Shown here piece by piece: positions 1-64,000 of a stretch of DNA of 64,000 nucleotides. Origin of the DNA: Paramyrothecium sp. XJ0827. Taxonomy: Eukaryota; Ascomycota; Sordariomycetes; Hypocreales; Stachybotryaceae. Under the pieces are notes generated by a model that was not told the origin of the DNA, made no database searches, and worked only from the letters and a program-made list of their open reading frames with translations. A program made the translations under genes and the position numbers. Within the stretch, counting starts at the first letter, position 1; every line of letters begins with the position of its first letter. Location of the stretch: positions 1,302,001 through 1,366,000 of the forward strand of contig JAJFPB010000006.1 in the NCBI GenBank assembly GCA_020881915.1, in the 5' to 3' direction.

Positions 1-1236
1 AAGAAGAGAGGCTTTGAGAAGAGCAAAGAATACTTTCAGAGTCTGATGACCTTGTGGGACAATATGGTCGACAAGAAAATGTACCTCACGGGCGGCGTTG
101 GGGCAATTAAACACTGGGAAGGCTTCGGTATTGACTATTTTCTTCCTCAGAGCACGGATGAGGGCGGTTGCTATGCCGAAACGTGCGCAGCTATTGCCGC
201 CATCATGCTCGCTGAGCGTCTCCTGCATCTGGACTTGAACTCCCGATACGCCGATATCATGGAGCTCTGCCTTTACAATGCCGTCATGACTGCCATGAAC
301 CTTGAAGGCACAGAGTTCACCTATGTTAACCAACTGGGCAGCTCTGACAGGGATCCTAGTAAGCGTTACGGGTGGTTCGAGTGTGCTTGCTGCCCTCCGA
401 ACCTGATGAGGTTGTTCGGAAGCCTAGGTGGTTATCTCTGGGACGACGGAGAGGATGAAGCAGGGGCCTACATAAATGTCCACCTCTACACATCTGCTAA
501 GCTTTCCTTTGAAGCCAATGGCCACACGATAACACTCGAGCAGAAGTCGAACTGGCCTTGGGAGGGTAAGGTTTCCTTCTGCTTGGATGCACCAAAGGAA
601 CTGAAGACAACAATCCGTTTGCGGCTCCCTGCATGGTGCAATAATGATTTTACGGTAAGTGCTCTCGTCCTCAGAATTTTGGTTCTTGGTTCCGGCACTT
701 GTTCTGGAATTTCTTACTCACAATTTCTATAGTTGAATCCTTCTATCGACAACCTCGTAGTCAAAAAGGGTTATCTGGTACTTTCACCGGAGTATACATC
801 ACAGCATCCGACTTTTGAGATCAACATAGATGGCTTTTCGCCGCGATACTTATCACCACACCCGTATACCAACCAGCAGACACTCACCTTGGCTCGCGGA
901 CCGATTGTTTACTGCGTCGAGGACTACGACCATGATTGGGAAAGCAACCACTTTCGGGATGTGTACATATCATCGTACTCCCCAGTTGAGGAGAAGCTTG
1001 AAGAGATCAAGCCGCAAGGCGAGTCTTACATAGGATTGAGCTCGGTAGGCTGGGTTCGGGACCTTCAGAATTGGTCGGGTGGTCCAGTCGGCTTCACTCC
1101 TGGCCGCAAGGCTTCGGAAGCCAGATTTGGAGAGCAACAGGAACTGCACTTTATACCGTATTATCTTAGAGCCAATCGTGGCGGCAAGGGCCAAATGAGG
1201 GTCGGTCTCCAGAAGCGTAACTACGTTAGCCAATAA
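1..1236 (+). CDS. GH127 beta-L-arabinofuranosidase-like protein, 5' end cut by window
   Basis: Last 385 residues of a glycoside hydrolase family 127 (DUF1680) protein. Members release L-arabinofuranose from plant glycans using a zinc-bound cysteine nucleophile. The reading frame is open from base 1, so the start lies outside the window. Exons are 1-654 and 733-1236; the 78-bp intron has a GTAAGT donor and CTATAG acceptor and falls in phase 0. Visible family motifs are YAETCAAIA, carrying a Glu and Cys of the zinc site, and ECACCPPNLMR, carrying the adjacent Cys pair that includes the nucleophile. The C-terminal part continues with a beta-rich segment (RLPAWCN ... LARGPIVYCVE) typical of the family. 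No signal peptide can be judged because the N-terminus is missing. The gene precedes a transcription factor on the same strand and fits the other hemicellulose-directed genes in the window. Confidence 0.88.
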
Positions 1237-1716
1237 GTAGAAGCCTAGAATACGCACAAGGTCATGATTGAAGAGTGCTTGGGGTTGCAGCCGGACTTGA
1301 AGCTATGGCCAATGGCAGCCTCGCAGCGGAATCCCGGTCCTAAATCAAGTTACGTTAGCCTGCATTCCAGGCACGTTCGCGGATTCCGAAAGTGGGAACA
1401 GCGGAGGCGAGTCTCCAACATGCCCCGGCAGATGGCTTTCTCCCCGCACAATGGTCTCCCCACAGTCTCCGCGTCCGAGCTGGGTTCTAGACCTGCTAAT
1501 GTGTTCATGAGTTTTCCAACAGTCATTCTTGCTTGCTTTCCACCTCCATCATCCTCTGAGTCGGGTGCAGGAGAGAGCCAACATCACGCGTGCTTTCCTC
1601 CACGAAAGATACACTGCCATACTACTTCTCAGACACCATGCCAACACTTGTCGCACAACACAAGAAGCATTGAATCGCAGCATGTTCAGCTCTAATCACT
1701 CATAGTTGGGGTCGTC
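1237..1716. other. Intergenic spacer between GH127 gene and transcription factor
   Basis: About 480 bp. A 143-codon open frame at 1264-1695 has no recognisable motif and looks fortuitous. The segment should hold the GH127 3' end and the promoter of the transcription factor. Nothing else is recognised. Confidence 0.6.
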
Positions 1717-4700
1717 ATGGCTGATCAATCTTCGAGATCCTCCTCCTATCCCTGCTCCCGATGCGACCGGAAGTTCAAGCGAGCAGAGCATCTTAAGAGA
1801 CACCAGCGGAGCCACGACGGTCCCAGGCAATTTGTTTGCTCCAAGTGTTCAAAGGGATTTGCACGAAGGTATTTCAATTGCTCATTCAAATCCCAGGTTG
1901 TGCCCGTCCCGATTCTCACCCCATTTTAGTGATATTCTACATCGCCATGAGTCAACCCACATCTCGCCAATAAACGATGAAGCAGCCTTCCTCGGTCGTA
2001 GGCGAGCATGCTTTGAATGTGCTAAGGCCAGAGCACGTTGTAGTCGAGCGGACCCCTGCCGCCGCTGCATGGCCAGATCGTTGTCATGCTCGTATCCTGG
2101 ATCAGACAAGGACCTCCAAACAGGCAGAACGATAGAGCGACGGACGACAACGCAGGCCATGAACATAGATATGACGCCAACTCAGTCACAGCCTAGTACA
2201 TGTTACCCAGATCAGACCTCCGAAACAACCAGTCCTTTGCTGGGCTACACAAATTCACATTCAAGCGGTCACCGGGCTCCATCGCAGGAATTATCAATCA
2301 GAGACAACGATGCCGCGCCAACCACATGTCCAACGCAGACCGATCTAGTTGGAGGATACACGTCAACCGAACTTGAAACAGCTATGCTCAATGGCGCGAG
2401 CCACTCGTTCTACTCCGGGGAGGTCTCAAATGACGACGTCGCTATCGCCCAGCTTCCTCCACAGGTCCTAGACTTCAGCGATCTCATGGACTTTCCAATG
2501 AATTGGCTTCCATTCAACGAGTCTATGGACCTTGACTACAGCTCTATTATTGGAAGTATAGGTTTCAATTCCTCGGCGGCGTCGTCTTTGGCGAATGAAG
2601 TGTCGACAGTAACACAAGACCCAAAAACTGTGTTCGAAGCTGTTGAAGAGTACCGTGACGGTATCAGGGCCAGTACAGACCTTAGGACGTCCTCTTTTCA
2701 AGAGGTGGTATCTTTCACCAAATCACCTCTTAACAACGTCACCCAAATAGCTGCGGCTTCTGCTACACCCGACTCGACGACCGACACCATCTCTTCCACA
2801 TCGCTCAACTCTATCGATCCAATTTCTCCGATGTCTGCAAGGGGAGGTCTTTATGCTACCAGCTGTAATGGCGCTAGAATACCATGCACCGTGCGTTCAA
2901 GACGACCGCGGTATCCTGTCCCTGGAGCGGCTCCCCTCAAGCCAATATCTCATCAACGGAATGGGATACACGAACATGGGCGGCTCGCTTTTCCAAATTT
3001 GAATGAGCTGCAGATTCCTTTTCATGAAGAGAGCAGCAGAGATATCAATCCAATTACGTTTGAAGTAATGCAGCATCATTTCCAGAGGCTGTGCCTCGAA
3101 GACAACGGCATCTTCCCGAGCTACGCCTCGCAAGCATTCCCACTCTTGAAGCATCTGAACTATTTTACTCGCCTATACTTCGAGAATTTTGACCCCATAA
3201 TACCTATTCTTCATGACCAGATCATCCGGCCGAGCGAATACTGGCCATTGGCAGGTGTCATATGCGCTATTGGCGCTCAATATACTGAAACGCAGGAGTT
3301 TTCAAACTGCGTGGAACCACTGCATGAGTTAGCACGACGGGCAATGGTTGAAGAAATAGAAACAATTGACAAACACAATAAGAAGGAGGCCGTCTTGCTC
3401 GCCTTGATCCTGAGCCAGCTCGGCATGCTCTATTCAGGTTCTAAACGTCTTTCAGCTCTCGCAAAGTCAAGGCGCAGCTCACTCATGCAAGTCTGGTATT
3501 CTGTTAGGATGAGAGACTCCGAAGATCTTACAAACGGATGCCAGCCAGCAGAGAGTTTTCAAACAGCGGAGCGCCATTTTAATTCATTGTTAAGACAAGA
3601 ACTGATCCGCAGGCTAGGCTGCACGATATGGGTACGTTGGCTCCGTCTGTTTTGTTCCTACGTAACGGATTATAACTCTGATCATGTCTAACATCTAAAT
3701 TAGCTGATGGAATGTATGTGCATGTATCATTTCTCCGAGCCCATGGTGGGAGAGTATGAGGTATTACAAAATCCCTTGCCACGAGATGATATATGGTGCA
3801 TCAAATCGCCACAGGAGTGGTTGAAATTCCCACGATGCACTGGAGGTAAGACTGACCGCGCCGTAGAGGGCGCCAAATGCTAAATGTTGCGCTTAGAAAA
3901 TCCATCTCTATCAACGGCCGTGCAACTTCTTTTTCGAGAGAAGGCTTTCAAACAAGCTATGCCAGAATTCAGCAAGATTCTGTTGATGCATGGTATATAT
4001 CAGGAGATTTCCCAGTTAAGTGGGTGCCTTAAGCGGCCCCTTGCCGCGTGGGTCCCTGCTGCACAGAGACCAGTAGAGCACGATGACAGCATTCAAGATA
4101 ATCTCAGTGCAGAATACAACGCCAAAGCCTTACTAGGCAGTTGGAGGAATGCCTCTTTGGATTGCATCGACGTCTTGCACTGGGCAGCCAATGGCACTAT
4201 CGCGCAGTTGGCTGGCGCAGAACACCCGACAGTCCTACACCTTCACTTCGCCCGAGTGGTGCTGCTTGTGCCACGTGACAGTATCCTCACGCTGGCTACA
4301 TCTATTGCCTCCTTGTCTGCTGATCCACGGCTAAAGAATCTTAGAAAGCCCAGCAAGCAAGACGTTATGCTGGCGGAGCGCGAGGTTCTCGAATGGGCGC
4401 AGAGAGACGAGGTGAAGAACAGTCTTTCCATGCAACGGTGTACTACGTGCTTCTGAGTTTGTAATAGCTGACTTTTGAGCAATGCAGCACAAAGCACGAC
4501 TAGCTGTTCTACACTGCGGATGTTTCTTTTGGCATATCCGGCGGTACAGCTGCAGGGCCTTTTACGAGCCGATATCAGTCTACTTGGCGACCCTGACCAT
4601 CTGGGCCCATAGTCTATATGCTTCCAGAGCACCGATGCCGACACAACCACGTCGCTTCCGACCTCTTGGCACTGACACGGATGATAATTTCCGTCGCAGT

Positions 4701-5057
4701 GGTAGCTCAACAAGACAATCAAGTCCGGCCGGGGTCGACTCTCCTCAGGTGTCCGACTTTGGCTCTGAACCAGACCCGGAGCCGACATTCATTAGACTGG
4801 ATCGACCTAATGACGACGAGATGGTGCAACTCTTCGTGAGAACTGGGCGGCCTTCTAATATGCAGGCCCATATGAGCACCGTGGGCGACGTATATGCACC
4901 ACGGGGTCCTGCGAGGGTTTTGAGAGAAGGCCGGAGGGTCCTTGAGACAGTGTCCATGGCATGGGGTCGCGATCCTGAGCACAGCTGCGTGCTGCGCGCC
5001 TTAGAGAAGGCTGCCTCCGAGAGTCTCAACCAGAATCGAATAAGGCAAGATGTTTGA
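1717..5057 (+). CDS. C2H2 / Zn2Cys6 hybrid fungal transcription factor
   Basis: Predicted nuclear regulator of 1026 aa. Exons 1717-1868, 1930-3631, 3704-3845, 3897-4411 and 4488-5057. The first intron interrupts the second zinc finger; splicing gives CSKCSKGFARSDILHRHESTH, which restores a perfect C2H2 finger and so supports both start and junction. Domains in order: two C2H2 fingers (about residues 13-62), a Zn2Cys6 cluster (about 79-106, CFECAKARARC then CRRCMARSLSC), a long Ser/Thr-rich linker, then a fungal-specific transcription factor middle-homology region (around YFTRLYFENFDPIIPILH) reaching near the C-terminus. Every intron joins in frame and introns are 51-76 bp. The dual DNA-binding arrangement is a known fungal class. 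Its target genes are not evident from sequence; the adjacent GH127 gene makes a role in sugar or cell-wall polymer utilisation possible, but this is inference. Confidence 0.88.
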
Positions 5058-7994
5058 AAGGCTGCTCACAATTCCTGCATGTCATCACCTGCAGGCCGAT
5101 ATTGTGAGGCTCGTGGGAGATGTTAGTTTGGACGAGACCAAACTTTCAGATTTGGGATAAGCTCTAAAACCACTGTGTGGCGAAACATGACTTGATGGTG
5201 GCCCCTCAACTGGGAGGTGAGTTTGGGGGTTTGGGAGGCTTAGATCCAGAGGCACTCTGGGACGTATCATATGTAATAATATTCGAAGACGGGTCCACGA
5301 GTATGGTACTGCTAACAAAATATTGGCACCATCACAAATCGCCCTGCTCCAGGGAATTGAGGAAATAGTATCTCTGTGGCATACTTGCCAGCAAATTGTC
5401 TATCTTCAGGTCAATTACAATTCCAAACACAATGGCCATGTGCTACCAAAACAAATTTCATAAGCGATGTACGATGCAAGCCTGTGCTTGTTTCACTCCA
5501 TTTCTCGTTTTTGGTCTTTGCAAAGCATCCAACCGGTATGTATTAAAGGATTCAGCACAATCGAACAGACCTATGGGCGCACTGTTACCATGCTGCTGTT
5601 GTACTGACCCGAAAGATGGCGGAGCTGGCTCTGCCAGAACTTCCAATGAAGCCGCGACACGGAGAAATTTGGTCCGGAATATAATAACGGCCCAGATGAC
5701 AATAAAAAATCGCCCTATTACTGAACACTTAAATGCTCTTCATTATATTATTGACCTAACGAATTGTTGCAGAGTCGGACCCTTCTTGGTTTGACCTTGA
5801 CTATTCTTGTTTACTTGACAGTGGGACACGGTTGGAATGGCAGGCAAAGACTTGAGATTTGCCCATTGCCGGGATTGACAATGAACCACTGCTTTCAATA
5901 GTTATAGAAACGTGTCAATGGCTTCATAAATTGAGTCGAACATGCTAGGGCATTCTACATATTAGTTACTGAAGCAACCAGTGAGCAGCTTAGACTCTAG
6001 CTGGATCCATGGAAAGACTGTCGGTGCTTGTATAGGGTAGCCAGAGAGTCCCACGACTGGCAGAAAGCACCCTCCCACCGGAGCGGAGGAACATACAAGG
6101 AACTGAAGGACAAATATAGCACATGGTAGTGGCTTGGCAGTGCCTAGATCATGCGCCTAAAGCAACTACACATGTGCCGTAGGGTTCCCGCCAAAAGTTT
6201 TGGTCTAGGACAAGCTGGGCCTACAGTCAGTTTGAGCCAAGTTGCAGGAGTGCACGAAATACAACTAGACAAGTCTTGAACAGGAATGGTGGACCCCCTT
6301 AGTCCAGTTCATCTCATTGTTGGGCGGCTTGACAAACTCCAAGCCCCCAAAAGGAAATTAACATGACTTTGACGTGGAAATGACGTCTGGCCGTCATTGG
6401 CCATGGTGAATTCTCCTTGATGGACCCAGAGAGGCTTCGTTTTTCTCGCAAATTCCGATCCCTGCGTTTATGGACTTCGTCTTTTCTGGGCTCTGTAGCT
6501 TTAGCACGTTTGATCACAGTCGCGATATTGAGGATAATCAGCCAGAGGATTGAGAATTGCCATGAAATTGTTGAAGCCGGTTGATATCATTGCTATCTGT
6601 TTCTCTTAGGTTCCGCACTGGTGGAACTCGTTCCAGCGACTTGCCCACAACTTTGACAAAACAAACAGCTGTTAGAGGGTTCCTAGTGTCTTGGAAACAC
6701 GGTACGAGAGTCCTTTGACGACTTCATGGTCTAGGTAATTGCACTGCCCAAGCCACCATATATAATGTGCCTGAGCTGCACGTCTGCAGGGAATTCGATG
6801 CAACGACGACTGCATCTTTACAATTGGTGCACAATGCCAAACGAATTCTGTAGATTCGTACCCAGGATTGATGCACTACACCTTCACAGTAGCTGATATC
6901 CTTTCTGATCAGTCATATCTTGTGTTAACGAATGCAAATAAGATGCCAGATCCGAAACCGACTGGAACACAGCATGACTTTTCATATGCGAAAAATACTT
7001 GGGCTACCACTTTTAGATTGATTGGGAGTGCCGAAAAGTTCTGTGATGAGAAGTTAATTTGAGTCGTTGAGATACCGCTGTCTAGAAAAGGGTTGCTACA
7101 ACAATATGGTGTGCTTTGGAAACCTGTGTTGAAGCACGTTGATTTTTGCTATTTGATTTAAAGCGATTTTGGAACGAGCAGAGAATTGTGAATGAACTGA
7201 AATCTTCACTGCTCATATTTTTTCCATGTCGCTCTGCTGCAAATTACTTGACTGGTTAACAAGCTTCACCCGTATCTCCGTCCCGAGGCACGTATCCTCC
7301 GGACTGCGGGTGTTCTGATTGCACTAAGCCCGGCAATGGTACGGCAATCGAATCCAATCCAGCCGTATGCGGGAGCCCATTAAGCCCCAAAGGGAAGGTG
7401 GATAGGCATCAATCGCGGCGTGGTACGTCATGTTCTAGCTTCTAACAGCCTCGAACAGCCGAACATCCGAATTAGCATCAAAACGGGTCAACGTGCTTAA
7501 CGACTACGCTAAGAAAACGGACTGTTTGATCGTGTGTTTAATTCATGTAATTAAGATTAAAATTCTATTCAAGACCAGCCAAGAACCCTGAGTATGAAAA
7601 CTATCTGGGTTTGGGTTCTTTGGAGTTTCTTAAAATACTTGTAAATTCCTGTATTTGTGATGCTGACAGGTGAAGGCGCAAATCGGGCGAGTCATTTACG
7701 TGCGGTGCCGAATACCGAATAATGCACTATGAACTGACGATCGACATCGCGTACGTGGTGCCATAACCATGCCCTCGTCGGGAGGACCCGATTTTATCAA
7801 GGCACTTTAGGAAACTCTATACTTTCTCGTCGGTACTTTTGAAAGTCTACATAGTGCTGATGTCTTGTTGTCTCGTCGCGGTGAAATGCGGTGATGCCGT
7901 CATGGACGGAAAATGGTTCAAATACCGCCTGCTGCCGGACGGAATTTTAGCACGTAGCTCATCCGAGTGCGGGTTCATGCCAAAATAATTCAAG
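5058..7994. other. Gene-poor spacer, about 2.9 kb
   Basis: Contains only short, motif-free open frames (the longest, 5396-5794, has atypical composition) and AT-rich stretches around 6.8-7.2 kb. No transposon ends, RNA gene or tandem array was recognised. The last few hundred bases should hold the carboxypeptidase promoter. Confidence 0.6.
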
Positions 7995-9733
7995 ATGAAG
8001 CTGCTACACCTATTCAGTGCGCTTTGTGCTTCCTCTGCCCTCGCTTTCAAGAAGCCGACCAAGGCCACGCTTCCAGGGCCCGTGGTTGAGAGGCGTGTGC
8101 CCAACCAGCCATTTTTGGAACCTGAAATCCGAAAGCAAGCCTCTAGATTCCTAACCGACAAGACAAAGGGTTGGTGGTCTCAAACGTCGAAACTATTGAG
8201 TATTAGCTGATGTTGTATCAGCTTTCGCTGTTAATGGCTCCGGCCTCCCAGAAGTCCCGTTTGACGTTGGCGAATCCTATGCAGGATTACTTCCCATCTC
8301 TGATAGTCCTGATGAAACCCGGAAGCTTTTCTTTTGGTTCTTCCCTTCAACGGCTGACCACACGCCTGAAGAGGTGACCATCTGGTAAGGCAGCCATCCA
8401 TGAAAATGCACATTGTCGAATCTCACTAACCTGCGGCAGGCTCAATGGGGGACCCGGCTGTTCGTCTCTTTCCGGCTTTTTAACCGAGAACGGACCATTC
8501 CTTTGGCAGGCTGGCACACTCTCGCCTGTGCAGAATCCCTACTCTTGGACAAACCTGACCAACATGCTGTGGGTTGAGCAACCTGTTGGCGTAGGCTACT
8601 CCCAGGGCACACCCAACATTAGCAATGAGGTCGAGCTAGCCGCCCAGTTCCGTGGTTTTTACAAAAGCTTTGTCGATACGTTCCAGACCAAAAGCTGGAA
8701 GACCTATATTACGGGAGAATCTTATGCTGGTTACTACGTCCCCTACCTTGCTGATGGATTCATATCTGCCAACGACACGGAATACTTCAATTTGGCTGGA
8801 ATATCAATAAACGACCCCTTATTTGGCGACGAAACCATCCAACAGCAAGTTGTTATTCTGCGCTACGTTGAGTTTTGGCAGAACCTGTTCTATCTGAACG
8901 AGACCTTCCTTGAGAGAGTTCGCGACCGCCAGGATACATGCAATTATACAGCCTATCTCGACACTTACTTTCAATTTCCGCCCCCGCAGGAGCCCTTCCC
9001 TGTGCTCACCGATCCATACAGCACCGACACTGCTGCGTGTGACATGTTTGACACATTCTATTCTGCCATCCTCGAAATCAACCCTTGTTTCAACATCTAC
9101 CACGTCACCGAGACCTGCCCCCATCCGTATTCCCAGCTTGGCATCGTGAATCAGGGCGACTACTCGCCTCCAGATGCCGTTATATACTTCAACCGCACAG
9201 ATGTCAAGAAGGCGCTGCACGCCCCTCTCAACAGTAATTGGAAGCAATGCACCACCAAGAACGTTTTCGGCAACAGCAACTCTAGCAGCCGTGCTTCCGA
9301 CATGTCCGTGGCCCCTGCCAACAACGGTGTTTTGCAGCGCGTCATCGAGTTTACAAACAACACTATCATCGGCTCTGGCGACCTAGACATGCTTCTTAGT
9401 ACTAACGGCACGCTCTTCGCCATACAAAACATGACATGGAATGGCGCACAGGGGCTCTCAGAGTACCCTTCGACACCACTTTACGCGCCGTACCACCCAG
9501 AGTACAATGGAGGCTCTCTTGCGGGTTCGGGTATTCAGGGTGTTTGGAGCAGGGAACGCGGCTTGACCTTTTACACTGCCCGTCTTGCTGGCCATGAGCT
9601 GCCTGGATATACTCCTGGTGTCGCATACCGCATGCTCGAGATTCTCCTCGGCAAGGTGAAGGACTTTAGCAGCACTCGAAGCTTCACGACCCAGAGTGGT
9701 AATTATACCGGCAACGGCACAATCTACAAGTAA
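7995..9733 (+). CDS. Secreted serine carboxypeptidase, peptidase family S10
   Basis: A 543-aa exopeptidase that removes C-terminal residues from peptides; secreted or vacuolar. Exons 7995-8169, 8222-8384 and 8440-9733. Splice choices restore the family block VNGSGLPEVPFDVGESYAG across intron 1 and WLNGGPGCSSL across intron 2. The N-terminus MKLLHLFSALCASSALAF is a good signal peptide, which fixes the start. The catalytic triad is visible in order: Ser207 in GESYAGYY, Asp427 in GSGDLDML and His498 in LAGHELPGYTPG. Many N-x-S/T sequons agree with a glycoprotein. Length is usual for fungal S10 enzymes (about 500-550 aa). It stands alone between a long spacer and the convergent GH35 gene. The exact subfamily (S1-like or CPY-like) is not certain; the sequence looks closer to the secreted S1-like group. 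Confidence 0.93.
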
Positions 9734-10114
9734 TTGAAGTCTGTTGGAACTTTGAGCGTTTTCACGAAAATTGGGGTGGATCACACATTCAGAGGAAAAT
9801 ATTATATGGGAATGACAAATAGAAATGTTAATGCGAAACGTAGCAGCCGTTCCTTTGCCATCCTTCAAGTTGCGTCATAATATTGAAACAGCCGTACACG
9901 CAAGCTTTCATCTTAACAACACGGTGATGGACGAATATGGCTTAAATTCTCCCGTCAGGATTTTCTTTCTTTCGTTCAGACGTGTCTTATACATAATGAT
10001 ATGAAGAAGAAAGAATTGTTGATGCATTCACTGTTTCTCACGGTTGGAAGGGTTGCCTGAATTCGGGTTGTTTTTGCTATCTATATATGTTATCCTAGTG
10101 CTTTTGGCTTATAC
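9734..10114. other. Convergent 3' intergenic region
   Basis: About 380 bp between the ends of two convergent genes, the carboxypeptidase and the GH35 gene. It is AT-rich and presumably carries both polyadenylation regions. No ORF or repeat worth naming. Confidence 0.6.
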
Positions 10115-13100
10115 TCAATAAGCACCCTCTCTCTGCTCCCACTGAGGTGCTGGTGCCAGCTCAACCTTTCCGAACCCACTCTCGGTGACCATCGACACAT
10201 GCCATCCCAGACCTCCGAGCTTAGCACCGCCCTCCTCCAAGGCCCAAACAGTAAGACCAATCGTGTTGCTTCCGTGGTGGTTCAAGACACCCTCGGGGAT
10301 CGGGTACCTTGACTGGGGGCCGATGTGAGGGATGAACTTGCCATACTGGTATCCATTGACATATAGCTGCACGCGGAAAGCTCCCTCAGAGACGTCGCGG
10401 TCGAACTTGATGGAGAGAGGAATGTCGTATCCTTGAGGGAGGTCGAGATCGAATGTAGTCGTGTAGAAGGTAATGCCTGGCTCGGAAATGTGTTCGGTCG
10501 GCTTGCCTTCCTCCCAATCGTCGCTCGGAGGCGATGGCTGGTGGAAACCCTGGCGCTCAGCAAAGAAGCCGCCTTCGTTAAGAGGGCCGCGAGTCAAGTC
10601 TGTGTAGTCCTCACCGCCGAGATTACCGGTGATCTTCCACTTAATGTCGCTCGCGTCGTGGCCGGCAAACTCGTAATCGAGGATACCTCGAGGGCTCTTC
10701 AGGTTGTCCTCACCAATGACATAGTTTCCATTCAAGCCCATGTGGTCCATTACGACAGTAAAGACGTAGTTCTCGCCGGCCTTGAGGTCTGAGGGGAGCT
10801 CCACAGTAAAAGTACCGTTAGGCTCGGGGAAAACGAGAACATTCGGCTCACCGATGAAGGAGCCAGCAAATGTAGAGTTGACCCAGACGGATGACCCAAA
10901 GGCACGTCCACCTTGCAATGTGAGTTTGAGAGTAGACTCATCTCCATTAGCCGTGAAGTGACCCCTGTAAAGGACGGATCCGGTGTGGAAACCATAGTCA
11001 CCTGCGTATAGGGAAACAGGGGTGAGGATGGGAACCTTGTCATTGGGCGAGGTCTTGAAGTCTGCATCCACCCAGGCGCTGTCGTCGTAACCATCTGACA
11101 CTTCGGGCAGGGAGTCGATCTTCTTCCACTTCAACTGGCTAAAGCAGGGAAGCTTTACCTCAGGTTCGTTGAAGTCAGCGGTCGCAGTGACAATTCCAAG
11201 CGCGTTTTGTTCAAAATCGATCGGCTCGCCGTTGAAAGTCAGCTGTTCCAAGCCAGTGGGGGCGCCACCAATGATCTCGATTGGAGTAGTAGCGTTGAGG
11301 TCACCGACGATGTTGATGACCTTGCCGTCTCTGAGAGCCGTGCGAACCAGATACCCAGCCTTGAGGATGATGTCGGATGTGCCGTAGTCCGAGCCGGTGG
11401 GTGGGACCCAGAAGTTGTAAGCCTCGTTGCGGTCTATGTTGTTAGTATGCATAATCCGATGCGTGAGTGCTGAGGTGACTTACTCAGGAGATAGATGTAG
11501 AAGTTTCCGTTGACCCTGGCGACCTTGCGGTCTTCAACATCATCGGAGATGTCCCAGGAGATGATCGTGTAGCCGTCGTCAGCGTGGTTGATTTCCACGT
11601 TCTCACCTTGTGTCTCGAAGTCCTCTGCCCTCTTGTTGCTACCACTACGTGCCGCGACGGCAATCTCGTGATGTTCGTTGGGCCCACCGTAGAGGACAAG
11701 AACAGTCTTGTCATCATACTTCTTCCAGGTGAAGACCTCGGCCGAAGAGTAGATGAGATGCTCGTCTCCAACAGGGTAGTCACTCACGTGGATCTTGGAG
11801 TCACGTCTATTCAGCACCAGCTTGCCGCCAAGCTGCGGGATCTCAATATCTCCGTGATCAACCGTGTTGACGGTCAGCTTGTAGGGGGCAGGCTCGAGTG
11901 TGTCGTACTTGGTGTGTCGCGAGATGTAGAATTTGGTCGTCTCGGTTTTGGCGGGGGTGACAGTAACACCGGCATTGTCGGTGTACTCCAAAGATGAGTT
12001 GAAGCGGTCAGCGGCCAGGTAGGCAGGCGAAACATGGAAGAAGTTTGCCTGCAGCTTGACTTCGCTGTACTTTTCACGCCACACCTGGCGCTCCTCGGTG
12101 ATTTGTGCGCCGTAGTCGTACGACGTGAAGCCGTCGGAGTGACCAATGTTGCCCCAGTTCGTGCCGCCGAAGATCTGCAACCCTATTAATATTACGTTGT
12201 TGAGATTGAGTAAACGGTGGAGCGTACCATGTAGATGTTGAAAATGGTTGCGCCAGCAGCATAGTTGTTCTTGTATAGCACTCGTTCGAATTCCATGTTC
12301 AGAAGAGCAGCGCAGTTCTCGAAACCAGCCTGACCCCAGTGCTGGAATCCGCCTCCTTGGAACTTTCTACAGTGTTAGCATATTCTTTGCAGTACATAGA
12401 CAGCTTCACGTACCTCAGGAATGGTGAGGGGAGTGTCCGGGGCGAGTCTGTTGTTGATTGCCAACCAGTCGGTAGGCAAGCCATTTTGCGGCCAGATAGC
12501 CGGATTCTCGCAGTCGAAACCAAGAGGGTAGCCGTCAAAGCCGTAGATATCGACGCTTGCAGCGGTCTTTGCAGTGATGTATCCGAACATGTGAGCTTCG
12601 TTGTTGATGGTAGGGACAACGATGCCGGCGTCCCGGTACTGATCCACAACGCTCTGCCAGTATGGGAACTCAGGCATGGAGAACCCGGGCATCGCGTGTT
12701 GATACTCATTCTCGGGCTGGAAGAGAACAACGGGCCCACCATTCGTGATCTGGGCCTCGGCAACGATCTTGCCAATCTCACGGGTGTACAGATCCGTGGC
12801 GTTGATGAACTCGGCACTGTTTGTCCTCAGCGCCCCAGGGAGTCTGGTCAGCCAGCCTGGGAAACCGCCACCGGAAACCTCAGCATTGATGTATGGTCCT
12901 GGACGGGCGATGACGTAGAGTCCAGCCTTCTCGGCAGCGTCGAAGAACGGCTTGAGCGAGAATATGCCGTCGGCGCGGAACGTGCCACGCTTGGCCTCGA
13001 GAAGGTACCAATCAATGTAGATCGAGACGCAGTTGTAGCCGGAGGCCTTGACCTTTTGGAGAACGTCGAGCCAGAGGGACTGAACAGGCATGCGGAACGG

Positions 13101-13310
13101 GTGGATTTCTCCACTGAGAATCATTAAACGTTCGCCGTTGATGAAGAGACTGTGGTCGTCCCAGGTCACGACATCCTGTTGGCGGCCATTGAGGAGGTGG
13201 AAGGCCCGGCTGCTGATATCGTCCTGACCTCGCTCTACCGCTCTGGCATGGAGACCAGTGACCAGCGACAGGCCCACGGTGAGGATTTGAAGAGGCTTGG
13301 AGAACAACAT
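10115..13310 (-). CDS. Secreted beta-galactosidase, GH35
   Basis: Predicted 1013-aa secreted enzyme cleaving terminal beta-galactose from galactans, xyloglucan side chains or lactose. Exons, in transcription order: 13310-12414, 12362-12228, 12174-11484, 11433-10115. A signal peptide (MLFSKPLQILTVGLSLVTGLHA) starts the protein. The acid/base lies in LFQPENEYQ at about residues 200-202 and the nucleophile Glu299 in LTIPE, the last codon of exon 1. Joining exon 1 to FQGGGFQHWG needs an AAAG acceptor rather than the more obvious TAG four bases upstream; only the former keeps frame and the conserved PEFQGG block. IFGGTNWGNIGH follows in exon 3. Residue spacing (200/299) and length match the fungal LacA group. 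N-glycosylation sequons are frequent. A GGCTAA motif lies about 195 bp upstream of the start. Confidence 0.94.
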
Positions 13311-15008
13311 GGTTTCACCTCTGCTCTTGGAGCAACGGTCAAGGCCCTGGTGACGACGAGGGGCTCAATTGGCCGACTGCAGTGAAACCAAAAGAGATGG
13401 GGTTCAGATCCGAGCAAGTTTGCTGGCGTTGCATTCCTTGTATAGACCTCTTCACCGGAAATATGTGTAGCCTCGGTGTATTTCTCTCCGTCCGAGCCAC
13501 TGGGGCTAATCGGCGTCCCGGCCCGCCGAGATACTTGGCGACGATCGTCAAATCAACACGGTGAGTGACGAGCATAACAAGCCCCTCTGAGGGGCAATGC
13601 GGGGGAATCGGAGACGATGTGACTCTGGGTTACACTATGCTTTTCCACCTGCAGGGGTTGCAGTTGGGGAAAATATACCGTCGGCTGGATAAAAGATCCC
13701 GTTGCTGGGGCCTATCCAAGGATCATCATGTACCCCGCGGTGAAATTTCTCAATCCTCGTTACATCGTCGCCGGGGCGAGCTTCAAACCCGGTACCGCCT
13801 GGCCGACGATGCGATGCACTCCTTCAGGTCAGGCTATTGGTGGGTGTTGAAGGATGCGAACCCCTCATTTCGTGGTCATGTACGATATCTCGGTTGTGCC
13901 TGGTAGGTTCCTGGGAACCAGAGATTGGCCAAGCTTATTTCTAGATGGGTGGCTAAGCGAGCTTGGGACCTATGCATGACATGACCCGTGGTGTCATCTA
14001 CTCTACCATGGTCCATGCCGAGGATGGCCAACGTAATGAAATGCTACTTCAGTCTTACAGCACTGTCTGATGTGCCCATCGATCACTTGACACTTGCCGT
14101 TCTACGACACTATCATCGGGTTGGCTTTCTTCTTGACTAGTTCAATCTAATGCCTCAACGAAAAGAGCCACTCCACTTTGCTATGCAAGCTGGGAACGAG
14201 CCAGTGGCGAGCCAGGTCGAGCTTGCATGACCAGAAGGATCCTTAATATGGGTCCATATCCTCGCTTGTGTATCAATGCGGCCATTAAGTAATTAAGTTG
14301 TGACTTCATTTTCTGTGCGCTTCTTCTTGCCACTTCTGTTCTTTTGACTCTAGCCTTTGACTCCCAAACTTTGCTACGATATCGAGCATGCTCTTCATTA
14401 GCACTTTATGCTTTTTTTCTGCTTCTTGGCGAGAAGTACGATCTGATTGACTCTCCATTCTTCATATTGTCGCTTTACCTTTTGGGTCGCGTTCCAACCA
14501 TGTCTCTAGAGATCGCGGTACGGTTGTACGTCCCTATGTCAATGGTGTCATTCCTATAGGCGGCAGGTGATGCTTTAATTCGGGAAGAACAGACAGAAAA
14601 TTGTCCGAGGGTACTAACTGCACCGAATTGAACACTTCAAGTGTCATGATCGAACAATTAATAGTTCCACCTTCATCACCGGTAACCAACTTTTTCTTAT
14701 TCTTTCTATTTGTTGGAATGTGAAAATAACCTTAAAGAATAAGCCGAAGCTCTGGACGTGGATGCTTGCTCACGATGGTGGGTATGTGGAGTGAGCGCAG
14801 GTCGGCGGCACGGCCACCGAGACCAATGCTAGAACAATAAGAGCTCGTCAAAGTCACAATTATACCATACCGTCAGGTTGCGATCCCCCACTCGAAAGGT
14901 CAAGATAAACACCTAAATATCAACTACCTAAGCCTCAACTCTTTTCCAAAGTGGTCCGTTTTGGCCTGACGTAGCGGGCAGTGCCTAGTTCGCATGGGAA
15001 AGTGCCCA
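13311..15008. other. Spacer between GH35 promoter and HET gene 3' end
   Basis: About 1.7 kb. The lower half is the GH35 promoter region. The remainder holds short motif-free open frames (for example 13565-13906 and 14344-14559) that do not resemble genes. No repeats or transposon ends were recognised. Confidence 0.55.
13504..13509 (+). promoter_or_regulatory. Possible XlnR-type site (GGCTAA) upstream of GH35
   Basis: The hexamer GGCTAA matches the core recognised by XlnR/Xyr1-type hydrolase activators. It lies about 195 bp upstream of the GH35 start codon, on the strand opposite to the gene. A single 6-bp match can occur by chance. GCGGGG at 13599-13604 fits the relaxed CreA consensus but is equally weak. 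Confidence 0.3.
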
Positions 15009-17306
15009 TCAGTACAGGTAGACTTCCCTCTCTTCATGTAGACCTTGCATCGCCTCGCCATTCATGAGTCCGTGTATATAACATTCTCCCACTAACTGAT
15101 GTCCCCTCAGCGGGTATTTCCTGCTTTTTAATACAAATGGCACTGCACCACCGTTAAGTATGCAGACTTGGTCTCCAGCTTCAGCCAGATGTGGCACCAG
15201 GCCGAGACGCCCCGTCTCTGTGCGAGCAATCTGGTATACCGTGTAACAAGCATACATGGCCCGGTAGTACGGCAGCCCAATGATGTTTACCAATTGTGCC
15301 TTGGTTTCTACGGGAGACATTGACAGTAACAACTTGCAGATGTCCTGAATGTGATAACCCATTGAGACCAATCCGTTTCCAAAATCCTGTGCGACGGGGC
15401 GGAACTCCTTGGTCTTATTCGCCACCAGCATCCGCCACCATACGTTGTCGAAGGTCTCGCCAGTGACATAGGAGGAGTCAGACGCCCTCGCAAGGTCCTC
15501 GATGATACTGCGCGATTGTCGTAGACGGTGAATGAGACCATGTATGGGACCGTATTTGACATGGTCACCGCCGACCCAAATCAGCTTGTCGACGAACCTG
15601 CCGCGAAGTGTAAGACAATCGTCGTTTGGGTCTTCACTGACCCGCGGTAAGCAGCTGGTGTCGCCGGCGGCCGCGTATAACCCTGAACCTTTTCTCCCCA
15701 AGCTCTCGTACTCTATTTCATCGCCCATGTAGACGAACTTTGTGGTCCAGTCAGGGATCCAGGATGGGAATCGCAAGGATTGGATGTTCAGTCGAGCTTG
15801 GTATAAGAGATCCATACACTGGCCCTTGTGTACAAATGCTTTGCCGTAGCGCCTGACTATTTTGTCGAACGGAGTTGAGTAGTCTGGCTTGAACAGCTCG
15901 TCGTCGGCATCGCTGGCCAAACCAAGCACTGCGAATAGATGATCCCGAGCTCTTGTAGCTTCACTCCTATCAGAGTACGTAAGGAGCTCTAGAAGAGGCA
16001 CATCGGCCCGGAGCCTAAGTACCGCATCCTTCTGCCGCGCGAAATTCAGCCTCTCCTGCTCCTTGAAGACCATTTTCTCGGTTTGCATAGTCAAAGACTC
16101 CACACCACTACCCTCCAAGACGGGCATGGTACCCAACAGTGCTGAGCGCCGGTACCCACACATCATGTGCATAGTGGCCAAGCCTGTACTCATTGCTGCG
16201 GCTTCCAATGCGTTGTGAACCTCGGGAACAACACACAAGAGGAGTGTCAAGTGGGCATCGGTTGTAGCGATGTAGAAGACAGACCAACTGAGCTCCCAGT
16301 CGCCACAAAATATGCGCACATCCGGCGAGAGGACAAATTCCTGAATGACCCACACTCGCCGGAACCATGGCCTCCCCCAGAGTTTTGCCAGTGCCTTCCA
16401 AGCAGGATCGTCTTCTGCGGGGAGTCCACAATCCTTGAATGCCTCCCTCTTGAATACCTCTCTCTCTGAAGGTGAGAGATGCTCTAATATCCCCATGTTG
16501 CGGTTAAAAAATTGACTAGCCCGAACAATTCGCATTAACAAATCCTCAACTATCTCACTCCTATCGGCTTCGCGACCGAGCCACACCAAGGTGCGGGCTG
16601 CAGAGGCATAGATATTGCCCATCATAGCCACCTGCTTCGCCTGCTCCGCACTATCTGACTGATTGATACACGCAGCATCTACCCACAGCTTACGGTGCTT
16701 GTCGCTTAGTCGGAATCGACGCAGTGCATCGAATAGTGAGGCCGTGATGAGAAGTACGCCATAGGGTGTTTCTAGGCGGCGTATTTGGTGACTGCTTCCC
16801 CACGTGTATGAGACCGTTTCGTACTGGCCGACCACTTCATCCAAGTCCAACGAAGCGTGTAAAATATCTGCTCGGAGCGGGTCATCGCCGCCTCCTGGAT
16901 GCAGATCAATGAGGCGTATCCCTCTGCTCGTAGGCGTATGTTGCAGCGCCATATAGATATACTGCCGCCGCGTCGAAAGACGAACAAAAGATGCATGGAA
17001 TCGTTCGCAAATGGCACAAGCGACGCGGAAAAGGATGACGGCAAGCCCAAAGTCCTCTTGGGAGCGGCTGCCATGTAGCCACCGGCGGAGACGCGGGAGG
17101 ACATAGCGAACGATCGGGAGCCGAATCCAGGGGATGGGGAAGGGTTTATCCCTCAAGAACAGCCGTGTGAATCGCTCACGTACCGAGGAAAACCCAAAAA
17201 GCCAGAAGACTAGTATGATACATGAACAAGCATTCACGAAATAGTCAAACTTTGTATCCTGGGAGAAGAATATAATGAAAAAGAACAAAATGTTGAGGAT
17301 GGACAT
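15009..17306 (-). CDS. HET-domain protein with hydrophobic N-terminus
   Basis: Intronless 765-aa protein of the heterokaryon incompatibility family. HET domains act in non-self recognition and induced cell death between genetically different hyphae; most family members in a genome have no assigned role. The domain begins near residue 163, with ETVSYTWGSS, KLWVDAACINQ (about 207-217) and GNIYASAARTLVWLG (about 230-244) in the usual order. Upstream of it are two hydrophobic stretches, residues about 3-15 (ILNILFFFIIFF) and 22-40 (CSCIILVFWLFGF), followed by Arg-rich sequence; these suggest membrane attachment, which is unusual for the family. The ATG has a good context (AAAATGTC). The long C-terminal region ends with CYIHGLMNGEA, a common HET tail motif. 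No partner gene is obvious nearby. Confidence 0.9.
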   Translation of the reverse strand: MSILNILFFFIIFFSQDTKFDYFVNACSCIILVFWLFGFSSVRERFTRLFLRDKPFPIPWIRLPIVRYVLPRLRRWLHGSRSQEDFGLAVILFRVACAICERFHASFVRLSTRRQYIYMALQHTPTSRGIRLIDLHPGGGDDPLRADILHASLDLDEVVGQYETVSYTWGSSHQIRRLETPYGVLLITASLFDALRRFRLSDKHRKLWVDAACINQSDSAEQAKQVAMMGNIYASAARTLVWLGREADRSEIVEDLLMRIVRASQFFNRNMGILEHLSPSEREVFKREAFKDCGLPAEDDPAWKALAKLWGRPWFRRVWVIQEFVLSPDVRIFCGDWELSWSVFYIATTDAHLTLLLCVVPEVHNALEAAAMSTGLATMHMMCGYRRSALLGTMPVLEGSGVESLTMQTEKMVFKEQERLNFARQKDAVLRLRADVPLLELLTYSDRSEATRARDHLFAVLGLASDADDELFKPDYSTPFDKIVRRYGKAFVHKGQCMDLLYQARLNIQSLRFPSWIPDWTTKFVYMGDEIEYESLGRKGSGLYAAAGDTSCLPRVSEDPNDDCLTLRGRFVDKLIWVGGDHVKYGPIHGLIHRLRQSRSIIEDLARASDSSYVTGETFDNVWWRMLVANKTKEFRPVAQDFGNGLVSMGYHIQDICKLLLSMSPVETKAQLVNIIGLPYYRAMYACYTVYQIARTETGRLGLVPHLAEAGDQVCILNGGAVPFVLKSRKYPLRGHQLVGECYIHGLMNGEAMQGLHEEREVYLY

Positions 17307-18093
17307 TTTGTGCTGCCTCTACCTGTTGGATGTGTGAGGTTGATCTGCCAAGGGCTCCGGTATCAAGAGTTGAGTGTGGATCGACCTGCTGAGAGCGTAG
17401 CGTTTGGCCCATTGTCATAAAGGGCCCACATTTCTAATCATATAGCTTCGACAGACGGGCGTGAGATGGTTGGTCCTTGGGGCACTCTACGAGATTCAGC
17501 TGAAAATCGCCCACATCTGTCGACAACTGCTGCGTAAGACCCTTACAAAATTCCCCACAGTGGCTTGCGCTGCAACTGTCTCAACCGTCAGTTTTGTGTG
17601 TCTCAGGCTTGAAGCATTCTCCAGAATAAGCGTCGTATTGGTTTAATGCTTTAAATGGTTGGTGAGAATTAGAAGAGCCTCATAAAATATTGATAGCACG
17701 AGCAGGCGCAGTAACATGCAAGGCAAGAGACTCTTTGATATGGAGAAAATTTAGCTTGTTTCTTAATTAGAAAGTTTGGCAGTTTGGGCTGGAGTCTGGA
17801 GTCTGGAGTGAGAGCCGGAATAACAGTATCGGCATGTCAATTTCTAGGGGATCTCTCTTCACCAGGACCATTTTGTTTGAGCCGAGCCAGAGACCTAGGG
17901 TGTACCTCGCATTGTCTCGCTTTTCACAAGGCATTATGAAGTAAAGACAGCACGAGATCCTCAACCCAAGCCCAAAATTCCGATCTCACCATACTAATAA
18001 CTTGCTAAACCATTGGGCAGATCGTGAAAAAAATTCGCACACATTGCTTTAATCGTAAGTGAAATGCTTTCATCAAATGATTCGACTTTGGCC
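17307..18093. other. Spacer with a small tandem repeat
   Basis: About 790 bp between the HET promoter and the 3' end of the ankyrin gene. It contains three perfect tandem copies of the 7-mer CTGGAGT at 17789-17809. No gene recognised. Confidence 0.6.
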
Positions 18094-21000
18094 CTAGTAA
18101 GCCAACCAAGGCGCACCATATTCTTCTGTATCCAACTTCTCCACCCCGATTCCTGAAAGCTCTTCAATCAGAGTAACACAGCCCATGTGGCCATTCTGCT
18201 TCGCAAAGCTCATCGCTCTGAGACAGTGCCTTTCGTTAAAGGCGTCATGATACTGACCTGCCGCAACTGCATCTTTGTTTACACTCCACAGGAAATGTAT
18301 CATGTCCAACCGCCCATGCTCAGCTGCTGCTTCAAGTGGCCACCGGCCATCGACCTTCGACGGTAACGCACCCAGCAGTGCCCCGTGCTGTAGGAGCTCG
18401 GCCGCAAGGGGACAGCTCCCGAAGATGGCGGCAAATTGCAGGGCAGTGCCACCGCCACGGACGGCAGGCACACCGTTGACATCGGCACCATGCTCTAGAA
18501 GTAGTCTCACCATGCCAAGGCGCCCGATCTCTGCAGCGTGCTGTAATGGAGAGCGAGGTGTGTGAAAAGTCGGCTCTTGGTTTACATCAGCGCCATGAGC
18601 AATCAAAAGCTCAACCATATCAGCTAGGCCAGCTTCTACAGCGACCATGAGACATGATTGGTTCTTGTCATCCAACCCGACTTTGGCGATGCCGTTAGGG
18701 TCGGATCCTGCCTCAAGGAAAAGCTGGGCAGCCCATATGTTAGGTCCACATGGTTTCGCTGTAGAACCGCCACCTGATTCATTATTGTCGTGTTTTCCAC
18801 CCATAAACTTAGTCGGAGACGGAGTGGATACTCCCTGAATAGCCAAACCGAGAGGCGTGACCTTGGAGTCGTTCGACCGAGGGATAGCCCACGCTGAGCC
18901 TCGAGTGTCTGCAAACACCCACCTCTTGGATACTAGGTCGATTGATCCAGATTGGAGTAGACTTTCTAAAGTCTTCTTGTTTTCGGGGGTATCCGGCATG
19001 AGGAATTTCAGGGTCATCGCCCCGACACATGGCCGCAGACCACGGCGTCGACTCGCAATGTCCTGCAGCCATTGAAACCTCCTCGGGCTCCGGGTCATGA
19101 CCGCCCGAATCGCTGTCTCGGTGAATGGATCCACTCCTAAATCTATGAGCGCCTGGATCATTTCTTCGTGGTCGGTTTTGATCGCGAGTGCAAAACAACT
19201 ATCGAGAACTTTGTTGTCGAGCCGATCCACAGACATGAGGTGGCGTTGAAATATTGGTACGTTTCCAGTCTCCATGGAGCGCTTGCAAAAAGCCTCTAGA
19301 TTGCAGGAGCTGATCGTCGAATGACTTGGACATTTCTCAAGGTCAGAGATGATTGAGCAATCAAACCATGCGATTGCTTCTTCGGCCATATCTGAAAGGT
19401 GCATTCTTCTCGGGCGTGCATTCAAGATGGCATACACTAGATCCACATTCCGCGCCTTGAGGGCGGCTCGCAGAGGGTTAGGTTTTTCATTGATTTCGCA
19501 TTCCGCTTTGAACCCAGCATCAAGGAGCGTCCTAACGATGCCTTCATGTCCGTTTTCGATAGCTGCTGCAATAGCAAGACCTTCGTCTCGGAAGGACTCT
19601 TTTGACGTTATAGCACGGCTCACCAGTTGGTCCACCAGCGGCACGTTGCCACTCTCAATTGCAGCTAGTAGGAGTGGCTTGAACCGATTGCCCTCGGAAA
19701 TCTGTTTAAGAGCGCCGGCCATCTCGAACAGCTTGATGAGGTTCTCATCTCCGATTCTCACCGCTTCGGCAATTGGAGTTGTGGGTCGCGTGTGTGCCCA
19801 ATTGTCGAGACGGAAAGCAGGAGGGTCCAAATTGGGATTGAACGAAAGGACATATTCGATTAGCTCGTTGTTACTGGAAATGATTGCTGCCGCGAGGACG
19901 TGATGCATATGATCACTTGCGGTTGCGTGGCCAACGAGGAGCTTGACAAGGTTCAAGTTACCTCGTCTTGCTGCTTCTACAAGGGCCCGTCTTTCATTGC
20001 CCGCCTTTGACAAACATTTCCCACATCCAGCTTGTTCACACTTGTCCATCATGGTGGAGATAATCTTTGTGGCGCTAAGGTCACAAGGTATACCGGCGAC
20101 GGTTATGATACCGCCTTCGAAGAAACTTTGATGATCTGCTGGTTTGATATGCGTGGCAATTTGCCAGGCTAGGTCGTACGTTGTGAAAGCCTCTGCTGCT
20201 TCCACAACGTTGCGCGTGGTAACATTGAATCCAGCCTGTAAGATCATTGTGCATGTTTCCATCAGCTCGGGGCTTGCCGTCACTGCGGCCTTGAAGCGCA
20301 TGTTCCTCGCAAAATCTAGGGGAGAAACTGCCGCCATCACGTTATGTAGTAGGTTTAGGGCATATGAATCAGGTGAGTGGGATTTGTTCACGTCGGCGCC
20401 CCACGCAACAAATTCACGGATGAGAGCTAAGGCTCCGAGTGACGATGCGTGTTGGATGGGCGTGAAGTTGTAAGGTGGGTTGCAGACAAGGTTGTTGATA
20501 TCAACCATCTTGCGCTGAAGCAGCAGTCTTGTGACTGTTACATCATGAGCTTCGATAGCAGCTCTGAAGATGTTGTCTGATAGAGTTTTAGAAGTATGAC
20601 TCGGGCTATCTTCCAGAATTTTGATGAAAACAGAGCTGACGACTAGGCGGCGGAGAAATCTCAAGATGTTATTCATCGGAATATCACTCAGGCCAGCAAA
20701 CCCGTTCAGCATCGAAAAGACTAGAATCCTTATGAAATCAGTCTCGAAAATTCGATCATCGGTGATCAAAGATGCGTTTTGTCCAGGGAAGAGGCTGGAG
20801 AGGGTATTGAGATGACCTCGGATGTCGGCGGTGACGCCAAGGACAGCTTGAGCTCTTGATGCAGCTATGGAACCTGCATTGGTGTCACGCGGCTCACAGA
20901 TCATAGACTCCAAGTCGCTGGGTTCAATACCCAATGAGCGAAGTTGTTTCTCGAGCTGCGAAGAGGGCATGGAGCCCCATGCCGGCTGAACATTGTCGAG

Positions 21001-21480
21001 GAATGAGATGTGGTTCCGCTTCGGAATTCCGAGCTTGGAAAAAGTTGAAATCATGATCCAATCAGGGTCATCTCGTAACCCTCTCTGCTCTAGACTTCGA
21101 GTCAATGGAGAACATGGGGCGCTTTTCGAATGAGGCCATTCCTCATTGAGTTGCTCCAACTTCCCCCAAGTTCTCAGGTGCTCTTCAAACTGCGAAACAC
21201 TAAGACGATCGTGTTAGTGCTCCAGTCATTGATAGAACACGGCTAAAGGACAATGATTCTACCTTGCTTCGAAACCATGTTTACTTCGCATCTCGGTCTG
21301 GATCTGCCTCAAAACAATCGTAGCTGGGCTCTTTGCATCTCCTAGTGTTTGGTCTTCAGGAGACAACCATTCGGAGTTTTTTTCGTCAGGCCTACTCGAG
21401 CGTGCCTCGTACAGCTGCTCAATTGTCGCCCTGTATCGGTCCCATCCCTTCTCCTGAACTGAGATCTGATTAGACGCCAT
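18094..21480 (-). CDS. Clr5-domain ankyrin-repeat protein
   Basis: Predicted 1107-aa protein; exons 21480-21263 and 21199-18094. Splicing the 63-bp intron joins KHGFEA to SVSQFEEHLRTWG, completing a Clr5-like N-terminal domain (about residues 10-95; pattern W ... TIEQLY ... MRSKHGFEAS ... W). Clr5 domains occur at the N-termini of many fungal ankyrin and TPR proteins, and the name comes from a fission yeast silencing factor. The rest contains many ankyrin repeats, clear in the C-terminal 350 residues (LLIAHGADVNQE, LLLEHGADVNGV, LLQHGALLGAL) and degenerate in the middle. There is no signal peptide or membrane segment. Such proteins are often lineage-specific; no substrate or pathway can be assigned. 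The Clr5 part supports the 21480 start. Confidence 0.82.
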
Positions 21481-22813
21481 ATCGAGGACTATTAGGAAGG
21501 ATTATTGAGACGCATGAGATAATGAGCTTTAGTCTAAAGTGTTCTTGCAACGGATCAACACGACTTTGTATGAGACGTTTGCAATGAGGTGGATGATGAC
21601 GCGTGAAGGCGCTCGAAGGAACATTGCTGCCTAATGCGTCTTACCAACTGAGGCACATCCATCGGCACCACTGAAAATATGAGATGCACGCTGAAATGGC
21701 CCTGGTCCAACCAGAACTTGGCGGATAGTGACATAAGCTGGTCAGACGATCTCTTTGTAAGCCAAGTAGTTTCGGTCCAACCTAACACTTTACGAAAGTG
21801 GAGATGTAGATATACTGCAATTTCTGGTATGCAGAGTCTGAATCAGTGCCTCGTTTGTGTCTCTACAAAGGCCACATTCCATATGAGGGTGAGTTCAACA
21901 CTCGCAATCTCGAGGTTAAAGTGCCCGATTATTGAGGCCAAGGGCTCCAAGCCACCATCAATAAGATTGGCGAACCCTAGAACTGAGAAAAGGATTCCAT
22001 CTGCGGCCTAGACGTAGTGTTGAATTGTTGACTTGTTGACAAATTTTTGTTTCTACAGAGGGCTCCTTAATCTCGAAGCAATGAATTTCACTTTGCAGTC
22101 CATTCAAATTCATCGTCTATGTTTATCATAACATTACTTACGTCAAAATATGATAGCCATAGCCCAACATTTGACGACTGGGTAAAATTCATGTACCAAT
22201 CCCAATTGGAGAAAAACGTGACTCATGACTTGCCCTGAGAAGTCTCAATGAGCAGGAGGCTTAAAGTCGAGAATTGTTTGAGACCTGAATCACGCATGAA
22301 AGTTGGGGGGTTGCTCAAGGGCTGAAAGCTGCGCAACTGCTTGGACCACTGAAATCATGTAATGGCAGGGATGTCGCATCCCTCCTATTCTACAACATGC
22401 CAGGAAATCTAGCACATCTCATCTTCAGCCAATAGCATGCCTGAAAGAGATCAGGAGTGCTGTGCGGGTAATCAACTCACCCATGCAAAATCGAGCCTCC
22501 ATTCCCAAATTGACAAACCGCGCGGCACAGTCTGTCTGATCTAGGTCTGTTCGCAGGACATCTCTGTATCGAACTTACCCAAATAAGCGAACCCGGCGAG
22601 ACGCTCAAATTATATAAGCAAAGGGAGCTTCACAGTTGGAACGCCACCCCGGAGAGTATAAGACAGCATAGCGTGGTTGTTTGCATTAATGACGAAGCAC
22701 AAATCGATGTATTTAAGTAGAAGGCCCTCCCGTGCGGAAGTATGAGTCTACTTCCCAATCCAGACCCTTTTTTCAACTTTTGTACTCCACACGCGTTTAT
22801 CACCGACTAGAAT
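21481..22813. other. Promoter-containing spacer before FAD monooxygenase
   Basis: About 1.3 kb between divergently transcribed genes. A TATA-like TATATAAGCA occurs at 22611-22620, roughly 200 bp before the monooxygenase ATG. No convincing ORF, RNA or repeat is present. Confidence 0.55.
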
Positions 22814-24508
22814 ATGACATCCTTGGGCGACCCCAAGTCCGAAGCTGTCTTAGAGATAGTTGATGGAGTTCATCGCCTCACGCGAACCGGAATATGCATT
22901 CTCATCGTTGGTGGGGGTATTGGCGGCCTCACTCTCGCAAACGAGGCATGGCGGCAAGGTCACGATGTTCGTGTGCTTGAGAGAAGCCCAGAGCTTGACA
23001 CTATTGGTTGGTCAGAGCCTTTGCCTATGATGGGAGTTGGCTGACACAGTTCAATCTCAAGGTGACACATTCGGAATTCTACCACCAGCTGCCGTCACAA
23101 TGCGCCACTATCCTACTATGCACAAGGAGTTCGAAGCAACATCCTATGATGCGTTGATGAGCTTCTTCGCTCATACGGGCCGGAAAGTGCTTGAAGTAGG
23201 TGAAGCCCCATGGAATGCTCCAGGATCCAAGCATGCAGCACAGGATGTCCGGGTCCCATGGATTAGAACTCGATACGGCCTTCTCAAAGCTCTTGAAGGC
23301 CAGGCTCGACGCCTCGGGATTCCCATTGAATACGGGAAGCATATTACCTCGTACGAAGAGGATGGTGAAAAAGCCACAGTCACAACCGAGCATGGGGATG
23401 TCTACCACGCAGACCTTGTGGTGGCCGCGGACGGGGTAGGAACCAAGTCGCATAAACACATTCTGGGATCTCTGGTACGGCCCGTGAGTAGTGGTGCAGC
23501 GGCGTATCGTGGCATGATTCCCATCGACAACTTGAAGAATATCAGTGACGACGCGAAGAAGAGTTATTTATCAGGAGCGAGACCAGAATTTCGCATCTAC
23601 CTCGCGTGAGTTGCCCTCATGATGTGTAACCCTTCCGGTAACTCTACGCTAACTTTTATGCAGTGGCCACATGCACATGAATGTCATTATCACGCCGGAT
23701 TTCGTCAACTACATTTTGACACATGAGGTGGGTTGTGACTGACCAACCGGTAGAAAGTCCATGAACCCGTTGCTAAATGCTCGTTAGGATTCTGGAGGTG
23801 CCGATGAAGCCTGGCGAAGTACCCTTTCCGGATCGGCTGTTTTAAAGATAATAGATGCCGTGCCAGGCTGGGACCCGGCATTAAAGGAAATCATTGCCCA
23901 AACGCCTGAGAAAAGCGTCGTTGATTGGAAGTTGTTATGGCGCAATCCTCAACCTCAGTGGAGTAGCAATTCTGGTCGGGTGGTCCAGCTCGGGGACAGC
24001 GCACATAGCTTCCTACCCACCTCCGGCAACGGTGCCACACAAGCTATGGAAGATGCCCTAAGCTTGGCCACATGCCTAAGATTTGGTGGGAGGGACAGAG
24101 TTGTCGAAAGCGTGAAGACACACGTTCTGCTGAGGTACGCTTTCCAATAATTCCGCACTCGTTCATTGCTCCAACTAAATCATGAAAAGATTCGAACGAG
24201 TTTCAATCTTGCAGCGATTTGGTTTCGTCAATCGACAAGTCCTACACAAAATAGACATCGAGGTACTGGAGAAAAACCCAAGTGCCTTGTCTATGAAAAT
24301 GAGTCGTTGGATCTGGGGACATGACCCTGTCCAATATGTTTCTGACAATTATACTCAAGCTCTTGCAGCCATTGTTAGTGGGGATGACTTTGAGAACACG
24401 AACCTTCCTCCAGGGCACAAATATGAGCCATGGACTATTGATGAGGAGATTGCCAGAGAAATGGAGGGCAAGGAATCCTCATTGTTCAAGACTGGAGATT
24501 GGTCATAG
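22814..24508 (+). CDS. FAD-dependent aromatic-hydroxylase-type monooxygenase
   Basis: Predicted 488-aa group A flavoprotein monooxygenase, the class that hydroxylates aromatic or polyketide-like substrates with NAD(P)H and oxygen. Exons 22814-23006, 23062-23605, 23664-23727, 23788-24134 and 24190-24508; all introns are 55-60 bp and every join keeps frame. The FAD-binding dinucleotide motif GGGIGGL is at about residues 33-39, a DG-type segment occurs as VVAADGVGTKSH, and the second FAD motif is QLGDSAHSFLPTSGNGA around residue 337. Removal of intron 1 gives ELDTIGDTFGILPPA, the expected continuation of the N-terminal fold. Salicylate-hydroxylase-like members and secondary-metabolism tailoring enzymes share this architecture, so the substrate is open. 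A glutathione S-transferase follows on the same strand about 0.6 kb downstream. Confidence 0.9.
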
Positions 24509-25124
24509 AATGCAGATTTTATAGCGTTTAGAATTATGAGATAGGCAAACGAGTGTTTCTTGCCTGGACTCAATGATGAAATTCCCCGGGCCCGGCCACA
24601 AGCTTGCTCTTTGATCATTGATCTTCCATTGAAGATTGTTAAAGTTCCTGCGCAATATTCGCAGTATTGCGGGGCTCTTCGGGCCTATCTGACTAAGATT
24701 GTGGATATGCTACATTGCAACGTGTTATCAGGACAATCAAGAGACTCAATTACAAAGCCGGTGCTCGAGTGGGATGAACATTATGGCACCAAATGTGGCT
24801 AACCCAAATTATTTCTATTATATACGGAGATGCATGTCTCAGAATTTTAAATCCTTGCCTCAATCGACTTAGTTTATTCCTTCAATGGGGCCAACAATGC
24901 TGGTGAGATGGTAGACGTTGTCATCCTAATTTCTCCGAAACAGGAAACACACCGACCTTTGGACATATTCCTATTTATTTTTCTCCATTCATAAGATAAT
25001 CTTAAAAGGACGTGGGTGACCGCATGAAAACCTCCAAGCATTGGTTTGTCTACTAGCTCGATCACCGCCACCAGAAACGATAATCCGACACACCCACACT
25101 TCTCAACCATTGTTCCCACTCGCA
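24509..25124. other. Spacer between monooxygenase and GST
   Basis: About 616 bp with no motif-bearing ORF. It must hold the monooxygenase terminator and the GST promoter. Confidence 0.6.
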
Positions 25125-25811
25125 ATGCCTCAACTTGTCTTGTACCGTGCCAAGGGGGCTTGTTCATTGGCAGCACATATGCTCCTACGAGAGCTATCAA
25201 TTCCCTTTACCTCAGTTGTCATGAAGGGCGGCCCGGAAGGCTACGAGGCTGCAGACGGTAGCTTCAGCCATGCGGACTACCGACGCACAGTCCACCCTGC
25301 GGGTTACGTCCCCGCTCTCAAGATTGATGGCGAGGTACTGACAGAGGTTCCCGCTATATTAACTTATGTTGCATCTTTGGCAGCACCTGTCGGTCACGGT
25401 ACCAGACTTCTTGGTACCGATGGCCTGCAGCGCGCCCGGGTGATTGAATGGCTGTCATGGCTGTCCGGCTCGCTGCATGGGAGGGGCTTTGGGATGGCGT
25501 TTCGCCCAGCGCGGTTTACAGATGATACCAATCAGCACGAGGCAGTCCAAGGAAAGGGCCGACAATATGTTCAGGAATGCTTCGAGCAATTGGAAGGCAG
25601 ACTCACGGAGAAGAATTTCCCGGTCGGCGAGGATGAAACCATCGTTGACTTCTACGTCCTAGTATTTTGGCGTTGGGGACTAGAAATTGGTTTCAAAATG
25701 ATGGAAATTTTTCCAAAATATGCCGAGCTGGCGAGAAGAATGGAGAAGAAGGAGTCGGTGAAGGCTGCGTTGGCGGACGAGGGACTGGCTTTCACATTGC
25801 CTGTCGAATAA
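25125..25811 (+). CDS. Glutathione S-transferase family protein
   Basis: A 228-aa single-exon protein with the two-domain GST layout. The N-terminal thioredoxin-like part (about residues 1-85) starts LVLYRAKGACSLAAHMLLRE, the usual glutathione-site sequence with an N-terminal Ser in GACSLA, and continues with GYVPALKIDGEVLTEVPAIL, where the cis-Pro and Glu-Val contacts lie. The C-terminal half is helical (VIEWLSWLSGSLHGRGFG onward). The start was placed at the ATG preceding PQLVLYRAKG: the upstream open frame begins with a non-ATG codon and would add an unconserved 28-residue extension. The protein would be cytosolic and conjugate glutathione to electrophiles. Its position behind a flavin monooxygenase suggests detoxification or a small catabolic pair, but the promoters are separate and this is only inference. 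Confidence 0.87.
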   Translation: MPQLVLYRAKGACSLAAHMLLRELSIPFTSVVMKGGPEGYEAADGSFSHADYRRTVHPAGYVPALKIDGEVLTEVPAILTYVASLAAPVGHGTRLLGTDGLQRARVIEWLSWLSGSLHGRGFGMAFRPARFTDDTNQHEAVQGKGRQYVQECFEQLEGRLTEKNFPVGEDETIVDFYVLVFWRWGLEIGFKMMEIFPKYAELARRMEKKESVKAALADEGLAFTLPVE

Positions 25812-26275
25812 AGGTGCCGGAACACGACCATAGGACCATGCGCTGACACCAGCTGCGAACCACATAAACAGTACTTGCGATATTACCACCTTGTTTTAGA
25901 CTTCTAGGCAAACTTATTCATGGAACACAGGACTGGGTCGTGGGTGTGAAACCTAGTATCAGGTCTGAGCATTAGACATGAGCCGATATCCGCGTGGCTG
26001 TCATCGCAACTGCATGTCTCGTGTGCCATGCTACTCATTACACGTAGCATTGCAGTACGTAGAAAGAGGATTTCACATCCAGCCGGAAATTTTCAAAAAA
26101 TGGAGCGTTGTTCTAGTACGTATTAGGTTTCTCAAGCCGATCAAAGATAATGTCTGGAACACGTGGTTTCATACTTTATTGGCTTCGTATTTTCACATGA
26201 GGTCAAATGAGAGTGGGAAGGACAACCTTCTCTCTATAATGGTTGTGTAATGACCTCATTTTTACCAGTTTTGTC
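25812..26275. other. Convergent spacer, GST to GH3
   Basis: About 460 bp of 3' flanking sequence for two convergent genes. AT-rich; no ORF of interest. Confidence 0.55.
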
Positions 26276-28895
26276 TCATTCAAGTACTGTGAACGAGGCT
26301 ATCTCGACAATATCCCGGCTACTAAACCCGACACTGACGGTAAATTCTCCGGATGGTATCTTCCATTGCTGAGCAACCACATCCCAGTAACTGAGGTCCC
26401 GACGCATCAAATCAAAAGTGACGTTCCCCTTACCGCAATGTTCTAGCTCAATTTTCTCGAAGCCGCGAAGTTGGCGAAGAGGCGTGTCGGGTGCTGAGGA
26501 TGGGAGGGTGATATAGAGCTGCACAACAGCCGCGCCAGCCATCTTGCCGGTGTTGTGAACGGCGACCTGAACTCGGTGCAAGGTTTTCCAAAGGTCCGGG
26601 TTTCCGCCCGGCATAATTTCCTGCTCGGCTGGGTACGGTGTGATTTCCTCCAAGGCGAGCTTGTCAATTGTTAAGCTTGACAAGGCAAAGGTTGTGTATG
26701 ACAGGCCATAGCCGAATTCGTATCGGACAGAAATATTATGCGCATCGAAATAGCGATAGTCCGTGTATAATCCCTCGTCGAACCATGACTGCCAGTCTTC
26801 TTTACCCCCGGTGGTAACGTTGGTGGTGAGAGGAGCAAAATCGTAGTCAGTTGCATTATATGCGACAGTATACGGCAATCGGCCAGACGGATTGACGTCG
26901 CCGTACAATACATCAGCAAGAGCGCTGCCTGATTGTTCGCCTGGGAAATGAGCAGCGATTATACCGGTGACGTTTGGGTGATCAGCAAAGGGCATCATGT
27001 TGATACCGCCTGAATGCATCACAACCATGGTGTTATTGCAAATACTGGCCACCTCTTTGATGACTTCATTGCCCTTCCAATCCAGGTCCAATGTCAAACG
27101 ATCTCCACCCTCGCTCGCCCAACTTTTCGTAAACACCAAGCAGACTTCTGGAACAGAAGGGAACAAAGCGGAGATATCACCGGTTATTATCTGCGTGTTG
27201 TTGAGGAAATACTGGAGCAGCGACCCGTCCTGAGCCGCCCTCTCTCGAAGTGCGGTAAGTGGGCTGACAAGCTCGGAGAAGCGTGCGGCACCAGAGCCTC
27301 CACCAATTGCGTAAGTGCCATATTCAAACTCCTCCTGGTTCAAGGGTCCGTTTGTGCCGTCGCCAGCGTCGTTGCCAAAAACGTAAATGGTTCTAGGGGA
27401 TCTGAGCGGGAGTGCGTTTCCTTCATTCTTCAATAGGACAGTGGAAGCTGCCGCATGCTCTCTAATCAAACGCGCGTGATCTTCTCGCACGTTGCGGCTT
27501 GAAGGAGGTATCACCTCTCGAGTCCAGTTGTAGAAGAGTTCTTCAGTGGGCCCAAAGCTCTTGAGTGTGGCGCTAGAAGGGTCAATGGAAGGGAAATTCT
27601 TGTCCAGTTGGAGAAAGAAATAGGGTGCCATGATCCTTTTTATCATGTCGTCTAAGCGATCTCCGTCCAAAGTGCCATTGCGCACCGCAGTGGTCACATT
27701 CTGTCCAAAATAGGAATGGTAGCCTGTTCCGTCTTCGAGTTTGAATGGTCGGAGAAGCCTGCCTGGCATGTCCAGATCGAGGCCGGCTTCGATGCTCGGT
27801 ACACCAGAGTGGGTTGCAAACCAATCGGACATGACATAACCCTGGAAGCCAAGCTCGGTCTTCAAAAGTCCGTTCAGAACCTTGGAGTTCTGGCAGGCAT
27901 AAGACCCGTTGATGCGCTGGTACGAGCACATCACAGCTGCAACTTGCTCATGGACGGCGTTGGCAAAGGGCCAAAGATACAGCTCATCTTTGAAAGTTAG
28001 TTGTTGCAAACAATACTTGAGCACAATTCAACTTACGCATGGTCCTATCGTTTGCATTGGAAGAAACTGCCTCGTAGGCCCAGTCAACTGGAGCTATCAC
28101 GGGATTTCGCATGATTTCTTGTTCATTGAGAATGTAGTGTTTTGCTGTAGCCTGGACACCGGCGTCTTGCAGCCCACGAATTGATAGTCCCATTGCCACC
28201 CCGCTGAGATACGGATCTGGCGAGAACCCCTCCCAATTTCTTCCAGAAAAAGGATTGCGACCCATCGGTCCTGCAGCAGGACTGTAGTTGAGGCGTTGGT
28301 CAGCATGCGAAACTTTTCATGCGTTGGCGGTGAGGAACAATGTTTTGAAAGACCTACCCAAGTGCAATATGAGCCCCCTTGCCTTTGAACTCACGCCCCA
28401 TGGCAACGCTCCTGTCATAGATCATTTTCTTATCCCAAGATGACGCTATTGTGACACCAGCTGGGAAGACGCTGGAGTAGTCTGCGTTTCGGATCGCCGC
28501 CGGGCCGTCTTGGAGACAAAGTCCGCTAAAGTTAAGTCGATGAACCGGATAGACGTTGCCGGTGCAAGGGCCTGGTTGTCCAGTCACCATAAAAGCTTTT
28601 TCCTCCAGTGTTAATTGTGAGACAAACTCTTGAGCTTGGACTAATGCTTCCTCCCAGCCGCCACGTCCCGAGATTGGAGCTGTGCTCATTGTCAGTGTGA
28701 ATTGTGGCTCAAGCGGTTTGTAGTGCATGAGGACTAACACGACGGATAGACGGGAGGGGAGGCACCATATTGGTCGAGAATGGTGGTATTCGCTGGCTGA
28801 GTATAGCTGTACGCTCCGACTGGTCTGTCTGGGAGAGCATAACGCTGTGCAGCCACAAAGGGCCCAAGCAACAGAACAACAAGGAACTGGGCCAT
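26276..28895 (-). CDS. Secreted GH3 beta-glycosidase (beta-glucosidase-like)
   Basis: Predicted 811-aa secreted enzyme; exons in transcription order 28895-28739, 28679-28358, 28281-28037 and 27987-26276. The first exon codes for a signal peptide, MAQFLVVLLLGPFVAAQ, in a frame too short to appear as a long ORF. Splices restore HIALGPAAGPMGRNPFSGRN and DRTMHELYLWPFANAV, both GH3 blocks. Other motifs: GLCLQDGPAAIRNADYSSVF, GVQATAKHYILNEQE, and the nucleophile Asp in GYVMSDWFATHSG at about residue 296. A C-terminal fibronectin type III-like module ends with LRGFEKIELEHCGKG. This order and length are those of fungal GH3 beta-glucosidases that hydrolyse cellobiose or glucoside-linked compounds; close relatives may act on xylosides or plant secondary glucosides. 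It is one of four glycosidase genes in the left half of the window. Confidence 0.93.
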
Positions 28896-31800
28896 TTCCT
28901 AAATCCACGAGGACGCGAGCTGGCTGTGACAAGGGATTCTAGAAAGCGGGCAACACCGTCACTATAAATCACGATGAAAATATGGCCCAAGGTTGCTTGA
29001 CTGATCATTACACATCCTCGGTGTTTCTGCGGGCTCACTGGGCTGCCAAGATGCTAAATAGTAGATAATCGGTCCGTATCTTTATGCTCGTAGGTGGCCT
29101 CTCTATCAAATTCCCACCCATGGGTGAAAGCAGGAATGGGCTGAGCAACTAGCAAGGTCTGCTTTTTCGGACTGGACAATGGCACCAGAGTACCTGCGGG
29201 GAACTAACCCCTCATGTGGGTTGGCATCCCCGTGGGGAACTTGTAAAACTCATTCAGATATCTCTGCCCTACCGTCTCTGAGTGGTAACAAACTAAGGCA
29301 GCCTAGATGCTGTGGGGTGAGCCAGGGCCTACCTTGCTGTTGGGATAGAATTTGGAGAAGATTCTCGATGGTAGACTGATAACACCGAGATAGTCCCTTT
29401 CAGCTCCTCGTTGATTCTTGACTAACATACACATAGACTCTTGCTCCATGCAGGGCTTCCTGTGCGCGTGTTTGCCGCATGAAGGAAAGGTGTGAAGGTC
29501 AATGGTTTAGAAAGTATCATTAAACTTCAATCTCTAAAATTTCCAGATTGTTGTAGTACAGTTTTGATATGATGCTAGTACCATTCTCGATTAGCTACAC
29601 ACCTGTTCAGAACCAGATACTACAACGAATGCGTGATTTCGCACGTCATGCCAACTTGTGGGTTTGAGTGAAAGCAACACGCTTGCCCCGTTCTTCATTC
29701 TACCGCCCCCGCACCAAAAGTTCCTCTTTCCCCTTTCTCTCCAGGCCTCCATGAACTCGCTGGCTTGTGGGGAAGTGGAGGCAAAGTGGGAAGGATTGGT
29801 GCCAGATGCGAAAAACAATCCGAAAATTCTTTGAGTGGTCAAATCCAGAACGACGCGCCAGTGAACCCCATCCCCAGGAAGCTCGTTTTGGTAAGAGTCT
29901 TTTAGTTCGAAGCCAAGTAGAAAATCTTCTCACACCTCTTCTTGGCCGGGTCCATATATGACTCAGGATACTTAACGATGGTGACTTTGACCTATGACCG
30001 TATGGTAGATACATCCGGTGCAAGAATTGAGGGCCAGGATATTATACGCTACTACGAGTCGAGGCCAGTAATAGTATAGCCGTGAGCTTGGAGGGCATAT
30101 TAATACGCGTATAGTATCTTTTTCCGAGGGACGGGCTCATCAATAGTGGTTGTAAGATAACTTCGCCGATCAGAACCCGGTCAACCACAAATGACACCCA
30201 GTCTTTTGGTGACATTTTGCACTTGTCCGGTTGTTCTGAAGGCACAAGCACAGAAATAATTTTTCCGAAAGAGAGTGAATGCGTTGGAGACTGCCCATGA
30301 AAGGTCTATTACTACTTGAGACCAGTGTACATGGACTCCTCTTTCTCCATGGTTTAGCTTCGCGTCTAATTGCATCCAACAAACATTGTGTTGACCCTTC
30401 CGCACTGTACTAATCCCTAGTGGCTTGAGCTCTTTTACTCTGGTCCTCAATCGGAGCCAGACTCCAGTTACCCTCACCTTACCACAACTCTTTGGCTACA
30501 TATAATGTATGTAGTAAAACAATGGACAACCCGAAATCTCGCGGCGCCGTACTGCACTAAGTTTCATTCTTATTTATAAAAAATTGTGCCCTCGTAGTCT
30601 GGTGGAATTCTACCGGCACCCTCCATTCTAGCTTGAAAATGGCAAGCTTTTTGTCCAGGTTCCAGGCGCTGTACTGCGACTTGCGCAATTCGGTGATAAG
30701 TAACCTGGTCAGTGGTTGTCAATGAAGGCTACGTTTCATTACCATCAGGATCACCAAACGTTTCCATTATTTCGCCTTTTGTCAGCATGATTGAGAAAAG
30801 GTGACTTCTCCTGAACTCAGATGGATATGATTAATCACTTCAGTCAATATTCTCTATGCATGCCCAGAACCTCGGAAAGTCGGAGTATCTAAATCGGGTG
30901 TCGGCGCAAGACGGCGCACAAGGAAACAGGGACAATGTCCGCTTCGCCGCCGGCACCGATCAACCGGTGGCCTGGTCGGGCTCTTCCGGCTAAAAGCATA
31001 CAAAAGATGGAATGCACAGGGCAAAAGTGTTTTTTTCAGTTAAAAAAAAAAGAGATAGACGGCCCATTACTGAAGTCAGACTTCTGTGATATGGATGTAT
31101 TTGCTTGTCTACTCATTCCGAGGTAATCGAGGTGTTGCGTTTTAAAAAATATTTCTATCAGGAACTTCGCCTTTTAGGTTGACAATGCTGCCCCCAAAGG
31201 GTCGTTTTACATTCTGCTTTCTTTTTCATGTTCCAAGGCCAGACACGTCGCTGTATTGGAGGCGTGTGCGTTGTGTATTATTTCAGACACGAGAACGGTT
31301 CCCAGTGTAAGTTTTGATCCGAGCATCCATCAGCTTGACAACAACTTGGCCAACATGAGCGTCGAAATCGCAACTACGAGAAACCCAGGTTGCCCCCTCG
31401 TTTGATCAATCGTTTGGCTAATTGAACTCGAAGCGCATTGGACCGCCTAATATAGCCGGCAGGCCAAGCATTGACCTTTGCCGGATGCGGAGTCTCAAAG
31501 AGGGGCGATTCGGTGGGCATGGGAAAATAGCTCAGTCTAACCATTCCGAAATGACGGAAGATCGCAATCACAGCTGTACAAAGGCACCTACTTGAGTTCA
31601 GGGTCATCAATCGCACGAAGTTCATTTGCTTCCAGGTACGTTGGCCAGAGCGGATTGCTGCAGCTCATATCAATGTGGTGGAATAGGACTCCCAGATACA
31701 CGTGTAAAGGCTTAGCCAGATCTCATCGCGATTGGGTCGTGCTTTTCTAAATCTTTCACCAACCCGAAACTCTACCATTATTGAATACCAGATTGTCGAG

Positions 31801-32269
31801 ACAATGCAACCATCGCTCTCCGGCTCAGGGGTAGCTGCATGCCAAGGGAGGGCAGGACTGCCATAGGCTGCTGGTCATTGGTGCAAATGGGATCTTTGCA
31901 AGGCAACGGAACACGATGCCCGAAGCCGCCACTTGCCTGATGGGGCGTCCAGAAGCCCTGGGAAGCCGCTCGGCGACCCATGTTCCACCACCAGCACCAG
32001 CTGGCGCATGCAGACGAGAATGCTTAGCATGTAAGCAGTTTGCATAAGGACTGCTTGTCCACACCAAAAGTAGCAAGCTGTTCGGTAACTCGGCCGGCTC
32101 TGCTACCTCTTTGGTCGTAGAAGGCGGACATCACACCCCCGTCTGACCGAAATAGTGTCGCGACTTCGAATTCCAGTAGCATAAATAAAGACTCGGGACC
32201 TAAAGTGGATGTTCAATTGAACTGGATAGCCAGGACGAAGCATCTCTGTACATACAACATCTGCCCACG
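28896..32269. other. Gene-poor spacer, about 3.4 kb
   Basis: Lies between the divergent GH3 and GH43 genes. All open frames are short and lack motifs. Its ends carry the two promoters: a TATA-like ATAAATAAAG at 32181-32190, about 80 bp before the GH43 ATG, and TTAGCC at 31712-31717 (reverse complement of the XlnR core GGCTAA), about 550 bp upstream. No transposon ends or RNA genes recognised. Confidence 0.55.
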
Positions 32270-33889
32270 ATGTTGCTATCCTCCTTGTTCGGTGTGCTCG
32301 CGCTGAGCGCTGCTGCTACGGCGGCCTGTCCGAGCAGCAACTTCTCGAATCCTGTCATATACTCTGATTTCCCAGACAACGACGTGTTCGTTGGGCCAGA
32401 CGGTGACTATTACTTCTCGGCCTCGAACTTCCATTACAGTCCAGGCGCGCCCATTCTCAAGTCGAAGGACCTTGTGAACTGGGACCTTGTCGGCCATTCT
32501 TTGCCGCGTCTGAACTTCGGTGACAACTACGACCTACCAGTCAATGGCTCTGGCAAGGGCAACGAATATCGTGGCGGCACCTGGGCCTCATCCCTGCGCT
32601 ACCGCGAAAGCAACGGTCTTTGGTATTGGATTGGTTGCACCAACTTCTGGGTTACTTGGGTTTTCACGGCCCCAGCACCAGAAGGGCCCTGGGTGAATCG
32701 TGGCGCCATGTCATGGGAGGGAGTATGCATGTACGACAACGGCATCCTGATCGATGATGACGATACCATGTACGTGGTTTTCGGTTCCAACAATGTCCGA
32801 GTGGCTCAACTCAACAAAGAGGGAACTACATTCACGAAAATCCAAAGCGTCTTCAACAACACGGACATTGGTGCTGAAGGCCTTGAGGGCAACCGGATGT
32901 ATAAGATCAATGGCCTCTACTATATTCTAAACGATCAACCGGGCGGCATCACATTCATCTGGAAATCGGCCAGTCCTTTCGGTCCTTACGAGCACAAGAT
33001 TCTTGTGCAGAATGTCACTCCGCCGATCAAAAACGGCAATTCACCTCATCAAGGTAGTCTTATCAAGACCCCCAAGGGCGACTGGTACTATATGTCTTTC
33101 ACCTGGGCGTACCCTGCGGGCCGACTGCCTGTGCTAGCTCCCATCAAATGGGGCGACGATGGCTTCCCTATCTTTGTGAAAGGCACGAACGGCGGCTGGG
33201 GAGCATCTTACCCACTCCCTCACCCTGAGATCAAGGCACCGCCAAAGAACTGGGACCGTACCGACACTTTTGCTGGCAAGACTCTCCACCCCTCCTGGGA
33301 ATGGAACCACAACCCTGATGTCACCTCCTACGAGGTCAACAACGGTCTTACTTTACGTACTGCCTCGGTTACGAATGACATTTACTTTGCCCGCAACACA
33401 CTTACTCACCGTACGCACGGTCAATTCCCAGTCGGCTCCGTCGTTATCGATTTCAGCAAGATGACTCCTGGAGATCGCGCTGGTTTCGCAGCCTTCCGAG
33501 ACCAGACGTCTTACATTGGAATCCACCGTGAGGGTGACAAGTTTAACCTTGTCGCTGTCCACGGCATCATCACCGACGAGTGGGGCACCGGCAAGACCAC
33601 GAGCCTGGGCGAGGTGAAGGCGACAGCGCCCGTTCCTGCAGGCAAGACCAAGGTGACGTTCCGTATTGAGCTTGATACTCGTCCGGATGGAACCAGGGAT
33701 TGTATCTTCGCGTACAGCTTCGATGGGCAGGCTTTTGAGAAGTTCGGGCCCACTTACACTCTCTATGGGGGATGGGCTTGGTTCCTTGCCTACCGATTTG
33801 GTATCTTTAACTTCGCTACGGAGAAGCTGGGTGGATCCATCAAGGTTGAGTCGTTCTCTGCGATCTCAAGGACGGACCTGCTCCCTTAG
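32270..33889 (+). CDS. Secreted GH43 glycosidase (beta-xylosidase/arabinofuranosidase-like)
   Basis: Intronless 539-aa protein. A signal peptide (MLLSSLFGVLALSAAATA) is followed by a five-bladed propeller-type GH43 domain and a C-terminal beta-sandwich of about 200 residues beginning near WDRTDTF. The conserved opening NPVIYSDFPDNDVFVGPDGD supplies the catalytic base Asp (around residue 36-38). CMYDNGILIDDDDTMY gives the pKa-modulating Asp. The acid Glu lies in IGAEGLEGNRMYK. GSPHQGSL-type sequence (NSPHQGSLIKTPKGDWY) and APIKWGDDGFP are further family blocks. The enzyme would trim xylan or arabinan side chains outside the cell; substrate preference cannot be read from sequence. Base composition shows a C/G-ending codon preference, as expected of a highly expressed secreted enzyme. 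Confidence 0.93.
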   Translation: MLLSSLFGVLALSAAATAACPSSNFSNPVIYSDFPDNDVFVGPDGDYYFSASNFHYSPGAPILKSKDLVNWDLVGHSLPRLNFGDNYDLPVNGSGKGNEYRGGTWASSLRYRESNGLWYWIGCTNFWVTWVFTAPAPEGPWVNRGAMSWEGVCMYDNGILIDDDDTMYVVFGSNNVRVAQLNKEGTTFTKIQSVFNNTDIGAEGLEGNRMYKINGLYYILNDQPGGITFIWKSASPFGPYEHKILVQNVTPPIKNGNSPHQGSLIKTPKGDWYYMSFTWAYPAGRLPVLAPIKWGDDGFPIFVKGTNGGWGASYPLPHPEIKAPPKNWDRTDTFAGKTLHPSWEWNHNPDVTSYEVNNGLTLRTASVTNDIYFARNTLTHRTHGQFPVGSVVIDFSKMTPGDRAGFAAFRDQTSYIGIHREGDKFNLVAVHGIITDEWGTGKTTSLGEVKATAPVPAGKTKVTFRIELDTRPDGTRDCIFAYSFDGQAFEKFGPTYTLYGGWAWFLAYRFGIFNFATEKLGGSIKVESFSAISRTDLLP

Positions 33890-34052
33890 GACAGACGAAA
33901 AATCGTGTGGCTTTGTCATTGCATGAATGAGAGGGGATAAATCCAGGCAGTGTGCTTCTTTAGGCACCTTATACTAAACGATTACTATGACATGACTTCG
34001 AAACCTACGTGTATCACAGCTTTTGTTGTAATGTAAGCAAGGCAAAGCTCAG

Positions 34053-36332
34053 TTAAATAAGGACGAGGTCCTCTATCGAATTTGAACCGTGTTTGAGCCA
34101 ATCTTTCAAATGGAAAGGCATTTTCTTGAACCCACCAGCAGGAATTTCCGGTCTTCCTCGCATGAATACATGGTCCGAATCATAACTCTCCATGTAATAC
34201 CGTCTTGCCTCTGGCAAAGAGGACTGCTTCTCCTCCGGCTGCAGGTGCGCATCACCGACAAGCCTGAATTCTCTGCTGCCCCTGCTATGACTCTCAGTAA
34301 AGTGCCTAGCTGTCTCAGCGTCTAGGGAATGGACGAAAGTATCCGGTCTCGAGGCTGACCGCAACACAAAAGGGCAATACCCTCGGTGAAGGTCGTATAC
34401 CACGTCGCCGACACGACACGTTGCCGGCCCAATGCCCATTGTGCCGTTCTCAAGGAGAAAAAAGACGCGATGGCGCATTGTCTGTTTGATAAAGCGGAGG
34501 ACCTCCCTTGCCATCTCCTCCCTAACTCTGTTGTCTTTGTAATATTCCTGCCTGGTTCCACGGAACCCGATATTAAACTTCTCATCGATATCGTTATCCC
34601 ATTGCCATGCCTTCCTAAGCCAGGATTTATGCGCGCTCAGCATTTCCTCATAAACATGCAGAATGTAAGCTGACGTCCGCTCTTCGCTAGTCTGGCCTTG
34701 ATTCTTCTCCTCTGGCTTATCCCGCCAACCTTCGTCCGTGCGCAGCCCTTTTCTCCAGATATTCCAGATTGTGCCGTCACCTTGGAGCCATCTTTGGTTT
34801 GTCCACTCGAATCGGAAATGTGCAGGGAAGAGAGATCGCGAATGGGCCCACGACAGCTTATGCCAAAGACCAGGGAGGTTACCGCCCGAAAGCACATACA
34901 TGAATTCGACCACAGAATCAAAATTCAGATGACGGGACTTGGTTTTAGGCCCAAGTTCAAGTCTATCGTGTAGTTCCCGTACCCAATCCAAGTTACCAGG
35001 GCCAAGCCCTTCGGAGTTCAGTTCGGGCAGAAATCTATCGATGTTATGCACTTCTTGAATTCGACCATAAGCCCATCCCTTCACATGAAGGCACCGGAGC
35101 GTGGTATATGAATCGTGACTGGCATGGAAAGGCTCTTTGGTTCCTTCAAGATTTGTTCTGGCTGACACCCCTGTGGAGTCTTCCAGTTTGTGTAAAGGCT
35201 GTAGGTGATTCCTTATTCTCCAATCCGGCACCCAGCTTGGCAGGTCGTTCGACTGTCCATTCTGCCCGCGGAAACATTGAGTCAGAACTCGGAGATCCCA
35301 ATCCTGCCGTAGCATGAGCCGCGCAAAGCGTTCGTACACAAGGCCTACAGGCGGATCATAGCGAATAGGGCAACGTTCTTGGACAAATCTTTGGGCCTGA
35401 GGGCTCGTGCTGGCAATCAGAGCCAGGAGTGAATAGATTTTGTCACGCGGCTCACTGGCATGCTGATGCTCGGTTTGGTCCAGGAGATGAGACAAGTGCC
35501 AAGTTCTGGTGTTTGTGTAGCGCTTGTCGTGGTAAACGGAACGCCATCTAACGATTGATTCGACGTTGGGATTCCTACCGAACAACCGAAAGCCATATCC
35601 AGCTGCGATAAGGGCTTCGGCCGCCGTCATAAGACTGTCCACGGATATTAGGTCCGTACCGCACACGAATGTTGAATGTCCACTGGCAAAGACAATCTCT
35701 TGAAAGCACCAAGCGCGTGTGAACCAGGTGCGATTGCCAAGAGCAGCCACTGCTTTCACCTTCGCGTCAAAGGCGACGTCTTGGCGAGACAATTTTTCGA
35801 AGGCCACGCGCCAGCGAGCATGTCTCATGTTTCTCGTGTCGCCCATACTCGCCGCCGCTGCCGCTGCCCATTCTTGTAAGGCTGCGACAGCCATGCCGGA
35901 GTCCATCGAGCAGGGCCCCAGCCATATATCAACTCTGCTTGCTGCCTGGTAAATGTTTGACATGAGGGGAATCTGCCGCGCCTTTTCGGCATCATCCTGC
36001 TGATTAATGCATATCGCATCGATCCAATAGCACTTGAAGGCGTCGGTGCTGTCGCCAACTTCAAGTCTACGCAAATGCAAAAGAGCTTCGTATAGGCTCT
36101 CGCTAACTTCGAAAGGATTACCGTTACAGAATATGACAAATGACGGAGTTGTGGAACCCCAAGCATAGGATAACGCAATCCATGGCGATGTAGGAGAAGA
36201 GAGTGTTTGGTGCATCAAATGAACCTGTATCGGCTCCTGGTCTGTACCACCGAAGAGAGCAAGGGTTCGAATCTCGTCATCGGAACGAATATGGTCGTAC
36301 GCCAGAAAGCTGAGAGACATTGGATCCGACAT
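34053..36332 (-). CDS. HET-domain protein
   Basis: Intronless, 759-aa heterokaryon-incompatibility-type protein. The HET domain spans roughly residues 52-215 with WIALSYAWGS (51-60), CYWIDAICINQQDDAEKARQ (101-120) and MSNIYQAASRVDIWLG (124-139). A long C-terminal region without recognised domains ends after FRLVGDAHLQ, a common HET tail. The start was set at the ATG opening MSDPMSLSF; the open frame runs five codons further upstream only to a TTG. No signal peptide or membrane segment is present, unlike the HET protein at 15-17 kb. A Harbinger-type transposon ends about 90 bp upstream of the ATG, so the native promoter has been displaced. Function beyond the family role in non-self recognition is unknown. 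Confidence 0.9.
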   Translation of the reverse strand: MSDPMSLSFLAYDHIRSDDEIRTLALFGGTDQEPIQVHLMHQTLSSPTSPWIALSYAWGSTTPSFVIFCNGNPFEVSESLYEALLHLRRLEVGDSTDAFKCYWIDAICINQQDDAEKARQIPLMSNIYQAASRVDIWLGPCSMDSGMAVAALQEWAAAAAASMGDTRNMRHARWRVAFEKLSRQDVAFDAKVKAVAALGNRTWFTRAWCFQEIVFASGHSTFVCGTDLISVDSLMTAAEALIAAGYGFRLFGRNPNVESIVRWRSVYHDKRYTNTRTWHLSHLLDQTEHQHASEPRDKIYSLLALIASTSPQAQRFVQERCPIRYDPPVGLVYERFARLMLRQDWDLRVLTQCFRGQNGQSNDLPSWVPDWRIRNHLQPLHKLEDSTGVSARTNLEGTKEPFHASHDSYTTLRCLHVKGWAYGRIQEVHNIDRFLPELNSEGLGPGNLDWVRELHDRLELGPKTKSRHLNFDSVVEFMYVLSGGNLPGLWHKLSWAHSRSLFPAHFRFEWTNQRWLQGDGTIWNIWRKGLRTDEGWRDKPEEKNQGQTSEERTSAYILHVYEEMLSAHKSWLRKAWQWDNDIDEKFNIGFRGTRQEYYKDNRVREEMAREVLRFIKQTMRHRVFFLLENGTMGIGPATCRVGDVVYDLHRGYCPFVLRSASRPDTFVHSLDAETARHFTESHSRGSREFRLVGDAHLQPEEKQSSLPEARRYYMESYDSDHVFMRGRPEIPAGGFKKMPFHLKDWLKHGSNSIEDLVLI

Positions 36333-36424
36333 GGCGGACTGGCTCAACCCGAGGTGTCGGAAGCCGGCATTCTGGCATCGTCGTGGGCTGCGAGCACTAT
36401 TTTATGTTGTAGGCAGCCGGCTTA

Positions 36425-36444
36425 GGGCCTGATCGGTAAGAGCT
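36425..36444 (+). repeat. Left terminal inverted repeat of Harbinger element
   Basis: Twenty bases that match the reverse complement of 39593-39612 exactly; preceded by the TTA target-site duplication at 36422-36424. The next base already differs between the ends. Confidence 0.95.
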
Positions 36445-36841
36445 CTTTTCGAGTGAGACGGCTTACTTTGGCATAAAAATTCGATGCTTTTCCCTTTTTA
36501 GTGTGTTTCCTACTGTATAAAAGAACCACTTTTCATAACTTACCCAGAACCCCTGTCCAACCTCACAGTCAATGTACCGTACTAGTAGGGGCCGCTTTAA
36601 TGCCTGCAATAGGAATAGCGACGGCAGAATTGCTTGATATTAACTCTTAAATTACGTGGGCGTTGAAGGGCCACGCAATTTACTAGCCGCGCGAATCTCA
36701 CTCGGAAAACTGATATCTCTCGCGATCGATGGCGTCATCTGAAAGCCCCCAGCTTGGCTGGGGCTCCACGAAAGTAAAGATAATCTTAGGATAGCTATTA
36801 TTACATTAGCTATTATCTAGACTTTTACTTTGGTGGTTATT

Positions 36842-38158
36842 ACACCTAAAAAGAGGGGAAATAACTACTAGAGGTCGGATATTAAGTATTAGCAATAGCA
36901 GGCAATAACTATAGCATACCCAGCCAAGGCAAGAGCATATAGCTACTGGCTCCTCGATGCTCCGGATATAATATTCAGAGACTTATTTCGTATAGAAAAG
37001 GCAGTCTTTTTCCTACTTTGCAAGTAGTTAAGGAATAATACTACAGCACAAGATAGCTGGCATTAAACGCTTAAACAGAAACTATTAATCTTCCTGTGGA
37101 TATATGCATATGATGAGCCTCAAAGGAATACGGCGTTTAGGTTCTAGATTACTTAGTTATCTGTATTATCTATATTCTATTAGCTCATCGGTCTAATGAG
37201 GTATTTATATACCAAGTTCGTTCATTAACCGGATCTATTACACCTCTCACTACACATTAAATTAGATCTAAAATACAGATAATTCAACAGCGCCCTAGGT
37301 GCAATAGATGGTACGTACATTGCTGCCTTTATCCCACGGGCTGAATAGCGGAAGTTCTGGTCAAGGAAAAGTCAGATATCACAAAACGTTCTTGTAGCTA
37401 TTTCCTTTAATGGATTGTTCTTGTATGTGATGGCTGGCGCTAAGGGATCGATCAACGATTTGTCTTTGCTGCGGCACGCCTTGACCAGAGATTTCATAAT
37501 TCCTGATGGCCGATTTTATCTTGCTAATGCCGGCTTCGGGTCACAACGAGGCATCATGATTCTGTACCCTAGTAAGCGTTATTATCTAAGCGACTGGGAC
37601 GAGGAAGGCAGGTCGCCGGAGACAGCAAAAGAGCTATATAACTTACGATATGCCGCCCGCCGTGCTGTCGTCGAGTAGGTCTTTGGGAAATCTAAGTGCA
37701 AATGGAAGATTATTTGCCGTAGCACTGCTGAATATAGCTTTAGGGACCAGATAGCGATTGTATACACTGTAACAGGACTCTATAATTTCGTTACTACAGG
37801 CGGAGTTGAGCCCTATAGCTATCGTCAGCAGGAACTAAATGCCCTACAAGATTGGGAGCGGCAGGCCCTAGAACAGGCCTGCCGTAGAGCAGACTCAGTG
37901 GTAGGGCAGCATTCTTGGCAGCATTTCCGAGACCATATTGCTAGATGGATTTAGGAGGATTACTAGGAGTATTTAAATGCTCCCTAATTATCTAATAATG
38001 CTAAATCGAACGATGATATTAATTTAGAAGCAGAAGAGCTCTTGGATATGTATTTAAGTGAGGAAGAAGTTAAGTTATAATTAGGTATTGAGGAAGTTAA
38101 TAAGTAGGAGAAAATGCGGCTCCTAGAGCCGGCAGCAGATATCAGCTATAGTAGCTGA
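36842..38158 (+). pseudogene. Broken DDE transposase of Harbinger element
   Basis: One reading frame of about 440 codons, closed by TGA at 38156-38158, related to DDE_Tnp_4/HARBI1-like nucleases. Recognisable blocks: GAIDGTYIAAF (first catalytic Asp), MAGAKGSINDLSLLRHAL (second Asp region) and FYLANAGFGSQRG, where relatives have Asp in place of the Asn. LRYAARRAVVE holds the last acidic position. There are more than a dozen in-frame TAG/TAA codons and no frameshift. Many fall where a CAG/CAA or TGG codon would be expected, consistent with CpA-to-TpA changes. The first codon is uncertain; similarity becomes clear near 36914. It cannot yield an active enzyme. Confidence 0.85.
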
Positions 38159-38239
38159 CGGGCCGGCTGACCACCTTCGATCTTGTTATAGCCGACCTCA
38201 ACGAGGGCCCTCAAAATTACTATTAAACTTCCTCTTAAT

Positions 38240-39220
38240 CTATGCCTTCTAAATACCCTCATTGGTCATTAAATTCCAGTGCAAAGCATGCCTCGGATCC
38301 TTCTCTATCCAGTCCATCAAATGCAGTACTATTTCAATGCCTAGTTCTGGCTCCAGAGACTGAATATCTTCAAGGGCCTTTTGGTAATCTTCCGGGCCTG
38401 TATGTGTTGAGGTAATAATATGGTTACGGGCCTGCGAGCCCTACTCAACGATTTACTTTAATATCTACTGCATATTAACAACGCCTGCAATAGCCTTTTC
38501 CTACATCAATATCTTCTTCTTCCTTCTTCTAGTAATAGTATTCCTCGCTGGCGTTTGGCTAATATCAGAACTACTAGGAATAGATGTCTGGGACTGCATT
38601 AGCGGTTCAGAATCGAATGGATCATCGCCGCTGTCCTTAGCCGCCTCTGGATTAACTTCCTGAACATCTGTATCTTCTCTGTTATCTTGAGAACCCGAGA
38701 AGAAGGCATCGTTATCTGCCGAGGCGATCTGAGACCCTAGTAGGCGTTCTACTGTAAATATCTCCTACCACTCCTCAAAACCAATATCTGATCCATTAAT
38801 AAGCAACCCTCGTTCCACAATAACTTTCCTATGATCCGGATACCGCCGGATCAGTAGCTATTCTTTGCTTTGGGCCATCAATAGCTTCCCCGTCTCAAGA
38901 TACTGTACGCCGGAGTCCTCTTCTGCTTCCTAGAATATACGCCAGAATGCCTTAAGTCGTAGCAGCTTGTTTTCTAGAGTTTTGACCGACCAAGACCTCG
39001 TTGGAAACTCCCTAGCCAACGGCTTAACGAACGTCTCAAGAGTTCTGCGTATTGCGACGCCTTTGCTACTATTCAACTTCCCGTCTCGCTTAGCAGCAAG
39101 TAGCAGATGAAGGAAACTGAATAGCTGGGCATTTATCTATTGAATTCCGGTGCCCTAACGTTGGCTAGGTATCTAGCTTATTCTCTGGCTTGCTGATCGG
39201 CTTATTATCTGGCTCGGCAT
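38240..39220 (-). pseudogene. Broken Myb/SANT-like accessory ORF of Harbinger element
   Basis: A continuous 327-codon frame on the minus strand from ATG at 39220 to TAG at 38240, interrupted only by TAG/TAA codons, chiefly at sites where Trp (TGG) or Gln would fit. The N-terminal half resembles the Myb/SANT-like DNA-binding partner of Harbinger transposases (LRLKAFWRIF region), followed by an acidic, Ser-rich linker and a basic RRRKKK segment. In this superfamily the partner helps bring the transposase to the ends and into the nucleus. Family assignment here rests on position and weak similarity. Confidence 0.65.
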
Positions 39221-39592
39221 CTCGTCGATTGTCTGGAAAGGTATCTCGCTTGGTGTTCTACTAATTAATTGAGGCGGTGTTCGTACTTAGATTTCGCTGC
39301 CCATAGGGCTTCCTGGAGGGGGCATGATGCTCCGTTATTCTCCGTTTGCCTAGTAAAAACAGTAGCTAATGCAGTATTATACAGATTCCACAACCTGACC
39401 TCGATCCGGGCGCCCAGAACACCACACAATCTCTTCACGATATATTACAACGGATGAGGGGCTTGAAGGCGGTGAAAAACACATCCAAAGATAGTTAGGG
39501 TGTCTTGGCTGCAAGGATTGACAGTACAAGAGTCTGTCCCCACTGTTTTCACTATTGTGGAAGTCTCTTTTCGAGTCTTACTTACTAGACTA

Positions 39593-39612
39593 AGCTCTTA
39601 CCGATCAGGCCC
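39593..39612 (-). repeat. Right terminal inverted repeat of Harbinger element
   Basis: Perfect inverted partner of 36425-36444, followed by TTA at 39613-39615. A 12-mer CTCTTTTCGAGT just inside this end (39565-39576) also occurs just inside the left end (36443-36454) in the same orientation. Confidence 0.95.
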
Positions 39613-39615
39613 TTA

Positions 39616-41325
39616 TCTGGATAAAGGAATAGAAACCTTGCCACGTTGCTTACGGCTCTTTTTGTGACTAATGTGTTGCACAGGGTGGGGTTTATAAGGA
39701 AATGAGGTGGTCAGACTTAGGCTGCGAAAATGGTCACTTGCTGTTGCGTACAGGTTCAGTCCTGGTAAGGCCGCTCTTCGTGCAAAATTGCAAATATCTC
39801 GAGCGTCTGGACGAATCCGCGGGAAGCATACCCTTTTGCAGCAAACATAAATGGAGGCTGCAGTGGAACGTTGCTAGCAAGGATCATATTGCTAGAATTT
39901 GAAAGTGTGCTATCTTACAGAGTACGCTATAGCTTACCCGCTAGATAAGCCTGGAATCAAGTCTACATCCTTGTTGTTGGCATTGAATTCCTGTGACGCA
40001 GCATCCAGACAACAAGATCTCATTATTCACTTCTTAAATCGGCAAAACTGATATGGCTCTTTGGTACGTCCTTAGTGTTTTTTAATTCACGACAGTGAAG
40101 AAGCCGTTTAAGAGATTATATTCGCCTTAATAACATACCCCAAATCACGCATGGGCATCATCCATGAAGGTAAAGCTCGAATAATTCGATGAGCAAAGGC
40201 CTTCCCATTTGGACTTGGCACGTGGCTGAGTTCTTATTTCACGACCACGACTGTGTCCATGCTCCTTGATGCGCTGCCTTGCATAATGGAGGACAGTGAC
40301 GTAAATGGTTCAGAATTGGAGCAACCCGAAGTTTTGAATGCTATTTCCAAGCAGAAGATGGTGTTAAGAATGCTAACCTTCAATTACAGCAAGCTTTGAA
40401 GGAAATTTAATTCGAACACACTGTTTAGAGACAGCAGAAATAGAGCGTTGACAAAGCCAAAACTTTGGTTTGACCATGGACTAAACCCGCCTACACGAGC
40501 TGAACAGCTTCCGGTTAGTGACGACAGGCCAACGGGCGCTTTCCGTTGACCGCCATTTTCAATCACTACAACGTGGCTTGCCAATACCATGGGATGTGCC
40601 CTAAACATACGATTCGCGTTCAACTAAGCAATGACCTGAAGTGTGGATGACCTTCTTGAATCCGACAGTGCTTCCTGAGCTACGAAGGCCAGCGCATTGA
40701 ACGTTGGAGCGATCATTCGTTCAGATAAAAGCGGCTCTGAACACTCTTGTACCAGCCAACCACCCTCTCCATGGTGTCTAGGGATGCCGTCTTTTCTAGG
40801 ATTTTGTCTTCCTGCTCATTGGTCGGCATGATTCACAGCCACAGACTGATATCTCAAGATGCAAACCCTATCGTTATAATGACGAAATAACGGAATGTCA
40901 GGGTATTATCTTGGCAAGGCTTAACGGTCCAGTGTAGCATTGTTTTTGGCATTCATCAAGCAATACCAAAGAAATGGCCTGCAAGCCATGTTGATCAGGG
41001 GGTTCAGGTCCACACAGCTGACTACTGAAACTCAGCCATTTCCCCATTTGAACCGCCACCCGCGCCGTTTCTCGCACAAACCCGGTCAACTGCACATTGC
41101 GGCCAATGGCTTTGGCGGTGGGCTGAAAAGACCGCGCTTAGAGCTGGTCATGTCCTGGTCGGGACGGCAGAGGTTAGGCTCATTACAAGCACGTCCCTGC
41201 ATCCATGCGAAAGTTGTAGGGCGTTTAAATAACAGCCCATGGGCCGCAACGGGGCTGCTTTTTTCTGTGGCATCGTTTTGCTTCGCGTGAATATTCTTGT
41301 CTTTGGAAGATTGCTCGTAGCGGCG
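39616..41325. other. Gene-poor spacer after transposon
   Basis: About 1.7 kb with only short unsupported open frames, including 40384-40623 (minus) and a TTG-initiated frame at 40940-41290. No repeat or RNA gene recognised. Confidence 0.55.
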
Positions 41326-42253
41326 ATGTGGGACCTCTTATGGCTCGGGCTATGGAATTTGGGTATATTGACGCATCGGACACCACAGCTGGAAAGCTGC
41401 AGAAGCTGACCGTGCATAAACAGGCATTCTTGCTCTCTCCCTGTGCGTACTTATAGGATGCCGAACCAACAGAGAGAGTAATTACGCCCTCGTGAACTGG
41501 CCCAAAGAGACCGTGGGGCTCGTCCTCGGAGAGGAATGCTTCAGTGCCGTCGGCGCTTTGCTGCCAGACGTTTACAAGATTGGCATGGCAGGTACACAAC
41601 ATTCCGAGCGCGTTGACGTTTCTCAATAGTGCTTGCTAATTCTCGCTCAAGGCAGTTGCAGAATCACAGATGGGGACGTCAGTTGCCAGTCCAGTGGCCT
41701 TCCTTCGTTGAACCTAGCCAATCTCGTCCTTGGCGACTTGGGATCATTCAACTCAACCGACGTACCAAGCGTCGTCTTGGATGCGTGCGAGGCGGCATTG
41801 GACAAACAAGTCAATCACGGGGCAGCCGCCAAACTGGGGATTTGTCTGCTCGTATTCCTCATCGTCTCCATAATCATCAACTTTGTGTCTTTTGTTTTGA
41901 CGGCTGCGACCGGGGGCATCTTCTCCCTACCAGCAATCGCACTTCAGGCCTTTGACGCCCTGATGATATTTTCATCGATATGCCTCTACATCGCCATGAT
42001 CAACTTCGAGGGCGGCCCATATCTTCAAGGGGTACACGCCTCGGAGTATTCCGACAAGGCCATGCTCGGCCTCGCGTTTTGGTTCCTGATTGCAATGTTG
42101 ACGGCTCGACTGATCTCGAATCCACTCTTGATTCCATTCGGCATTTGTGTCATTCTTCCAATAATCCTCGTCGTTTTCTTCGTTGTAGTTCGAGTCAGAG
42201 GGCTACTGTTCATTGTCAGGGTTGCCCAGGCGGCTAGAGAGGATAGCTCTTGA
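41326..42253 (+). CDS. Multi-pass membrane protein of unknown function
   Basis: Proposed 268-aa protein assembled from exons 41326-41362, 41424-41591 and 41652-42253. The long open part is exon 3; exons 1 and 2 were found by tracing back. Exon 1 is only 37 bp and joins to exon 2 to make a hydrophobic N-terminus, LLWLGLWNLGILALSLCVLI, a signal anchor or transmembrane helix. Both introns (61 and 60 bp) have branch-point-like CTGAC or CTAAT sequences. Intron 2 uses an AAG acceptor five bases before a CAG, because only this keeps frame. An extracellular-looking loop with four Cys and an NST sequon (around residues 25-112) is followed by four hydrophobic segments. The topology recalls SUR7/PalI-type four-helix proteins, but I see no decisive motif. 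Exon 3 is firm; exon 1 is tentative. Confidence 0.6.
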
Positions 42254-43989
42254 GCCTCGCCGAGTCGTGTTTTAGGCTCAGTGTCTGTGCAGTCATTTCC
42301 AGGCTTGTTCCTTCAGTCTGCACATGGCCTAAGAGGTGGCAACACACACCGAGTTGAGTTGGCCATCAGTGAGAGAATGTACAATTCTAAGTCCGCTGAA
42401 TGTTATTAATAATGAAATCAATTCTGTCAATGTCAAAAGTCTTTTGAGGGCTTTTGGTTAGTCGCCAGCATGTCATCCACCTGTTGGTGCTGAGTTGTAG
42501 CTAGTAAAGTTGAGAAATATTACGAGGTCAACGTGCCGCGGTTTGATGTTTGTTAATCCGTAACATTGTCTCATCGTAGGTTATCACAATAAACATGACA
42601 GTGGTTATCCGTCTCGGATTTAGGTACGAGTGATATTACCTCGGCACCCACCGCAACATCAACCTCAAGTCAGTATTCCTACATGTTCCGATCAGATCCT
42701 AGGCATTAAAGGATGAGCCACAAATGCATGCTTGTCTATGGCGCCGCGCTGGCCTAGAGGTTCGCTTCAATAGTGCTCAGACTTCTTCCCAGTAAAGCGT
42801 GTCGTGGATTCTCCCTCGTCCTTAACCTTCTTGTTCTCGAACAAAGATGTGGGGCTTACCACTCAGGCACTCGCATGCCAGAGATTCCGATGACGTGAAC
42901 ACTTGAGTACGGAAGTTGGTGGTCTCGAAGCCGAACCTTTCTTGCTAACAATAGGGTAAAGAGGCACTATGCCACGGTATAGACCTTTCGGTAGTTGTGG
43001 TGCAAAGGTGGAGCTACTATGCATCAGCTATCGAATTCTCATGAAGGTTCGATGCCTTGAAACTTCAATGACAGCAATGCGATCCAGTCGCAGCTTTCCT
43101 GTCACTTCTGGATCTATTATGGCATCACACTACCTATTCAATACATAAGGCCTGCCTTCTTTGTGAAACAGACTTGGAGATGCCGAAAAAGACACATCGG
43201 GAGGGAGTGTTTACAGTGAGCACTTTTGGGTCTTGAGGGGTTTCGTTCGCGGCCTCTTATTAGTCTCCTCAACCATTTGCTTCCCATTGCTGCCCGTTTC
43301 CGCGCGGCATGGCCAGATCCGCGTTGATGCCTCAAGGAATTGCCAAGACTCGCGCCACGCAACCCCTCAAGGTCCACCTGGAGACAGTCCACCACTATGC
43401 CAAGCCCATCTTGACTGGATTGTCTTGGCACGGGTGCGATCCCTTCCCGCACTGCCATGGCCAAAACCTTAAGTTCTCCTCTAACAACGGGCATAATTCT
43501 CATCGAAGCCGAAGGCTGCGGAAGTTCCTCGTGCCTTTAAACTATTGTCCTTGCAGCGGCGATCGTTCTGGTTGAGATGATCTGTGAGACTCAGCCAGAC
43601 CGCCTCGTGCCGTACTTCCGAGCCATGGCATATGCGCCAAGGTGGATCAACGCAAGTCAGCGACCACAAGTCCAACGAAGGCTTCGTCGACCGATTCATG
43701 TGGTAACGGGTTTGAAGTCGTGGCAGCTCGGGAGACGGACCAAGACTTTGCCGCTGGCTTGGCAGCTGGTGAGGTGCAGCCTCCGCATGCGGGTGATAGG
43801 CGTGGTCTGCTTGGACCCTTAATCCGAGCTTCAGGACAGTTTTACATTGGGTTGCCTCCGGGGCCGTGGAATGTTGGCCTGGTTATAAAGCCGGGGGGGT
43901 TGTCTGTTGCCGCTGGGTAATTCGTATCTCATCCACCGCATCGACTCTACCGAAACTTTTACCCAACCTCCCACACAAAAACAGACAAA
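42254..43989. other. Spacer upstream of CVNH gene
   Basis: About 1.7 kb. Overlapping short frames around 43.1-43.9 kb have no motifs and lie on both strands. No RNA gene or transposon was recognised. The last 100 bases are a pyrimidine-rich 5' leader ending in ACAAAATGG. Confidence 0.55.
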
Positions 43990-44445
43990 ATGGTCAACTT
44001 CCATCTGAGCTCCGAGGAGATCGAGCTGCGCGACGGCCACATCCTTGTTGCCAAATGCGCGAATGAGGACGGTGAATTCGTCGAGACTGAACTCGACCTT
44101 AACTACTACATTGGCAACAATGACGGTTCCTTCCAGTGGGGTGGCGAGAGTACGTGGTCTTTCATGGGAATCAAAGCTATCTCGGCTAATTTTTTTGGTT
44201 CTTCCTAGACTTTTCTGGGTCGGGCGAGGAAATTTCTTTCGAGCTCGAGGGTGACGACTCAGTCCCTGTCCTTCGTGCCGTTCTCTTCAACGTCGAGGGC
44301 GATGGCGTTCCCGCCGACTTGAATCTGGCCGAGGCCATTGGCAACGACAACGGCACCCTAGTCTTTTGTGAGTTCATCCATCCTTAAGAAATTTGCCAGG
44401 CTAGTGTCTAATTCTGGGGCTCGTACTGTAGCTCCTCCGGAGTAA
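43990..44445 (+). CDS. Small CVNH (cyanovirin-N homology) lectin-like protein
   Basis: A 110-aa protein from exons 43990-44149, 44209-44367 and 44432-44445; the last exon holds only the final four codons and the stop. It consists of one CVNH domain: NFHLSSEEIELRDGHILVAKC at the start, ELDLNYYIGNNDGSFQW, then NFSGSGEEISFELEGDD and LNLAEAIGNDNGTLVF, which shows the internal two-fold repeat of the fold. CVNH domains bind mannose-rich glycans in the founding cyanobacterial protein; single-domain fungal forms are cytosolic, lack a signal peptide and have no settled role. The ATG context (AAAATGG) and the exact in-frame splices support the model. A Myb gene begins about 340 bp downstream on the same strand. 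Confidence 0.88.
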
Positions 44446-44784
44446 AACTGGAGAAGACAAAGTGGTAGCGTCCGCGATTCGTTGTAGAACCAAGAAAAGA
44501 TAAACCTAGGTCTAGCTTACTTAATGATGCCACGATGTGGTCTAGGGTAGGGTACCAGTAGCTCGGACCTGAATCAATTGACCTAATTAAATGCCTTTTT
44601 CTCTTCGCTTATCGGAAACAAACCCCCCCCACGAGCCTTGACCCCGATCAAACCACCTCATGCGTCCCTCAACCTCGGCTACCTGATGCATCCCCCAGCA
44701 GACCAGACGAGGACGTCTGCGCCCGGCCACCGCTACTGCTGTCCGGCCAGCTGCTGAGCCGGACTTGTTCGCACGGGGAGGGGA
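44446..44784. other. Spacer between CVNH and Myb genes
   Basis: About 340 bp containing the CVNH 3' end and Myb promoter; it includes a run of nine C at about 44624-44632. Nothing else seen. Confidence 0.55.
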
Positions 44785-46225
44785 ATGTCGGCGGAGCAGT
44801 CTCCCACAGTCACACCGCCGGCATCAACTGAGGGCGGCGCAGCCAACGTCTCGCGGAGGGCCCGTCGCAGCTGGACGCCATGGGAGGACCAGTCCCTCCG
44901 GAATCGTGTTGCGCAGTACGGCCATGCGAGAGGGTCTGAGGGGAGATGGACCGAGATCGCCCAGGGCATCCCTGGTCGCACGGCCAAGGTGAGTCAATTT
45001 GTCCCAAACAAGCGATATACCTCGTTCAGATGCCTTGGACCCGGAAATGAAACCTCCATTGTGCTGACTGAATGATGAGGACTGTCGGAAACGATGGTTC
45101 CATTCGCTGGACCCTTCGCTCAGAAAGGGTCGCTGGACCGAGGATGAGGACCGCATCCTCCTTGAGGCCTATTCTAGCCTTGGCCCAGCGTGGAAGCAAA
45201 TCGCCGACCTCATTCCTGGGAGGAAGGATGACCAGTGCTCCAAGCGATACATTGACATCCTCGGCCCGTTGGCCAAGAATCGTCTCTCCGGGTGGACGCC
45301 GGAGGAAGATCGCATCCTGCGTGACAGTGTCAAAGAACTAGGCCACCGGTGGTCTGCCGTCGCCGCGAAACTGCCTGGTCGTCCACCGCTGACTTGCCGC
45401 AATCGATGGCGCAATTTATCAAAGCAGACGGCAAACTCGAGATCCACGGCTGAGCAACAGGCATCGCCCGACAGTGTGCAGCCCGCCTCCGAGGTGGATG
45501 CGCCGTACCAAACCGAGTCGCCTGCCATCTCTGGGCCTGGTGATGGACTGGACACGCCATTCAATTTTGCTGATCCCATGCCAGCTGATGTTGCTGGTGC
45601 GCGCACTCCGGTTTTAGGCAGAGGGAATGTGCTTGCCGGGGCCGACTCGTTGGGTCCAACAGCTACGGTGTCCTTGGGCTGCGACTGGAACACAGGTTTA
45701 CCTACCAATGCCGGCCACGCGTCGTTCAGTTCTATGCCAAACCTGGAGGATATGCAGGATGAAACCCTGCCGCTTGCCGGCGATCTTCTCAACTGGGACC
45801 TGGAATCGTCCTGGGAAGATCAACCATCCGCAGCGCAGCACATCGTATCAGCCCCTATCGCGGAAACACAACCACCGATTGTATCGGCGACAACGGCCCG
45901 AGCCACAGTGCAGGGCCCTCTGCAATCTCGTGCCGAGCCCAACGACTCTGGCCCTATGAACCCCGTTGACTTTCGAGCACTGGAGCTGTCCGCAGAGATG
46001 ACATCACGGTCCAGCCAACAGCTATCCAACATACCCGAAGAGACTCACTATGATGCCCAGGGCTTTCCGAACGCGGTCGGACTTCCAGCCGGTGGGGCAG
46101 AAGAGCCGATGCTCACAGACCAACCAGGTGTCCAGGAGATTCGGCACGTCACGCATCATCACTACCACCACCACCATCATTACCATCACCACCACCACCA
46201 TTATCACCACCATCACCAACAATAG
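44785..46225 (+). CDS. Three-repeat Myb/SANT DNA-binding protein with His-rich tail
   Basis: Predicted 449-aa nuclear protein; exons 44785-44988 and 45080-46225, intron 91 bp. Three consecutive Myb repeats: R1 residues about 28-77 (RRSWTPWEDQSL ... DCRKRWFHSL), R2 about 84-130 (KGRWTEDEDRILLEAYSSLG ... QCSKRYIDIL) and R3 about 136-183 (LSGWTPEEDRILRDSVKELG ... CRNRWRNLS). The intron lies inside R1, and joining TAK to DCRKRWF completes it. The remaining 260 residues are low-complexity and acidic, with no known domain. The protein ends in about 20 His/Tyr residues encoded by CAC/CAT repeats. R1R2R3-type architecture points to sequence-specific DNA binding (family knowledge); target genes are unknown. 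Confidence 0.88.
46153..46221 (+). repeat. CAC/CAT trinucleotide-like tract coding a poly-His tail
   Basis: Low-complexity run of CAT, CAC and TAC codons at the 3' end of the Myb gene, giving His blocks broken by Tyr. Such tracts are prone to length variation. Confidence 0.85.
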
Positions 46226-46822
46226 CCTCGACCGATTTGGAACGCAATCCGTCACTTAGTTATAGAATAAATGGAAGTTCACGCTGAAGCAATTCTTTAC
46301 TCCAAAGAGCAATCCATAGCTGCAGGCGATGCTTTGTCAGACTTGGTATTCTTGAACTCAGACTATGGCAGACAATTGAGCATTTTTGCAATTGATATTT
46401 TGTTTGGGGTATCTCTGAGCGTGGTGACGTTTTCAGCAGACCTGGCCGGCTAAATTGCATATGCATGACTGATTTCGTCTCTGCTTTGCACGATCTTCTC
46501 AAACATGGATCCGGCACACATGAACTTTCATCGCACCTCCTTTTCATGGCCACTTGGCAACACAACATTTTTCTGGAATCCCCGTTTTTCAGACTTGAAG
46601 TTTACATAGTATTGCGAGCGGACACAGTTTGCAAGGTCTATCAAAGCCAAAGTCAAACCACCATTATGGCTTCATGAGTCGATTAGACTACCATGGTGCT
46701 GCTTAAGAAAATTTCCGATAAATAATTAATCCTTGTCATCCAACATACATATTCAGTGAAAAATTACTACTACCTCCCGAACCCCCACCGCTGACGGAGA
46801 AGAAAGAATACAGTGACCAAGT
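46226..46822. other. Convergent spacer, Myb to reductase
   Basis: About 600 bp of 3' flanks. The short open frames at 46271-46453 and 46260-46568 lack motifs. Confidence 0.55.
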
Positions 46823-48169
46823 TCAACGTCGCTTAGGCAAGACCCCCTCCTCCTCCAGCGTCTTGAACAAATTTTGAAAGCTTTCCCACGTATCCAAATA
46901 CCCAGTCCATCCAAGGCGGCGAGCCTTGCTCATACTCTGGACGAGGTTGTAGTTGCGACCCAACACAAAGTCCGCAAATGGCCACGTCGCCTCCTGGAAA
47001 GCTTTTTGCTCCAGCCCCTCCCGCTCAGAAAGTCGCTCCCATGCGTCCTTGACATCCTTCTCTTGGCTCCATTTGACCAGGTTGATGCGTTGCGAAAGAG
47101 TGCTCTGCCACAGATGTTGCTCCAGGCCGAGCTCTTTGGCCCGCACGGAGATGGGGGGCTCGCGCTGCAGTTTTGTCTCGGCGGAGAGGGGCGACGGACG
47201 AGTGAACTGGTCCACGGGCACTTCGAGGTCAAAGTACTTAGCAAGCTTAGGCCACATGTTCTGCCACGACTCGACGTCGCCGTTTATCACGTTGAAGCCC
47301 TCGTTAGCGGCGCCTGGCTCCTGGGCTGCCCATGCGCAGAACTCGGCGTGGAGCCGGGCATCAGTGAAAGTGTCGTACATGGTGTAGAAGGCTGCGCAGC
47401 CAGGGAACGGCAGCTCCTTGCCAAGCTCCTTGCAGACAGCAGCGTAAATGGCGATGCTGCTTCCAATGTTCATGAAATTACCCTTGGCGAAGCCGATGAC
47501 GTCGTTGGGGTATGTTGCTGTCCACTCCACATCGTGCTCCTTGCAGAAGTCGAGAAGCACGCGCTGTTGGCGGTAGTAAAAGTTCTCAGGGAACGGGGGC
47601 TCAGGAAGCCTATGAATAATCAGACATAGAAAAGTTTTCAAGGGATTTGCAAGGCGTACCAAGGGTCACTCTCCTCCATAGGGCCCTTCACTTGACCCAG
47701 GTGGACGCCATATTGCTTCGCACCACACACAAGAGTGATTCGCTTGATCTTCGAGACACTGTCGTTGATGGCAAGTGCCTGCAGGAAGTTGGCCAGCATA
47801 TCGCCTAGGGAGAGCTTCAGTCAGTGAGCATGAGAACACACAGAGCTTGACTGACCATTGATTCTCGTGGCTTCCGTCTCATCGTCGACGGCCATGTACG
47901 CAGCGAAAAAGATGTACTCGGCCTCAATGCCCTTGAGCTCCTTTGCAATCCCCTCGGCAGATCCTATCAAATCAAGATGGTTGTGTGACACATTTTCAGG
48001 GTATTCGTCCTTCTTGCTGCGAGACATGGCGTAGACCCTGGACCAGTTTTTACTGGCCAGTTCATTGACGATCTCGCGGCCAAGGATGCCTGGATGTTCG
48101 CGTTAGCGGTAAATACTCAACAGCATGGAGTGACAAACCAGTGGCTCCAGTCACAATAGCCGTAGGCAT
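46823..48169 (-). CDS. PRISE-like NAD(P)-dependent short-chain reductase
   Basis: Predicted 398-aa cytosolic protein; exons in transcription order 48169-48139, 48089-47856, 47804-47660 and 47609-46823. The 31-bp first exon gives MPTAIVTGAT, and the splice completes the nucleotide-binding TGATGILGRE (TGxxGxxG) of a Rossmann fold. Introns are 49-51 bp and all joins are in frame. Further features: AEYIFFAAYMAVDD, VCGAKQYGVHLGQVKGPMEE and the block ENFYYRQQRVLLDFC. These fit the progesterone 5-beta-reductase/iridoid synthase-like (PRISE) group of extended short-chain dehydrogenases, which reduce activated double bonds. The YxxxK-like YYRQQ fits that group better than classical epimerases. The physiological substrate in fungi is unknown; some relatives sit in secondary-metabolite clusters, but no such cluster is seen here. 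Confidence 0.87.
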
Positions 48170-49108
48170 TTCGTCAGTCGAGGGGTGTTTAGTTTCGGAA
48201 AGAATAAAAGCCAGTAGGCATCAAGGTATATCTACGGATATCGGAGTAACTGGGGATATTTTCGTCCTTAAATAATGGCAGCACTCAGTTTATGAGCATC
48301 TGATGCAAGATTTTCGTACATGATGGGATTTATCTGGGTGCTGTATCCTGCACGAAGAGCGATAAAAGGGATGGGCATGACCCGAAATCTTGGGGAGTGG
48401 TAAGGTCTTCGACGTCATACTTACCGAGAGGTGGTGCGCTTCATTCGAGGAAATTTTGGAGGGGGGCGAATCGGTAAACTGACGTTCTTATTATGTCAGA
48501 ACCAGAAAATTGGGGAAGAACAGATATGGGAAACAGCATGCAAAATCATTTCTTTACCATTTTTTGTTCGAGCAGCCGATGTTGCATGGATACTGATGCT
48601 CGGGAGATCGACAGGCTTATTCGGACTGTTGGCTGCAGCATCTTGACCATCACGACGGGTGAGGCTGAGGAGAGGCAGAGAGAAGTTTAAGGGGAGTAGT
48701 AGAAGAGAGAAAGAAAACGCCAGCCCACTTCTAGAAACATGTTTCTTCATTTAACATTTGGGGTTCAAACAATATGAAAACAAAAGCTTGATGGCGATGC
48801 TGTAATGCGGCCTGGGCTTTGCCTACCCTGTAGCGTCCTACTATCTAGCAGTGAGCAAACTTTCCCAGTGAGATCAACGCCAGAAAGCAATGTAAAGAAA
48901 TTATGCTGATGTTTAAGTTAACTATTATTGTATTGTTACCGGTTTCCATGTTTCATTGAACGATCCATTTCCTTTGACCTGGGCTCACGAATTCCACTGG
49001 TCATTCACTCAGGCTTCAACTATGCATATGCTTAAATGGAAGCGAAAAAGACTTAAGAGGTTGACGCTCCAACAAATTGATTCTTAATACTTTTGATATA
49101 GTTCTTCC
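48170..49108. other. Spacer between reductase promoter and T-protein 3' end
   Basis: About 940 bp with only short overlapping frames on both strands (48431-48750). No motif, RNA or repeat recognised. Confidence 0.55.
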
Positions 49109-50416
49109 TCAAGGCTCTGCTGCCTTCAAATACTTGGTCGGGACAAAAGGCATCTTCGTGACCGTTCCCTTCCTGCTCTTGCCTCGCACCACAACCTCCA
49201 GCTCCACGCCGGCCTTGTGCAGACCATCCTTCACATAGCCCATGGCGATGTTCTTGCCTAGGGTTGGACTAGGCGAGCCGCTCGTCACTGTGCCGACAAC
49301 CTCGCCGTCTTTCAGAAGCTTCGCTCCTTCGCGCGCCGGGGCGCCGTCCACGATGACGCCGACGCGCCGGCGCTCCACGCCCGAGCCACCCTTGCTCTTC
49401 GGCTTCAGCTGGGCCAGGATGACTTCGTCGCCGTGGAACCCGCCCTTCTCTCGGCGCTCCTTGGGGATGATCCAGCTAAGCGCCGCCTCGACCGGGGTGG
49501 TCGTGTCGTCCAGGTCGTGTCCGTACAGGCACATGCCGGCCTCTAGGCGTAGGGAGTCGCGGGCGCCGAGGCCGGCGAGCTGAAGCTGCTCCGGGCCTGC
49601 ATTGGTGAGGAGCGCATCCGCAGCAAGGGCGGCGAGCTCGCCGGCAGAGCCCATGGCGGTGTTGAACGAAAGCTCGAAGCCATCCTCGCCGGTGTAGCCT
49701 CCACGGCTGATGAACACAGGCACCGACTTGCCGTCCTTGGCCTTGAGCGTTGCCAATCTCGAGTTACCAAAGTACAGGGTCTTCAGGTCCGTGTCCACCA
49801 ATTCCGAAAGAATAGCTTGCGCCTTGGGGCCCTGCAGGGCCAACAAACCGGAATCAGCCAGTTTCGACCACTGGATCTGGCCGCCGAACTTGCCCAGCTC
49901 CTCGTCAAAGTACTTGACATCCTTTTCCAGGCACGCGCCGTTGGTCACGACGTGGAACTCCTCCTCGCCTATCCTGGTCACGATTGAATCATCCACGATG
50001 CCGCCCGTCCCGCTCCACAGGAAGGTCGTCAGCTTGCCCTGCAGGACGCCCTGGTCGCTGAACCCCGACGGGGTGACCTTCTCCAGGAACGCAGCAGCGG
50101 CGGGGCCCTTGAAGATGTGCTGGACCATGTGGCTCACGTCGAACAGCGACGCATTGTTGCGGGTGAAGTGGTGGGATTGGGCGTGGGAGAGGGACGCGTA
50201 GGTGATGGGCATGTGGTGGCCGGCGAAGGGCACGAGTTTGGCGCCATTGGCGAGGTGGAAGTCGTACAGAGGAGTTTTCTTGAGGTCTGATGAGGCAGCA
50301 TCAGATGCGTGCCGCCGCTGTGAGAGGATTGTGGAGGGTTGTGCAGACGCGCGGGCCTGGAGAGTGGCAGCGGCTCGCCTGAGGGACGAGGACGCCATGA
50401 TTGACCTTTGCCTCAT
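49109..50416 (-). CDS. GCV1: Aminomethyltransferase, mitochondrial (glycine cleavage T-protein)
   Basis: Intronless 435-aa protein. T-protein takes the aminomethyl group from lipoylated H-protein, gives methylene-tetrahydrofolate and releases ammonia, in the mitochondrial matrix. The first ~45 residues are Arg/Ser/Ala-rich and lack acids (SSSLRRAAATLQARASAQPS), a typical matrix-targeting presequence. Family blocks follow: TPLYDFHLANGAKLVPFAGH, NASLFDVSHMVQ (with the folate-site Asp), GGYTGEDGFELS, and GARDSLRLEAGMCLYGHDLD. The C-terminal GVIVDGAPAREGAKL and GSPSPTLGKNIAMGYV belong to the barrel domain. A second ATG six codons in is an alternative start. The gene is divergent from SHMT with 577 bp between start codons and two GTCACCGAGTCA words between them. 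The symbol follows the yeast name. Confidence 0.95.
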   Translation of the reverse strand: MRQRSIMASSSLRRAAATLQARASAQPSTILSQRRHASDAASSDLKKTPLYDFHLANGAKLVPFAGHHMPITYASLSHAQSHHFTRNNASLFDVSHMVQHIFKGPAAAAFLEKVTPSGFSDQGVLQGKLTTFLWSGTGGIVDDSIVTRIGEEEFHVVTNGACLEKDVKYFDEELGKFGGQIQWSKLADSGLLALQGPKAQAILSELVDTDLKTLYFGNSRLATLKAKDGKSVPVFISRGGYTGEDGFELSFNTAMGSAGELAALAADALLTNAGPEQLQLAGLGARDSLRLEAGMCLYGHDLDDTTTPVEAALSWIIPKERREKGGFHGDEVILAQLKPKSKGGSGVERRRVGVIVDGAPAREGAKLLKDGEVVGTVTSGSPSPTLGKNIAMGYVKDGLHKAGVELEVVVRGKSRKGTVTKMPFVPTKYLKAAEP

Positions 50417-50993
50417 TTTCTTCTTCTTTTCCTTGTTCCTTTCCCCTTTCCTCTTGTGTTATCAAATGCGAATTGTTTTTATGTTGTGAAGAAATGGGAG
50501 TGATCAGCAGGAAACTCTCTTACAAGCGGGCAACGGGAAGGAAAGTGAACCGAGATATGAAGCGATAACGACAATCCAGCAAACCAATCAATTGCTGCTT
50601 CTTCTCGCCTGGGCTTACAGTGGCCGGAAAGTAGTGCAGGGGACGAAGCGCACTAAATCCTGGTCCCGCATGCGTAACCGTCACCGAGTCATGCGTCACC
50701 GAGTCACGCCAAGACGCGCGCAGGGCCTGGGAGGGCCGGTCATCGGGATTGAGCTGGAGATGGCGACTTTCGGGGCTTTTATCTGCGCGGCCCTTCAGCG
50801 GTATTTGGGCCGAAGCCTCCCAGCAGAGCACGCGTCTTGCCTTTGTATGAGCTGGGCTTCATTTTTCTCACGACCATTCTGAGCGACAAGACTCCTCTAG
50901 CATTGATTTTTCCTGTCAGACTTTCTAGAATCACCATTTTAATCCCTGCAGTAGCTCTAGAGCCTTGACTTTGTCCCCAAGTCAATCGTCACC
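50417..50993. promoter_or_regulatory. Bidirectional promoter between T-protein and SHMT genes
   Basis: 577 bp separating two divergent start codons of the same pathway. It contains two tandem copies of the shared word at its centre and is GC-rich around them (50.64-50.76 kb). Short frames inside it have no support. Confidence 0.7.
50681..50705 (+). promoter_or_regulatory. Two tandem TCACCGAGTC words (T/SHMT promoter)
   Basis: Exact copies at 50681-50690 and 50696-50705, spaced 15 bp start to start. Both are part of a longer match, GTCACCGAGTCA. They lie about 265 bp from the T-protein ATG and about 290 bp from the SHMT ATG, so one site pair could serve both genes. Each contains GAGTCA, the complement of TGACTC, the core bound by Gcn4/CpcA- and Bas1-type factors. 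Confidence 0.7.
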
Positions 50994-52661
50994 ATGGCCA
51001 CCTCAAGCCGTGCCTGGAAGGGCTTGAGGCCATTCGTCGCCACGCAGCGATCAACGAGACTCTATTCCACTCTGTCATCGGAGCAGTCAAAAGTGAGCAA
51101 ATACTCAACACGAGTTAAGCAGTGAACTAACCTTGGAAATAGCTTCTCGGTTCGACCCTGGCACAAAATGACCCCGAAGTCCACAGCATCCTCAAGCGTG
51201 TAAGTCCACCACCATCTTGGCTTTTCGCCATCCACTGACCCGGATTGAAGGAGGAGCAACGGCAGCGCCGCTTCATCAACCTCATTCCCTCGGAGAACTT
51301 CACCTCCAAAGCCGTGCTCAACGCCCTCGGCAGTGTGATGCAGAACAAGTACTCCGAGGGCTACCCTGGCGCACGCTACTACGGAGGCAATGAGCACATT
51401 GACGAGGCCGAGAGGCTTTGCCAGCAACGCGCTCTGCGAGCGTTCAACCTCACCGCTGATCGATGGGGTGTCAATGTTCAGCGTAAGTCTTTGCTTCGTT
51501 GTCCGCGGCTTAGCCATCTGCTCACATTCCGCAGCCCTCTCTGGATCGCCTGCGAATCTGTACGCCTATTCCGCCGTGCTCCAGCCCCATGATCGCATTA
51601 TGGGGCTGGACCTCCCTCATGGCGGTCATCTATCGCATGGTTATCAGATCCCCACCAAGAAGATTTCCATGGTCTCCAAGTACTTCGAGACCTTCCCCTA
51701 CCGCCTCGATGAGTCTACCGGTCTCATCGACTACGCCAAGCTCCGCGAGAGCGCCCTCCTCTACCGTCCCAAGATTATCATCGCCGGAACGTCTGCTTAC
51801 TCGCGCCTCATCGACTACCCCCAGATGCGCGCCATTGCTGACGAGGTGGGCGCCTACCTCCTCGCTGACATGGCGCACATTTCCGGTCTCGTTGCTGCCG
51901 GCGTCATCCCCTCCCCATTCGAGTACGCAGACATTGTGACGACCACAACGCACAAGTCGCTGCGCGGCCCCCGCGGTGCCATGATCTTCTTCCGCAAGGG
52001 CGTGAGAAGTGTCAACAAGAAGGGCGAAGAGACCAAGTACGACCTGGAAAACCCCATCAACGCTTCCGTCTTCCCAGGCCACCAGGGAGGACCCCACAAC
52101 CACACAATCACCGCGCTGGCCGTTGCGCTGCAACAAGCTCAGAGCCCGCAATTCAAGGAGTACCAGAAGACCGTGTTGGAGAACGCCAAGGCTTTTGCAA
52201 GCCAGCTCTCCGAGACACACGGCCACAAGCTTGTCTCGGGTGGCACGGACAACCACCTGGTTCTTGTTGACCTCAAGCCCAAGGGAATTGACGGAGCCCG
52301 TGTCGAGCGCGTCCTGGAGCTCTGCGGAGTCGCCAGCAACAAGAACACGGTCCCCGGAGACAAGTCCGCCCTCCGACCCGGCGGTCTGCGCCTGGGCACG
52401 CCGGCCATGACAACCAGGGGCTTCACGGCGGAGGACTTCAAGCGGGTGGCCGACATTGTGCACCGCGGTGTCGACATCACGATCAAGGTCGATGCGCAGG
52501 CCAAGGAGGCTGCGGCGGCCAAGGGAGTCAAGAACCCGTCCACGCAGAAGGCTTTCCTGGAGCACCTGGGCGACGGATCTGCGGTGGCCGAGATTGGCGC
52601 GCTGAGGAAGGAGGTTGAGGAGTGGGTTGGTGGATTTGACGAGCCCTGGATTGAATCATGA
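50994..52661 (+). CDS. SHM1: Serine hydroxymethyltransferase, mitochondrial
   Basis: Predicted 504-aa PLP enzyme that interconverts serine and glycine with transfer of a one-carbon unit to tetrahydrofolate. Exons 50994-51092, 51143-51199, 51251-51482 and 51535-52661; introns 50-52 bp, all in frame. The first exon encodes a presequence, [20 protein letters not shown], rich in Arg and free of acids, so this should be the mitochondrial form. Exon joins restore [20 protein letters not shown] and [16 protein letters not shown], both strongly conserved. The PLP lysine is Lys270 in [32 protein letters not shown] and [10 protein letters not shown] are further family blocks. The start codon ACCATGGCC has a near-ideal context. 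The gene shares a bidirectional promoter with the T-protein gene and is followed by the H-protein gene. Confidence 0.96.
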
Positions 52662-53286
52662 TACAATACAATACAATAGAAAAGCGGCGTTTACGATGGC
52701 ATTTGAGGCTGGATTGATGGGTACTTCGGAGATACCTCAAATTTGGCTTAAGTGTGGGACGTCAGCAAGTAACCAATAGGTCAAAATCGGAACTGTTGAA
52801 CCAGCGACGGTCAACACCAACATGTCATTTCATTGAGGCGTATATACTAGAGACGAGCGTCAATTTTCACAAGAATTTATTCAACAGTCTGAAGGGTCTA
52901 ATACAGTACGGCGAGGCTCATGCCAGACGCTTGTGTCAATAACGTGACCGGTCGCACCATGTCACCCGTGAAGTTTTCACGAACGAGTAGTTGAGACCAA
53001 AAGCGATGCGATGCTGTAAATGTGTGAATGATCATTTTAGGTTCCCAACAGAATGATTGCAAAAGATCTTGAAATTCTCAAACAAAGCCTGACATCTCCG
53101 AACTTCTCACAAGTATTTTTTATACATATCTTCTTCAAAACTCTATTGCCAACAATGGTACAACATTCGCGGCCTCTATTTCTCACTCACCCACGCTCTC
53201 ACGTCGGAAAACCCAGTTTCGGGGTTGCTGCGCCGACCCCGGCCACGCGAAGATCCCTGCCAAAGCCTATCTCGCCGGACCCATTG

Positions 53287-53296
53287 TCACCGAGTC
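53287..53296 (+). promoter_or_regulatory. TCACCGAGTC word 1 before H-protein gene
   Basis: Exact 10-mer; first of four in 134 bp, all in the same orientation, about 340 bp before the ATG. Confidence 0.65.
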
Positions 53297-53323
53297 TGCT
53301 GTGGAAAGTGCCCTGGAAAAATG

Positions 53324-53333
53324 TCACCGAGTC
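53324..53333 (+). promoter_or_regulatory. TCACCGAGTC word 2 before H-protein gene
   Basis: Exact 10-mer, preceded by ATG as part of ATGTCACCGAGTCC. Confidence 0.65.
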
Positions 53334-53383
53334 CTGAGGCAATCAATTATGTGGGGGCGTGCTGGGACCCTGGGAGGGGCGGT

Positions 53384-53393
53384 TCACCGAGTC
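53384..53393 (+). promoter_or_regulatory. TCACCGAGTC word 3 before H-protein gene
   Basis: Exact 10-mer, 60 bp after the previous start. Confidence 0.65.
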
Positions 53394-53410
53394 TGTGGGG
53401 ACGAGTTCAA

Positions 53411-53420
53411 TCACCGAGTC
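53411..53420 (+). promoter_or_regulatory. TCACCGAGTC word 4 before H-protein gene
   Basis: Exact 10-mer, 215 bp before the H-protein ATG; the closest to a start codon of all copies. Confidence 0.65.
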
Positions 53421-53635
53421 TAGAACAGGCCCCGATCCCGGATTCTAGGGCATGACGGCTTGGCCCGGGCGCGAGTCAGGCTTGAGCCGTGGGGAAACTC
53501 AATCATATCTACGTGAGGATAGCATCAAGCGTGGCTTCTTCATCGACAGACCGAATTGGCTGGCTGAGAGAGTTTTCTTCAGGCTCATTAGCTACACCTC
53601 CCTTTCTCTATCTGCTGCATCAATAGACCCTCACG

Positions 53636-54264
53636 ATGGCTTCGCTCTTCGCCAAGAATGCCCTGCGCATCTGCCCCAAGGCACTGCCAGCGCGATCTTC
53701 ATTTACGACAAAGTTGACTGCCTGCAGCAGTAAGCAATGGGCCGCGCAGTCAACGAGATGCTTCTCACAATCACTCCCTCGTACGTCTCCAGGGCGCTTT
53801 ATTTAACAGAATGGGTTCTAACCAGCACAGGCCTTGAGAAGCGGTTCACAGAAAGCCATGAGTGGGTGGACCTGAGCGCGAATGGAAAGACTTGTAAGTG
53901 CGGCAGTGCACCAACTCACACGACGCCGTGGCTCACACATCTCACAGACAAGGTCGGCATCACCAACCACGCCGCTGAAGCTCTCGGCGACATTGTCTTT
54001 GTCGAGGTCCCCGAGGTGGGCGACGAGATCACTTCTGGTGAGGCGTTTGGTTCCGTGGAATCCGTCAAGTCCGCGTCAGACCTAGTCTCCCCGATTTCAG
54101 GAACAGTTGTCGCCGCCAACGACCAGATCGTCGAGAAGCCCTCTGACCTGAGCAACGACCCGGAAGGAGAGGGCTGGTTGGTCGAGGTCGAGCCCACGGA
54201 CGTGTCGTCGGTGGAGGGGCTCATGGACGCGGCTGCGTATGCGGAGTTTGTTAAGGACCACTAG
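53636..54264 (+). CDS. GCV3: Glycine cleavage system H-protein, mitochondrial
   Basis: Predicted 174-aa lipoyl carrier that shuttles the aminomethyl group among P-, T- and L-proteins. Exons 53636-53780, 53831-53893 and 53948-54264. The first exon encodes a presequence (MASLFAKNALRICPKALPAR and a further Arg/Ser-rich stretch ending CFSQSLPR). A donor-like AGTAAG at 53729 was not used: reading through adds more presequence and the later GTACGT donor at 53781 leaves a normal 50-bp intron. Mature sequence: RFTESHEWVDL, then YKVGITNHAAEALGDIVFVE, and the lipoylation site Lys110 in GSVESVKSASDLVSPISG. It ends DAAAYAEFVKDH. Length and motifs are standard. Converges with the P-protein gene; the 3' ends are 268 bp apart. 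Confidence 0.94.
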
Positions 54265-54532
54265 ATTAAATGAACAAAATAATAGGAAGTTGAGTGTAAT
54301 GAAGAACTTTGTTCTTAATGATATCTATTTCTTGGTAATGGTTTTGTCTGCCCGAACTCCATGCTTTGCCCATCGTTGAATCTAAAAATGGCCAACGTTT
54401 CGACCCTGGTTGAACGGGGTGAACACATAAAATATTGCGCCTTCTAAAGATGCTCGTAAAATGATCTAAAAAAAAACCAGATGCTCTCTATCATCCCAGC
54501 CTCCGACCCTTTCCGAATCCCAAAATGCAGAA

Positions 54533-54870
54533 TTACTCGCTATCCTCCACAGGTGGGCAAGTGCAGAACAAGTTGCTGTCACCGAATGCATCGTCAACCC
54601 TGGCCACCGAAGGCCAGAACTTCTTCTCCCTGAGCCAGCCCAGCGGGTAGGCCGCCTCCTCTCGGGTGTAAGGGCGGTCCCACTCCGCGCGCAGCAGATC
54701 TTGCTGGGGGTGGGGCGCGTTCTTCAGGACGTTGTTCGTCTTGGGCACCTTTCCGGACTCAATGTTGGCAATCTCCTTTCGGATCTGGATGAAGGCGTCG
54801 CAGAAGCGGTCGAGCTCAGCGCGGGACTCGGACTCGGTGGGCTCGATCATCAGGGTTCCAGAGACGGGCC

Positions 54871-54902
<32 letters not shown>

Positions 54903-56480
54903 TGGAGACGCTTGGCGATATCCACAGCCTCGATGCCCGCAGTCTCCTTGAAGGGGCGGGCGTCCAGGATAAACTCGTGAGCGCAACGGCCGTTGGAGTT
55001 GGTGTAGACGATCTTGTAGTGCGGGCTCAGACGGGACATGATGTAGTTGGCGTTGAGCAGGGCGACGCCAGTCTGCTTGGTCAGGCCGTCACCGCCCATG
55101 AGCTGGATGTAGGCGTGCGTGATGGGGAGGATGGACGCGCTGCCCCAGGGAGCGGCGCTGATTGGGGCCACAGCCGTGCTCTCACGAGCAACACCGCCAT
55201 GCTGAGGGTCAACAATGGGGTGGCCGGGGAGATAGGCCGCCAAGTGCTCCTTCACACCGATGGGTCCAACACCAGGACCACCGCCTCCGTGGGGAATACA
55301 GAAGGTCTTGTGGAGGTTCAGGTGGCACACGTCTGCGCCGATGTCGCCAGGGCTGCAGAGGCCGATCTGAGCATTGAGGTTCGCGCCGTCCATGTAGACC
55401 TGGCCGCCGTGCTCGTGCACAATGCGGCACACCTCCTTGACCTCGGGCTCAAAGACACCGAACGTGCTGGGGTAGGTGATCATGATGGCGGCCAACTGGT
55501 CGGCGTGCGTGGCGCACTTGGCCTTGAGGTCCGCGATGTCGAGGTTGCCGGTCTGGGTGTCGCACTTGATGGAGACGACCTTCATGCCTGCCATGGCCGC
55601 GCTGGCTGGGTTGGTTCCGTGCGCAGAGACGGGGATGAGGCAGATGTTCCTCTTGTTGTTGCCCTCCTTCTCGGCGTGGTATCGCTGGATGACGCGGAGG
55701 CCGGCAAACTCACCCTGCGCGCCGGAGTTGGGCTGCAGGCTGATCTTGTCCATGCCCGTCACGGTAGCCAGATTCTGGCTGACGGTGTCGATGAGCGCCT
55801 GGTAGCCGGGAGCTTGGTTGACGGGGGCGAAGGGGTGGATGTTGGAGAAGCCGGGCTGCGAGACGGGCTGCATCTCGGTTGTGGCGTTGAGCTTCATCGT
55901 GCAGGATCCCAGGGGGATCATGGAGTGCACAAGAGAGAGATCCTTGGCGCCGAGGTGGTAGATGTAGCGGAGCAGCTCAGTCTCGGTGTGGTACTTGTTG
56001 AAGACGGGCTGCTGCAGGTACGAGGACTGGCGCTGGAGGTTGGTGGGAATGGTCTTGTTCACGGCAGCGCTTCCGGCCTCGAGGGCGGACGTGAACTTCT
56101 GCTCGGAAACGCCGAAGCACTGGACCAGACGACCGAGAGTCTCAACACTGATGCCCTCGTGCAGAGAGAAGCCAACCTTGTCCTCGGACACCTGTCGGAG
56201 GTTGATGTTGGCCGCCGAAGCCTTCTTGTGCGCCTCGGACACGGCCTCAGGAGTGCCCTGCAGCGTGACGGTGTCGAACAGGACGGAGCCGTCTTCTTGA
56301 ACACCCGAAGTAAAGGTCTTGAAGGCACCCTCCTGCACGATCAACTCCTGTGCCAGCCGCGTCTTGCTGGCAATGTCCTCCGCAATGGCCTTCAGTCCCT
56401 CGGGGCCGTGGTAGATGGCGTAGAAGGCGCTCATGTTGGCCAGCAGCGCCTGGGCGGTGCAGATGTTGCTCGTCGCCTTC

Positions 56481-56512
<32 letters not shown>

Positions 56513-57679
56513 GGCGAGGCGCAGAGCCCGGTTGTTCAGGCGGTCCTTTGACACGCCGACGATGCGGCCGGGGATCTTGCGCTTGTACTTGTCGGCGCAA
56601 GCAAAGAAGCCCGCATGGGGACCACCATAGCCGAGAGGAACGCCCAGCCTCTGCGCGCTGCCGACAGCAATGTCGGCGCCGAACTCGCCGGGGGCCTTGA
56701 GCCTCGTCAAGGCGAGGAGATCGGTGGCGACGCAGACGAGACCCTTCTTCTCGTGGACGAGGTCCGAGAGCTGCTGGTAATCGAAAACACCTCCGTGGGT
56801 ATCGGGGTACTGGATGAGCGTGCCGATGAGGGTACCGGCGTTGTCGCGGATCAGGGCACAGTTGTCCCTCAGGACATCGCCAATAACAATCTCAATTCCG
56901 AAGCCCTCCGCTCGCGATTGGAGGACAGACAGGGTCTGAGGGTGGCAGTTCTCCGACACGACAAAGGTCTTGTTTGCGGCCTTGGCCGGGGCGTTGGCCC
57001 ACGCCATAGTCATGGCCTCGGCGGCGGCGGTGGACTCATCCAGGACGGACGCGTTCGCAATGGCCAAGCCCGTCATCTCGCTGACGAGAGTCTGGAAGTT
57101 GAGCAGCGACTCGAGGCGGCCCTGGCTGATCTCGGCCTGGTAGGGGGTGTAGCTCGTGTACCAGGCAGGGTTCTCCAGGATGTTCCTCTGGATGACGGGA
57201 GGCACCAGAGTTCCGTAGTAACCGCTTCCAATGAATGATTCATTCTCGACGTTGAGCTCCGCGAGCTTGTTCAAGCGCTCCTTGACCACGTGCTCTGGGT
57301 ACCCATCCACGGGAATGGGCGTAGGCTCAGCAGTGCTGTCTCGCTGCTCAACCAGTCGCAGACTGGTCTCTTTCCGGCGGACCTGTGAAGGGATGGTCTG
57401 CTGGATGAACTCCTCCATGGAGGACACTGGGGGAACAAGTGCCTTGAGCATCTCTACATGCTCCTCGGGCTCGCTGCCGTTGTGGCGCCGCGAGAACCTC
57501 TCATGGTCGCGGATGGCCACAGATGACTGAACATTGGCGAAGCTGCTGGTCGACTGCGATCGAGCAGCTTGGGCAGAGAAGGCTGTGTATTGGCAAGGGG
57601 TGCGTCGCGCAACTGCGCTGAGAATAGCGCGACCGCACTGCCGCCGCGCAATGCGGGCTGAGCGCACTGTAGGAAGCAT
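54533..57679 (-). CDS. GCV2: Glycine dehydrogenase (decarboxylating), mitochondrial P-protein
   Basis: Intronless 1048-aa PLP enzyme that decarboxylates glycine and passes the aminomethyl group to H-protein lipoate. The start was taken at the ATG of MLPTVRSARIARRQCGRAIL: the open frame extends 12 codons further only to a TTG, and this ATG opens an Arg-rich matrix presequence of about 50 residues. Family blocks: FIGSGYYGTLVPPVIQRNIL, WYTSYTPYQAEISQGRLESL, LDESTAAAEAM, then in the C-terminal half SLVHSMIPLGSCTMKLN and the PLP-lysine site HLNLHKTFCIPHGGGGPG (Lys about 791). The two-domain length is usual for eukaryotic P-proteins. Codon use is strongly G/C-ending, which produces a long but meaningless antisense open frame at 54701-56551. 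Two TCACCGAGTC words (inverted, so oriented toward this gene) lie about 410-440 bp upstream. Confidence 0.96.
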
Positions 57680-57990
57680 CGCAACTGTGGCGTGCTTGCT
57701 TGACGTCGATGTCAAGCCTAGTCAGGGGGAGACGAAGCTTGCTTGAAAATGCTAAATAAGTGAACCCCCAAGAATGTTGCTCAGTGAGTGCGAGCGTGTG
57801 TCGACTGTGGCTGTACGGCAGTCTGAGTGAAGCCCAATCAGCAACGAGGGCGCAAACTCAAAGTGATGTGAACAAAGAACAATGCAAAGAGCGGTCGAAG
57901 AAGCAATGACAGGGTTTTCATCCCGCTGCTAATAAGTGAAGGCCTTGCTCCGTCGCTCGGCGAGAAGCAACAACCGCTCACAAACGAGCC

Positions 57991-58000
57991 GACTCGGTGC
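57991..58000 (-). promoter_or_regulatory. Nine-of-ten match to the glycine-cluster word
   Basis: GACTCGGTGC, one base from GACTCGGTGA (the complement of TCACCGAGTC), about 310 bp upstream of the P-protein ATG. Confidence 0.45.
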
Positions 58001-58091
58001 GAGCATGCATGCGTGCGTGCTAATCCTTAGCCTTCCAGGTCGCACCAATGCTCGTTTGCGCGCGCAGGAGCCCACATGTTATTGTGGGCCT

Positions 58092-58118
58092 GACTCGGTG
58101 ACATTCGTGACTCGGTGA
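58092..58118 (-). promoter_or_regulatory. Two TCACCGAGTC words before P-protein gene
   Basis: GACTCGGTGA at 58092-58101 and 58109-58118, 17 bp start to start. Both are preceded by T, giving TGACTCGGTGA. In the orientation of the P-protein gene they read TCACCGAGTCA, as in the T/SHMT promoter. Confidence 0.68.
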
Positions 58119-59736
58119 TCGTTCTCGCGATCTTAGTGGAAGTAAGGGTCTTACCAGATAAGACTAATTTTAGCGATCTCTCTCAATTTGCGCGGCCGCC
58201 AATTGCTTTAGATAAGAGTTCTCGCGCTCTTCAATTGGGAGACACCGCAAAGATGCTCTCAGACTGGTTGAATTTTACATCCAAATCTTCGAGTGGTGCC
58301 AACAAAGAACCGAAGCACAATCCGAGCTACTAACAAACGCGCCAGACTTCTGACATTGTCCTACAAGGCTATGCATAGGGGAACGCCCAAGAAACATGGC
58401 ACTCTATATTATTTCCTTGACAAAGTATTTTGGAGCGATTCTACCGTCGTTCAACTGAAAGAGCCCACGTTGTCATCCTTTCCAGGGGAAGCCAGCGAGT
58501 ATAATGCAAATGCCACATACGGTAGTGTCGAGCCAATATGTTGATGTGTTTCTAGGGTCAGGAGGAAATGTGTATTGTTGCATCGATTTAATTCAATTAA
58601 TCAGCCAAGCTGACAATAGACACGAACATGCGAATCATTTGTCGGGTTCGCGAACGCACGTCTTGGTAACTTCCGTGATACCTTCCATTCAATTGGCAGA
58701 CACCAGTAAATCGGCCAACCCTAGAGCTGTATTATGGATCCAGCCTCACAGCCAGGGACCGCATTGCATTTGTAGCACGATAGTTTGCTAACCCTATTAA
58801 AGTATTTAAACGTTGTCGAGATCTTAGATACCCGCTGAGAATGAACTTCAATCGATGGCTCGAAAGTATTGTCTGTGACGCGTGTTTTGTCGCGATGCGT
58901 TTTCAGCTTGGGCGAATATGCGATTCAAGCAGGCAGTGGTTTCTACCCCTGAAGATGACAACGAGCATGGTTTGCGAAGGAGGTTGTCAAGCTGCATTTC
59001 AGAACCAGGCTATCTGCTGCGTCGAAGGGCCGAAGGGGGGAAAAATGTGACGCCTCCCATGACATAGCTGAACAGTAAAACGCACAAGTTTCCATCTCTG
59101 GATACGAATAGGCTCGATGCTACCACATGTAGCCCCCACATGTAGCCCCCACAGCCCGCTCATTGATGTGCGGATCAGTACTATTCGCTCAAGCCATGTT
59201 AGGCTACAATGATGCGAAGAATGCATCAGGGGCTATCGCGAATCAATTTGCCCTCCATTCGCCCAGTGGCTACATCTGATGTAACGTCGGCGCCCGACGG
59301 AGCAGGCTGTGCACACGCTGCCTGTGTTCCCCTGAATCCTTGCGCATCTCGGTTAGATTATAGTGGGGCTAAAATGTGAGTTTGAATGATGTCCCAGACT
59401 CAAGTTAACAGAGACAGAGAAGTTAACACAAGGAGGGTACTCCGAGTCTTCCTCGAATACATAGTGGCTGTTTGTTTTTGAAACAGCCCCCATCAGACTC
59501 AAAATCGTATGGGGGCTATCTTCCCGCAGTGCTCGAGCCTTATTTCTATGATAGGAAGGATCGCCAGCCCAGAAGATTTCTATATATTTCAACTCTCAGC
59601 CGAGAATCTATGGCCCAAGAAGCTCTCTTCTTCCGCAAGAGCCGAATGTTGTAATCTTGCCTGAACTTACCTGGGCTGACAGCTGTCATTCATATATTTG
59701 TGGATTTATCTCAGGCCAAACATTATTTCAGCCACC

Positions 59737-62700
59737 ATGAATGCTCGACAAAATCAAGATCAAAATAATATTGACGGCTTGCCGCTTGATCGTTCTGACT
59801 CTTCTGAAGCGCCACAGGCTATTCTTAATAGTGAGGAACTAAACGAAAGCCACCAAGAAATCGAGACACCTCCAGAAAATGCCAGCCAGTGTCTACTCCA
59901 GGTAGAGCCCAAGGAGCCAACTCTACCGAATGACATTCACCCAGACGAGGTCGAGAACAATATCCAAAGACATTCATTTTCGCTGGTTAACAGCAAGCAT
60001 TATGTACTTCAGTCTGGACAGATCTCATCGACTGAGCCAGGACAGAATAGCCTCAGGATTCAGAGCAACCAATTAGAGAGCATTGGAATTCCACCATCTG
60101 ACGACTCCTCTTCTGAGCCCTCCGCCCAAAATGAGGAAAGCGATCAAATCACGCCGACTTCGACGAGAATTGTGTCCATGTCAAGCTCATATAGCCAGAA
60201 TGAGAACGAGGTGCTGTCAGTCTCACCCACACCTGTGAGAGACGAGTTGAGCTCGACTTGGACACCAAAATTCATGCGACCGGTCACTTTCCTTGCGTTC
60301 GGTTTACTCATGGTCACGCTTTTTACTATTATCACGATCCTTTACGTCATCTCCCGTCAGAACAGCGGCCTTGCAGCTGTATCTCCTACCTTGTATTACT
60401 TGTGGCGGTTTGGTCCCGTTGCTAGTAGGTAACAGCCAAACCCTTGAACTGTTATGGTATGCTGACTCTGACTAGTCCTCATTTTGGCCTCCCTCGTGTG
60501 GTCCCGAGTTGAAGTAGAAAGCCTTTGCTACGCACCTTGGATCAAGTTGCACCAGGACAGTGGTGCTCCATTTTCTCAGACCTTGTTACTCAACTATTTC
60601 TCGGTCTTGCAGCCTTGGGTACTAGTCAAGGCGGCAAATATCAAAGATTGGCTCGTTCTTTCCATAGTCTTGGTTACGATTCTCTTGAAGCTACAAACGA
60701 TTGTTTCCGCCAGTTTGTTCGTCATAGAACAGACCGAGGTCTTTCGTTACGGGGTACCTCTACATATAGCTTCAGACTTCGTTCAGCAACTGAACCCACT
60801 CGCCTTCCTCTTGTGGCAACCCGCAGAGACCATCAAGGCAATAAGCTCCTTCGACATCCCCTACCCAGAGGGAACTGGAAGTGGCTTTGTGTATCAAGGA
60901 TTCAATGCTGTGAATCCAGAGCTAGACAACATCATGATCGAGGCTGAGGTAGACATCCTTCGAGGGGAAGCACAATGCGAAATTGGGCAGATCACTTCCT
61001 ACCAAGGCTACTACAATCCTGAAGACGGGACTTATTACGAAGAGTTAACAGGACGTGTACCTCAATGCTCCGAGTCATTTCAGATTTATGCCGAGTCCCC
61101 CCAAGGGTGGCATCAATTTGGTGATCGAGCCTGGTATTCGGACTTTGCAAGTGTTCAGGAGAACAGTTCCTGCAAGGAAGACACGGTACATTTTGCGTAT
61201 TGGAGAGCCAAGTCTTCAAGAAACGACACCAATCGGGCACAAAACACAACCCTGGAGCATTCTGTGATGATAGCCTGCCATGTAGGCGCAACTATAACCT
61301 CAGGAAAGGTTTTGCAAAATCGGACAACTTCAAGTTATTCCATAGATCCGACTGCAAAGTCACGCCCAGCGCCGTTCAATATTGTGCAACTCATGCACAA
61401 TATGGGAACTTTTGCAGACCCGCATCATGGCTACAATCTTTCGTATGGCGGCTACATAGGTTGGGCCTTGGAGGTCCTAGAAGGGGGACGAGAATGGTGG
61501 CCAGCCCAATTTCCAATCCAACCATTGGATCGGGATTTTAAGTTCACCTCGCTCACGAATACCAGCTTTGCTCGGCAATTCGTTGAGGACAGTTTCAAAC
61601 ACTTAATTCCATTGACAGTCAGCTATTTGGCGATGGATCATGTTTCGAGAGAAATCACTGGCTCGGCACTTGTTTCACAAAATCGACTGTTCGTCCAAAC
61701 CTTACAATATGCAATCATGGCTACGGTCTTTGGTCTTCTCATTATTTTGACCTTCTTGGCACTCTACTTTGTTCCAAAGAAGCCTTTCTCGGGCAAAGAT
61801 CCTGCCACTTTCATTCATTCCGTTGCGTTTTTGGTTAATAACCCTGCACTCAAAGCAACACTGCAGGGCTCGGGCCATATGTCAGACGAGGAAACTGAAA
61901 CCAAGTTCCAACAAATCGCAGATCTAAAGGCCCAAAAGCATTGGACGATGAAGTGGCTTGAATCCCTACATACAAGCTTCCATCTACGATTGCAAAAACC
62001 CCAAAATCATCATTCACACGGCAAGATGGAAATTAGCAATGTTTACTCTCCTACTTCTCAGACAGCCGCCCTGAAGCAATCGGGTGAAAAGCAGATGGTG
62101 TGGTATTGCCCGTGGCAGCTTTTCATCTTTGTACGCGTAGCATTCGTCGGCTTCGTTGCTCTCGTGATTAGTCTCATCAGCTATAGCTGTAGCGTATCTC
62201 GGAGAAATGGAGGATTGTTTGATCTGGGAGTCGCTCCGGTTGAATCCTTTTTGTGGACTTCTTTGCCAACCTTGATCGCCGTGGCAATCGGAGGATATCT
62301 AACTGCTGCATATCTTGCAGTGCGTCTCGTCGCACCGTTCGCCTGCATAGTCGAAGGTAGCCGTTACCCCCTATTGAAGATCTCTTTCAATGAGCACTTC
62401 AGCGTGCTGAAAGCAGTCACACACTCCTCTTCGCGTCTGGCCTTGCTACTTGCCATGCTGTGTGCTGGAGCGTCGCTAGTGCTAACCTCTCTGGGGAGTT
62501 CTTTGCTTGCGGAAGAATACATAACTAGAGAATCGGTAATACAGGCGCAGCATGATTCCTGGTTTTCAAGCACCCGAAACCCCCCAGCCAGCAACCTCAG
62601 CTCTAAGGAATTAGGCCCGGAGGAAACCGCAAAAGCAATGGATGTTGCCATGATCTTAGGCCTCTTATTCTACCGAAACTCTTCATTTCCGGCTTGGACG

Positions 62701-63867
62701 TACGAGGATCTTGTGTTCCCTCAGCTGTCTATCCCAGACTTGCCTCATGGTCACTCTTCGAACTTGACGGCTAGATTTCAGGTCCCAGCCCTCCGCCCTG
62801 AGTTTGATTGCAAAACTCTTGACAAAGATGAGCTGGACTTGACTCTGGAAGGACCCAAACCGAGCTCTGATGGGCGGCAAGGACTACTGCGGCTCAACGC
62901 GACACTGAAAGAAGAGGATGAAAACTTTGGCCTGCCACGTTTCACGCTCCGAGCCTGCGATGACAACCCCGACATACGCTTCAGGTCAACAATCGAAGAT
63001 ACCTCCCGTGGCATCGTGGAGCGTTCTTTCATGTGGGGACAGATTGAGAATGGGAAGGTGACTTACTTCAAATGGATGCTCTGCAAGCTCGCATTCGTTG
63101 AGATCGATGTCGACCTCTCTTTACTACTCCCGGGTCTCGAGATAGATACAACCCATCCTCCTATTCCGATTGAGTCATCCAAGCGCCGGCTGCCTCTTCT
63201 AGAATGGGACAATCTCGTTGAACTTGCGACTTGGTTGTACGTGAAGAACTTTCAGCCTATATTGGATATCGGACGGTTGTCACCATGTGAAAGTGGCACA
63301 TTTGTTGGTGGTGGTCGCGCAGAAATTGCCCTCACCACTTCACCTTGGGGAATCCCTGGACCGTGGTTTTACGACGAGAGCAAACAAGACGCCGCGGAAG
63401 CAGCTTGGAAGAAACTCAGTGGTATTGAAATTGCACAATTGCTTAATTATCATGGGTATCGCAGAAGCTTCGACGGCAATGCTCCCGACACAGCGCCCCC
63501 TCGGCCTCCACCTATAAGAGGCATTCTTATCGACCACCGGGTCAAGAGACTAGTCCAGAGCCCAATAGCCACAGGCATCATCATAGGTGTCTTAGGTCTC
63601 ATTGCTCTCGCAACTCTTGGCAGCCTTTGGGTCGAACGAGGGTTCCAGAGAGTTTTGCCAAAAGATCCACGAAGTATTGCACACATGGCGTCCTTGTGGG
63701 CTGGCTCGAACATATTCTCAGAAATTTCCAAAGTCCAGGAACGGGCTCCTTCATCAGCAGCAGATGATCTTGCGGAACTGTTAAATCACAAAATCTTCAA
63801 GATGACTTGGGCGCCAGTACCAAATGAAGGTAGCGAAAATCAGTACGCTATCCATGTGACAGGATGA
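59737..63867 (+). CDS. Large DUF3433-family membrane protein
   Basis: Predicted 1359-aa protein; exons 59737-60424 and 60476-63867, intron 51 bp with a CTGAC branch point. The first ~185 residues are hydrophilic and Ser/Glu/Gln-rich. A transmembrane segment (FLAFGLLMVTLFTIITILYV) is followed by LYYLWRFGPVAILILASLVW, formed across the splice, and by VEVESLCYAPWIKL; these are hallmarks of the fungal DUF3433 domain. A second, more divergent copy starts near PWQLFIFVRVAFVGFVALVI and includes LWTSLPTLIAVAIGGYLTAA. A hydrophobic stretch near the end (GIIIGVLGLIALATLGSLWV) precedes a short cytosolic tail. Between the helices are large loops with many N-glycosylation sequons, so most of the protein should face outside or a lumen. 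No function is known for the family. Confidence 0.88.
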
Positions 63868-64000
63868 TATGTCATGGCAAATTGATCTTTGGAGATAATC
63901 CATTGGCGATAAATCCTCGGACTGGGCCTGCGATGTTGGACTTCTCACTTGCAGAAACAAATGCTCAACGGCCCAGCCATGGGATGTGCATGTGATTCCA
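63868..64000. other. 3' flank at window end
   Basis: The remaining 133 bp follow the stop codon of the DUF3433 gene. No feature is seen. Confidence 0.5.

What the first reader, a model, noticed from the sequence alone, without database searches (positions are those of the whole stretch)
50681..58118. A 10-bp word, TCACCGAGTC, marks the promoters of all four clustered glycine/one-carbon genes
Seen: eight exact copies (50681, 50696, 53287, 53324, 53384, 53411, and inverted at 58092 and 58109) plus a 9/10 copy at 57991. All lie in the upstream regions of T-protein/SHMT, H-protein and P-protein; I noticed no exact copy elsewhere in the 64 kb. Without selection a given 10-mer is expected about 0.1 times in a window this size, counting both strands. 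Known: yeast GCV/SHM genes respond to glycine through a CTTCTT-core element and to Bas1 through TGACTC. Four of the eight copies extend to GAGTCA (TGACTC), but the shared conserved part TCACCGAG is not explained by Bas1/Gcn4 or CpcA. Inference: a dedicated operator for a filamentous-fungal glycine/folate regulon, possibly bound by a bZIP or Myb factor with extended specificity.
Basis: partly seen in the sequence, partly recalled or inferred. Interest (0 to 1): 0.87.

Follow-up and report, generated by a model that had tools for sequence, protein, structure and literature searches.

The report
Glycine-breakdown gene switch in a fungus
A fungus keeps its glycine-breaking genes side by side, marks their promoters with copies of the same ten-letter DNA word, repeats that mark before the gene for the next breakdown step on another chromosome piece, and carries next door a gene for the kind of regulator protein most likely to read it.

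Summary
In detail: eight exact TCACCGAGTC copies lie before the T/SHMT, H and P genes of a clustered glycine cleavage system and nowhere else in the window. Genome-wide the word is not enriched (119 copies; reversed control 152), but close exact pairs are special. Of 50 same-strand pairs found, five have two exact copies: four in this cluster and one 438-462 bp before the genome's only bacterial-type L-serine dehydratase gene, the step after SHMT. The word thus marks glycine->serine->pyruvate catabolism rather than folate genes at large: stretches upstream of a second, dispersed cleavage set, two other SHMTs, C1-THF synthase and lipoamide dehydrogenase have no exact copy (0 of 7). Beside the cluster lies the only Bas1-type three-repeat Myb gene found in the genome. 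In Lomentospora prolificans, another order, P, T and Myb have locus tags 006966, 006968 and 006969, and all three trees join the two lineages. Best reading: a 10-bp operator, an extended form of the yeast Bas1 site TGACTC, read by the linked Myb. Operator function is well supported by sequence; the binding protein, direction and signal are inferred. Promoter conservation in relatives could not be tested, as no fungal DNA collection was available.

The parts
50681..50690 (+). operator copy 1, T/SHMT divergent promoter (exact)
50696..50705 (+). operator copy 2, T/SHMT divergent promoter (exact, 15 bp from copy 1)
53287..53296 (+). operator copy 3, H promoter (exact)
53324..53333 (+). operator copy 4, H promoter (exact)
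53384..53393 (+). operator copy 5, H promoter (exact)
53411..53420 (+). operator copy 6, H promoter (exact)
58092..58101 (-). operator copy 7, P promoter (exact)
58109..58118 (-). operator copy 8, P promoter (exact, 17 bp from copy 7)
57991..58000 (-). 9/10 copy GCACCGAGTC, P promoter
49109..50416 (-). GcvT, aminomethyltransferase (clustered copy T1; start at 50416 or 50398)
   Evidence: Pfam GCV_T E 2e-75; TIGR00528 above cut-off
50994..52661 (+). serine hydroxymethyltransferase, several exons; N-terminus looks mitochondrial by eye, no predictor run
   Evidence: Pfam SHMT E 7e-156 on the main exon; other exon; ATG
53636..54264 (+). GcvH, lipoyl carrier protein, spliced
   Evidence: Pfam GCV_H E 5e-35 on the main exon; ATG
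54533..57679 (-). GcvP, glycine dehydrogenase (clustered copy P1)
   Evidence: Pfam GDC-P E 9e-174; TIGR00461 1351 bits; ATG
44785..46225 (+). Bas1-type R1R2R3 Myb transcription factor gene, intron 44989-45079; proposed reader of the operator
   Evidence: splicing by eye and script; three Myb repeats; homologues named BAS1; only one of its kind found in the genome
46823..48170 (-). PRISE-like reductase gene between Myb and GcvT; role in the system not shown (upstream end read by eye)
   Evidence: Pfam PRISE E 1e-12 on the last exon

Best explanation
TCACCGAGTC is a DNA operator of a small catabolic regulon that turns glycine into pyruvate: glycine cleavage P, H and T proteins and SHMT (glycine to serine), then an iron-sulfur-type L-serine dehydratase (serine to pyruvate plus ammonia). 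Copies about 215-460 bp before the start codons are bound as 10-bp units by the Bas1-type three-repeat Myb protein encoded 2.9 kb from GcvT. One side of the site (GACTC on the other strand) is the ancestral Bas1 core, and the other side (GGTGA) is an added contact, perhaps of the first repeat. The factor would switch the set together, most likely up when glycine or serine is plentiful. SHOWN: the sites, their confinement to these promoters among those examined, the serine dehydratase extension, the linked Myb gene, linkage in a second order. INFERRED: that the Myb binds them, that it activates, and that glycine or serine is the signal.
For: Sites and chance. A genome-wide scan for same-strand pairs CACCGAG N3-33 CACCGAG, blind to gene function, gave 50 pairs (reversed control 49), so most are chance; 5 of 50 have two exact 10-mers: 4 in the window and one at C13:1149374-1149398. 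That pair lies before an ORF with SDH_beta and SDH_alpha and TIGR00720 at 504 bits, cut-off 345, the only SDH_alpha match in the genome. About 0.009 pairs within 40 bp are expected by chance among the other 111 copies. 10 exact copies in 3067 bp upstream of four target units against 0 in 6921 bp upstream of seven control genes. The word has one orientation towards SHMT, H and P but is reversed towards T and serine dehydratase, which fits a DNA-bound rather than an RNA element. Myb: three repeats; nearest relative and many others annotated BAS1; single in the genome; repeat motifs KDCRKRW/KDDQCSKRY/LTCRNRWR shared with yeast Bas1 proteins apart from minor changes. Linkage: Lomentospora P 006966, T 006968, Myb 006969, one contig length; Paramyrothecium Myb, T and P, one contig length. 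Trees of T, P and Myb each put the window's copy with Lomentospora (SH-aLRT 99, 100, 99). In yeast the one-carbon regulon with GCV1-3 is tied to Bas1 (passages and a cited title in PMC3789790), and its motif is TGACTC (a cited title in PMC6234034).
Against: No binding or expression data. The base that completes TGACTC is present in only 6 of 10 exact sites, so the yeast core is not strictly kept. The Myb gene's surroundings (43000-49100) hold no copy with fewer than 2 mismatches, so no sign of self-control. Classical Bas1 targets examined (C1-THF synthase, other SHMTs) lack the word. The serine dehydratase pair is a tandem repeat of about 15 bp with like flanks, so it may be one event, not two. 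The control gene P2 has one 9/10 copy upstream. Two other places outside the pathway, at C9:1924631 and C9:5216185, have an exact and a 9/10 copy 24 and 19 bp apart; no pathway gene was recognised there, and they are either chance or unexplained members. Promoters of relatives could not be read.
Confidence: 0.65

Rival explanations
1. A dedicated operator of the same glycine/serine catabolic regulon, but read by another factor (for example a zinc-cluster or bZIP protein encoded elsewhere); the Myb neighbour is there for another reason.
For: The word holds a CGG triplet on one strand; the T of TGACTC is not constant; the Myb gene has no operator near it.
Against: Myb linkage seen in Microascales and Stachybotryaceae with matching trees; the word contains 5 of 6 bases of the Bas1 motif.
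Confidence: 0.22
2. General amino acid control (CpcA/Gcn4) sites: the GAGTCA ends are bZIP sites and the rest is incidental.
For: 4 of 8 window copies and both serine dehydratase copies continue to GAGTCA.
Against: No full TGASTCA in the T/SHMT, H or P stretches; one before serine dehydratase and one before the unmarked T2 (where each palindrome is counted on both strands). A bZIP site would not require the recurring TCACC half.
Confidence: 0.04
3. A classical Bas1 purine/one-carbon regulon as in yeast, of which the window shows only a part.
For: Bas1-type Myb and GCV targets; C. albicans Bas1 is needed for basal SHM2 and ADE3 expression (passages of PMC5541157).
Against: C1-THF synthase and both other SHMTs have no copy with fewer than 2 mismatches in the upstream stretches read; serine dehydratase is catabolic. 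ADE genes were not examined.
Confidence: 0.06
4. Chance or a repeat spread by local duplication or a transposon, without regulatory role.
For: Word not enriched in the genome; the serine dehydratase pair looks like a short tandem duplication; one exact plus 9/10 pair lies near a Tc5-type transposase frame.
Against: Flanks of the window copies differ; confinement to pathway promoters among exact pairs; Poisson P 2e-6 to 3e-13 per promoter.
Confidence: 0.03

Closest known systems
Yeast Bas1 one-carbon/purine regulon (TGACTC)
   Same: Three-repeat Myb of the same family; GCV genes among targets; GACTC shared by the site.
   Different: 10-bp word with GGTGA added and the T of the core variable; regulator gene physically linked to targets; serine dehydratase included; C1-THF synthase and other SHMTs not marked.
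BasR (AN7174) and AN8377 of Aspergillus nidulans, Bas1-type Myb proteins
   Same: Filamentous-fungal Bas1-type Myb proteins.
   Different: BasR is tied to orsellinic acid and other secondary metabolites; 'glycine' does not occur in the paper's main text and TGACTC only in its reference list (PMC6234034, find results and passages). The passages call the function of both genes in filamentous fungi 'completely unknown'. Their sequences were not compared with the window's Myb here.
Fungal nutrient-use gene clusters with a linked pathway regulator (for example quinic acid or proline clusters; recalled, from no call)
   Same: Catabolic genes side by side, regulator gene next to them, repeated operators in each promoter.
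   Different: Here the regulator is a Bas1-type Myb and the pathway is glycine cleavage, with one member on another contig.

Membership tests
Bas1-type R1R2R3 Myb | three Myb repeats in tandem at the N-terminus | tested here: met
   3 stretches of PF00249
Bas1-type R1R2R3 Myb | presumed recognition-helix sequences shared with yeast Bas1 proteins (helix positions recalled) | tested here: met
   alignment with Trichomonascus, Sugiyamaella and Yarrowia Bas1; S. cerevisiae Bas1 itself was not fetched
Bas1-type R1R2R3 Myb | Bas2-interacting BIRD region | not tested
   said to be missing in A. nidulans BasR (PMC6234034 passage); not searched here
Bas1-type R1R2R3 Myb | binds TGACTC | not testable with these tools
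   GACTC is part of the word by construction; TGACTC is complete in 6 of 10 exact sites
Yeast-type Bas1 one-carbon regulon | GCV genes are targets | tested here: met
   operator copies before T, H and P; regulation itself not shown
Yeast-type Bas1 one-carbon regulon | cytosolic SHMT and C1-THF synthase are targets | tested here: not met
   no exact copy upstream of the C11 and C10 SHMTs or C1-THF synthase; plain TGACTC occurs once upstream of the C10 SHMT only
Yeast-type Bas1 one-carbon regulon | ADE genes are targets | not tested
CpcA/Gcn4 element | TGASTCA in each promoter | tested here: not met
   absent from the T/SHMT, H and P stretches; one before serine dehydratase
Monomeric iron-sulfur L-serine dehydratase (extra regulon member) | SDH_beta and SDH_alpha in one protein, above the equivalog cut-off | tested here: met

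The most novel reading that the evidence does not exclude
The cluster is a self-contained regulatory module: a second glycine cleavage set, its own Bas1-type Myb and a 10-bp operator read by all three Myb repeats, which moved or was kept as one unit between Microascales and Stachybotryaceae and then captured serine dehydratase elsewhere in the genome when that promoter acquired the operator, rewiring Bas1 from purine synthesis to glycine catabolism.
Probability: 0.33. Interest if true: 0.82.

Novelty: new variant of a known kind. Interest (0 to 1): 0.68.

Why it matters
Bas1-type Myb proteins occur across filamentous fungi, yet one paper calls the function of two of them in filamentous fungi completely unknown (PMC6234034, passages). 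This locus offers a concrete target set, a sharp DNA site and a candidate reader, testable in one binding and one deletion experiment. It would show a yeast regulator redirected from one-carbon/purine supply to glycine use, and a gene cluster that carries its own switch. I saw no earlier report of this word as a fungal regulatory site in the listings of the nine literature searches made. These listings are capped (one search showed 30 of 414 papers), the library holds open-licence papers only, and most listed papers were not opened.

Tried and rejected
Pairs: of the 50, only L061 and L062 were fetched with wider flanks; 30 (L031-L060) were judged by site letters and open frames, and the rest by the printed letters. 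The genes beside most pairs were not identified, so weaker members with 9/10 copies are not excluded. C13:4122357 (one exact and one 9/10 copy) lies inside a glycosyltransferase 2 coding region: taken as chance. C9:1924631 (one exact and one 9/10 copy 24 bp apart, no long frame over it) has a Tc5-type transposase frame nearby: not counted, not excluded.

Two pairs of exact copies lie 1.9-2.0 kb apart. C8:1297822/1299714 lies by an amylo-alpha-1,6-glucosidase frame. At C9:5216185/5218181 the first copy also has a 9/10 copy 19 bp away, and the frame between has no Pfam family: not counted, not excluded. A second pair scan, CCGAGTC N3-33 CCGAGTC, gave 43 pairs against 56 control. Of its candidates, C8:1692684 lies by a Ras-like GTPase, and C2:2011176 and C10:1873664 hold only 8/10 to 9/10 copies.

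Single sites: 13 of the first 30 exact places were looked at for neighbouring frames and 8 frames from 7 of those loci scanned with Pfam: oxidoreductase, sugar transporter, P450, NOG1, MOSC, a weak WD40-like match and two without a family; no pathway gene. Positions seen: 100 of 119, 8 more, one more; 10 never seen. Opposite-strand pairs were looked for only in these lists.

Strays of fungal DNA: GcvT scans of genome contigs gave 80 bacterial loci and of viral contigs nothing. Literature:'s listing only the Trichoderma paper was opened, and there the word is in a qRT-PCR primer (PMC10956257, passage). An RNA element was rejected on orientation.
Full report
WHAT IS THERE. The window belongs to a 51.77-Mb genome in 15 contigs. 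Its nearest named relative by protein is Paramyrothecium foliicola (GcvT 94%, GcvP 95%, Myb 77%), a Stachybotryaceae species of the Hypocreales. Between 49.1 and 57.7 kb lie GcvT(-), SHMT(+), GcvH(+) and GcvP(-), confirmed by Pfam. Eight exact TCACCGAGTC copies sit in their three intergenic regions and nowhere else in the window.

IS IT MORE THAN CHANCE. The word is the window's commonest 10-mer, and 60 simulated windows never gave more than 5 of any 10-mer. In the whole genome it occurs 119 times against 152 for the reversed word, so the word alone is not a signature; its close repetition is. At the genome rate the Poisson P is 9e-7, 3e-13 and 2e-6 for the three regions. The block has sharp edges: flanking columns carry at most 0.7 bits, with a preference at position 11 (6 A, 3 T, 1 C of 10). 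The 10 exact copies are identical by construction of the search; the independent sign of rigidity is that the four target stretches hold only one further copy with a single mismatch.

AN INDEPENDENT MEMBER. A genome-wide search for same-strand pairs of CACCGAG 3-33 bases apart gave 50 pairs, control 49. The pattern was shaped by the window's spacings but knew nothing of gene function. Five of the 50 have two exact 10-mers: four in the window and one at C13:1149374-1149398, spaced 15 bp like the T/SHMT pair. It lies 438-462 bp before an ORF (L061:2937) with SDH_beta and SDH_alpha domains, above the cut-off of the monomeric L-serine ammonia-lyase model; no other SDH_alpha was found in the genome. 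Its arginine-rich N-terminus looks mitochondrial (by eye). Glycine cleavage plus SHMT makes serine from glycine, and serine dehydratase makes pyruvate and ammonia, so the scan returned the next enzyme of the pathway. The pair is itself a short tandem repeat, so it may count as one event.

CONTROLS IN THE SAME GENOME. There is a second, dispersed glycine cleavage set: T2 at C10:2465277 (69% to T1), P2 at C10:1814448-1816724 (55% to P1 over its main exon) and H2 at C14:3963, and there are two further SHMTs at C11:3772164 and C10:3870479. Stretches upstream of these five, of C1-THF synthase and of lipoamide dehydrogenase hold no exact copy (0 of 7, 6921 bp) and one 9/10 copy, before P2; the four target stretches hold 10 exact in 3067 bp. 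Start codons of some control genes were not mapped, so the stretches are approximate. The word marks the clustered set, not glycine or folate genes in general.

THE LIKELY READER. At 44785-46225, separated from GcvT by a PRISE-like reductase gene, is a three-repeat Myb gene. Its nearest relative and many others are annotated BAS1, and it is the only gene of this type found in the genome; the other matches are 33-53% identical over short stretches, E 6e-13 or weaker. Its repeats keep the motifs KDCRKRW, KDDQCSKRY and LTCRNRWR seen, with minor changes, in yeast Bas1 proteins and a Lichtheimia (Mucoromycota) protein. In yeast the one-carbon regulon with GCV1-3 is tied to Bas1 (PMC3789790, passages), and the motif is TGACTC (a cited title in PMC6234034). 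The other strand of the word reads GACTCGGTGA: five of six bases of that site plus GGTGA. I infer that GGTGA is an added contact.

LINKAGE ELSEWHERE. In Lomentospora prolificans (Microascales) GcvP is jhhlp_006966, GcvT 006968 and the Myb 006969, all with contig length 1956546. In Paramyrothecium all three share contig length 2184222; in Stachybotrys elegans P and T share 1493002 (its Myb was not among the 120 of 232 listed). Equal contig length is taken as a sign of one contig; these clusters have one member each, and only Lomentospora also shows neighbouring tags. By contrast, the listed P and T of Cosmosporella and Mariannaea have different contig lengths and those of Fusarium floridanum distant tags (002848, 003184); Dactylonectria differs too but one of its clusters has several members. 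Further copies in those fungi may have gone unlisted.

TREES. Quick trees (SH-aLRT only) of chosen rows, 29 of 120 listed T, 28 of 120 P and 27 of 120 Myb proteins, join the window's T1, P1 and Myb with Lomentospora (99, 100, 99). T2 falls among other Hypocreales without firm place, and P2 is a long branch apart from all rows, which were chosen for nearness to P1. This fits transfer of the cluster or retention of an old duplicate as a unit; I cannot tell which.

LIMITS. No fungal DNA collection was on hand: scans of genome contigs and viral contigs returned only bacteria or nothing. So conservation of the word in relatives' promoters remains open. Commonness at unrelated promoters was tested in part: single copies are at chance level genome-wide, and exact pairs within 40 bp were found only before pathway genes (109 of 119 single positions seen). 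Two C9 places with an exact and a 9/10 copy stay unexplained. Binding, direction of regulation and inducer are inferred.

Noticed in passing
L068, L069, L153 (C10, C14): The genome carries a second, dispersed glycine cleavage set (T2, P2, H2; P2 only 55% to P1) and three SHMT genes.
   Followed up: partly
window 46130-46225: The Myb protein ends in a histidine/tyrosine-rich tail that recurs in other filamentous-fungal Bas1-type proteins (P0006, P0029, P0035, P0054); possible metal binding or regulation.
   Followed up: no
window 50681-50705, 53287-53420, 58092-58118; L061:2475-2499: Close neighbours are spaced 15, 37, 27, 17 and 15 bp (1.43, 3.52, 2.57, 1.62 and 1.43 helical turns), near half-integer turns; one further gap of 60 bp is 5.71 turns. 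Small number, noticed afterwards.
   Followed up: no
L063:967-995 and L063:2982-2991 (C9:5216166-5218190): An exact and a 9/10 copy 19 bp apart and another exact copy 2 kb away flank a 255-aa frame without Pfam family; possibly chance, possibly an unknown regulon member.
   Followed up: partly
L046:1499-1532 (C9:1924629-1924662): Exact and 9/10 copies 24 bp apart in DNA without a long open frame, near a Tc5-type transposase frame.
   Followed up: partly
window 43991-44446: A small gene before the Myb resembles the part of the Paramyrothecium protein P0001 that carries PF08881 (CVNH, name recalled); there it is annotated as fused to the Myb.
   Followed up: no
P0006: A Bas1-type fungal Myb is filed under a Candidatus Bathyarchaeota MAG (contig 4020 bp), so that assembly probably contains fungal contamination.
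   Followed up: no
window 54831-54840: A 9/10 copy CCACCGAGTC lies inside the GcvP coding region on the coding strand; probably chance.
   Followed up: no
window 60484-63867: Long DUF3433 gene beyond the cluster.
   Followed up: no
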